Part shown: piece by piece, positions 1 to 41,714 of the stretch
Numbering within the stretch: position 1 is the first letter of the stretch
How the letters are laid out: each line of letters begins with the position of its first letter
IMG/VR virus record: IMGVR_UViG_3300025030_000219
Coordinates: 1 to 41,714 of that record
Strand: one strand, 5' to 3'
Origin: a virus
Length of the DNA: 41,714 nucleotides
The notes under the pieces: model-generated
The model's database searches: none
Told to the model about the DNA's origin: nothing
Seen by the model: the letters and a program-made list of their open reading frames with translations, nothing else
Made by a program: the position numbers and the translations under genes

Positions 1-1623
1 AGCCCCGCCGAAGGTTGCCCCCTCATTGGTGACTCGCACGCCTGACGGCCCGCTAATCACCGTTTGAATCTGACCAACGGCCAGGTTCCCAGCCTTTCCG
101 ATGCTGTCAGCCTGAATGAACACCCGTACTGAATAACGTCCTGTTGAGGGACTGTAGGTTGTACCAATGCCGTCGGGTGAGATCTGACCCGATGAGGTGG
201 CTCTGAACGTCGAACTCCCGCCACTGATTCCCTGACCTACAACAATGGGCAAGAGAGCTGTGGGACGGATGGTGACATAGAACGTGGCCTCACCTCTGGC
301 CCGGGTGCCTGGGTTTCGAGTCACTCCCCGTCGAGAAGCCAGATGATCAAAAGCATTGTCGATCATCGTCTGTACGTCGGAATCCGACCTCAAGAAAAAG
401 GCTTGTCGCAAAGCCACCTTATAAGGGGACTGGGACACTGCCACGGACGTTCCTGAATGAGAGGGGTCATCAATGGCAAGTAGGGTTGCAAAGGACTGAG
501 CCGCCTGAAGGAAACCGATGATGAAACGGATTCGTTCAGCTTCGGTGGTGAAGGGGTCGATGAAAGTGTCCCGCAAAACAGACCCGGGCTTTACATCTAA
601 GTCGGGTTGCGAACGATAGATGGAAAGCACTGTGTCCCGAAGAATCTGTTGTCGGGTCACGGTGGGCAACGTCGTCACGGCAGTAGTCACCTGAAGAGGA
701 GACCCCAAAACCTCGGGTGAGAAAGCGGATTCGTATTCTGCCCCATCAATCCAGTAAATGGCCGTGACCACATAGTACAGCGGGTCTGTGTCCAGGATGG
801 TGTTGAAAGCGGCATTGGGAATGGCCGGATTCACCGTCGAAGACAGCGTGGCCTTTCGGTCATGGACAAAGGAGTACCGTTGAATCAGATCAACCCCTTG
901 CACTTGCACAGTGGTCTTGTAGTGCAGGAACGTGTCCGGGATCTCCATCATCTGATCAAAATCTGTCTGATACTGGGTGCCCAAACGATCCCGTTGTGCC
1001 CCAGTCACACGCAAGTAGAGGGGGTCTGCTATGGGACTCCCATCCCCCTGAGTAACCACCATCGCATCAGCCGTGAGTTCCCCGATGGGGGTCAGTCGTT
1101 CGACCGTGGCCCCTGAGACAATCTGTTTGGGGTTGATCTGGGTGTATCCCGAAGTGCCTCCCCCTGGGGAGGTAGCGGCATAGAAATTGTACCCGACCAC
1201 GTTCGGATCATCAAGACCGTCTATGGAGATTGTCACGTAGTCATCAAACCGCTCGAAAGTGATCCCACCCGGGGGTAGAACATCAGCCCGCACATCTCGG
1301 TCCAGGGCCAGATGGATGTCTGCCGTGGCAATATCCGTGACAGCCCCGTTGGTAAGCACGGCCCGAATGCGAACGGAATTATCTCCCGGATAGAGTTGCA
1401 AACCTTCAGGATGCGAAGACGGGTTTGGGATGGTGAACTCAGTACCACTGAAGATTACAGTCTCAGGGTCAGAAGTGAACCCTGCTTCTCTAATGGAAAC
1501 CTGCACATCGGCTGTGTCCGCAGGCAACCGACCCGTAAGGAACCGGGAAGATCGATCTGTGGTCAGAATAAGGTGGGTCCGGTACTGGTTATCCGGACCC
1601 AGGAATTCAGGTGTCGTTGCCAT
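1..1623 (-). CDS. Baseplate J-like wedge protein with FN3-like region (C-terminus missing)
   Basis: This is an open frame of 541 codons, read from an ATG at 1621-1623 to the window edge without a stop, so the C-terminus lies outside. Residues about 110-310 resemble a fibronectin type III fold, with a 'VVGYNFYAATSPGG' strand and a later 'YYVVTAIYWIDG' strand. From about residue 330 the protein matches the baseplate J / Mu gp47 / T4 gp6-like pattern: 'PGSVLRDTFIDPF' near residue 344, a helical segment, then 'RRGVTRNPGTRARGEATFYV' leading into a beta region. In that family the protein forms the baseplate wedge that dimerises around the hub. The ATG follows the stop of the gp25-like gene almost directly, so the two are translationally coupled. 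The family call is from motif recognition only; the FN3-like N-terminal extension is an inference. Confidence 0.75.
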   Translation of the reverse strand, partial: MATTPEFLGPDNQYRTHLILTTDRSSRFLTGRLPADTADVQVSIREAGFTSDPETVIFSGTEFTIPNPSSHPEGLQLYPGDNSVRIRAVLTNGAVTDIATADIHLALDRDVRADVLPPGGITFERFDDYVTISIDGLDDPNVVGYNFYAATSPGGGTSGYTQINPKQIVSGATVERLTPIGELTADAMVVTQGDGSPIADPLYLRVTGAQRDRLGTQYQTDFDQMMEIPDTFLHYKTTVQVQGVDLIQRYSFVHDRKATLSSTVNPAIPNAAFNTILDTDPLYYVVTAIYWIDGAEYESAFSPEVLGSPLQVTTAVTTLPTVTRQQILRDTVLSIYRSQPDLDVKPGSVLRDTFIDPFTTEAERIRFIIGFLQAAQSFATLLAIDDPSHSGTSVAVSQSPYKVALRQAFFLRSDSDVQTMIDNAFDHLASRRGVTRNPGTRARGEATFYVTIRPTALLPIVVGQGISGGSSTFRATSSGQISPDGIGTTYSPSTGRYSVRVFIQADSIGKAGNLAVGQIQTVISGPSGVRVTNEGATFGGA

Positions 1624-1624
1624 G

Positions 1625-2803
1625 CTAGTTCCCATCCTTCAGCAACTGTACCGGGTTGGATTGTGCGAACAATCCGGCAGCCTGGGTGGCCGAGAGACCT
1701 GCTTGTTCCGGGCCCAACATAAGACCATTGCTCCCCATGAGAGCCACCACATCGGGGACCGTGAAAACGATGGTGACGTTGATTGGTTCCGAAGACGCAT
1801 TCTGAACGGTCACATCCAGAAGGAAAGTCGTCGGATCCTGAGCATGGGGCTTCACAGTGATGTTGAGAACTGCGTAGAGCTTTTCCTTGAATGTGACCGT
1901 TTGAATCTTGGCCTGGTCCGTCTGAAGAGCCTGTAACCGGGATAGAGCCTTCCGGACATCCTCACTGATGAGAGTTGCCACCCCGGCAATCGCCTTGGTT
2001 CCAATCCGAGAACGGAGCATGGTGCCATACCACGGATGGTACGGATTGCTGTTCTGGTCGGTCAACAGAATCTTGAGGGCCGCCTGGTAGAGAAGATCCT
2101 CATTCTGAACCATAAGAGCCTGACCAGCCCCATCAAAACGATAGTCATTCTCGATATAGGTGGTTCGACACCGGAGACATCTGTTGGGGGCTGCCGTGTA
2201 GGTCACTTTGAGTACCGGGTTGGCTCGTAAGGCTTCAGAAAACCTGGGGTATCTCAGAGCGGTCAACGTCGGAGGCCGGTAGAGTTCCCAAGAGGGATAG
2301 AGTTGGGAACCACGAGCAGCCACCTGATAGCCATTGGAGCTGTCCCCGAAACCCAGGGCGCCAGCCGCAGAACCAGACACCTTGATGAAGGAGTCCACTC
2401 CAATCTTCGTGGTTTCCTGGAAGATCAGATGGCCGTTGGTCTGGTCAAACTGAACTATGGTGACTCCCTGCCGTTTCAGGTAGGTGATTACCTGGGTTGC
2501 TGTCCACCGGGTTTCTCCCCGGATCCCGAAGGATATTGTGACTGCACCTACCGTAGACTCGATTGTCAGGGTGTCCTCATTCTCGACCAGGGTGAATGGT
2601 CCTGAACCCGTCCCGTAAAGGACGGCAGGGATATAGAGACCTCCCTGGGGAAGGAAGAAATCGTTGTTGGCCAGAACCCGTACCTGGCCACGAGCGGCTA
2701 TGGGTTGACTGGTAGCCAGGGATCGTCGGTCAGAACCCAGGGGAACGACTTCTTCCACCGTCAAGTGGGAACACGGCCAGGCAATCTGTATGTCTCGTGA
2801 CAT
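1625..2803 (-). CDS. Baseplate wedge protein with gp25/gpW-like C-terminal region
   Basis: 392 aa. Residues about 235-330 ('LLYQAALKILLTDQNSNPYHPWYG' style segment, 'RSRIG', then a helix 'SEDVRKALSRLQALQ' and a beta hairpin) resemble the GPW/gp25 wedge family, which normally sits beside baseplate J, as it does here. That domain is usually a protein of about 130 aa on its own; here it follows a 230-residue N-terminal part. Residues 97-157 form a module ending in 'AAGALGFG', which recurs in the 3837-aa protein. C209 and C212 form a CxxC pair before the gp25-like part. The ATG is preceded by GGGGAGG at a 4-nt spacing. Upstream lies a strong hairpin that separates it from the 293-aa gene. Baseplate role is probable; the role of the N-terminal part is unknown. 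Confidence 0.6.
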   Translation of the reverse strand: MSRDIQIAWPCSHLTVEEVVPLGSDRRSLATSQPIAARGQVRVLANNDFFLPQGGLYIPAVLYGTGSGPFTLVENEDTLTIESTVGAVTISFGIRGETRWTATQVITYLKRQGVTIVQFDQTNGHLIFQETTKIGVDSFIKVSGSAAGALGFGDSSNGYQVAARGSQLYPSWELYRPPTLTALRYPRFSEALRANPVLKVTYTAAPNRCLRCRTTYIENDYRFDGAGQALMVQNEDLLYQAALKILLTDQNSNPYHPWYGTMLRSRIGTKAIAGVATLISEDVRKALSRLQALQTDQAKIQTVTFKEKLYAVLNITVKPHAQDPTTFLLDVTVQNASSEPINVTIVFTVPDVVALMGSNGLMLGPEQAGLSATQAAGLFAQSNPVQLLKDGN

Positions 2804-2825
2804 TCAGCCTCCCCGCAAGGCTGAG

Positions 2826-2861
2826 ATTATAGCCAAGCCAATGAGACGGCTTGGCTATAAT
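2826..2861 (-). terminator. Perfect 14-bp hairpin between structural genes
   Basis: Arms 2826-2839 and 2848-2861 are perfectly complementary, with an 8-nt loop. The GC-rich inner stem (GGCTTGGCT) is flanked by A/T pairs. The stem begins within the TGA stop of the 293-aa gene and ends 22 bp before the next start. There is no long T-run after it, so it could be an intrinsic terminator, a partial attenuator or an RNA processing or stability element. The outer arms spell TATAAT on both strands, which could also act as a -10 box. Confidence 0.6.
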
Positions 2862-3742
2862 CACTTGGCATCCGGGTACTCAGAAGGCAGATCATCAAAC
2901 GTGAACTGGTAGTAGTCCGACTTGGAGTTGCCCTTGAATGCCCGAACAGTGCCATCCTCTTCGGTTTCAAAGAGCATCTCGTACATGTCCTGGACAAGAT
3001 TCTGCACTCGGAGATCATTGGCAAACCGATCCTCATCGAAGTCACCCACCCCATCCAGGACACCTCCAAAGGCTTGTACCAGCACCTCGTCCCGTTCATG
3101 GGTCAACTGTTCTCGAAGATCACAGAGCTTGAGGATACGGGCCTCAAGATCTAACAGGCGTTCCTTGATGGCCTGGTTGTCCCAAGACCGGATCTGATGC
3201 ATGGTCTTTACGATCATGTCGCTGTCGAATGACCCCTGGGAAATCCGACCACCCTGTCTGGCCGGATAATAGTGATCTGCCCGGACCCAACCTCCACGAT
3301 GGCCTCCAAAGCCAGTGCTGTCTGTTCCAGGCAAGGGGTCGTTCGCCAAAGCCGACATCGGAGCCAGCACCCCCCCATAAGGAGACTTCTGGATTGTCTG
3401 CTGATTCCCATCAGCATCCGTGGAAACTACCTCGGTGCTGTCCGGATACCAGAAAGGGGAAATGTCAAATGGATTCCCACCGTTGGCTATGTATGCCATG
3501 ACGAGCTTGCTCAGGGAAGACCCCTCGGGGGTGACCGAAAAGCCCATGCGTTCTTCGGTGACTGTTGTGTTCTCACCGGAGGTAACTGTTCGATACGTTA
3601 CCTGGATTAGTCCGATTCGAGCAATCTCGGCATTGATGGTGGCTATCCGAAGTCCGATTTCTCGACGGTCTCGCAGCAACCAACTGGAATAAGCCCGGAA
3701 GTAGCCTATCGGCCAGACCGACATTTTGTTGAAGGATGCCAC
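2861..3742 (-). CDS. Probable virion/baseplate protein, family unrecognised
   Basis: 293 aa, from a GTG at 3740-3742 preceded by TGAGGTAAG at good spacing; the TGA in that stretch is the stop of the 963-aa gene. The N-terminus (MSVWPIGYFRAYSSWLLRDRREIG) leads into a helix. The middle part is Gly/Pro-rich, and residues 180-235 form a predicted long helix or coiled coil ('RSWDNQAIKERLLDLEARILKLCDLREQLTHERDEV'). The C-terminus is acidic. It is placed in the baseplate part of the tail operon and ends at a strong hairpin. No catalytic motif or membrane segment is visible. Its position suggests a structural or assembly role; no specific function can be assigned. Confidence 0.55.
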   Translation of the reverse strand: MASFNKMSVWPIGYFRAYSSWLLRDRREIGLRIATINAEIARIGLIQVTYRTVTSGENTTVTEERMGFSVTPEGSSLSKLVMAYIANGGNPFDISPFWYPDSTEVVSTDADGNQQTIQKSPYGGVLAPMSALANDPLPGTDSTGFGGHRGGWVRADHYYPARQGGRISQGSFDSDMIVKTMHQIRSWDNQAIKERLLDLEARILKLCDLREQLTHERDEVLVQAFGGVLDGVGDFDEDRFANDLRVQNLVQDMYEMLFETEEDGTVRAFKGNSKSDYYQFTFDDLPSEYPDAK

Positions 3743-3751
3743 GGGCTTACC

Positions 3752-6643
3752 TCACAACACGTCTGGTTCAGGATCTGGTGGCACAGGCGGAGGCAGTACC
3801 TCTGCATCGGCCATGGCCGGGAAAGGTGGGGTCGAGGAAGCCATGTAGGTATCCGGAGTTGGGTTCCCCGACTCAGATTTGCAAAACTCCGCGATGATGT
3901 CCATACCGAACGCCGGGCCAAAAGGGATCACCACAGCGATCCCAGCCCCATAGGCCAGAGGACTGTCACTCGGCTTATTCTGGGCGGACACCAAGTCTGA
4001 AAGCACCCCGATGGTTCCATCCGAAACCAGGGTGAGAACAGCACACTTGGGGATCTGAAACGCGAACCCCAGGATGCTTTGGATGATGTCATTGATGCGT
4101 CGAATGAGGTTCTGGAGTTCGACAATCCGACCCTCAATGAACTCGATGTACTTCCTGATGGTGTCAATGATGCTTTGGATGGCGTTCCGAATGGCCTCAA
4201 TCCAGTTCAAGATAACAGCCAGGAAGTTCTCCAAACCGGGGAGCCAATCTAAGAGTCTGACGTTGAGCCAGGCTCCGTCGGCCGGGGATCGACTGAGGGC
4301 GGCCCCTGCAATACCCAAAGCCAGGGCTGCTTGTTGGAGTAGACTCCCGTTGTCATACTTGGCCAGAAGTCCTCGGGCATAAAAGACTCCCATCTGGGAT
4401 GTGGTTTCGAGAACAGTCGCCCGTGTGATATTGGTCAGGTCAGTGGCCCCGATATAGAACACTGGGGACTTGTCGGCGGACCCGACCTTGCGAGAGAGCG
4501 AAGAGATACCCTCAAGATAGGGGGTCAAATCATTGGGCAGAAGAAGAGTACCGTCATTCTGGATGTATTTCTCATAGACTCGGCGAATAGGCGGCGGGGC
4601 ACTGGACATGACCTCAGCGGTAAGCTCTTTCGAGCTTGTGGCAAACACAAACTCGAACCCCTCTGGGGGGAGAAGTTCCCCCTCCTGCATCTGTGGTGCC
4701 CGCTCTGTAATCAAACCAGGCACCCAGAACATGTCGTTGACGATCTCAGCAGGAATTCCCATCTGGTAAGGAGACAAAGCCAAACCATCAGCGGACCATC
4801 TCCCGGCTGGACTACCGGGGTTGATCGACTCCAAGATGGAAACGTCAAACACATAAGAGGATACTGCTTCGTGCCCCGCCCCACTCAATATCTGCTTCCA
4901 GGTGGCTGTTCGCAAAGCCTGTGTGTTCTGCACCACATAGGCTTCCATCTCCGGCTGTGGCCCAGTCTTGTCATAGAGGGTTGCGACCATAGTTTGAATC
5001 TTGTCGTAGAGGGTCGTCCGAAACACTCCCGGATCTCCACTCGCCTTGTCCAATGCCCCCATGTAGTCATCGAACAACCAACCCAGAAGATGCTTGAAAG
5101 GCTCCAGTAGGCAGCGTTGGGCAGCCACACCGTTCAGAATCAACTTGTTACTGGCCGCCAGGTTGTACTCATTGGCGGGGAGAATCTGCCTGAGTTGATC
5201 CAGGGGGGTCAAGTCTGGCCGGGAAAGGGCCAGAGCCACCAAGGCCGCTTTGACTGCTTCCAGGTACTTCATGGTGTTGGCATTGGGGAAGGCCACCCGG
5301 AACGGTGCCGAGAACGGACTCAGGTCATTCTCTTGTACCGAGTCATCTCCGAGTGAAACCGTGATGGGCCGTCCTGGAGTGTGCGCTCCTGTCTGTGCCC
5401 GGACCATGTTGTACTTGTACTGTTTAGTCCCGTTCCCGATCTCCCGAGTGCAGGTTGCCACCCGAACGTAATACGTCCCAGCCGGGCCAAGAAGCTCAAC
5501 CTTCATCTGTCCGTTATCGTTGGTGACTTTGCCCATTTGCGGCATGTCCTCCAACTTCAGGTCGATGGAGTATTCCGACGTGGCCCACTGGCTCAATGTG
5601 CCTGCCAGGGGTACAAAGAAGGTCTGTTGGAAAACAGGCACATCCCCCTGGGTCAGCATGTCAAGGGGAATCACCTCGTTGGCTGTCGGGGAAACCATCC
5701 CAAAGAGCCGGGCCGTGACATCCCTCCCAGCCCCATTACTGTCGGTTCCTTGGTTGTACGCCAGGGTAGAAGCCCCCTGAATCATGGCAGCCCCGCCATG
5801 TAGAACAAGAGGACGCCCGCTAGCTAGCCGAACGATGTTGGCCTCCCGTGGTTGGGACCGACCAACCCCGGAGGCATTCTCTTGCAGAGTAGAGTCATTT
5901 TGGGGTCTGTCCCAACAAATTGAGATTCCTGGCTCAATGGTTGAAACCGTGACCAGGAAACCCTTGGGGGGAAGCGGGGGGAAGGGATTGAAAGGATGTT
6001 TCGGAGCCGTGCTCAAGACCCATTTCACCTGAGCGATGGATGGGGGGTCCACGTTGTACTTGAAGAAAGCAGGCAAGTCCTGGGGATGCAGGATGCTGGC
6101 TGCTGCATTCCCATACAGAACCTTGGTGATGACCGGGGTAGGCAGACTTCCAGGTGTGTCATAGGTTTGATTGAAATACCGAACCAGGGCACTGATGAAA
6201 GCCAAAAGACGTTCGATGTCTGAAACGTCTACCGAGAGATAGAAGAACATGGACAACACTTTGGTCTTACTAGACACATCTGGCCGAGTCGGATCCGTGT
6301 GATCAGTCAGTCGGCCGATCATCCGACGTTCATATTCACTGAAGCCACCCTGAAGTTCGGTATACGGATAGGACGTGAGTTTCCAGTCCCCGGTGAGATA
6401 GAGACCCAGTTGTTTCAGGTCGCGTAGAAGGCTCCGGATCTCGTCGAGAATAGCCTGAACCAGAGCCGCGATAGGGTTGAGGAACCCGACCAGAAATGCC
6501 TTGACCAGTTGCAGGGCAAGCAAGGCCACATCGAGCACTGCGACCAGGAACTCGGCCACACTATTGATGTCCTCTCGAAGGTCCTGGAGAAGATCCGGGA
6601 CCTCGAAAGTCATTGTGCCCCACTGGTTGGGCGTATCGGCCAT
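3752..6643 (-). CDS. Large virion protein with helical hydrophobic ends, function unknown
   Basis: 963 aa. The ATG is preceded by a GGGGGAGC stretch that also codes for the end of the 79-aa gene. Residues about 18-85 are a run of hydrophobic and amphipathic helices ('EFLVAVLDVALLALQLVKAF'). A second helical bundle lies near residues 780-860 ('LNWIEAIRNAIQSIIDTIRK', 'VELQNLIRRINDIIQSILGF'). Between them is a long, mainly beta region with the segment 'GTYYVRVATCTREIGNGTKQ', which resembles an Ig- or FN3-like strand pair. The C-terminus is rich in proline and aspartate. It lies in the baseplate half of the tail operon. No enzyme motif was found. The paired helical regions could insert into a membrane or pack as a bundle inside the tail; that is inference. 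Confidence 0.6.
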   Translation of the reverse strand: MADTPNQWGTMTFEVPDLLQDLREDINSVAEFLVAVLDVALLALQLVKAFLVGFLNPIAALVQAILDEIRSLLRDLKQLGLYLTGDWKLTSYPYTELQGGFSEYERRMIGRLTDHTDPTRPDVSSKTKVLSMFFYLSVDVSDIERLLAFISALVRYFNQTYDTPGSLPTPVITKVLYGNAAASILHPQDLPAFFKYNVDPPSIAQVKWVLSTAPKHPFNPFPPLPPKGFLVTVSTIEPGISICWDRPQNDSTLQENASGVGRSQPREANIVRLASGRPLVLHGGAAMIQGASTLAYNQGTDSNGAGRDVTARLFGMVSPTANEVIPLDMLTQGDVPVFQQTFFVPLAGTLSQWATSEYSIDLKLEDMPQMGKVTNDNGQMKVELLGPAGTYYVRVATCTREIGNGTKQYKYNMVRAQTGAHTPGRPITVSLGDDSVQENDLSPFSAPFRVAFPNANTMKYLEAVKAALVALALSRPDLTPLDQLRQILPANEYNLAASNKLILNGVAAQRCLLEPFKHLLGWLFDDYMGALDKASGDPGVFRTTLYDKIQTMVATLYDKTGPQPEMEAYVVQNTQALRTATWKQILSGAGHEAVSSYVFDVSILESINPGSPAGRWSADGLALSPYQMGIPAEIVNDMFWVPGLITERAPQMQEGELLPPEGFEFVFATSSKELTAEVMSSAPPPIRRVYEKYIQNDGTLLLPNDLTPYLEGISSLSRKVGSADKSPVFYIGATDLTNITRATVLETTSQMGVFYARGLLAKYDNGSLLQQAALALGIAGAALSRSPADGAWLNVRLLDWLPGLENFLAVILNWIEAIRNAIQSIIDTIRKYIEFIEGRIVELQNLIRRINDIIQSILGFAFQIPKCAVLTLVSDGTIGVLSDLVSAQNKPSDSPLAYGAGIAVVIPFGPAFGMDIIAEFCKSESGNPTPDTYMASSTPPFPAMADAEVLPPPVPPDPEPDVL

Positions 6644-6646
6644 GGG

Positions 6647-6886
6647 TTAGCTCCCCCCCCCGTGTTCTAGTCGGGTTAACTGTTCCCGCAAAGCAGCCAA
6701 AGCATTCTGATCCTGTTGCATGGCCAGATCCAACAACCCCCGGAGCTTTATTAGGTTCTCACGTTGAGCGTGTACCCTCTCTGGTGTGATGACCCGCTCA
6801 GACCTCTCCCCCCAGGTGCCCGGTTGAACTCCTAGTCGGATCAACAAGCGTTGAAGCTCCTCAAGACTGGGTTCAGGTTGGCTCAT
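6647..6886 (-). CDS. Small coiled-coil protein in the tail operon
   Basis: 79 aa, highly charged and helical, ending in GGGS. Residues about 35-72 have heptad spacing ('LIKLRGLLDLAMQQDQNALAALREQLTRLEH'), suggesting a coiled coil. The ATG overlaps the TGA of the 3837-aa gene in an ATGA, so translation is probably coupled to the giant gene. The gap to the next gene is only 3 bp. It may be a small assembly factor or a tail component for one of its two large neighbours; this is inferred only from position. No known family recognised. Confidence 0.55.
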   Translation of the reverse strand: MSQPEPSLEELQRLLIRLGVQPGTWGERSERVITPERVHAQRENLIKLRGLLDLAMQQDQNALAALREQLTRLEHGGGS

Positions 6887-9800
6887 GTTCTACTCGCCGT
6901 TTCCCTGAGAAGCAGGAGCCGTTTCTGTTCTGCCAGTCTCTCAGGCAGTTCTCTGTCGAACCGCTCAATTCCGGCCAGGGTTCCCAACGTGAGGTGAACC
7001 CGATAGTTCAACCAGGTGTACCTCACAGGCCGGAACAAGTCGCTCACGTCCAAGACCTCGTTTACCCGATCCGGCAACACAGGTCGGATCAGGACTCCTG
7101 CAACCAGATCGGTATAGGCCGTATAGGCCAATGCCGGGGGTACTAGCCTGACCATCCGTAGAGGATCCGGCGGTGGTCCCGGATCTGGCATGAGGGAGTC
7201 CAACCGGGTGTCCAGAATCCACACACGACGGTCCAACAAGGAGATGGTATCGGAGCAGTTCAAGAAAGGAGCCGTCTCAACGTGCCCGAGAAGATTCTCC
7301 ACCAGGGCATTCGTGAACAACCCCCAACCCACCTCAGGATTCGTCGGAATACCCAAACTGTGAATGTGCCGGTCCTTCTGGAAAATGTAGTAGCGACCGC
7401 CCTTACGACCGAGCATCACCCCCTTGAGCTTCTCAATGAGGGTCAGCATTCGTTCTCGGGTGGAAAGTACCAGGTCAATGGCTTCATCCGAAAACAACCC
7501 AGAAGGCCGGATCACCCGGTAGCTGAAGGGCCGGATGGAATGGTAGTTGGTCAGTAGATCCTGATATTGCACGAAGGACTCGGTCACAGGATCTCGGAGT
7601 CGGGTCGGTCGCAGATCCATTTGACCTTCGATGCCACCGGACAAACCAGAGGCCGTGACCGTTGGGTACACTGCATAGGCCCGAAGGGGATCCGCTGGGT
7701 CGAAGACCACATTTGCGGCTCCCCCGGTAAAGGTTGTCTCCGGGTTCACAACCAGGGCCGGAGAGAGTGCATCCGTATCATCCACTTTCAAGACCCGATA
7801 GAACCCCCGGTTGTCATCTAAAGCCGATGGGCCTCCGGCTACAAACAAAGGTGCCCGAATAGCTACCCCGTCATCTCCGAACTGACGAAGCCCCTGTTCA
7901 GGAGGTGCCGGTAGCAACCCGTCCAAAGGCACCCAACCCAGGGGGTCTACCAGAACAATGTCCCCCTTCTGAACACCACGAGCACCAAACGTGAATCCGC
8001 CAACTCCGCCAGCAGCATTCAAGTCATCCCGGAGTCTGTTGACTGCGGCAGAGTAAGCACCTCCACCTATGATATCTCTGACCCAACCGCCCTTCTGGTA
8101 ATCAGGAGAGGCAGGGTCCCAATCGGCATCGGTGCGAAACACCTCACGGTCAGTAATGAGGTTCAGGAGTTGCTCATTGGATTGTTCGTGGGGCACAGGG
8201 GCTTGCCGGAGCCAGACCTCAAAACGCATCCCCACATAGGTGCCTGCATCCGGTGTGGCTTGAAGACCAGGGACAGCCAGCCTGATTTGATCTCCCGCCT
8301 GGATGCTTTCGATCTCGACCTCATCAACGACCTGGCCTTCCTTGTCCAGGAGTCGAAACAGATCCCCCGGATTGATGTTCACATCCGCGTTGTCGAACGG
8401 CCTCAGGTTGGTTCCGTTGTGCGGCCCCGTCAGGTCATTCCAGACATCTTGGGCTTTGGCTCGGGTTCCGGCAGGCTTGGTGGCCTCCCAGTTCATTGTG
8501 AAATTGGCTGCCGTCACCAAACCCTTCTGCCGACTGGTGCTGTAGGCACTGACCCGTCCTCGCCGAATCTCATAGGCAAACCGAAGTGGAATGAGATTCT
8601 GACTGGCTTCCGTGTTGGCATCATGGAATCTGCGAATGCGCCGAATCGCAAACTCGACCTCTTCAGGCACGGCCAATCCCGTGTACCGAAACAGTTCCCG
8701 CATTCCAATCTCGCGGTCCTCATCATTCATTGGAGGGGACGGATCCGGAAGGCTGTGGTCCGGACCACCCGCCGGATTGCCGTCCACAACTCGGGCATAG
8801 GCTTCAGTCAAGTTCAAGGCCGCTCTGGGCACAGAAGGTTCCAGGAAAACACCTGCTTGAGCATAGTGCCCCACAACACCTGTATTGTCTGCCAACTGAA
8901 AGCGCGTGTTTGGCAACAGGCACACGAAAGAACCCCCGGCACCATCCAATGCACTACCGAACGGAATGTTCAGAACCCGCCACTGAGCCGCTGTCAGGTA
9001 CAGATCCAGAGACCGAACCACTCGGTCATACACAGGCTGAAGCTCGTCCAGAATGAACTGATGGTTCGACTGTCGTGGCTGATAGGCAGGAACAACCACA
9101 CCCGGAGCCGGAACTATCTGGATTCCACCTCCAGGTGCCCCACTCAACTCCACATATCCCGGAGCCGGATGGACAACCGATTCAGTTGGGCCACGGAACG
9201 TCAGCCAACGGAAACCCCGTACCGAATTGTCCAGAGCTTCATCGTAGGCTACACAGTTGTTTCGGGGCAGCCCCAAAATCTCCCCACTGACGTTGACGGG
9301 GAAACGGGTCATCCCCGAGACCTGCATTCCGGGCTGTATCAAACCTGCAAAGACACCAGCCACGATTGGCCCCACAGCATCAAACATGGCCAAGGGATTC
9401 AGTGTCAGAACCGCTGTTGTGCCCACAACCGTAAACGCGGTGTAGATGGCTCCAATGACCGACTGTTGAGCCGTAGCCAGAACCGGGTCATTCAAGGTTG
9501 TCAGATCACACAGGATGAAAACCCGGCCGGGAGGCAGACCAAAACCACTGGTACCACCTGGATGGACAAATCCGTTTGGAACCTCGAAGTTGGTGATTGT
9601 CAGTGTCCATGTCGCCGGATCATAAACCACCACCTTTGGGAAAGCGAAAGGTGCCCAACCCGTATCTTGTCCGGCATAGCAGTTTGGGGCCGTTGCCCTG
9701 TAGTGATCCGACGCTCCGATGTTGGTTCGTTCCACAGCATGACGAACCAGGTAACTACCTGCCTTAGCCGTTGAGGGATGGGCTGCGTTTCGGCCCTGGG

Positions 9801-12800
9801 AAATCACCAACACATCCCCGTGCTGAACATTGGCAACCGCCCCGGCCCCCACGGTAGGTTGCAGCACCCGGTCATCCACAATCTCATTGCCCGGAGCACC
9901 TAGCTCAAACTTGCTGGCTGTGAAGCCCCACCCTGAGCAGATAGTCCCTGCCTCGTTTCGTTCATTGGAGGGGGCGGCTGAGAGATGAGCCTGCACACCG
10001 GTAATAGGGATGTTCCCGTGGCCCTCAAAGGCCATAACCTTCAAGGATCCCTCACCAGGGAGACCAGCCCAGATCCCGGGGGAATCGGCATCAGGAGCCG
10101 TGGACCGAGCCAAGAAAGTGAACGGAATGGGAAACCCCCCAAAGAGACCGTTCGAGTACCGCAGAACATCTGACCAAGTTGAGAGGCCCACAGTGTAACC
10201 AACAGTGATATTCTCAATGGTCAATTGGGTCTGGAAAGGAATCCCGGACTGCGGATGCACATACCCCCGTCGTTTGGCCAGACGGAAGTCGATATCCTCA
10301 TGGAATGTGAGCCTGTCCTCATCCACCCAAGCAGTGACAGACTCGCCGGTAGCCGCCACATCGGTATCTATGGACACAGTGAACTCAAACCCATAGAGCA
10401 TCTCTCGCCGCCAAGGCAGAACCAGGGCATGTGGCAAGAACCACTGATTTGGAGGACCAAACCCCCACGGCATGAAACCTGTCTGGCTGATGATGATCTC
10501 ACGGTTGTTGACCCACACGGGATCTGGTGGGGCTTCGCTAGTCCCATAGACAATGGCGGGTACTGGAGGGGAAACCAGCACAAAGCCCTGGTAATCTGTG
10601 ACCGTTACCGTGGCCCCCTGAATCTGAATCGTCAGGGCAAGCTCACCCCCGGCCCCGGCTGATGGGAGCGGGTTTGGTCCAAGGGGTCCGTTGACAATGT
10701 CCACATCTCGCCGAGCGTACAACCGGATTGTGATGATGTTGTTGGACCGGGGGGGAACCAGGGACCAGATATCATTGAAGTTCCCAACCCCGACACCCGT
10801 ACCGTCGTTCAAAGCAATCTGGCCAACCGAAGTGAAATCCAAAACAGTACGCCCAAGAGCCAGATCCTCATAAACCCGAACCCCCGGGGGGGGCGGAACC
10901 ACAAGTTGGGGTTGGGCTGGGTATTGACCCATCGTATAGGCCAACGCATTCTCGGCCACATACCGAATGGGAGAACTCTGAAGTGTTCGAGTCACAAACC
11001 TCGGAGGTTCCAAACGTGACCCTTGCACCACAACACTGACATCTCCGACAGACCAGATGCCTTGAGGACCAGGAGTAGGCCCACCCCCAGTAGAGAAAGG
11101 TCCGGCTCCCGTCGAGGTCTCGACAAACAACAGATCATAGCGTCGAAGGTCGGTGACACCCCGAGCCGGAGGGGTGTTGGGAGCCATATCCTGAAGGGTC
11201 AGGAGTGTGGCCGGTTCCGACCCCAGAAAACCCAAAGCCGGATTGATAGCCGGAACCACTGAACCATCAATGGCCAGCACCTCATCCGGGTACACGGCAC
11301 TGGTTGGGAAAGGCGGACCAGCACCGGCTGGGCTTTCCGCTGCCATGACTTCGGCAATCTCTTCTGAGACCTGAGCAAAACGATCCAGTTCAGTGTTGCT
11401 GATTTTCATGTATGGGATCTGATAATCCCCGCTGTCATCCTGATATTTCCCTTCCAGGGCAGGAACCAACAATGGACTCTGGGAGGTGTAAAGAAACTCT
11501 ACCGAACCCTCTACTGAACCCATCGGGTCTGGGGGGTTCTGCCCGAACATCTCCCTGAGACCAAAGAAAGAAGGGTCTTGGAATGATGGCAGAGTAGTAT
11601 CCACTACTCTGCCATCTCCAACGATCTTCACATCAAAGCCAGAACGATAGATGTCGGATCCGGCTGTGAGTGTGGCCAGTTGTTGGGGGGTCATTGCCAC
11701 AGTTGGATCTATGGTGCCGGAAGCAATCAGAATGGGAGCTACCGCGAAGAGTGTGTCCCCTTGTTCAATAGGGAACAGATGTGCCGGGGTTCCAGAAGCC
11801 GTAGTCGTGCCTACCAGGACCAGATCTGGATCGTTGATGGCTGCTCCAGCCGAGGTCTGGAAACGAATGGCACACCCGTACTGCACATCTCGCACGAACA
11901 ACCCGGTGTAGGTGCTCCTACCCAGAATGTTCACCAACTCGGGAGTGAACCCCTTGTAGACCTTTCCGTCCGGTTGTCCCCAGAACACTTGATCCCCAGG
12001 CTGGAAACTGGGAACTGCCAAAGTTGGATCGCCACCCGTAGCCGAGGGTTCCTCGCCCGTCCCGAAACCACTACCCAGGAGTGTTGTTTCATCCGGATAA
12101 CCCGTGACTGGATTGATGTCCACTTCGGAAAACAAGGCAGGGAGCACCACCACACATGGACCCACGATAGCTACAGAAGCACCGTTCAAGAATGCCCCTG
12201 CGGGGATCCCGTTCGGGAAATAGCCCCAGATGCGTCCCCTGGCCCGTCGCCGAAGAAGGGCAGCCTCCTGAACATTCTCAATGGCCCCAAGAACTGGATT
12301 GGCAAGTTGGCCTATGGCCCTCCCGGAAGTCTTCTGATCTTCTCCATCAATCACCCGACCCCAGGTATAGACACCCACGTCGCCAGCAGGAATGTCAGCT
12401 CCTGCTCCGGGGAACGTCCGGAAGAACGCATGGGTCGTAGTTGGGAACAGTCGGGAGTATCTTTGCAAACCCCCCATGCGGAGGTAGCGACCTTTCATGT
12501 GCATCTTGAAGAAAGGCAGGGTCAACTGGAAAGTGAACCAGATGCGGCCAGGGCCAATCAGAACGATGTCATCCACGTCGTTCTGAACCCGCTGTTTCTG
12601 TTGACTCTGGGCTTGGTCCATCCAGTTCGAGCCGAGAATGTCTCCGTCTACCTCCCCGTCAGTCAAGGTCAACGAACCAGGATTCACCAAGGCATCGGCC
12701 TGAACGGGTTGGTAACTCAAGCCTGGTTGAGCCACGTTGAAAGCGGCCAGGAACACATCACCCCACACAAATCTGGGATTGAGGTTCCCGGTCACATCGT

Positions 12801-15800
12801 CTTCATAGCCAGGGGGGGCAAAGTCTCTACCACGGCCCACCCAGAAACGGAACTTCCCATCCCGGTCCCCGACAAAGCCCCCGGAGATGGTTTCAAGGAT
12901 TTGCTCGAAAGAGACAATGGCCGTGTTGTAGAAGTCCAGGAAGGTTCTGGCCGCCCGATCTTTCGCCAGTAGGTGTTTTCGTTCGTAGAGTAAACCCACC
13001 CGACCTTGTTGCCAGTTATTCGTCCCACCCGTGGATGCTTTGAAAGCCCCGCCTGCGGGTTGTTTGGCAGTGATCTCCTGAATCGCTTCCTGAGTTGCCT
13101 CCACCAAGAAAGACCTGAGGGGTAAGGCTCGCCAATAAAACGTATCAGGGCTATTGAATGTATAGGTGGCTGTCAGCAACCCCCCCAGCAGACCATTACG
13201 CCCATCTGGGAGTGTGACGTGCAAGAAGTCCATGTAGACCCTTGGCAACACCACCACTCCATCCTGCCAGAAGGGTTTGATGGACCGGAGCCGAGTGAAA
13301 GACAAACTCAACCGTTGTCCCGGCCCAAGAGGGTCAATACCGGGGTCCAAGAGCCTGACCAAGCCGGTATCAGGATTCAGGTCATACTCGACCCCCTGAA
13401 TCAGTGTCCGACCAGGCTGTGCTTGACCCGAAGGATCAAGTTCCCCATAGAGCACCAGTTCGTAGCTCTCGCCTTGCAACACCGGTCCGCATCCCAGGAA
13501 TTCCCGAGCTTCCGGGGGATAGACAGGACGATAAGAGAGCTTGACAGTCGGCGGAGTAGACATCGTGAAAGCTGACTGGAAAGCAGAGGCTACGGAAATC
13601 TGGGAGCGGGTCCCATCTTCAGAAAGGGTGGTCTGAGTAACGGTGAACGGACACCCACCAACCTCCAGAATGTGTCCGGGAATGGCAAACTGGGTGAGGT
13701 CACCCAGAAACACAATCTCTTTCTGACCACGGTTTACAGGCTCAAAGGGGAACACGGAGGTGTCAATCACGGACATGAACCCGGCGGGGGCCGTTGTGAC
13801 TACCGGGGTAGACCCATCCGGGTCTACCACCGTCGTGATAGGGGCCGCCGTGATGAGGGTTATGACATCATTGCCCGGAGATCGAGTGCCTTCTTCGATC
13901 ACGGTCGGGGGGAAGATGCCAACCGATGTGACATCTCCCTTTTGAACCTGAACCCGAACCTTCTGGTGCCCAACCTTCTGGATTTCCTCTACCATCCGAG
14001 AAGGATAGTAGGTCAGACTCTTGATGTAGTGGCAGATCTCTCCCAATCGGATCATCTGTCCGGGGGTGAATTCTGCCACTCGATTCCCACGCAAACCAAA
14101 CCGATCTTGGGCGGCCTTGATGTAGAAAGGTGGCCGATAGGCTGGCTTCTGACTGCCCTCATAGGCTCTCTCCCCACCCCGAGCCTCATAGACGGCATAG
14201 TTAACCGTGACCTTGACGTATGTCGGAATGTCCCGATAGAACTTAATTCGACCTGCGCCCCCAAGAGCCGGGGGATAGTCCACAGTGCAATCCACACGTC
14301 CCCCGATGTTTTGCATCGTGGCCCCGCTGTAGATCACGGGATCAATGGACTGGTCCACGGTATCCAGAGCCGTGTTGAACTGATAGGTGTTTGCTGATAT
14401 CTGGGTGGCAACATCCCCCCGAATGGACACCGGGAGAAACTCCACGATCTGCGCGCCTATCTTGCGACCCTCCAAATCGGCTCGCCAGTATCGCACCTCA
14501 ACCACAGACCCCCGTGTCAGGGGTGAGTGGAAAGCGAAAGCACAGAGCAGCGGATTCAAACCGACATCCTGCTGTTGCTCCGTGACCATTTGCTCGACGA
14601 AATACAGCCGCTGCCCTGCCTGGGCAACCATGTCTGCTGCTGACAGGTTCAGGCTCCCATCCCTGGGGTTGTACTCAGCCTGGCCCGCCAGCAATACAGC
14701 AGGGTCCAGGAATTCTTCCACGTACCAAACCCGAGAAGCGGTCATGGCAGATAGGACCGTAGTTCCGAACTTCAGTCGTCCCTGTGGGACAAGAACCCCA
14801 CCCACGAGGACATCTGCCAACAGATACTCGATCCCGTTTCCACCTCCGGGGTCTGGACTGAAGACGTTGACCCCCGTAAGGCCAGCCCCGTGTTGGAGCA
14901 GTTGTGTTCCCACTCGGATCGAGAAATTCTGACCGGCCCATCGAAGAACATCGGTGGTAGGCACCTCCAACGAATCATTCGCCAGAGTGCCTAGATTCTG
15001 TTGTTCTAATCCTGTCAGGGTAGCCCAGGTTCCTGTGACCTCCTGAACTAACCCAAACCGCAAAGTGATTGTGCGCCCACTAGCCAAAGCCTCGGTCATG
15101 TCCGCCACGGGCCGGTTTGCCGTTTGGGCTGCGGCATCGGCTGGAACAACACCCACTAGGGCCAGGATCTGAACCTGGAAAGGTTCATCGAGGAGATGGT
15201 TGAACCCCTTGTAAATCTGATCCGCGACTACCCGTGGGTCATATACCGCTTGGGTGTATCCGGCATAGAGTTCCCAAGTGACCGGTTGTGGGGTCGAAAG
15301 GAGAAACACCGGCTGAACCGTGATGGTCGTACCGCCACCCGAAACCACATCATAGGAGCCAACAAGATCTCCAGAGGTGATTTTGAGTCGGTTGCCCGAA
15401 GTTGCTGGGAAATTGGCAAAGGGATCTGTGAACACCCCGGACCCGGCTACACACGTTCCGGATCCCCCATAGATTAAGCGTTCGCCGAGCCGCTCGATGA
15501 GCAGAGCTTGGCCAGGAGTCCCCCTCTCGGGGAGAATATAGTCTGTCTCGGGATCCTGAAACTGGAAAGCCCCGCCGGTTTGGGCCAGATAGAGACCCCC
15601 ACCTATTCCCGGTGCTCCCAACATAGACTCGGCTACCACCCCGGCTGTTCCGAACCCGAGAGTCATAGTGGGTTTCTCAATGGTATCTGCCTGAGTTGTG
15701 CGCTCGACCCAATCGAACTTCTTCTGCTCGAACCGATGGATCACATCGACATAGTGTTGAAGCGGCTTGATGAGAGTCTGAATGGACTCTCCCTGGATGA

Positions 15801-18396
15801 TCTGGGTGACCAGGTTGAAGAACACTCCGTCATCCACTCCGGCGATGTCCTGAAGTGGTGGGGGATTCATAAACACAAAGGGGGATGGCTGAATGCTCTC
15901 CTGAAGAACCGCTCCTTCCACTCGGTCACGGGCCGCAAAATCCGGGGTCGCCTCTGACCGATCCAGATTCGTAGGACTCCGGAACAATCCTAGAGACACA
16001 CCCGAATCAGGAAGCCATGTGGGTATCCCTCCAACCACTCTCCAACCTGGAATGAACCCAAGTATGGCTGCCCCCCGAAGGTCCACTATGGAAACGGCCC
16101 CAAAGCCAATTTCCACACTCCCTGTTGCTATGTTCCCGGCAGATATCACGATCCGTCCGGCAACCTCAGTGACTCGGATGCCAGGCAGAGCCGGAACCGT
16201 ATCTGCCTGAATGCTTGCAGCCACTTCAGCAGCCGTGAAATATGCCTGAGTAGGGTTGAGCACCGTCAATGAGAAAGCGTCCCAGGCATAGGCCACACCA
16301 TCTATGGCATAGTAGAGAATCTGGTCGCCTTGAATCCCAGTGAATCGGAAGATGTCTCGACTCTTTGACCAGAGCCGAGCAACATTGGTATAGACCGCCG
16401 GAACCAACTCGGCCTGAAGGAAATAGAGATTGTCCCCCTGGAAGCGTTTGATGTCCGCAGACCCAATGACGATTCGGGAACCGGGATCGCCCGCCAATCT
16501 CTGACGAGTCACATACGCCTGACCCCGTCGAACCCGGAACAGATAATCAGGAAGGTCTGTCTCCCGATCCACCGGAGTCACTGTGTCACAGGCTCCTTTA
16601 CGGGAAAACACGATCAGGTCTCCGATGCCCGTTTGAGCCTGTCGGACTCGACCTGTGTTCTGTGTGATCAGAAGCAGGTCATCCCCACCAGGTCGGACAC
16701 TTCCGGGTGTGCCTCCCAAGATGGGAATTGCCCCGGTGCCATCAGGAGCTTCCAGAATGCCTGATACCCCGAGTCCCCGGTATGGGGTCAGAGGACTACC
16801 AAGCACGAAGTCAGTAGGGAGATACTGGGAGTCTGGGACATATAGATTGATATCCGTGCCCATGACGGCTGTGTTCCCAGCCGCATTGACAACGGCTACC
16901 GGACCCCGAGTCGGTTGGGGCACCTGATTCAGAGCCACCCCGTCATAGACCACCACCTCCCCAAGGAAATGCTTGTTGAACAGTGGGGACTGATAGTCCG
17001 ACCGGTCCAGGTCGGCTTGGTTGAACAGCAGTCGTCCCGTGGAAAGGGCTACCACTACCTCGCCTGAGTTCGGAACAATTGCCCCCAGAGCAACCTCAGT
17101 GTCCACCAACCGAGGTTGAAGGTATCGTCTGGATCCAAATCTGATGAATGGGTAGTCCGTTGGTCCGGGAATGGGGGCAAGGAACAAAGGTGTCTGAAAG
17201 GCATCCGCCATCAACCCGAGTACCCCGGTCTCAGTAGCCGAGAAACCCTTGTAGACGTACCAGACCATCTTGCCAGCATGGATCTTCACGAACTCCGGGT
17301 TGAACAACAGACGACCACTGGTTTGTCCCACCACAGCATTGACCGTGGGATCCACACCGAAGTCATAGGCACTTGCCACATCGACATCGGCCTTTACCCG
17401 GATGTTGTCTACTCCGACGCTGAAGATGGCCCCAGGAGCCGTCCCAACTCGAATCAAGGCATACTGATCGGGCACTGCCGAGTCGCCAGGTAACAAAGCA
17501 TTGATGGGCAGATTCTTGAGTTTCGGATTGAGCAAATAGACCGTGTCGAACAGCAACTGGCCCAAGTTCTTCGGAGCAGATCCCTTGTAGGGTGCCCAGC
17601 GTTGAAGCGACCCATCCCAACCGAAACGAGTCTCATACCTGTCGTTGCGGGTCCACCAAAACTTCGAGGAGGCCACGGTATAACGCACGATGATGATCTG
17701 GTCGGCCCGTTGTTGGGACAAGCCCCCACCCAGAGCCGTCAGAACTTGCTGAGCCGAACCTACAGGGGTCAGGGTAGTTCGGGTGAGTCTAACCAAGCCT
17801 GCATCGGCATCCTGGTCTACTGGGGTCAAGAGAACCACCATGTAAGGCTTGGTTCCCTGACGCCCAGCGGCCGGGTTATCCTCTGCAACCCAGCCGTCGT
17901 CATCGTAATCGTCCACGTCCCCACGGGCGATAACCAGAACCAGGATTGTCCCCAGACTCCGATCTCCGTCATCCGTGACTATCAGATGGTCGGTTCCATC
18001 CGTGAACGTCCCATAGGTGGCAGGAAGAGGAACCCCAGGCGGGGGTGCCAGAGGTGTGAGATCTTGGACAACCAGGGTGCCTTGTGGAATGACCCCCTCC
18101 CCGTCCTCAGACCACCATACAGGGTTGTCCACCAAAGCCAGATTGGACGTGTTCTGTGCCCAAACCAGATACTCTGTAGGGGATGTTCCAGGAGCCTCAA
18201 TGACTGCCGTTCGATACTGATCAGCGGCGGTATCCAGCAGTACCGGCTCCGGCCCATTCGCCAAGGTCCGGGTATAAATTGCAGGAATCCGACGACAATC
18301 TCGGATCACACCCGTCGCAGGTTCACCCGTTGTTGGGCGGTTGACTGGAGGAATCCGAGATCCCTGAAGCACGCTACCTGAAAAATCAAAGCCCAT
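6883..18396 (-). CDS. Giant 3837-residue virion protein, probably baseplate or tail-tip
   Basis: An uninterrupted 11.5-kb frame from an ATG at 18394-18396; a GGGAGGG stretch lies about 10 nt upstream. The protein is mostly short beta segments rich in Gly, Pro, Val and Asp, as in multi-domain tail proteins, with no clear signal peptide, membrane helix or coiled coil. Residues about 700-790 hold an 'AAEVAASIQ ... GRIVISAG ... GAAILGF' module also present in the gp25-like protein. Similar phrases recur ('GRLLFNPEFV' and 'GRLLFNQADL'; three 'YKGF' segments), suggesting internal duplication. The last 250 residues are more helical and basic. It lies between the spike region and the wedge genes, where tail proteins are expected. 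It could be a very large wedge protein, a fibre anchor or an adhesin; no family was recognised. Confidence 0.75.
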   Translation of the reverse strand: MGFDFSGSVLQGSRIPPVNRPTTGEPATGVIRDCRRIPAIYTRTLANGPEPVLLDTAADQYRTAVIEAPGTSPTEYLVWAQNTSNLALVDNPVWWSEDGEGVIPQGTLVVQDLTPLAPPPGVPLPATYGTFTDGTDHLIVTDDGDRSLGTILVLVIARGDVDDYDDDGWVAEDNPAAGRQGTKPYMVVLLTPVDQDADAGLVRLTRTTLTPVGSAQQVLTALGGGLSQQRADQIIIVRYTVASSKFWWTRNDRYETRFGWDGSLQRWAPYKGSAPKNLGQLLFDTVYLLNPKLKNLPINALLPGDSAVPDQYALIRVGTAPGAIFSVGVDNIRVKADVDVASAYDFGVDPTVNAVVGQTSGRLLFNPEFVKIHAGKMVWYVYKGFSATETGVLGLMADAFQTPLFLAPIPGPTDYPFIRFGSRRYLQPRLVDTEVALGAIVPNSGEVVVALSTGRLLFNQADLDRSDYQSPLFNKHFLGEVVVYDGVALNQVPQPTRGPVAVVNAAGNTAVMGTDINLYVPDSQYLPTDFVLGSPLTPYRGLGVSGILEAPDGTGAIPILGGTPGSVRPGGDDLLLITQNTGRVRQAQTGIGDLIVFSRKGACDTVTPVDRETDLPDYLFRVRRGQAYVTRQRLAGDPGSRIVIGSADIKRFQGDNLYFLQAELVPAVYTNVARLWSKSRDIFRFTGIQGDQILYYAIDGVAYAWDAFSLTVLNPTQAYFTAAEVAASIQADTVPALPGIRVTEVAGRIVISAGNIATGSVEIGFGAVSIVDLRGAAILGFIPGWRVVGGIPTWLPDSGVSLGLFRSPTNLDRSEATPDFAARDRVEGAVLQESIQPSPFVFMNPPPLQDIAGVDDGVFFNLVTQIIQGESIQTLIKPLQHYVDVIHRFEQKKFDWVERTTQADTIEKPTMTLGFGTAGVVAESMLGAPGIGGGLYLAQTGGAFQFQDPETDYILPERGTPGQALLIERLGERLIYGGSGTCVAGSGVFTDPFANFPATSGNRLKITSGDLVGSYDVVSGGGTTITVQPVFLLSTPQPVTWELYAGYTQAVYDPRVVADQIYKGFNHLLDEPFQVQILALVGVVPADAAAQTANRPVADMTEALASGRTITLRFGLVQEVTGTWATLTGLEQQNLGTLANDSLEVPTTDVLRWAGQNFSIRVGTQLLQHGAGLTGVNVFSPDPGGGNGIEYLLADVLVGGVLVPQGRLKFGTTVLSAMTASRVWYVEEFLDPAVLLAGQAEYNPRDGSLNLSAADMVAQAGQRLYFVEQMVTEQQQDVGLNPLLCAFAFHSPLTRGSVVEVRYWRADLEGRKIGAQIVEFLPVSIRGDVATQISANTYQFNTALDTVDQSIDPVIYSGATMQNIGGRVDCTVDYPPALGGAGRIKFYRDIPTYVKVTVNYAVYEARGGERAYEGSQKPAYRPPFYIKAAQDRFGLRGNRVAEFTPGQMIRLGEICHYIKSLTYYPSRMVEEIQKVGHQKVRVQVQKGDVTSVGIFPPTVIEEGTRSPGNDVITLITAAPITTVVDPDGSTPVVTTAPAGFMSVIDTSVFPFEPVNRGQKEIVFLGDLTQFAIPGHILEVGGCPFTVTQTTLSEDGTRSQISVASAFQSAFTMSTPPTVKLSYRPVYPPEAREFLGCGPVLQGESYELVLYGELDPSGQAQPGRTLIQGVEYDLNPDTGLVRLLDPGIDPLGPGQRLSLSFTRLRSIKPFWQDGVVVLPRVYMDFLHVTLPDGRNGLLGGLLTATYTFNSPDTFYWRALPLRSFLVEATQEAIQEITAKQPAGGAFKASTGGTNNWQQGRVGLLYERKHLLAKDRAARTFLDFYNTAIVSFEQILETISGGFVGDRDGKFRFWVGRGRDFAPPGYEDDVTGNLNPRFVWGDVFLAAFNVAQPGLSYQPVQADALVNPGSLTLTDGEVDGDILGSNWMDQAQSQQKQRVQNDVDDIVLIGPGRIWFTFQLTLPFFKMHMKGRYLRMGGLQRYSRLFPTTTHAFFRTFPGAGADIPAGDVGVYTWGRVIDGEDQKTSGRAIGQLANPVLGAIENVQEAALLRRRARGRIWGYFPNGIPAGAFLNGASVAIVGPCVVVLPALFSEVDINPVTGYPDETTLLGSGFGTGEEPSATGGDPTLAVPSFQPGDQVFWGQPDGKVYKGFTPELVNILGRSTYTGLFVRDVQYGCAIRFQTSAGAAINDPDLVLVGTTTASGTPAHLFPIEQGDTLFAVAPILIASGTIDPTVAMTPQQLATLTAGSDIYRSGFDVKIVGDGRVVDTTLPSFQDPSFFGLREMFGQNPPDPMGSVEGSVEFLYTSQSPLLVPALEGKYQDDSGDYQIPYMKISNTELDRFAQVSEEIAEVMAAESPAGAGPPFPTSAVYPDEVLAIDGSVVPAINPALGFLGSEPATLLTLQDMAPNTPPARGVTDLRRYDLLFVETSTGAGPFSTGGGPTPGPQGIWSVGDVSVVVQGSRLEPPRFVTRTLQSSPIRYVAENALAYTMGQYPAQPQLVVPPPPGVRVYEDLALGRTVLDFTSVGQIALNDGTGVGVGNFNDIWSLVPPRSNNIITIRLYARRDVDIVNGPLGPNPLPSAGAGGELALTIQIQGATVTVTDYQGFVLVSPPVPAIVYGTSEAPPDPVWVNNREIIISQTGFMPWGFGPPNQWFLPHALVLPWRREMLYGFEFTVSIDTDVAATGESVTAWVDEDRLTFHEDIDFRLAKRRGYVHPQSGIPFQTQLTIENITVGYTVGLSTWSDVLRYSNGLFGGFPIPFTFLARSTAPDADSPGIWAGLPGEGSLKVMAFEGHGNIPITGVQAHLSAAPSNERNEAGTICSGWGFTASKFELGAPGNEIVDDRVLQPTVGAGAVANVQHGDVLVISQGRNAAHPSTAKAGSYLVRHAVERTNIGASDHYRATAPNCYAGQDTGWAPFAFPKVVVYDPATWTLTITNFEVPNGFVHPGGTSGFGLPPGRVFILCDLTTLNDPVLATAQQSVIGAIYTAFTVVGTTAVLTLNPLAMFDAVGPIVAGVFAGLIQPGMQVSGMTRFPVNVSGEILGLPRNNCVAYDEALDNSVRGFRWLTFRGPTESVVHPAPGYVELSGAPGGGIQIVPAPGVVVPAYQPRQSNHQFILDELQPVYDRVVRSLDLYLTAAQWRVLNIPFGSALDGAGGSFVCLLPNTRFQLADNTGVVGHYAQAGVFLEPSVPRAALNLTEAYARVVDGNPAGGPDHSLPDPSPPMNDEDREIGMRELFRYTGLAVPEEVEFAIRRIRRFHDANTEASQNLIPLRFAYEIRRGRVSAYSTSRQKGLVTAANFTMNWEATKPAGTRAKAQDVWNDLTGPHNGTNLRPFDNADVNINPGDLFRLLDKEGQVVDEVEIESIQAGDQIRLAVPGLQATPDAGTYVGMRFEVWLRQAPVPHEQSNEQLLNLITDREVFRTDADWDPASPDYQKGGWVRDIIGGGAYSAAVNRLRDDLNAAGGVGGFTFGARGVQKGDIVLVDPLGWVPLDGLLPAPPEQGLRQFGDDGVAIRAPLFVAGGPSALDDNRGFYRVLKVDDTDALSPALVVNPETTFTGGAANVVFDPADPLRAYAVYPTVTASGLSGGIEGQMDLRPTRLRDPVTESFVQYQDLLTNYHSIRPFSYRVIRPSGLFSDEAIDLVLSTRERMLTLIEKLKGVMLGRKGGRYYIFQKDRHIHSLGIPTNPEVGWGLFTNALVENLLGHVETAPFLNCSDTISLLDRRVWILDTRLDSLMPDPGPPPDPLRMVRLVPPALAYTAYTDLVAGVLIRPVLPDRVNEVLDVSDLFRPVRYTWLNYRVHLTLGTLAGIERFDRELPERLAEQKRLLLLRETASRT

Positions 18397-18409
18397 GGGC
18401 TACGCGCCC

Positions 18410-18425
18410 TCCCTTGAGAGAGGGA
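18410..18425 (-). promoter_or_regulatory. Hairpin overlapping the ribosome-binding site of the giant gene
   Basis: On the minus-strand RNA, TCCCT (18421-18425) can pair with AGGGA (18410-18414) across a 6-nt loop. The 3' arm forms part of the AGGGAGGG stretch, the only Shine-Dalgarno-like sequence before the giant gene's ATG at 18396. The stem is only 5 bp, so any control of translation would be mild. No other use is apparent for this 32-bp gap. Confidence 0.3.
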
Positions 18426-18428
18426 TCA

Positions 18429-19019
18429 TCAAAGCACAACCGAGAAAGTCCCGCCAGAAGCGGCACTCCCAGACGACCCCGTTACTATTCCAGTACCCGT
18501 CCCCAACAACAGAAGGGCTGCAATCCCATTACCCAAGCCCGTAGTCATCTGAAGCAAAGCAGGTCCGGCCCCCATGACTGCTGCCATAGCTGCTTGAAGA
18601 GCAGCTATCAGGGTTGCTGCATTGGATATAGTCACCTTGGAAACATCCGTTCCTGACCCCACCCCCGAGGCCACTCCATTGTACTGTCCGAAAGTGCTGA
18701 ACGCCTGGGATATCCCTACTGTCACCACTGTCGCCAAACTTGGCGACAGTGGCCCGGCCATCCCGGCGGCCAAAAGGGCAACACTGATCACGGCGACAGT
18801 CGGGGGAACTAGGATCTTGCCCGTGACCACCCCAGTTCCTGAGAAACCAACCGCCCATCCGGTCATGGCTAGATTCTGTGGTTGATACAAGCCCCAGGCC
18901 GTCACCCCGGTAGCAATTCCCCAAGCCATCTGGTTGAAGCTGACCCCTGCAAAAGGGAATCCTCCAGATGCTTTAGCTGCCGACAAAGCGGCATACACAT
19001 TGGCAGAGGTCAGGGCCAT
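18429..19019 (-). CDS. Gly/Ala-rich hydrophobic small virion protein
   Basis: 196 aa, starting MALTSANVYAALSAAKASGG, with very low charge and long stretches of Gly, Ala, Val, Thr and Ser. Candidate helical hydrophobic stretches lie near residues 68-90 ('VPPTVAVISVALLAAGMAGP') and 135-170 ('AALQAAMAAVMGAGPALLQM'). The C-terminus is a Gly/Ser/Thr-rich repeat-like tail. It lies between the spike and the giant protein. It does not show the spaced PAAR-type pattern expected of a spike tip. It may be a membrane-active or packing protein of the tail tip, but this is speculative. The start follows the spike gene's stop by 18 bp. Confidence 0.6.
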   Translation of the reverse strand: MALTSANVYAALSAAKASGGFPFAGVSFNQMAWGIATGVTAWGLYQPQNLAMTGWAVGFSGTGVVTGKILVPPTVAVISVALLAAGMAGPLSPSLATVVTVGISQAFSTFGQYNGVASGVGSGTDVSKVTISNAATLIAALQAAMAAVMGAGPALLQMTTGLGNGIAALLLLGTGTGIVTGSSGSAASGGTFSVVL

Positions 19020-19037
19020 GGTTCACTCTACCGCCTG

Positions 19038-21476
19038 TCAAGGAGTAATGATGTGTCCCTTCGCCCCGATACCCCAAGTCCCGAATGGCAAATTCGTAAA
19101 AGGTTCAAGGCTGCCAGCACAGAGTATGGGTCCGGAATCCGGACCGTAGATCGGGCCACTAAGAAAAACCCCGAGTGCGCCTCGCAACGTAGCCGTCCCC
19201 GCCAGAGCCGCCACCGTCACTCCGGCCAGACCGGTCATGTTGGCCGTTCCAGCAACAGCACTCAGACTGACCGTCCCCAGCAGAGCCGTGCCAGAGAGCC
19301 CTGTAGGGGAAAGCTCCAAGGTATTCACCAAGGCTTGAGCTTTCCAGAACCCAAGCAACGTCTTGTATGTCATGTTCCCGATCAGGATGCTGGTGCTGTG
19401 GCTCCCAAGATTGAACTTCTCCTCTCGGTCTCCCATCACATAGGTCACCTTCTCACAGGTGAACCCGGGATAGAACGGAACATAGGTTCGTTCATGTAGG
19501 GGGAAGTTGGTGGGTAGGAGATACTGCGGTCCCCCAAAGGATTCCTGTCGTTGACCGTTGACCGTGATGGTCATTTGCTCGGTAGATAGGGAGAGTTTAT
19601 GCACCCCATCCACTGCCACATCTTCATGTCCAGTGATCCGAACTGAAGTAGCGTCTACGACCGCTTCGGCAGCCTTCACCAAGACCTGTTTAGCCGCTCT
19701 GATTCGGGCGTTTGTCTTGGCTTCGATGTCCACTGCGGGAAGGTCAGTCTCTCCTCGTCCGGTCCCACTGAGTCTGGTACTCATGGTTTCGGCGTCCTTC
19801 AGAGGGCCACCGCCATATATCTTGACCGGCCCATCGGGGGCTGTGATAGACACACTGCCCTTACTCCGGGATCCTAGTTCGAGATGGCCGTCCATCAGCA
19901 ACTTGAACTCGCCACCAACCCCCAGTTTGAGCCCCCCTGCCAGGTAGACCTCAAGTGAATTCTCTTTCACGGGTCCACCGATAGAAGCCTTCAATTGACC
20001 CTGTTTGTTCACCGACCACCAGGTTTCGGCAGCGTCCGTCGGGAACGGGGAGGTCAATCGAAACAAGGTTGCGGCATGTTCCTTCAGGGGGGTGGGTTCT
20101 ACTGCCGATTTTGCCGACTGAATGTTGGCAGGTTCCAATCGAGGTGAGGGTTGATCCCCATCGAAAACAACGGCCCTCAAGGGAAGGGCATACTTCTTCT
20201 TGCCCTCCGGACTGAAAGGATCGTTACCAACCACCGACCCCATCACCCATTCGATAAAGGGGGCGTTGGGGGGCAACCCAAGAGGGGTGGTTCCCTGATC
20301 CTGTTTAGGAAGCCGATCCGCATCGAACATGTCAGTCTGCTCGGTCACGGGCAATGTGCCATCCGACGTGTGGCAAACCTCAACTCGATACTCGGTCAAA
20401 GTAGCCGCATCTGGAGACAGAACCGCATTCTCTGTACTCAGGGCAGCCACCCTGAAAAGGGGCTTGCCCCCATAGGTGGCTGTGGGAGCTACCCGTGGGT
20501 CTATGACGAACCCCCGTTCGTCGATGAGACCCCCCCAACGAAGGAAGGTGTAAGGATCCAAATAGGGATCATTCCCGAGGTATGACCGACTCAGATTCCC
20601 CTTGTTGGCGGACAACCGTTTTCGTTGAAGCATGATGGCCGGAGACAAGAATCCTTCTGGTTGATTTTGGTCTGGCGGTAGCAGTCCGTCATCCAGGGGC
20701 ACTCCTGCGGTGCCTTGAAGAGGGCCATCCCAGATCTGTCCGTCTGACACCATCATCACGGGAAGGGTCAGGGCATCTCGTTGAACCATGCCTGCATACG
20801 TTCTGGCCCCGGCCAAGGCATGGAACTCCTGAAGGGCACGCACAACCGCCGCTTGATCCTGATCCCGCAGACGAAACTCGTTTCCTCTCCGGTTGGATAG
20901 GAGAACACCCTCATCCAACACCAGGTCGGCTCCTTGGGAAGAAGAAGCCAGGATGCCTCCAGGATGCAAATGCCGGAGTTTGTGCCGGACACGGGTGTAA
21001 GCCCCCTCGGTAATAGTCCGAGTCTTGGGGTCATCCATGTCACATTCGTCCACCTCGAAATCGGCCGTGGTCATCCATTCTCGACCAGGCCAAACACCGG
21101 GCACGGTCCAAGCCAGAATCACGGGCGACTTGGTGGTTGTCTTGCCGCTTTCTTGGCTCATCCACCCCACGATGCAGTAGTCCCCAATCTCGGGCATGGC
21201 TCCCAGGAAATGTCTGACTCCGGCTCCGGGGAAGGTCAGAGGAACCGGGACACGCTCAAACATCTCAGAGGTTCCAGAAAGGGTCCGCAGAGTGACGAAG
21301 AACTCCTCGTAGTTGATGTTGACGACCTTGGCCACCCCGAGATCCCCAGAAAGGCCAGGGTCCATCCTCTTCAGGTCCGCACGGGCCTTCTCCGTCGAGG
21401 CCATCATCTGACCATGGGAGGTCGCCTCTGAACTTCTCACGGGGCGACGATTGACCTGAGTGTCCGGAGTTCTCAT
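19038..21476 (-). CDS. Baseplate central spike protein (gp5/gpV/VgrG-like)
   Basis: 812 aa. Residues about 48-130 ('AKVVNINYEEFFVTLRTL ... PEIGDYCIVGWM') match the OB-fold of the gp5/gpV/VgrG spike family. From about residue 490 short alternating beta repeats occur ('GGLKLGVGGEFKLLMDGHLE', 'SVSITAPDGPVKIYG'), as in the triple-stranded beta-helix of membrane-piercing spikes. Residues about 735-780 are a run of 'AGTANMTGLAGV'-type turns. In the family, a trimer sits below the hub and punctures the cell envelope. The ATG overlaps the hub stop in an ATGA, matching the usual hub-spike pairing. T4 gp5 carries a lysozyme domain; none is seen here. A peptidase-like domain lies in the hub instead. Confidence 0.75.
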   Translation of the reverse strand: MRTPDTQVNRRPVRSSEATSHGQMMASTEKARADLKRMDPGLSGDLGVAKVVNINYEEFFVTLRTLSGTSEMFERVPVPLTFPGAGVRHFLGAMPEIGDYCIVGWMSQESGKTTTKSPVILAWTVPGVWPGREWMTTADFEVDECDMDDPKTRTITEGAYTRVRHKLRHLHPGGILASSSQGADLVLDEGVLLSNRRGNEFRLRDQDQAAVVRALQEFHALAGARTYAGMVQRDALTLPVMMVSDGQIWDGPLQGTAGVPLDDGLLPPDQNQPEGFLSPAIMLQRKRLSANKGNLSRSYLGNDPYLDPYTFLRWGGLIDERGFVIDPRVAPTATYGGKPLFRVAALSTENAVLSPDAATLTEYRVEVCHTSDGTLPVTEQTDMFDADRLPKQDQGTTPLGLPPNAPFIEWVMGSVVGNDPFSPEGKKKYALPLRAVVFDGDQPSPRLEPANIQSAKSAVEPTPLKEHAATLFRLTSPFPTDAAETWWSVNKQGQLKASIGGPVKENSLEVYLAGGLKLGVGGEFKLLMDGHLELGSRSKGSVSITAPDGPVKIYGGGPLKDAETMSTRLSGTGRGETDLPAVDIEAKTNARIRAAKQVLVKAAEAVVDATSVRITGHEDVAVDGVHKLSLSTEQMTITVNGQRQESFGGPQYLLPTNFPLHERTYVPFYPGFTCEKVTYVMGDREEKFNLGSHSTSILIGNMTYKTLLGFWKAQALVNTLELSPTGLSGTALLGTVSLSAVAGTANMTGLAGVTVAALAGTATLRGALGVFLSGPIYGPDSGPILCAGSLEPFTNLPFGTWGIGAKGHIITP

Positions 21477-24400
21477 TCTTCCTCGCCTATATTGGACCCC
21501 GCAGTCTCAGCCCTGGCATATCCTGCTTCAACATTGGCCAAGGCAGCCTGATACTGAGCCTGGGCCTGTTTGAAAGCATCCCCCTCGAACACTCCAAGGG
21601 TTGTTTTAACAACACTGCTCTCCGACCGATCCTGAGCATGGCCACGCAAAGCCTCTTGACTCTGTTGCCAAACGGCTGAGGCAGACATGACTCCTGACAT
21701 GAGAACCTGAGTGATCGGACTGATCTGGCCAGTGCCATATCCCTGAGGTATTTGGCCGCCCGGGGCTAGTTGAACGAAACTATGTTGTCCCGCCTGTGCC
21801 AATAACACATCCGCTTCGGCGGCTCTACACGAACAAACCTCTTGAGTTGAATGGGCTGTCAGATTGGCCAGAGACAGCCCGGCGTTGATAATGGGGAGCT
21901 TCTGGACACCGTCAGTGGACTGGTCGGCGATCCAGTTCCGTAGCTTCAGATGCAAGATGTTCGGGTTGCCATCTTCGGCCTCAGCCCAACCTGCATCCAG
22001 AATCTGTTTGTCCGTATAGCTCTGCTGGAGTTGTTTGATGACTTCTTTTTCCGTTTCTGTGTATGCCGCTGTTACGGTCATCGAGCCAGCATCCGCTGGC
22101 TTGGAAGATTGAACTCCCGAAGCCCCGGTCGGTCCGTTCTGTATCATGTTGAGAGGAATCTCATGCTTGGTGTAGAGAGTCACCAGGTTTTCAGCCGTTT
22201 GTCGGTCCAGAACAGACAGGGGGTGTACACGACGCAGAGAATCCCATACGCCCTCGGCATCAATGTCCACCCCTCGCCCATAACGGTATGTGCCCACCAC
22301 CTCATAACCACGGTTGTCAGAGACCGGGAACACAGCCGTTTGTGCCAGTTTAGTCTGAGGCTTTTGTTTCGAGACTTTGGCCTTGGTTTTTCCCAATGCC
22401 TTTGCACCACGAGTGGCCGCCATAGCCTGATTGGCAGATGAGACAATCCCGGTGGTGGATTCCTTGGAGAGTTGCTTCGTGGTGAGGTTCTGTTGAAAAG
22501 TCTTCTCGGCCTGTTTGGATTGCTTGGCCGCGATCCGAGCTAGCGCCAGACCCGCTTCGAGAACCAACTCATCACGAGAAATCCCCGAATCAGAGGGCAC
22601 ACTAGCTTGAAGCTCTTCCCCCTCCGAGCTTGTAGCAACCGGGACTGGATCAGAACTTGCCAGACTGAGTGAATCTATGGGCACGGTCGTTGAAACACTC
22701 ACCCCCCGAACGGTCAATGCAGGCGGGAAAGCCCAGGCTTGGGGTAAGATCACGATCTGAGTTTGGTCTGGCGTCGAAGCCTGTTCCTTGGCTGCTGTCT
22801 GAGAAGTTCCCACACTGGCAGCTACCTCGTCATACCACTCCTTGTAGACATCTTGGATCGTGGTTCCACTTGTTTGCGGGATCGCTTTGGATCTGATCTC
22901 CGCACTGTAGGCCGCCACCAAAGAGGAGCCTAGTGTGTCTGTGTTCCCCCGTCGTTTGGTCGATGTGGCTTGGGTTGTTGCCCGAACCTTGGCCACAGAG
23001 AAAGCAAGCTCCATGATTTCACTGGTTGGGACCACTTGGCCGTCAGGAAAGGTAGGGTCACTGGTCAAAACCCGAATCCCCCGGACAGGCCGATGATCAT
23101 CCGTCAACACCGCATCAGGGATCATAGATCCGAGGAACGGAGCAAACACGGACCCAGCCGGAAGATACCCCCGAGTAGGTTGATTTGCCCAAGCACCACT
23201 CAGAGTCGCGGGCACAACCACGACCCCCTTCTCCCCAGTCTCCAGCCGCTCCGAGGAGGTCAACGTCAGATCAGGCGGACCTTGATGAAGGGGGTTGGGG
23301 TGGGCTGAGGAATAGTACCGATAGGTGCCGGGAAGGTCATTGTTACCGAACACGGCCTTCTTGTCTGACATCATGTCCAACAAGGACCGTGTAGAGTTCA
23401 GGTTTCCATAACTCCCTCGGGCACTCTGCTGGGTCAGATACTTCTGGCCTACCTTCTCGACTAAGGACAGGAGATAAGCCAACCCCGTTGTAGTATCCTG
23501 AGAGGTTTCGGCTCGAAAACTCTGACGGTCCTTTTCGCGTGCCCGGATTAGACCAACCCGTTTTTGATTGACTGTCTGGGCTTTGAGAGCAAGTGCATCC
23601 CACTGTTTCTCGTCCTCTTCCTTCGTGATATCCAGTCTTTTCATGCTGTTGTAGATGCTCGACAACTCGAAATCCACCTGGGCAATGGTTTCGTCCTTTT
23701 TCCCGATGTCTTTGGTGACCTCGGCCTGTTTAGCCATGTACTCATCAACTAACTCAGAAAGCTGTTTTGTCCCCAGAATCTTCCCTTGCTGGGCCTGTTC
23801 CGTAGTCTTCCCATCGGGAGCCTTTGGGCCTCCTAGAGCTTGTGGCTCAGATGGAGCTGTAGTCGCCCCGAACAGGAAACGGAACTTGTTGGGTGGGGTG
23901 CCTTCCTTAGTCCCTACCGGATTGTCTACTTCCATCACGTAGCTGCCAGAGGCTTCAACCTTCAACACCCCCAGGTCTTTCCCAAGTTCCAGGAGCCGCT
24001 TTTGTACCCCCGGATCATCCAGACGTTCTGCTTCCAACCCGATGACAAAAAACATCGGGTTGATGGCTTCTGGATCCAAAGCCATCACCACATTAGGGAA
24101 CCCGGACAACTTTGGCTGTCCCCCGCCATCCAGAACAGTCAGGGGCAGAGGAGGAAGGGAGACATCCGAAAGGTCAATATCGTCGATGCTCGGGTTCTTG
24201 CCGTCTCCCTTGATGACCCCAGGGGCATAGAACTTGGCCCGTTTGGCAATCATCTGGAGACTGGTCGTGCATTGACCGCCCACACTGAAGGAATGGGCAA
24301 AAGAAGGCACGTAGTAATAACAATCCAGATAGGGGATGTAGACCGGGTATCCAGGACGAATCTCTGGTCGAAGGGGAATGGTGGCCGACCCTGATTTCGT

Positions 24401-26689
24401 CGGGGCATTCATCAGATCCATTCGGTTCACAGCAGCATAGAAAACCGAGGCAGCATTGGTGAAATAGGAAGTCTCGAAGGATCCGGGTCGCCAACCGTAC
24501 TGAGCCACCAAGCGGTAGTCAATGTACTGACCCTGGATACCAAACTCGTTGTCTGTTCCCAACCCCTCCAGGTTCTGTTGAATGACTGCTCCGCTTTTCC
24601 CCGTCATGTAGGTCGCTTCAGGTTCCTTTTCCTCGAAACTGATGGAGATGATGTCGATGTCCTCTAGGCGATACACCCGCGATGAGGATGTGTCCAAGTT
24701 GAACATGGGCGGCTTGAACACGAAGTCGCCATCCACATCCTGATAGAACTCAAACCCAGTGACCTCACAAACCTGTTTAGCCACGTCGAGTTTGGATTGA
24801 TAGGTGCTCTCGAAAAGCTGGATCTGCCCCCATTGGGAAATGTCGGAGACAAAGGCAATCAACTCAGGCATGTTGAGTTCCAACTTGGAAGCTGTCGGGT
24901 TCTCCCCCTTTTGACTCGCCCGGATCCGCTTGGCCACCGTGAGTTTGTTCAACATGCTCAGGGATAGAATGGGGTTGGTGGACTTCGGGAATGCCTGACC
25001 GAACCGACTCCGCATGAGCTTGGTCAGTTCCATGCTGGACAACTGGGACAAAGCAATGGCCTCAGCCATGGAGAACAGTTCCCCGGTAGCTCCGTGGAAC
25101 CGGATCTTGTTCATCGTGGTTTTGAATCGGGCATCCCAGTATCTCATGGCCAAAGACCACAGGCTTTGCCCATTCAAAGGACTCACCGCAGCCGTGTTGG
25201 TCTTCTGAGAAAGTGCCCAGCCAACAGAACCTGCCGACCCCATCGTATCCTTGTAAAGCGTGTAGATGATCTCGTAGGGGTGCATCCCGGTGAAGTTGTC
25301 GCCCACCATTGACATCTTGAGTTTCGAGTTGGACGGGCGTGCCCCGAACAGCGAGGCATTCGTGTTCATTCGGTGGAACTGCCAGAAATGCAGCATGGAT
25401 GCACAAGACAAGGTAATGGTCCGCACACCTGCACTGTAGGAGTGACTGACCGAGATCACGACCCCATGAAACACATGGTAGTAAGGATAGGCCAAGAGGT
25501 TCTCGATGTCCTGACCTTGAAGTCCCAACTGTGCCAACTGAGAAGCTGAAGCCTGAATCTCAGTTCCCGGTGTATAGGGAGAAGCCTGTGTAGCCGCCAC
25601 CAGTTTCTCTTGGTTCAAGGCATCCCTGTTCGAGTTCACATCTGCCGGGTTCACTAAGGTGGGATCTGGCGCGGGCATTTCATCCCGAGCCACCTCTGCT
25701 GAAGCTGGAAGAACAGTCCCGGTCTTGATCTCAAGCCCCCCTGGAACCTCATACCAGATCCAGTCCGTATCCTGTCCGGATTGGTCATAGTGCGGGATAG
25801 AAACCCAGTTTGTAGGGGTGTAGTCAGCCGCGTTTGTTGATCCAGCCGTGGCCCCTGGGTTCAGAGTAGCCGCAAAGTAAGCCCCAGACCCACCTGGAGA
25901 CAGATACCCGGTTTCCCGTAGCTTCTGACCCATGGCCCAAGCTGTTACTCCTGGAACATCGGCTGTCCCACCCGAGGTGGTCTTGTAAGTAATCTTGTAA
26001 TCTATGGCATTACCCTGATAGTGTTGACTGTCTTCTGCATGTCCGGTGGTTTGATACCCCCCATTAGCCGAGGGGGCCACCGTGACACCTCCGGCATAGC
26101 CTGGTAGAGCACCATTTTGGCCTAACTGTTCTGCATACTGATGCAGGGTTTCCATGCTGTGAACGGTCTTTTGAAGATTGGCCTGGATCTCTGGTGAGAG
26201 ACTGTCTACGTTCACTCCACGGGTCAAGTCAGAGGGGGAATAGGAAGAGCCATTCGCTTTGGTTGGTCCCGCAGCCAGATTACCAAAAGCAGATGCGTCG
26301 GGTGTACTGGGCACAAAGTTCGCGGGGTCCACCAGATTCTGAGGGGCCGCCAGGTTTGAGTACATCCCCTTGACGGGGAAATAGCCCCGCATGTAGACAT
26401 GCACTTCCAACCCCGGATGGAACAAGAACTGGGCATCCCGAGCCACCGTGTCCACAGCATGAACTGGTAAGCTCAGGGTAATGGAAGCCTGTGCTGCCGC
26501 AGCGTCCACCCCTGAGTCTACTGATACTTCGGTGATGTACTTCTGAACCTCAACCCGTCCACTACACTTCGGACAACCCGGAAGGGTCAAGTCACCGTTC
26601 AAGTAGACCAATGCGTCCGGCGTATGCTGCACAAGACCCTTGCCATCCAAGGACCAGGTGCCAATAAAAGGGCGTTGCTCAATGCTCAC
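21473..26689 (-). CDS. Baseplate hub protein (gp27/gpD-like) with inserted M15-peptidase-like domain
   Basis: 1738 aa, from a GTG preceded by AGAGGTAGAAC. Residues 45-110 are a hub-type beta domain ('ITEVSVDSGVDAAAAQASIT', 'PGLEVHVYMRGYFPVKGMY') that appears to resume at about 400 ('YYHVFHGVVISVSHSYSAGV'). Between them, residues about 165-320 resemble a zinc D-Ala-D-Ala peptidase of the M15/hedgehog fold: S221-x-H223 and D230 fit the SxHxxGxAxD motif. The third zinc ligand is unclear, because the expected His in 'DWIWYEV' (309-315) is W312; H300 could substitute. Residues about 620-850 ('FYQDVDGDFVFKPP', 'RPGYPVYIPYLDCYYYVPSF') fit the gp27/gpD hub. The remaining half is coiled coil (about 1010-1100) and unassigned sequence. 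C39 and C42 form a CxxC pair. Hub call is strong; peptidase activity is uncertain. Confidence 0.75.
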   Translation of the reverse strand: MSIEQRPFIGTWSLDGKGLVQHTPDALVYLNGDLTLPGCPKCSGRVEVQKYITEVSVDSGVDAAAAQASITLSLPVHAVDTVARDAQFLFHPGLEVHVYMRGYFPVKGMYSNLAAPQNLVDPANFVPSTPDASAFGNLAAGPTKANGSSYSPSDLTRGVNVDSLSPEIQANLQKTVHSMETLHQYAEQLGQNGALPGYAGGVTVAPSANGGYQTTGHAEDSQHYQGNAIDYKITYKTTSGGTADVPGVTAWAMGQKLRETGYLSPGGSGAYFAATLNPGATAGSTNAADYTPTNWVSIPHYDQSGQDTDWIWYEVPGGLEIKTGTVLPASAEVARDEMPAPDPTLVNPADVNSNRDALNQEKLVAATQASPYTPGTEIQASASQLAQLGLQGQDIENLLAYPYYHVFHGVVISVSHSYSAGVRTITLSCASMLHFWQFHRMNTNASLFGARPSNSKLKMSMVGDNFTGMHPYEIIYTLYKDTMGSAGSVGWALSQKTNTAAVSPLNGQSLWSLAMRYWDARFKTTMNKIRFHGATGELFSMAEAIALSQLSSMELTKLMRSRFGQAFPKSTNPILSLSMLNKLTVAKRIRASQKGENPTASKLELNMPELIAFVSDISQWGQIQLFESTYQSKLDVAKQVCEVTGFEFYQDVDGDFVFKPPMFNLDTSSSRVYRLEDIDIISISFEEKEPEATYMTGKSGAVIQQNLEGLGTDNEFGIQGQYIDYRLVAQYGWRPGSFETSYFTNAASVFYAAVNRMDLMNAPTKSGSATIPLRPEIRPGYPVYIPYLDCYYYVPSFAHSFSVGGQCTTSLQMIAKRAKFYAPGVIKGDGKNPSIDDIDLSDVSLPPLPLTVLDGGGQPKLSGFPNVVMALDPEAINPMFFVIGLEAERLDDPGVQKRLLELGKDLGVLKVEASGSYVMEVDNPVGTKEGTPPNKFRFLFGATTAPSEPQALGGPKAPDGKTTEQAQQGKILGTKQLSELVDEYMAKQAEVTKDIGKKDETIAQVDFELSSIYNSMKRLDITKEEDEKQWDALALKAQTVNQKRVGLIRAREKDRQSFRAETSQDTTTGLAYLLSLVEKVGQKYLTQQSARGSYGNLNSTRSLLDMMSDKKAVFGNNDLPGTYRYYSSAHPNPLHQGPPDLTLTSSERLETGEKGVVVVPATLSGAWANQPTRGYLPAGSVFAPFLGSMIPDAVLTDDHRPVRGIRVLTSDPTFPDGQVVPTSEIMELAFSVAKVRATTQATSTKRRGNTDTLGSSLVAAYSAEIRSKAIPQTSGTTIQDVYKEWYDEVAASVGTSQTAAKEQASTPDQTQIVILPQAWAFPPALTVRGVSVSTTVPIDSLSLASSDPVPVATSSEGEELQASVPSDSGISRDELVLEAGLALARIAAKQSKQAEKTFQQNLTTKQLSKESTTGIVSSANQAMAATRGAKALGKTKAKVSKQKPQTKLAQTAVFPVSDNRGYEVVGTYRYGRGVDIDAEGVWDSLRRVHPLSVLDRQTAENLVTLYTKHEIPLNMIQNGPTGASGVQSSKPADAGSMTVTAAYTETEKEVIKQLQQSYTDKQILDAGWAEAEDGNPNILHLKLRNWIADQSTDGVQKLPIINAGLSLANLTAHSTQEVCSCRAAEADVLLAQAGQHSFVQLAPGGQIPQGYGTGQISPITQVLMSGVMSASAVWQQSQEALRGHAQDRSESSVVKTTLGVFEGDAFKQAQAQYQAALANVEAGYARAETAGSNIGEEE

Positions 26690-26692
26690 GTT

Positions 26693-28165
26693 CTACCTCT
26701 GGAACGGCTGTACGAAATCAGGATTGCTCTGGTTCACGGCATTCTGACCCGGAGTCGGAACATCAAAGGAAACAAAGCCCTTCGTCCCAATAGGTTGATC
26801 AGGCATCCCCGCTGTAGTGCCCATCTTGGTTTGACTCTCCGCCGGAAGGTCTATGTGAAACTCCTGGGCCGATTTTCCCACCACAGATGAGAAAGCGTCC
26901 CCAACCCCGACAACCCGACCCTGGGTACTCAACCGAGGTGTTCCATCAGAGTTGAACCCAATGGAGAACTCCCCCGGTTTGTTCTTAGACCGGTTCTCCA
27001 TCCCGGCATATCGGGGGTCACTCAAACTGGGAATGGGTGACTTCATGGGGGTCACAACCATGCTGGCCTGAGCCGTGTCTACGGCCATGGACACCACGAA
27101 CTCCATCTCAAAGGCGATGCCCCCTAACTGATTCCCCTCCTCCAAGGAGTAGGACAAGCTCCCGATCTGTCCATAGTAGACCCACTGGTCATATCGAATG
27201 GACAACACCCCGACATGATGATGGGCGTTGGACTTGCCAACCGTGTCGTAGATGTAGCCGTTGTTCCGGTAGAAGTGGAAAGCGTTCATCAGGTTTTGCC
27301 AAGCCAGGGAATCCCTCCGGCTGGCAAACTGAACACCCCGCCCCCCTGACACAAAGGCTCCGCACTTGGCAGATATTGAGAGCTTGGGCTGATCCTCTCC
27401 CCAGGCATGGAAGATGTACCCGAATCGGCTCCGGTCCTGGTATTGTTGGATCTTGGTTCTATCCATGGTCAAGGTCTGGGGGTTGATGAGCAACACCAGA
27501 GGTGGAGTGTTGACCACGGCTGAAAGCTGCATGGCGATGTCCACTGCGGCATACACATCTGCAATGGCTGGGATACCCATTCTCGCCTTCGAGTTCAGAT
27601 CTTGCGTGGCTGCCGAAGGAGTCATGCTACTGGCTTGACTCTGCATGGCCACGTATTGCTCAACGGATCCTGCTCGATAGTCCAAGGTCGCAATCGCCGA
27701 TTCCCCGATGGTGGACCTGGCCGCCTCAAACACCCCTCTCCGGGCTGATCCATAAGTGGTCACGGAGATTCCGGTCCCGGCTTTCGGGAATCCCCCAACG
27801 GCTCCGAAAATCATCGGGGGTTCCACCTGGATCACGAAAGGGGACAGGGTTCGCAAGAGCGACTTGGAAAGCTCAACCTGCATGGCTTGGTTGGGTTCAT
27901 ACTCGATGGAGAGTTCCGGCCCGGTTCTCAAACCCCGATAGGCATCTGGAGGTGGTGGTTTGACCACGGCCGCATTCAAAACCGTCTGATGAGCTTTCTG
28001 ATAGTTGCCCGGGGACTGAGCCGCAGATACCAGAGAACCCAATGTGGAACCGGAATCCTTTCTGGGGGTAGACACAGGGGCAGGCTGGGCCGCTTGGGGT
28101 GCCAGGAAAGCTGCTGCTCCTGCATCCGTGATCTCAGGGTCCGGTGTGTTGATGAAATCAGTCAC
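26693..28165 (-). CDS. Tail/baseplate protein with 'NPQ' domain (larger paralogue)
   Basis: 490 aa from a GTG at 28163-28165; an in-frame ATG at 28195 would add 10 residues. The GTG is preferred because GGGGGA lies 5 nt upstream and the overlap with the previous gene is then only 8 bp, while the ATG lacks a ribosome-binding site. With numbering from the ATG, residues 230-380 hold a domain beginning 'LVLLINPQTLTMDRTKIQ', followed by 'YIFHAWGEDQPKLSI' and 'FYRNNGYIYDTVG'. The same layout occurs in the neighbouring 253-aa protein. The N-terminal third is low-complexity and Pro/Ala-rich. It lies between tape measure and hub, where tube-to-baseplate connectors are expected. That role is inferred from position. 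Confidence 0.65.
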   Translation of the reverse strand: MTDFINTPDPEITDAGAAAFLAPQAAQPAPVSTPRKDSGSTLGSLVSAAQSPGNYQKAHQTVLNAAVVKPPPPDAYRGLRTGPELSIEYEPNQAMQVELSKSLLRTLSPFVIQVEPPMIFGAVGGFPKAGTGISVTTYGSARRGVFEAARSTIGESAIATLDYRAGSVEQYVAMQSQASSMTPSAATQDLNSKARMGIPAIADVYAAVDIAMQLSAVVNTPPLVLLINPQTLTMDRTKIQQYQDRSRFGYIFHAWGEDQPKLSISAKCGAFVSGGRGVQFASRRDSLAWQNLMNAFHFYRNNGYIYDTVGKSNAHHHVGVLSIRYDQWVYYGQIGSLSYSLEEGNQLGGIAFEMEFVVSMAVDTAQASMVVTPMKSPIPSLSDPRYAGMENRSKNKPGEFSIGFNSDGTPRLSTQGRVVGVGDAFSSVVGKSAQEFHIDLPAESQTKMGTTAGMPDQPIGTKGFVSFDVPTPGQNAVNQSNPDFVQPFQR

Positions 28166-28919
28166 CAAAGTCCCCCGTGAATCTTGGCGTCCCATCCGGA
28201 TTCAACTGAGCAAGTCCTGTGGCCCGAGAAGTCTCAAAGGAAACCGGGTTGGCTTGTCCCGTTGCCGCTGCTAGAGCAGCCCGCATCCCGGCCCCCAAAC
28301 CCTGATACTGGAAGGTGCGGAATCGTTGAACCTCCCGATGTACCGTGAAGGAGGCAGAGAGATCAAACATGTACGGTTTTTCGGCTGCCTCCGTGACATT
28401 GAATCGGGAGAACCATCCGAGATAGATGCCTCCATCAAACGTGATCTTGAGGATGCCCTGGAACACGATCTGGCCAGTCGAATCATAGACGCTGCCGTTG
28501 TTGTGAAACAGGGCCAGGAAGTCCAGATACTTGTCATAAGCAATAGTCTCTCGTCTGGTCCCCTTGGTGTCCGTAGCCCCCGCACCCCCTGTGATGTTGG
28601 AAAGTCCGGAGTAGAGTCTCATGAAGCCACCCGTGACCATCTTGAACTCAATGGCTCTGGCTCCTTCTCCCCAGTGTTGCTCGACGTAGCCCCCTCGGGT
28701 CTGGATCCGTTCGATGGCCTTTTCATAGGTGAAAGACATCGACTGGGGGTTGACATGAAGAACCATCTTGTAGCCCTCGGGGAGAATGCTGGTTTCCTCA
28801 TCGGGAGCCAGAATGTCGAAGATCACTGGACGGACACCAGAACCAGAGGTCTCATCATCGGACGAGTTGAAAGCCGAGGTGAAAACCGGAATAACATTGC
28901 TACGTGTAGTGATCGGCAT
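28158..28919 (-). CDS. Tail/baseplate protein with 'NPQ' domain (smaller paralogue)
   Basis: 253 aa. Residues about 50-195 are the shared domain: 'VLHVNPQSMSFTYEKAIERI', 'GYVEQHWGEGARAIEF', 'FHNNGSVYDSTG', then alternating beta segments ending 'FDLSASFTVHREV'. It aligns end to end with the domain in the next gene, so the two arose by duplication. It lacks that protein's long N-terminal extension. The ATG lies 3 bp after the tape measure stop. No lysozyme, LysM or enzyme motif is visible. The position next to the tape measure suggests a baseplate-proximal tail tube or hub-adaptor protein; this is inference. Confidence 0.65.
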   Translation of the reverse strand: MPITTRSNVIPVFTSAFNSSDDETSGSGVRPVIFDILAPDEETSILPEGYKMVLHVNPQSMSFTYEKAIERIQTRGGYVEQHWGEGARAIEFKMVTGGFMRLYSGLSNITGGAGATDTKGTRRETIAYDKYLDFLALFHNNGSVYDSTGQIVFQGILKITFDGGIYLGWFSRFNVTEAAEKPYMFDLSASFTVHREVQRFRTFQYQGLGAGMRAALAAATGQANPVSFETSRATGLAQLNPDGTPRFTGDFGD

Positions 28920-28922
28920 GGC

Positions 28923-31900
28923 TTATTGCAACATCCCGGCTGATTGAGCACGTTTGATGGCTGCCATGACCCCAGGGCCGTCATTGTAGAGGTGGTAGAC
29001 GTTGGTGACGGCTCTGCCGCCTCCGGCCCCAACCTTGGAAAGAGCACCTCCTGGTTTGGCTGCGGTCACAACATCAGCCGCATCAATCCGACTGGCAGAA
29101 ACACCACCAGGGCCACCACGGGCAACCCAATCATGAGCCGCAGCCATAGCAGGTTGGGCTATCTTACCTAACTGCTCAAACATCTCTGTGCTACCCCCGC
29201 CACCCCCCTGTAAAACAGCCAAAGCCCCAGCAGGTGTCATTCCTTCTGGTACTGTACCCCCATGGACCGCCACAGCCTGTTTGAGAGCGTCCTCAGCGAA
29301 AACCCCTGTTCCCATCAAGGCTTTGGCAGTTTCCAGCACAGCTTTGTCCTTTTCGACCTTCTCAAGTGCCCTGACTGTCGCGTCCTCATATATTTGTGCT
29401 ACTTTCTTCTCCCGTTGTTGCTTGAGTGCCATTGTCCGTTTCCGGTCTTCGGTTAGTAAGGCTCGTTGCTCTTCTGGCGACGAGGCTTCCAACTCGTCAT
29501 AGGCAGTATCTGTCAACCGCTGTAGTGCCTCTGCCATAATCTTCTGCCACTTGACAACCTCTTCTGTGGCGGCCTGTATTTTGGCTTGGGGAGCATTTTC
29601 TGCGGACAACTGGGCCAACTGTGTTTGTTTCTGCCCCAGGATTTGAGAGGCGTCTAACCCAGGAGCCTTACTCTTCACCCATGCGGGTACCATTTTCCCA
29701 ACGAGTTTGTCCCATTGGGCCTGCTCATTCGGAAGAAGCGGGGTCTCTTCAGTTTTGTAGCGGACTGTTTGACCTCGTTGAACCCGGCCCCGGATCTCTT
29801 GTGCCTCCATCATTTGATCGGCCAAGACTTTTTTCCTCTTCTCTGCCGCCTCTATCTTCTCTTTATACCCAGCCCTACCCTTCGGAGTGGTTTCTGCTTG
29901 CATCTGTTCCTGCCACTCGATGATGCTCTTATCAAGACCCCCTATTTCTTTCCGGTTTTGCTGCATGATCTGGGCTTGCTTATCCAAAGTGGCCTGACGT
30001 TCTTCCCGTTCAGACTGGCCGCTTCCAGGCATCCAATTGAGAATCTGTTCAACCAAGTCATTGATCGATATCAGCCAGTATTCGACCCCCTGTTCCAAGA
30101 TCTTAGTCACCTCGGTTGTGGCCTTAGCGGTCTGTTCGGCCAATCGAATATCTTGGGGTAGCTGTTCGTGTGCCTCTTTCTTCAAAGTCTCTTCGTTAGC
30201 CCTCATGAGATCTGCGACAGTCTTGATCTCTTGCAGTGGCTCGGCCTCTTGTTTCTCTTCATTCCACCTGGCCGCCAAAACCTTCCCATCTTGGAGAACG
30301 ACCCCCCGTGTCTTGACCAACTCAGCACTGATATCCTCTTCCCCTTTCCGGGCACGGGCTTGTAGATCCTCAAGACCCCCCTCGAATCTCTTGCTGAGTT
30401 CCCGAAATTCCATCAACTGCTCCCCGCTGAAACCGCTCAAACTTTCAAGAGCCACCAAACCGGCGGGGTCTTCGACCTTGTAGATGGCCTGGTCTCCGAC
30501 TCCCGGAATGGCCTTTAGTTTGTCCAAAGTCATTGCCATCTTAGTGATCATGTCTACCCGGCCCATCCCCAACATTTGTGCTCCCATCCCACCCTTGGCT
30601 CCTCGGGCTATCTCCATCAAACCACTCAACTGACGAACCAAATCTGCATTCCCCGTTTTCTCTGCTTGCGAGAGTGCCGCAGCCTGCTGGGCAGGAGACA
30701 TTTTTGCCAGGGTCTCCACCAGATTTTCCTTTGTGGCACCGCCCAACCCAGCAGCTTCCAGCACTTGTTGTGCCCCTTTCATACCCATAAAACCACCCGC
30801 TGCGGCTTCTGCGCCACCCGCCAAACCTTTTCGGAAACGCCCCTCGCCCGTGGTCTTGATCATCTTGATTCGATCCTGCATCCCCATATCGGAGAACCCC
30901 TTCCCCAAGGTTTGCAGAAACTCCCCGCCCTTCTTAACTCCGAGGTACTTTCCCAAAGTGGCCAACATAGAGGCAGCCTCGGACAGTCGGACGTTATACA
31001 TAGACATCCCAGAAGTTGCTGTTTGCAGGATACCGTAGAACCGCTTGGTCGAGAACCCTGAGTCCATGGCCGCAACATGAATGGCCGACAAACTGTTGGC
31101 TACGTTATCCAGGTCGCCCCCTAGATCTTCCATCCAAGATCCCATGTTTTCGGCCATTTCCTTGGCCCCAGTTCCGAAAATCTTGGAGTAGACCATGGCC
31201 TTCTCGGTCGCATCCTGGTAACGGGTCATGGCCTCTTCGGCACTCCGGGTTCCACGAGCGATCTCCTTCATGGTCAATCCAGCTTCAGCATAACCTCCCA
31301 GGATTTCCAAATGGTCTTTGGCTGTGGTTCCCCATTTTCGATTCAGACTCCAGGCGTCGGCAAAACTAGCGGTGACCGCTCGAACACTGAGGTCCACATC
31401 CCCATACTTGTCCGCAAGATCCCCGACACCAACCCCCCCATCCAGGATGGCCTTGTTCAACTCCTTGACTGCTGCATCTGCATCAATGATAATCTTGGCA
31501 ATTGCCGCGAACCCGGCTGCGATTGCCCCAATGGCCATCAAGGCGGGGCCGATTTTGGTCAGAACACCTCCAATGGCCCCCATAGCACCAGCCCCAGCAC
31601 CTCCCTTTGCTTGCTGCTGAACAGCCGCCATTCCGAGGCCCTTGACCCCAGCCCCCAGCTTGGCAAACACCCCACTGAGGTTCCCCTCGAAAGCGGCGGC
31701 GGCGGTCTCTCCAATCTCTTCTCCGATCTTGGCTCCTCCAGCACCAAATGCCTCGGCTTTTTCCCCAAAGGCATGAGCCTTCTTGAGCATGGGACCGAGC
31801 TTTGCAATATGGGCCGCCTCTGTCTTGAATCGCTTTTCCTGTGCTTTATACTGTATTCCTGTACGTTTGAGATCGTTCCTGAGCTGTTGCTTTGCCTCGT

Positions 31901-32141
31901 CTGTTATACCCTTCCGCCGCATCTTGCCCTGGATCGCCAAGATCTCCGTTCCAAGTAGTTTCATCTCCGCCGAAGATTTGTATAGGGTCTTGGTGATCTT
32001 ACGTTGCAGATCGGGACCAAAGGCTTTGTCTATACCGGGTGCCAATGCTTTTGAGACCTGACTCTCAAGCTGCTTGAAGAAACGGGTCTCAAGTTTGACC
32101 CCCATCTCCAAAACCGTGGCATTCGTGTTCTTCCGAGCCAT
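28923..32141 (-). CDS. Tail tape measure protein
   Basis: 1072 aa, mainly helical, Ala/Lys/Glu-rich with many heptad-like segments. A hydrophobic Gly/Ala-rich part at about residues 184-222 ('GAIGGVLTKIGPALMAIGAI') is typical of tape measure proteins that can enter the host membrane. Residues about 240-440 are a helical region with 'RSAEEAMTRYQDATEKAMVY' and 'SLSAIHVAAMDSGFSTKRFY', resembling tape-measure core domains. The C-terminal half is coiled coil. It follows the chaperone genes and precedes baseplate genes, the classical position. By the rule of about 0.15 nm per residue the tail would be near 160 nm long; that is an estimate. AAGGATAACCA precedes the ATG. Confidence 0.9.
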   Translation of the reverse strand: MARKNTNATVLEMGVKLETRFFKQLESQVSKALAPGIDKAFGPDLQRKITKTLYKSSAEMKLLGTEILAIQGKMRRKGITDEAKQQLRNDLKRTGIQYKAQEKRFKTEAAHIAKLGPMLKKAHAFGEKAEAFGAGGAKIGEEIGETAAAAFEGNLSGVFAKLGAGVKGLGMAAVQQQAKGGAGAGAMGAIGGVLTKIGPALMAIGAIAAGFAAIAKIIIDADAAVKELNKAILDGGVGVGDLADKYGDVDLSVRAVTASFADAWSLNRKWGTTAKDHLEILGGYAEAGLTMKEIARGTRSAEEAMTRYQDATEKAMVYSKIFGTGAKEMAENMGSWMEDLGGDLDNVANSLSAIHVAAMDSGFSTKRFYGILQTATSGMSMYNVRLSEAASMLATLGKYLGVKKGGEFLQTLGKGFSDMGMQDRIKMIKTTGEGRFRKGLAGGAEAAAGGFMGMKGAQQVLEAAGLGGATKENLVETLAKMSPAQQAAALSQAEKTGNADLVRQLSGLMEIARGAKGGMGAQMLGMGRVDMITKMAMTLDKLKAIPGVGDQAIYKVEDPAGLVALESLSGFSGEQLMEFRELSKRFEGGLEDLQARARKGEEDISAELVKTRGVVLQDGKVLAARWNEEKQEAEPLQEIKTVADLMRANEETLKKEAHEQLPQDIRLAEQTAKATTEVTKILEQGVEYWLISINDLVEQILNWMPGSGQSEREERQATLDKQAQIMQQNRKEIGGLDKSIIEWQEQMQAETTPKGRAGYKEKIEAAEKRKKVLADQMMEAQEIRGRVQRGQTVRYKTEETPLLPNEQAQWDKLVGKMVPAWVKSKAPGLDASQILGQKQTQLAQLSAENAPQAKIQAATEEVVKWQKIMAEALQRLTDTAYDELEASSPEEQRALLTEDRKRTMALKQQREKKVAQIYEDATVRALEKVEKDKAVLETAKALMGTGVFAEDALKQAVAVHGGTVPEGMTPAGALAVLQGGGGGSTEMFEQLGKIAQPAMAAAHDWVARGGPGGVSASRIDAADVVTAAKPGGALSKVGAGGGRAVTNVYHLYNDGPGVMAAIKRAQSAGMLQ

Positions 32142-32144
32142 TGG

Positions 32145-33341
32145 TTATCCTTGCTCCGAAACAGGACCAGGATGGAATACCACCTGCCGGTCATCAACCT
32201 GTTCGGTCAAATCTCGATTCTCAGCTACCACCAGCTTCCCGTCCTGCACCTGGAGATTCCCTGCATCAGGTGCCCTCTCTAGGAACTTCTCATAGATATG
32301 ATCGCGGGGATGCTGTCCCCCTGCAACCCATCTCACACCCGCAGCACGTCCGGGATCACGGTCACGGAGCAGAGCCTGAAGCTGTTCGGGCGTATAGGCT
32401 ATCATGGGGGTCAAGGTTTGCTGATCCCCCTGTTGTTCCTGACGTATCCGTTCCAGAACCCGTTGACGCTCCTCTTGCTCAACCTTTGACTGAGCATAGG
32501 CATTAGACACCCGTGTCTTGTATTCAGTCACCACCCGGTCGTGCCAATCCTCTTCACCAGTAACCCATTTTCGCATCTCCTCGGCCAAGTCATCTGGAGA
32601 CTTCGGCCCCAGAACCTGTGCCTCCTGAGAGTTGGCTTTAGGCTTCCCGTCATCCAACAAGACACCCATCCGGGTGTAATAGAAACGGTCCATTATCGCA
32701 TGGCGTCGTTCTTCCTCAGACCGATGCCTTTGTTGGTCCGCCGCATCTATCTTCTTGATTCCTTTGGGAGAAGAAGCCGACGTGACCAGCTTGAAACCTC
32801 CCCACATGGCCTCATCTTGTTGATGTAGATCCTCGGCAACATTGAAAGCCGTCCACATCTCCTGAACAGGAGTGACCCCTAGAGTTTTGGCCCCAGGCAG
32901 ACCCGGAGGTCGCAAACGCCCCCCACAGGCTTTCCATTTGTATCTAGCCACTGCCTCATAGCAATATGCCTCGGCCGCCCTGATGGCTTTCCCTTGCCGA
33001 TTGAACAAACCCAAGACAAGGGAGAACAATACGTCCTTGACAGGCCGGGGAAGCTCTCGAACTATTTGATAAACCCGAGGAACCGCGTGGGCCTCTCCCA
33101 ACAAAACATAGCCGTCAAGGATCCAAATGGAGGTGGCGATAGCCCAATCTTTCCATTGAGCGTCCGTCCCAAGTCCAACCCTGGCTCGAAGTAGAAACAG
33201 ATCACCAGAGGAAAGGGAACGGATAGAGAACTGTGTGCCCGCAATAGTGACCGGATGAGTGAGGAAGCCAGGTGAAATCAGGGACTCAGTGTCATCATAG
33301 AAATGCCCACGTTGTTCAGGTGTTGTGCGTGGGAGTGGCAT
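32145..33341 (-). CDS. Probable second tail assembly chaperone
   Basis: 398 aa. The N-terminal part, about residues 25-150, is a compact region ('PVTIAGTQFSIRSLSSGDLF', 'WKDWAIATSIWILDGYVLL', 'EAYCYEAVARYKWKACGGR'). The rest is charged and probably helical ('EQEERQRVLERIRQEQQGDQ'). It sits immediately before the tape measure and after the first chaperone, the place of the GT-type extension protein in many tails. Here the two are separate genes: the upstream frame stops at 33345, a 3-bp gap follows, and this ATG has its own AGCAGG. No frameshift slippery site was found at the junction. The function is inferred from order and the N-terminal resemblance. Confidence 0.55.
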   Translation of the reverse strand: MPLPRTTPEQRGHFYDDTESLISPGFLTHPVTIAGTQFSIRSLSSGDLFLLRARVGLGTDAQWKDWAIATSIWILDGYVLLGEAHAVPRVYQIVRELPRPVKDVLFSLVLGLFNRQGKAIRAAEAYCYEAVARYKWKACGGRLRPPGLPGAKTLGVTPVQEMWTAFNVAEDLHQQDEAMWGGFKLVTSASSPKGIKKIDAADQQRHRSEEERRHAIMDRFYYTRMGVLLDDGKPKANSQEAQVLGPKSPDDLAEEMRKWVTGEEDWHDRVVTEYKTRVSNAYAQSKVEQEERQRVLERIRQEQQGDQQTLTPMIAYTPEQLQALLRDRDPGRAAGVRWVAGGQHPRDHIYEKFLERAPDAGNLQVQDGKLVVAENRDLTEQVDDRQVVFHPGPVSEQG

Positions 33342-33344
33342 CCA

Positions 33345-34505
33345 TTACCTGCTCGCAGGTCGGAATCGAGGATTCCTCCCCAGTCCCTCCCCTGTTCGGT
33401 TCAATGGGGCCGGTCGAGCATCCGGGTTGGGGGTTGGCACCGTAGCCAACTCCTGAACAGGCATCCGATAGGTTTCGACTCCCTGTTCATTCTTGCCCAC
33501 TAAAGTTGCCTGTTCCGTTTCGGACTGCTGGGCCGCCGCAATAGCAGCTTGCTTGACCCCAGAAAGAGCCGGGTTGACAAACCCCTGGGGGGGTCGCCGA
33601 ATTGTCTCATGAACCGCTGAAAGGGCTGATTCGGGTTCCGGGGTAGGTGAGGGCATACCCGCCCTTCTGGCTCGAATCCGTGCATTCTCCCGTGCGATGG
33701 CATCAGCCATCGCATCAGAATCCCCTGTGTCTACAAACGAATCCTCGATTTCATCCTCGACAGACTGAGCGGGAGGCGGTTGCGGAGTAGGTGCTGGTCC
33801 CGAAACCGGGGCGGCCCCCTGACCAGGGATGATGGACTGTCTCTTCTGTGGTTGTTGTGGAACTACAGGGGATGGAGGTGGTACAGAAGCCTCCTCTGTC
33901 GAGGGTTCCTCCAAAGCAGCCACCCTCTTGATTTGCTCGGTCAAGCCACCACTCGGGGGACTGGCTGTACGCTCCTTCTCACTCTTGAGGGCCAACAACC
34001 GAGTCTCAAGACGCTCGATCTCGGCATCCGTGTCAGTTGGCTCGAACACTATCGCTTTCTCGGCATCCTTCTCAACCCTCGACAGAAGCTCATGGTATTT
34101 CCGGTAGAGGCGTCCGACGATCTGGGAACCACCAGGGAGTCGTGTCAGGAAATCCCGAACCACCTTGGGTTTGGGGATCTTGACCGAGGTGCCATTGCCC
34201 AGTTTCTCAGTGGTCTCCACGAACTTGACATCGTGCAGGTCGGTCAACCCAATCCGCACGATGGAATGGGCCAGAATTCCGATCTTGAAGCGTTCGAGGT
34301 ATTCCAGGGCAACCGTCTGAGTTTTCTCCTCGGAATCCTCAACCAAAGTGACCGGCAAAGAGGCGTATTTCTGGACATCAATCTCTTCGTCGGTGTTCAA
34401 CACCCGAAGAGTGATGGGAGTACCCCCCACATCAAAGGATGCTTCGCCACCGGAAAGGGCTGTCAGGGGGGCTAGAGCGGCTTCAAGGGCTTCCAAACTT
34501 ATCAT
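33345..34505 (-). CDS. Tail assembly chaperone-like protein
   Basis: 386 aa. The N-terminal 170 residues are folded ('DVGGTPITLRVLNTDEEIDV', 'RFKIGILAHSIVRIGLTDL', 'FLTRLPGGSQIVGRLYRKYH') and match the pattern of tail assembly chaperones of the gpG type, which bind the tape measure before tube polymerisation. Residues 175-386 are low complexity, rich in Pro, Ala, Glu and Gln ('PAPTPQPPPAQS'), and probably disordered. The ATG follows AGAGGG at good spacing. It is first after the three-hairpin gap, so it may be expressed less than the tube gene. The call is based on order and the N-terminal pattern. Confidence 0.6.
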   Translation of the reverse strand: MISLEALEAALAPLTALSGGEASFDVGGTPITLRVLNTDEEIDVQKYASLPVTLVEDSEEKTQTVALEYLERFKIGILAHSIVRIGLTDLHDVKFVETTEKLGNGTSVKIPKPKVVRDFLTRLPGGSQIVGRLYRKYHELLSRVEKDAEKAIVFEPTDTDAEIERLETRLLALKSEKERTASPPSGGLTEQIKRVAALEEPSTEEASVPPPSPVVPQQPQKRQSIIPGQGAAPVSGPAPTPQPPPAQSVEDEIEDSFVDTGDSDAMADAIARENARIRARRAGMPSPTPEPESALSAVHETIRRPPQGFVNPALSGVKQAAIAAAQQSETEQATLVGKNEQGVETYRMPVQELATVPTPNPDARPAPLNRTGEGLGRNPRFRPASR

Positions 34506-34602
34506 GCACGTCCCTCTTTCATCTTCTCAGGGGCAGCAGACAGTTTAGGACAGCCCAACTAGAGTGATCCGGCCAGTTTGGCTACATCCGTCTTGCCAAC
34601 CG

Positions 34603-34626
34603 GCCCCGTCCCCATGGGGACGGGGC
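34603..34626 (-). terminator. Perfect 24-bp GC palindrome after the tail tube gene
   Basis: The stretch is fully self-complementary, with arms GCCCCGTCCC and GGGACGGGGC around a CATG centre, giving a 10-bp stem with a 4-nt loop. It sits about 115 bp past the tail tube stop and about 98 bp before the next start. No T-run follows, so read-through is likely. It would act as an attenuator, or as a 3'-end protecting the abundant tube mRNA. Confidence 0.55.
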
Positions 34627-34688
34627 AGGTGTTAGAACCAGGTCAGCACAACGAATCAGGGTCGGGCATCCGTTCATCTGTCTATCCA

Positions 34689-34703
34689 CGGTCCCCATGA
34701 CCG
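34689..34703 (-). other. Short hairpin in the tail tube 3' region
   Basis: CGGTC (34689-34693) pairs with GACCG (34699-34703) around a 5-nt loop. It shares the string GTCCCCATG with the larger palindrome at 34603-34626. It is the middle of three hairpins in this 236-bp gap. Significance is uncertain because the stem is only 5 bp. Confidence 0.3.
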
Positions 34704-34716
34704 GGTTTATCTGCTA

Positions 34717-34740
34717 CCCAGGTTCACTATACCGCCTGGG
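34717..34740 (-). terminator. Hairpin immediately after the tail tube stop codon
   Basis: CCCAGG (34717-34722) pairs with CCTGGG (34735-34740) across a 12-nt loop, one base after the stop codon. It is the first structure met by RNA polymerase after the tube gene. The loop is large and no T-run follows, so it may be a weak terminator or an mRNA stability element. Confidence 0.4.
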
Positions 34741-34741
34741 A

Positions 34742-35596
34742 TTAGACTGCTACGTTGACGGCATTGGCCGCAAAGAGACTCTGACTACTGCCACCCCCAA
34801 CTCCACGACCGGCCTGTGAGATCTTATAGCCCTGTTCAGCAAACCGAATAGATCCCAACTGGCCAATGGTCGGATCGTTACCCGTGGCAAGGAACTCACC
34901 ATAGACACTTGCAAAATCATGGACATCGCTCACGTCGATGTCTCCCGATTCCATGAGAAGACCCGCGTCTTTGGAGATGGTTGTAGACCAAGACTTGAAC
35001 CAACATGCCTCGAAAATCGTGATGATGGCCGAATGACCCCGGTTATCCCCAGGCATTCCGCCAGCATAGTTGCCCTTCCGATTGTCCTTCGTGACCTCGG
35101 GATAGCTGATTGCCTTGACTCCGCCATCAAACTGGCCACTGGTTCCCGAATAGCCTTGATTGGGCACTCCGAGATCCGCATCAGCCAGAGTCGAGAAAAC
35201 CAGTTGCATCTCGGCATCAAAAGGCCAACGATGATGGGCAAGACTACGAACCGGCCCGTCAATTCCACCAGCATAGCCCGCTGCCTGCCAGAGATTGCAA
35301 AGATAGAGGAGTGCCCGCTCCATGGTGACTGAAACCACATCAGAAATGGACGGGACAAGCTCGGCAATTTGATCACCAAAGCCGATCCCACGGATAGGCT
35401 CATTGGCCCGGCCCATCGTGGGATTGAAACTACTGGCCACCCCCATCTGATGCAAAGCCTTCGTGTCCCCATAATGAGGGGTCAGAATCCGGACCTTCTG
35501 ACTGACCGCCGTGCGGGTGTTGGGGGTTGTCCCAAAATCGTACATGTAGGACGTACCACCGACACCACTCTGGGGGTTTTTGTCGAGATTCGGCAT
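34742..35596 (-). CDS. Tail tube protein (probable)
   Basis: 284 aa. The central and C-terminal part ('IFEACWFKSWSTTISKDAGL', 'MESGDIDVSDVHDFASVYGE') has the look of tail tube proteins of large contractile phages, in which a 'F..c.v.s....' strand is followed by a short acidic segment. It lies first in the order tube, chaperones, tape measure, which is the standard arrangement. AGAGAGG lies 7 nt before the ATG, a strong ribosome-binding site, fitting a very abundant virion protein. Its own promoter-like element and hairpins on both sides support separate expression. The N-terminus is Gly- and Asn-rich. It could instead be another major structural protein. No sheath gene is visible beside it. 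Confidence 0.65.
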   Translation of the reverse strand: MPNLDKNPQSGVGGTSYMYDFGTTPNTRTAVSQKVRILTPHYGDTKALHQMGVASSFNPTMGRANEPIRGIGFGDQIAELVPSISDVVSVTMERALLYLCNLWQAAGYAGGIDGPVRSLAHHRWPFDAEMQLVFSTLADADLGVPNQGYSGTSGQFDGGVKAISYPEVTKDNRKGNYAGGMPGDNRGHSAIITIFEACWFKSWSTTISKDAGLLMESGDIDVSDVHDFASVYGEFLATGNDPTIGQLGSIRFAEQGYKISQAGRGVGGGSSQSLFAANAVNVAV

Positions 35597-35616
35597 TGTA
35601 TACCTCTCTGTTGGCC

Positions 35617-35641
35617 GCCTGACGAGACTATCTCATCAAGC
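35617..35641 (-). promoter_or_regulatory. Strand-specific RNA hairpin in the tail tube leader
   Basis: The minus-strand RNA folds into an 11-bp stem with two G-U pairs and a 3-nt loop (GATGAGA-TAG-TCTCGTC plus flanking pairs). The plus strand would have mismatches at those two positions, so the pairing fits the transcribed strand better. It sits just upstream of the AGAGAGG ribosome-binding site. It could end transcription from the vWA gene, or protect the 5' end of the tube mRNA. Confidence 0.4.
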
Positions 35642-35657
35642 CCTGCATCCTTCAAGG

Positions 35658-35685
35658 ATTATAGACTGGATAGCGATGGGGTCGA
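35658..35685 (-). promoter_or_regulatory. Candidate sigma-70-type promoter for the tail tube gene
   Basis: A perfect TATAAT lies at 35658-35663 on the minus strand, with TCGACC at 35680-35685 (4 of 6 match to TTGACA) and a 16-bp spacer. Predicted start is near 35651, giving a leader of about 50 nt that contains the hairpin at 35617-35641. The match is moderate and could be chance. Confidence 0.4.
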
Positions 35686-35691
35686 AGAAGG

Positions 35692-38223
35692 CTATAGAGC
35701 GGCCCAAAGCTGCTCTCGGGCGACCTTGGGGGTAGTGGCAGAGGTAACCAATTGGTCATAAAGACAGGACCAATTCCCAGCAATCCCATAGGAAGCAGCC
35801 CGCAACCGAGGAGCCAACCGCTGTATCAGAGCATGGTCCTTGGTGTTGGCAAAGCTCTCCAGGAAATCAGCCATCCGCCGCAAGTGGTTGGCATAGAGCC
35901 GAACAGCTCCGTTGACCTCAATCCAGAGTACCGCCAGGGCGAAGACCGCCGTCTTGACCAGCCGGGTATCAACATCCGAACCGGGAAGCCCCCCGTCTGC
36001 CTGAAGGGTGCCCAGGATGGAGAAAACGGCTTCGGTACTAGGAGCCACACCCAGGGTTCCAAAAGACACTTTTGCATGGACAGTCTGGATGTTCAGGTTA
36101 CCTGTAAGAGATTCATAGTCCACATCTGAATCGAAACCCATGCCCAGACTTTGTCCCGTGAGTCCTTTTGTCGTAGACTGACTGGACCTCCAAGGGCTAC
36201 GGGTTGGCAAGGCACTGTACGACAGGTTGCAGGAATACTGGGTCGGGTCCGGGGCGAAATCCATTGAAGCACTCAGCCTTGGGACCGAACCACACGAACG
36301 CAGCACACCATTGTTCATGCCCCAGAAATCTTGCCCCACCATCTCACCAGGCATTCCAACCGGAACCACCTGCTGCTGCATGGTTAGATCTGCCTGATCC
36401 CCAACCCGCTTGACCACAGCACTCAGACTCATCACCCGACTGGCGATCCCATAGAGAGTGGATATCTCCTTGAGTTCCGTCTCAAACAGCTTGCGAGAGG
36501 CTTCCGATCCCTGAGACATGTCCAGTGCCGAGTCCAGATCCGCCACCTTCCGACCTGCCCAAAGCAAGGCCATCAGACCATTTGCCGTAGGTTGAGGCAC
36601 CAAACCTAGAGCCTCCACGGTGCTTCCATCAGCTAGGGTAAACTCGATTCCGATAGGTATCGTCTCCCCCGTCTGACCATTATCCGTGATTAGGACAGGG
36701 CGTCCCTCCCATACAACCGGGACATGGTGGTCCTGAATCTGTGCCTTCTTCCCCTTGCCAAACAGGACCGCAGCCCTCACGAGTTCCTGTCGAGGTTGCC
36801 GAACTGCATTGAACAGTTCCATTCCGGCGGCTATGACATCCTCATTGGCCCCAACCATACGTTGAAGCCCCCCGGTTCGCCGGGCCAGAGAAGCCAGAAA
36901 ACGATCCTGACTGGCATCGCCAATGCCCAAAACATGGACCCTGGGCTTGGAAACAGCCATAGACTCGATAGCGAAACCAGTTCCTGCAACTTCTCCATCT
37001 GTAAGCAGGAAGATGTCCCCTGACTGGTTATTGAGGAGCTGAACTGCTTGGGCCAATGCCCCCTCCAATTCAGTGCCCCCGTCTGCCTGGATCCGGTCGA
37101 TGAACTGAAGGGCCGTGACCCGGTTGGCATCCGTGGCTTGAACCAAGGTTTCATGGAACAGAGTGGGTGTGTAATTGAAGGAAACCAGCCCGAACTCATC
37201 TGTCGGAGCCAGAGCCGAAAGGGCAGCTTTCAGGGCCACCTTCGCCCGTTCAATGCGAAGGTTCTGCATTGACAACGAACGGTCAAGAACGAAGACCACC
37301 TTGCGAGCAACACCAACAGCCTTGGGAAACACGTTAGACGGTACGGAAACCGTCCAACAAGGGGCATCCTTTGGAGTCTTGGGATCGTCAGGGGTTGTGA
37401 TCTTGGAAGTCAGAGCCTCGTCTGCGAACACCCCCGACACTGTTTCACGGGAACGGAGATCGATGACCAAATCACAGTTGGGCTTGCTACCGAGACCAGC
37501 CAGGGAGACCTCGGCAACCCCATCATCCCGAATACGGGTGGTAATCTGATGAGACGGGGAACCCACAGTGTCAATCTTGCCCATGCCCTCCAACGTGAGG
37601 TTGAAACTGACCTGGTGCAGCCCGAGTCCGGAGGGGTCTGACTTCCACTCGGGAAGGATAAGATCCCCAAACAGAGAAGCCGGAAGTTCGATCTTGCCTC
37701 CCTCTGGGGTCGCCGTCATCTTGGCTTGAGGATGGTAATTCGGGGCCAGCGTGAATGGAAACCGGAACCGGAAATCAGAATCCCGAGTGTCCACGGCAGC
37801 CACAACTTCCAGGATAATCTGGATCTCTTCACCGGGTCGGATCTGGCCAATGGTGAGGGTGACCATGCCGTCAGGGCAAACCTCGGCAAGCGAGGACAGG
37901 TGCCCCTTCTGAGTGTTCTCTTCGTATTCCTTGCGAGCTTCCTCACGGGGTTTCAAGGAGGACTCGACCTCGAACCCCTCACCCTTGATCTTGAAACGCC
38001 GGAGTGCCCCGTCCCGTGGAAGCATGAAGACATAGAGAGTCTCCAAGGGCTGGGTGGCATCCCCGGCGCACTGAAAGGCATGGGTCACCTGAAGCAAAGC
38101 TCCGGCAGGGGTTGCCTTTCCGGCCAGATGGAGCCGTTGCATGGCCAATTGCACAGCCTGATGAGTCTGGGCATTGACGATAGACCCGAACTGATGTTCC
38201 TGGACGAGATGGGCGAGACTCAT
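35692..38223 (-). CDS. VIT + von Willebrand factor A domain protein
   Basis: 843 aa. Residues about 20-150 form a VIT domain ('LYVFMLPRDGALRRFKIKGE', 'EARKEYEENTQKGHLSSLAE', 'LTIGQIRPGEEIQI'). Residues about 305-480 form a vWA domain with an intact MIDAS metal site: D314-x-S316-x-S318, T384 and D409. After it comes the 'LYGIASRVMSLSAVV' segment typical of VIT-vWA proteins. Residues about 610-740 are a Ser/Gly-rich linker, and the last 100 residues are helical. No signal peptide or membrane anchor is visible, so it is predicted cytosolic or virion-associated. In bacteria and animals the pair of domains binds proteins in a metal-dependent way. The ATG overlaps the stop of the MerR gene, with AGGAG 7 nt upstream. 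It is unusual in a phage, and its role is unknown. Confidence 0.85.
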   Translation of the reverse strand: MSLAHLVQEHQFGSIVNAQTHQAVQLAMQRLHLAGKATPAGALLQVTHAFQCAGDATQPLETLYVFMLPRDGALRRFKIKGEGFEVESSLKPREEARKEYEENTQKGHLSSLAEVCPDGMVTLTIGQIRPGEEIQIILEVVAAVDTRDSDFRFRFPFTLAPNYHPQAKMTATPEGGKIELPASLFGDLILPEWKSDPSGLGLHQVSFNLTLEGMGKIDTVGSPSHQITTRIRDDGVAEVSLAGLGSKPNCDLVIDLRSRETVSGVFADEALTSKITTPDDPKTPKDAPCWTVSVPSNVFPKAVGVARKVVFVLDRSLSMQNLRIERAKVALKAALSALAPTDEFGLVSFNYTPTLFHETLVQATDANRVTALQFIDRIQADGGTELEGALAQAVQLLNNQSGDIFLLTDGEVAGTGFAIESMAVSKPRVHVLGIGDASQDRFLASLARRTGGLQRMVGANEDVIAAGMELFNAVRQPRQELVRAAVLFGKGKKAQIQDHHVPVVWEGRPVLITDNGQTGETIPIGIEFTLADGSTVEALGLVPQPTANGLMALLWAGRKVADLDSALDMSQGSEASRKLFETELKEISTLYGIASRVMSLSAVVKRVGDQADLTMQQQVVPVGMPGEMVGQDFWGMNNGVLRSCGSVPRLSASMDFAPDPTQYSCNLSYSALPTRSPWRSSQSTTKGLTGQSLGMGFDSDVDYESLTGNLNIQTVHAKVSFGTLGVAPSTEAVFSILGTLQADGGLPGSDVDTRLVKTAVFALAVLWIEVNGAVRLYANHLRRMADFLESFANTKDHALIQRLAPRLRAASYGIAGNWSCLYDQLVTSATTPKVAREQLWAAL

Positions 38224-38711
38224 TCTGTTTCTCCTGTTTCTGATGGTGTCGGGTCAAGGGAAAGTTTCTTGATGCTCTCAAGGTTACCCATGCCGACGGC
38301 TGGCACGTCGTTTTCGGATTGGCTCCCGGCAAGACTTTTTGTGACAGTCTGAAGGAAAGCCTTCAGGGCCAAGCCGATCTGGCGCTCTTGAACCACAGAC
38401 CATGTGCGGGGCTGTACCTCAACCCGTACCGCTGGATGCGGACTAAAGACCAACCATGCTGCCCCCGACGTTTGAACATCAAAGGTGCGTCCTAGCAAGC
38501 GTGTCTTGAGGGCCCCCAAGGAAAAACCCTCAGACTGCAACCTCCGAATCTGCTGAAGCCTCTGACAATGCTCTTGGGTGTAGTGGGCATGTGGGCCTTG
38601 TTGGGTCGGACCCGGCAACAGCCCTTCGGCGATATACCATCGGATTGTTCGAGCACTGTAGCCTGTTTGTTGGGCCAACTCGATCAGGGTAAGCTCGGGA
38701 GCCACATCCAT
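38220..38711 (-). CDS. MerR-family transcriptional regulator
   Basis: 163 aa. Residues 7-75 are a MerR winged helix-turn-helix: 'LIELAQQTGYSARTIRWYIA' (helix-turn-helix), 'EGLLPGP' (wing) and 'HYTQEHCQRLQQIRRLQSEG' (second HTH part). The effector part, about 85-163, lacks the Cys ligands of metal-sensing MerR proteins and the long antiparallel helix is short; it ends in a Ser/Thr/Glu-rich tail. It is the first gene of an operon with the vWA gene and is transcribed divergently from the RNA-repair block, so it may control either or both. No stronger upstream start exists, and the predicted transcript begins at this ATG. Confidence 0.85.
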   Translation of the reverse strand: MDVAPELTLIELAQQTGYSARTIRWYIAEGLLPGPTQQGPHAHYTQEHCQRLQQIRRLQSEGFSLGALKTRLLGRTFDVQTSGAAWLVFSPHPAVRVEVQPRTWSVVQERQIGLALKAFLQTVTKSLAGSQSENDVPAVGMGNLESIKKLSLDPTPSETGETE

Positions 38712-38717
38712 AACCCC

Positions 38718-38746
38718 AGTATATTGCCAGTTCTCGCCACTGTCAA
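38718..38746 (-). promoter_or_regulatory. Near-consensus promoter of the MerR/vWA operon (leaderless)
   Basis: On the minus strand, TTGACA (38741-38746) and TATACT (38718-38723) are separated by exactly 17 bp. Counting 7 nt from the -10 box puts the transcription start on the A of the MerR ATG (38711). There is no ribosome-binding site, so the mRNA is predicted to be leaderless. Five of six -10 bases and all six -35 bases match consensus. Confidence 0.8.
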
Positions 38747-38770
38747 GAAGAAAGATTGCTGGTCAAAAAG
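38742..38770. repeat. Direct repeat GTCAARAAG, 20-bp spacing
   Basis: GTCAAGAAG (38742-38750) and GTCAAAAAG (38762-38770) start 20 bp apart, about two helical turns. The first copy overlaps the -35 box of the MerR promoter; the second lies between the -35 and -10 of the divergent promoter candidate. It could be a regulator-binding site. MerR sites are usually inverted rather than direct repeats, so this is tentative. Confidence 0.35.
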
Positions 38771-38786
38771 CGGGGACGGGTAGAAT
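38756..38786 (+). promoter_or_regulatory. Candidate MerR-type promoter with 19-bp spacer
   Basis: TTGCTG (38756-38761) and TAGAAT (38781-38786) lie 19 bp apart. Overlong 19-20-bp spacers are characteristic of promoters activated by MerR proteins, which twist the DNA to align the two boxes. It would drive the plus-strand block beginning at 38806. Each box has two mismatches or fewer to consensus, but the choice of -35 is not unique. Confidence 0.4.
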
Positions 38787-38805
38787 ATCTTGAAAGGGGA
38801 AGCCC

Positions 38806-39162
38806 ATGTTATTGGACCCTGAGTTTGAAGCCATCAAGGCTCGTTGGTCCAGTGTGTCCATGTCCTCTCCAAGACGTGGAGCCGTTCCTGACGTGATCTA
38901 CCTGATTCAGAAGGTTGAAACCCTTCTGACAGCAGCCCCCCTGAAGGTGGAAACCCTTCCCGTCTCTACCCCGGAGTTGCAGACGGCCATGATCGCAGCC
39001 TCAACCGTCATTCTCCCTGCGGTCATAACTGTTCGCTGTACCGAGTGCGGTCGGGAGTTCCAAGAAGTTGGCTGTTGTAGCGAGTGTACCACCCGTTTGA
39101 AACAGTTAGCCCCACCATGGCCCCTACATGGACATCTCGGGGATCCTCCCCCAACGGCTTAG
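38806..39162 (+). CDS. Small protein with C-terminal zinc-ribbon-like Cys cluster
   Basis: 118 aa; AAAGGGGA lies upstream of the ATG. Residues 1-75 are helix-prone. Residues 76-96 hold Cys at 78, 81, 90, 91 and 94 ('RCTECGREFQEVGCCSEC'), a CxxC...CxxC pattern that fits a zinc ribbon. The tail is Pro-rich. It begins the plus-strand block, downstream of the divergent promoter region. It could be a nucleic-acid-binding or adaptor protein, but no family was recognised. Confidence 0.6.
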   Translation: MLLDPEFEAIKARWSSVSMSSPRRGAVPDVIYLIQKVETLLTAAPLKVETLPVSTPELQTAMIAASTVILPAVITVRCTECGREFQEVGCCSECTTRLKQLAPPWPLHGHLGDPPPTA

Positions 39163-39203
39163 CCCGACAACAGCCAGAGTAGTATGGGCAGGAGGTGCTG
39201 AAA

Positions 39204-39323
39204 ATGGACTCGGAAAAAACGTGCCCAGCAACCGATAGCAAGAATGAGCAGGTGGCCTACGTGGTTTGCCTCAACTGTACGTGGACCTACGAAGAGTGCC
39301 CCTACAACCCAAAGGAAAACTAA
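39204..39323 (+). CDS. 39-aa Cys-rich mini-protein
   Basis: An ATG at 39204 follows GCAGGAGGTGCTGAAA, an almost perfect ribosome-binding site. The product is acidic, with Cys at 7, 22, 25 and 32 ('VVCLNCTWTYEECPYNP'), which could bind one zinc. Its TAA is followed by one base and then the ATG of the RNA ligase, so the two are probably translated together. The good RBS and snug fit between neighbours support a real gene; function unknown. Confidence 0.65.
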   Translation: MDSEKTCPATDSKNEQVAYVVCLNCTWTYEECPYNPKEN

Positions 39324-39324
39324 A

Positions 39325-40428
39325 ATGGCTTTCTTCGGCGTGACTCTTGAAATCATCGACACGGTACGACACCACCCCAATGCCGACCGGCTTGATCTGG
39401 CTACAATGAAAAGAATGACTTTCCAGTTCGTGGTCGGTCGGGATCAGTGGAAAGTGGGGGACTCGGTTCTTTACTTCCCCGTGGACTCCCTTCTGCCCGC
39501 AGGGATCGTTGAAAAGCTAGGACTGGTAGGTAGGTTGGCAGGTTCGGACAAGAACCGGATCAAGACCATCAAGCTCCGTGGGGAGGTGTCTCAGGGTTTG
39601 GTGGCGGATCCCAGTTCTCTCCTGGATGATGCCTGGATGATATGGGATTCAGATTCCTGTACACATCAGGTTAGGTCGCCGCACTTTGATGGTTTCAAGT
39701 CGCTCATGGACCACTTAGGGGTCACCAAGTACGAGCCCCCAATCAAGCTGACGGGAGTGGGAAACCTGCTCCTCATGCCGGACGGGGTCGGTGTGTACGA
39801 CATCGAAGGTGCGGACCGTTATCCCGGGGTCGTGGAACTCTTGATGGATCAACCCGTCTGCATCACGGAGAAGCTGGAAGGTACGAACCTTTGGGTTCGT
39901 AGACTTCCCGACGGCACCATTCAGGTGGGACAACGGAACTATCTGATTGAGGAAGTACCCGCCGAGGGCAAAGCCAACATGTATTGGGAAACCGTGCGAA
40001 CCGACGGGGTTCTTCCCATACTGGAGGAGGCGGCTGCCAAGTTCCCCGGACAAACCGTGGCGTTCCGGGGGGAGCTTCTGGGTCAATCTATCCAGGGTTA
40101 CTACAAGGGCATGAAGCGGAACGTAATCCGCTTCTTCGATGTGCAGGTTGACGGACAGTACCTTTCGTTTGAGGCGTTTGTTGCTCTGATCCCACCAGAG
40201 CATCGCGTGCCCGTATTGTTCGCAGGTTCCCTCCGCGAATGGCTCGGGAGTCGAACCATTCAGGAAACCTCAAATGGTCCCAGCGTGTTCAGTCCGGGGC
40301 AAAAGCGAGAGGGGATCGTCATTCGCCCCTTGGTCGAACAACAGGTCATTGACGAGGTGCCCGGGTTCAGGGGCAGGCTCTTGATCAAAATGCGGAGCCC
40401 CGAATACCTGGCGGGGAGCGAGAACTAA
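39325..40428 (+). CDS. RNA ligase of the Rnl5/DraRnl (DRB0094) type
   Basis: 367 aa from the ATG at 39325; AAGGA lies 8 nt upstream. An in-frame ATG at 39244 lies inside the 39-aa gene and is less likely. Residues 1-130 fit the N-terminal OB-fold module of this family ('HHPNADRLDLATMKR', 'GDSVLYFPVDSLLP'). The ligase domain carries motif I 'KLEGTN' with the AMP-accepting K183, motif III 'FRGELLG' (248-254), IIIa 'RFFDV' (269-273), IV 'EGIVIRP' (329-335) and V 'LLIKMRS' (352-358, K355). It joins 3'-OH and 5'-phosphate ends using ATP in the cell. Its last base overlaps the kinase gene. Together they can repair broken tRNA or other RNA. Confidence 0.9.
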   Translation: MAFFGVTLEIIDTVRHHPNADRLDLATMKRMTFQFVVGRDQWKVGDSVLYFPVDSLLPAGIVEKLGLVGRLAGSDKNRIKTIKLRGEVSQGLVADPSSLLDDAWMIWDSDSCTHQVRSPHFDGFKSLMDHLGVTKYEPPIKLTGVGNLLLMPDGVGVYDIEGADRYPGVVELLMDQPVCITEKLEGTNLWVRRLPDGTIQVGQRNYLIEEVPAEGKANMYWETVRTDGVLPILEEAAAKFPGQTVAFRGELLGQSIQGYYKGMKRNVIRFFDVQVDGQYLSFEAFVALIPPEHRVPVLFAGSLREWLGSRTIQETSNGPSVFSPGQKREGIVIRPLVEQQVIDEVPGFRGRLLIKMRSPEYLAGSEN

Positions 40429-40874
40429 TGAAACGCCTGACCATCCTACGCGGTCTTCCTGGTAGCGGGAAGAGCACCTATATCTCGAAGACCTTCCCTG
40501 GAGCCACTCCGTACCACATGGCACCAGCCGAATGGTCCCCAGTTATCGTTTCAGCGGACCACTTCTTCACGAATTTCTCCACAGGGGAGTACAATTTCGA
40601 CTCTGCCCGTATAGGAGAGGCTCACGCACAGGCTCAGATGAAACTGCTGCTTGCCTTGGAAGATGGCAGAGAACACATCATCGTGGACAACACCCATGTC
40701 CAGGCATGGGACTGGCAGGTGGCTGCAAAATTAGCAAACCTCTTTGGCTACACCGTGGATGTCGTGGACCTGTTCGATGGGGGTCTTTCAAACGAAGCCT
40801 TGGCGGCTCGGAACACTCACAGGGTTCCAGTCGAAATTATCGCGGGGATGCGATTGAGGTGGTGGACGGCTTAG
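40428..40874 (+). CDS. P-loop polynucleotide 5'-kinase (AAA_33/N4BP2-like)
   Basis: 148 aa. Walker A 'GLPGSGKST' is at residues 9-17 with K15 and S16. 'VSADHFF' (41-47) supplies the likely general base D44, and 'VDNTHVQAWDW' (86-96) matches the N4BP2-like kinase pattern. 'RNTHRVP' (128-134) provides the lid arginines. The ATG overlaps the last base of the ligase stop (TAATG). It should phosphorylate a 5'-OH end of broken RNA for the ligase. No phosphatase domain is fused, unlike T4 Pnk, so a 2',3'-cyclic phosphate end would need another enzyme. A role on small molecules cannot be excluded from the sequence alone. Confidence 0.85.
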   Translation: MKRLTILRGLPGSGKSTYISKTFPGATPYHMAPAEWSPVIVSADHFFTNFSTGEYNFDSARIGEAHAQAQMKLLLALEDGREHIIVDNTHVQAWDWQVAAKLANLFGYTVDVVDLFDGGLSNEALAARNTHRVPVEIIAGMRLRWWTA

Positions 40875-40937
40875 TTCAGGACAGACTCGCATAGTAGGGA
40901 AGCAAATGCCACTTAGTGTGGCCTAGAGGAACTCAAG

Positions 40938-41123
40938 ATGGATGCCACTCGCCGTGCCTTCGATGCCCATTACGGTCCCGGTGGCCATTCCTGCCCTTGC
41001 TGCGGTGGTGGCACCCGTGCTGGTCGTGGTGGCCGTCGTCGTGCCCGGGCACTCTCTATCCGTTACGCCCGTGCCGTCCGTCGTACCACTCGCCACACCC
41101 TTCGTACCGGGACTCTGGACTAA
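40938..41123 (+). CDS. Arg-rich 61-aa protein with CPCC motif
   Basis: 61 aa; AGAGGAACTCAAG precedes the ATG. It starts with an acidic-neutral segment, has 'SCPCCGGG' (C19, C21, C22), then a tract with about 15 Arg residues ('RAGRGGRRRARALSIRYAR'). A nucleic-acid-binding protein would fit. Other frames here are also open, and the tail overlaps the convergent minus-strand gene by 4 bp, so it could be spurious, but the RBS supports it. Family unknown. Confidence 0.5.
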   Translation: MDATRRAFDAHYGPGGHSCPCCGGGTRAGRGGRRRARALSIRYARAVRRTTRHTLRTGTLD

Positions 41124-41714
41124 TTGTCGATTCTCAAGTAGGCGTAGGACCGAATGGCTTCCCCGTTCAGTTCCAAAGCGACTATAACTGATCCTGAGAC
41201 AACACTATCTGGAAGGCCACCCCCTGCGGGAGCCTCCTCAGACAAACCTGACCCCGGTTTGGAGTTCATGGTCCAGTTGTAGAACATCGTGCCATAGTTC
41301 GGATAGGATGCCAGCTTCTTGTCCCACTTGAATGTCGCAGGGTCTGCGTTCGGGTAATGAGCCAAGACCGCCTTGATGATGGTCTTTGGTGTAAGGTGGG
41401 TCTCGAACATCCGCCCATAGAGAGGAATCTTGGCGACGGCCGCTCGTTTGTGAAGTGAATGTCGAGCAGCAACCCGTTGAACTAAAGACATTGTGGCTTC
41501 CGACAAGGCACCCTCCTTCATCACGTACTTGAACTGGAGATCCGAATCCTCAATCCAAACCTGTCCACGAACCCCTTCGAATCTTACGAGATACCGAGAC
41601 GGGGAATAAGCCCCCGGTCCCATCTGGTCAATGAGTTGAGCAGACGGTCGTGACTCATCCACCAAAGTAACGGTACCCGGTACCCCGACAGGAACCGAAA
41701 CACCACCTCCGTGT
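41120..41714 (-). CDS. Unrecognised protein, N-terminus outside window
   Basis: 198 codons are visible with no stop up to the right edge; a possible TTG start at 41665 is not needed. The visible part begins with Gly/Val-rich beta-like sequence ('HGGGVSVPVGVPGTVTLVDE'), then 'RYLVRFEGVRGQVWI', a helical part ('SEATMSLVQRVAARHSLHKR'), and 'FKWDKKLASYPNYGTMFYNW'. The end is 'SGSVIVALELNGEAIRSYAYL'. No catalytic motif was seen. It is on the same strand as the tail genes, so it may resume the late operon beyond the island. Confidence is for a real gene, not a role. Confidence 0.6.
   Translation of the reverse strand, partial: HGGGVSVPVGVPGTVTLVDESRPSAQLIDQMGPGAYSPSRYLVRFEGVRGQVWIEDSDLQFKYVMKEGALSEATMSLVQRVAARHSLHKRAAVAKIPLYGRMFETHLTPKTIIKAVLAHYPNADPATFKWDKKLASYPNYGTMFYNWTMNSKPGSGLSEEAPAGGGLPDSVVSGSVIVALELNGEAIRSYAYLRIDN

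Follow-up and report, generated by a model that had tools for sequence, protein, structure and literature searches.

The tail lysozyme of phage T4 resides in gp5 and not in the hub. Hubs that themselves carry enzymes are already known, and in one of them the enzymes lie inside the barrel domain: the trimeric hub gp15 of cyanophage A-1(L) is interrupted near the N-terminus of its barrel by a lysozyme (residues 56-265) and an endoglucanase (266-430) and ends in a peptidase (736-899), and two of these domains, the endoglucanase and the peptidase, are lytic to host cells in vitro (PMC10966104). The diffocin hub-hydrolase CD1368 stays attached to the wedge until firing releases it; it joins a transglycosylase and an endopeptidase to a gp27-like hub, with the enzymes placed C-terminal to the hub (338-581) rather than inserted into it (PMC10996793). 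Deep-Blue Gp189 and Vp4 Gp110 are baseplate hubs as well; both are bacteriolytic in vitro and carry a peptidase domain, of the NlpC/P60 type, at the C-terminus (PMC11406892). A separate line of comparison is given by the M15A peptidases and the Hedgehog and BacHh proteins, in which an H-x6-D pair and a later His serve as zinc ligands (PMC3927764, PMC6027127, PMC8052667), namely H141, D148 and H183 of Sonic hedgehog (Shh) in mouse numbering, the human numbers being one lower (PMC6027127).

The stretch of DNA analysed here (the window) comprises an entire record, 41,714 bases long. It is probably a fragment of a large phage, judging from the relatives of its hub gene; these occupy 66 viral loci, among which there are copies of a single contig, and the contigs reach 536 kb. 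Among these relatives, the phage record LR745208 (485 kb) matches 60% of the hub protein and phage Tunturi_5, whose hub is annotated as 'tail protein with lysin activity', matches 12%; a search of plasmids for this hub returned none. The whole 1738-aa protein has no Pfam model at E 1 and a single PHROGs match, a family of unknown function at E 0.051. Residues 1-880 were modelled with AlphaFold2 from 33 sequences (mean pLDDT 71), and the model aligns to solved baseplate hubs over about residues 22-817, with Z scores of 24.6 for Milano (319 residues, 3.1 Å), 23.8 for VgrG1, 22.4 for Mu gp44, 19.6 for T4 gp27 (PDB 1k28; 309 residues, 3.4 Å), 19.4 for A-1(L) gp15 (PDB 8kea) and 18.4 for diffocin CD1368 (PDB 8v3w). 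By its predicted fold, which comprises the two beta domains of this family, the protein is a gp27-like baseplate hub.

In the hub model, a strand at residues 95-101 is followed by an extra domain and then by a strand at 403-419. Since these two strands flank the insert, and solved hubs align across it, the insert interrupts the first hub beta domain (Table 1), as the earlier note had proposed; the limits of about 165-320 given there proved too narrow. Modelled in isolation (residues 138-352, 15 sequences), the domain reaches a mean pLDDT of 90. The arrangement resembles A-1(L) gp15 in placing an enzyme-like domain inside the barrel domain. It differs in that A-1(L), a 68 kb phage, carries other enzymes, two in tandem, for which section 10 of PMC10966104 describes no exchange. 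The A-1(L) insert appears to begin about one strand before the position occupied here, as read from the translation of the record, in which the hub is split by a frame error.

Table 1 Features of the hub gene in the window (all on the minus strand)
Feature	Coordinates	Strand	Basis and remarks
Baseplate hub gene	21473..26689	-	GTG start, 1738 aa; open frame, gp27-like predicted fold of residues 1-880, relatives on 66 viral loci
Hub residues 1-112, N-terminal part of first beta domain	26354..26689	-	strands of the model as far as 95-101; conserved whether the slot is filled or empty
Slot 1, inserted domain with linkers, residues 113-400	25490..26353	-	8-38 aa in 52 hubs and 252-336 aa in 31, of 83 measured
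M15A/Hedgehog-like domain, residues 138-352	25634..26278	-	own model pLDDT 90; family alignment of 15; structural rows
SxHxxGxAxD, residues 221-230; predicted zinc ligands H223 (26021-26023) and D230 (26000-26002)	26000..26029	-	both invariant in 15/15
GxGxY, residues 267-271	25877..25891	-	G267, G269, Y271 invariant in 15/15
HxD, residues 300-302; H300 (25790-25792) predicted third zinc ligand, D302 invariant	25784..25792	-	15/15
W310-I311-W312, strand after HxD, not a metal position	25754..25762	-	W310 nearly invariant; model strand 310-315
Hub residues 401-880, remainder of first beta domain and second one	24050..25489	-	solved hubs align up to residue 817
Slot 2 position, residues 1138-1201, empty in window	23087..23278	-	63 aa here; 250-425 aa in 10/19 hubs aligned
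Slot 3 position, residues 1201-1462, empty in window	22304..23089	-	261 aa in the window, against 491 in L110 and 477 in L115

Sequence supports the relation of the inserted domain to the M15 peptidases, and the support from structure is weaker. Pfam and PHROGs give no match for the window domain itself; because it does not reach the Pfam cut-off for PF08291, we name it M15A-like and not a PF08291 member. In a database of 30 slot domains, it matches the 14 other M15-class domains (blastp E 5e-27 to 3e-4; 25-35% identity to the 14 aligned slot-1 domains) and none of the other classes at E 1e-3. The match to the domain of hub L009 has E 1.4e-18, and the L009 slot passes the Pfam cut-off for Peptidase_M15_3 (PF08291; E 2.1e-12, 47.6 bits versus 23.2). 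The slots of L024 and L026 pass that for HH_signal (24.1 and 26.7 bits versus 22.1), both being below the M15_3 cut-off, and L150, added later, fits the M15 profile at 1.1e-46 in a one-sequence search, with G at the A228 position. Searched against the PDB, the profile of the 15 domains retrieves Sonic hedgehog first (E 3.8e-5, positions 12-108 of 273), and the window domain alone retrieves marginal matches only, Desert hedgehog among them (E 1.2). Foldseek with the isolated domain gave nothing significant, the best hits having E 0.44 in the PDB and E 0.039 among viral models (a putative peptidoglycan-binding protein). The structural argument for an M15 fold comes only from realignment of the Foldseek candidates, in which the first 31 rows are all Hedgehog or M15 proteins, at modest Z scores of 5.8 to 4.0 over about 100 residues; the next, LdcB, which we take to be an M15 enzyme, has Z 3.0 and is tied with the first unrelated row. 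In scans that detect close relatives only, no M15 domain outside hubs was found with the window domain in phage records or in viral contigs, and L009 as a query found only its own contig.

The earlier note had read an SxHxxGxAxD motif with S221, H223 and D230 in this domain, and the motif is indeed present (SQHYQGNAID, with S221, H223, G226, A228 and D230). All 15 of the 15 aligned slot-1 domains share H223, G226, A228, D230, G267, G269, Y271, H300 and D302, and W310 is nearly invariant. The note had also supposed that W312 replaces the last His, leaving a site that is either degenerate or completed by H300. The family alignments place H300 ('PHYD') at the position of the last His, as the third ligand following the GxGxY strand, and align W310 with the nearly invariant Trp after HxD, thereby ruling out W312 as a replacement and favoring the second option. 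As far as the metal ligands go, degeneracy is not supported: judged by its conserved set of predicted ligands (H223, D230 and H300), the metal site does not look degenerate. The pattern H-x2-G-x-A-x-D, G-x-G-x-Y and H-x-D recurs in four domains of a second slot described below. In the structural rows, the aligned ranges end at model position 168 (hub residue 305) and Shh 187 for the Shh entry 6pjv, and at model position 167 and Ply500 137 for Ply500; if the range ends are ungapped, H300 would fall on Shh 182 and on Ply500 133, a correspondence read from ranges and not from a residue alignment. Position 133 of Ply500 is presumably its zinc ligand position. The case for an enzyme is weakest with regard to the catalytic acid. 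The 15-domain alignment shows no conserved Asp or Glu opposite Hedgehog E177, nor at the positions 3 and 6 residues ahead of H300; D302, which lies two residues beyond H300, is a candidate by conservation only. The window domain thus differs from M15A, Hedgehog and BacHh proteins in sitting inside a phage hub and in having no conserved equivalent of E177, and the Hedgehog calcium-site acids, as given in the list within PMC8052667, are likewise unmatched, the acidic stretches of Shh facing non-acidic consensus positions in the profile alignment.

We consider it likely that the window encodes the hub of a contractile-tailed, probably large phage, and that the insert, a zinc peptidase with the M15A/Hedgehog fold, is carried on the virion, cuts peptidoglycan and occupies an exchangeable slot. 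The reading that competes with this most directly keeps fold and metal site and gives up the enzyme, the domain binding peptidoglycan or stabilizing the hub, comparable to the 'pseudo-active' site of Sonic Hedgehog. It draws on the alignment, which shows no conserved general base, on the Hedgehog proteins being the best PDB profile matches, and on the Hedgehog site often being called pseudo-active (PMC8052667). We nevertheless regard it as improbable, given that the three ligands and GxGxY are invariant in 15/15 divergent domains and that members of enzyme families occupy the slot in other hubs.

Those occupants also bear on the substrate. Since M15-fold proteins are, as we infer, not tied to one substrate, a working peptidase could act on a surface-layer or envelope protein, or on a tail protein processed during assembly; with lysozyme, amidase, transglycosylase and glucosaminidase as the Pfam families found in slots 1 and 2, we hold this to be very improbable. 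Least credible of all is that the M15 likeness is a chance motif on a different fold. The window domain does lack a Pfam match and a significant Foldseek match, but its ligands are invariant in 15/15 domains, it directly matches L009, which passes the M15_3 cut-off, and the 31 best structural rows come from one superfamily. For the peptidoglycan-cutting peptidase that we prefer, we count the Pfam-recognized hydrolases in the same slot of relatives as evidence of a wall-cutting role, and the lytic hub domains of A-1(L) and the lytic hubs of Deep-Blue and Vp4 are published precedents.

To describe this slot, which the earlier note had not noticed, across relatives, we used 91 distinct hub sequences, drawn in part from the best 80 of 162 relatives, the new fragment L141 being left out. 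Slot 1 was measurable in 83 of the 91, its anchors not being found in eight, and its length falls into two groups, 8-38 aa (52/83) and 252-336 aa (31/83), with none intermediate. Pfam was run on 32 filled slots, comprising 30 distinct tree rows (L011 repeats L003), L150 and L151. The curated cut-off is passed by ten of them, with Phage_lysozyme2 in L017, L027, L105 and L106, Amidase_2 in L021 and L151, SLT in L023, M15_3 in L009 and HH_signal in L024 and L026. Of the 22 below the cut-off, window included, the M15 group accounts for 13 (L150 and 12 tree rows) and the Phage_lysozyme2 group for two (L014, L019); seven are unassigned (L012, L018, L020, L028, L029, L030 and L032). Profiles of slot classes A3, A4 and A5 and of L032 alone detect no solved relative at significant E, and the profile of L068, L120 and L121 does not detect L032; our working labels 'SleB-like' (A3), 'LysB' (A5) and 'Gluc?' (L032) express a presumed resemblance. 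By these comparisons, the slot 1 occupants are unrelated classes: M15-like, Phage_lysozyme2, Amidase_2, SLT and unassigned ones. The hubs of L150 (M15-type slot) and L151 (Amidase_2) lie on contigs binned as bacterial MAGs, that of L151 being titled Verrucomicrobiota; these are possibly prophages or misbinned phages and may hint at hosts.

At E 1e-3, slot domains match within their own class only, while the flanks of hubs of different class reach 80% identity (L006 or L008 versus L014), 79% (L003/L028) and 77% (L004/L012). L006 and L014 share 92% identity over the 60 residues preceding the slot, 28% within it (forced alignment) and 93% over the 60 that follow. On a hub tree of 52 flanks without the slot, built by a quick search with SH-aLRT as the only support measure, the eight content states require 17 changes, of which the empty state accounts for three, and the starred groups of mixed content include L010/L018, L027/L032 and L004+L009/L012. 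Because 17 lies between the possible minimum of 7 and the shuffled mean of 26.5, content is partly clustered and often replaced. Differences at fourfold sites are enriched in the slot for L024/L026 (37/126 versus 40/294 in the flanks, p 3e-4) and L006/L008 (46/63 versus 114/246, p 2e-4), which fits recombination of the slot or a local difference in rate. Slot dN/dS in three pairs is 0.15-0.31, above the flank values and well below 1, with dS saturated (>2) in two. At the level of these sequence comparisons, computation establishes both the slot and its exchange. Three hubs (L022, L034 and L040) have an empty slot 1 and normal length further on, yet are nested among filled hubs in the tree; in 15 proteins scanned for L034 and L040, no lysin was found.

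Two further loops, both empty in the window, hold long inserts in relatives. L068, the hub of LR745208, has an empty slot 1 and a Glucosaminidase at residues 1013-1135 (33.0 bits versus a cut-off of 30.2), and Pfam assigns the same family to L120 and L121, making three of the ten long slot 2 inserts seen among 19 hubs whose C-terminal parts were aligned. The M15 pattern is found in L125, L134, L138 and L146, three of which have sub-threshold M15 or endolysin matches and L138 none; among sequences outside its training set, the slot-1 M15 profile matches these four best (3e-5 to 2.5e-3, in a small database). The inserts of L035, L124 and L142 have no lysin match in Pfam or PHROGs, and a 'lysozyme-like' label for them was dropped on that ground. 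The slot 3 inserts of L110 and L115 give sub-threshold Muramidase matches (20.9 and 17.5 bits versus 22.3). Among hubs measured at both places, a long C-terminal insert occurs in one of 25 with slot 1 filled versus 13 of 30 with slot 1 empty (Fisher p 0.0013, which overstates exclusivity as the hub rows are related); 17 of these 30 are empty at both. A strict rule of one lysin per hub fails on L086, which has a filled slot 1 and a long later insert. In this sole exception among the 25, the extra stretch at about residues 1170-1830 has no Pfam match. A search for the tail lysin of phages empty at both places, covering 45 proteins (part of the frames, without the largest downstream ones) from seven slot-1-empty loci, gave one lysin domain at E 0.01 or better, the glucosaminidase of the L068 hub.

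Fusion to the hub implies that the window domain is carried in the virion. A hub trimer would set three copies of it around the tip of the tube, each hanging from a loop of the first hub beta domain, and the domain would be exposed when the tail fires. By analogy with diffocin and A-1(L), it would then cut peptide bonds of peptidoglycan, loosening the wall as the tail tube advances. The loop itself would be permissive, with peptidoglycan hydrolases of unrelated families having entered it by recombination in related phages. Within the window, the hub may be the sole visible wall-cutting part: 14 other proteins show no Pfam lysin domain, a scan that divergent lysins, like the window domain itself, could escape. 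The tail region also contains a 3837-aa open frame (6883-18396, minus strand) without a Pfam match at E 0.01. Elsewhere, the window encodes an 843-aa protein (35692-38223, minus) with VWA_3 (von Willebrand A; 4.7e-18) and VIT (1.3e-13) domains, to our knowledge unusual for a phage, an adjoining MerR-type regulator (38220-38711, minus; MerR_1 4.7e-16), and an RNA ligase with a PHA02142 OB-fold domain (39244-40428, plus; 1.6e-16 and 1.6e-12).

In the literature searched, we found no report of a Hedgehog-like M15 domain in a phage hub and no description of an exchangeable hub slot, bioRxiv and most subscription papers lying outside its coverage. What appears to be new is the occupation of one hub loop by unrelated hydrolases in turn, together with the use of two other loops in hubs whose first is empty. 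On balance, we lean towards viewing the hub as an exchangeable lysin socket, which as a rule carries one enzyme in one of three loops. The enzymes would come from six or more unrelated hydrolase families, and exchanging them would allow the tip of the tail to be refitted to the wall chemistry of the host without altering the rest of the baseplate. The slot is a naturally occurring place where contractile tails accept an enzyme. Since, in one hub family, the same loop is either empty or holds one of several unrelated wall-cutting enzymes in backbones that are up to 80% identical, wall chemistry as a limit to infection at the penetration step becomes directly testable.
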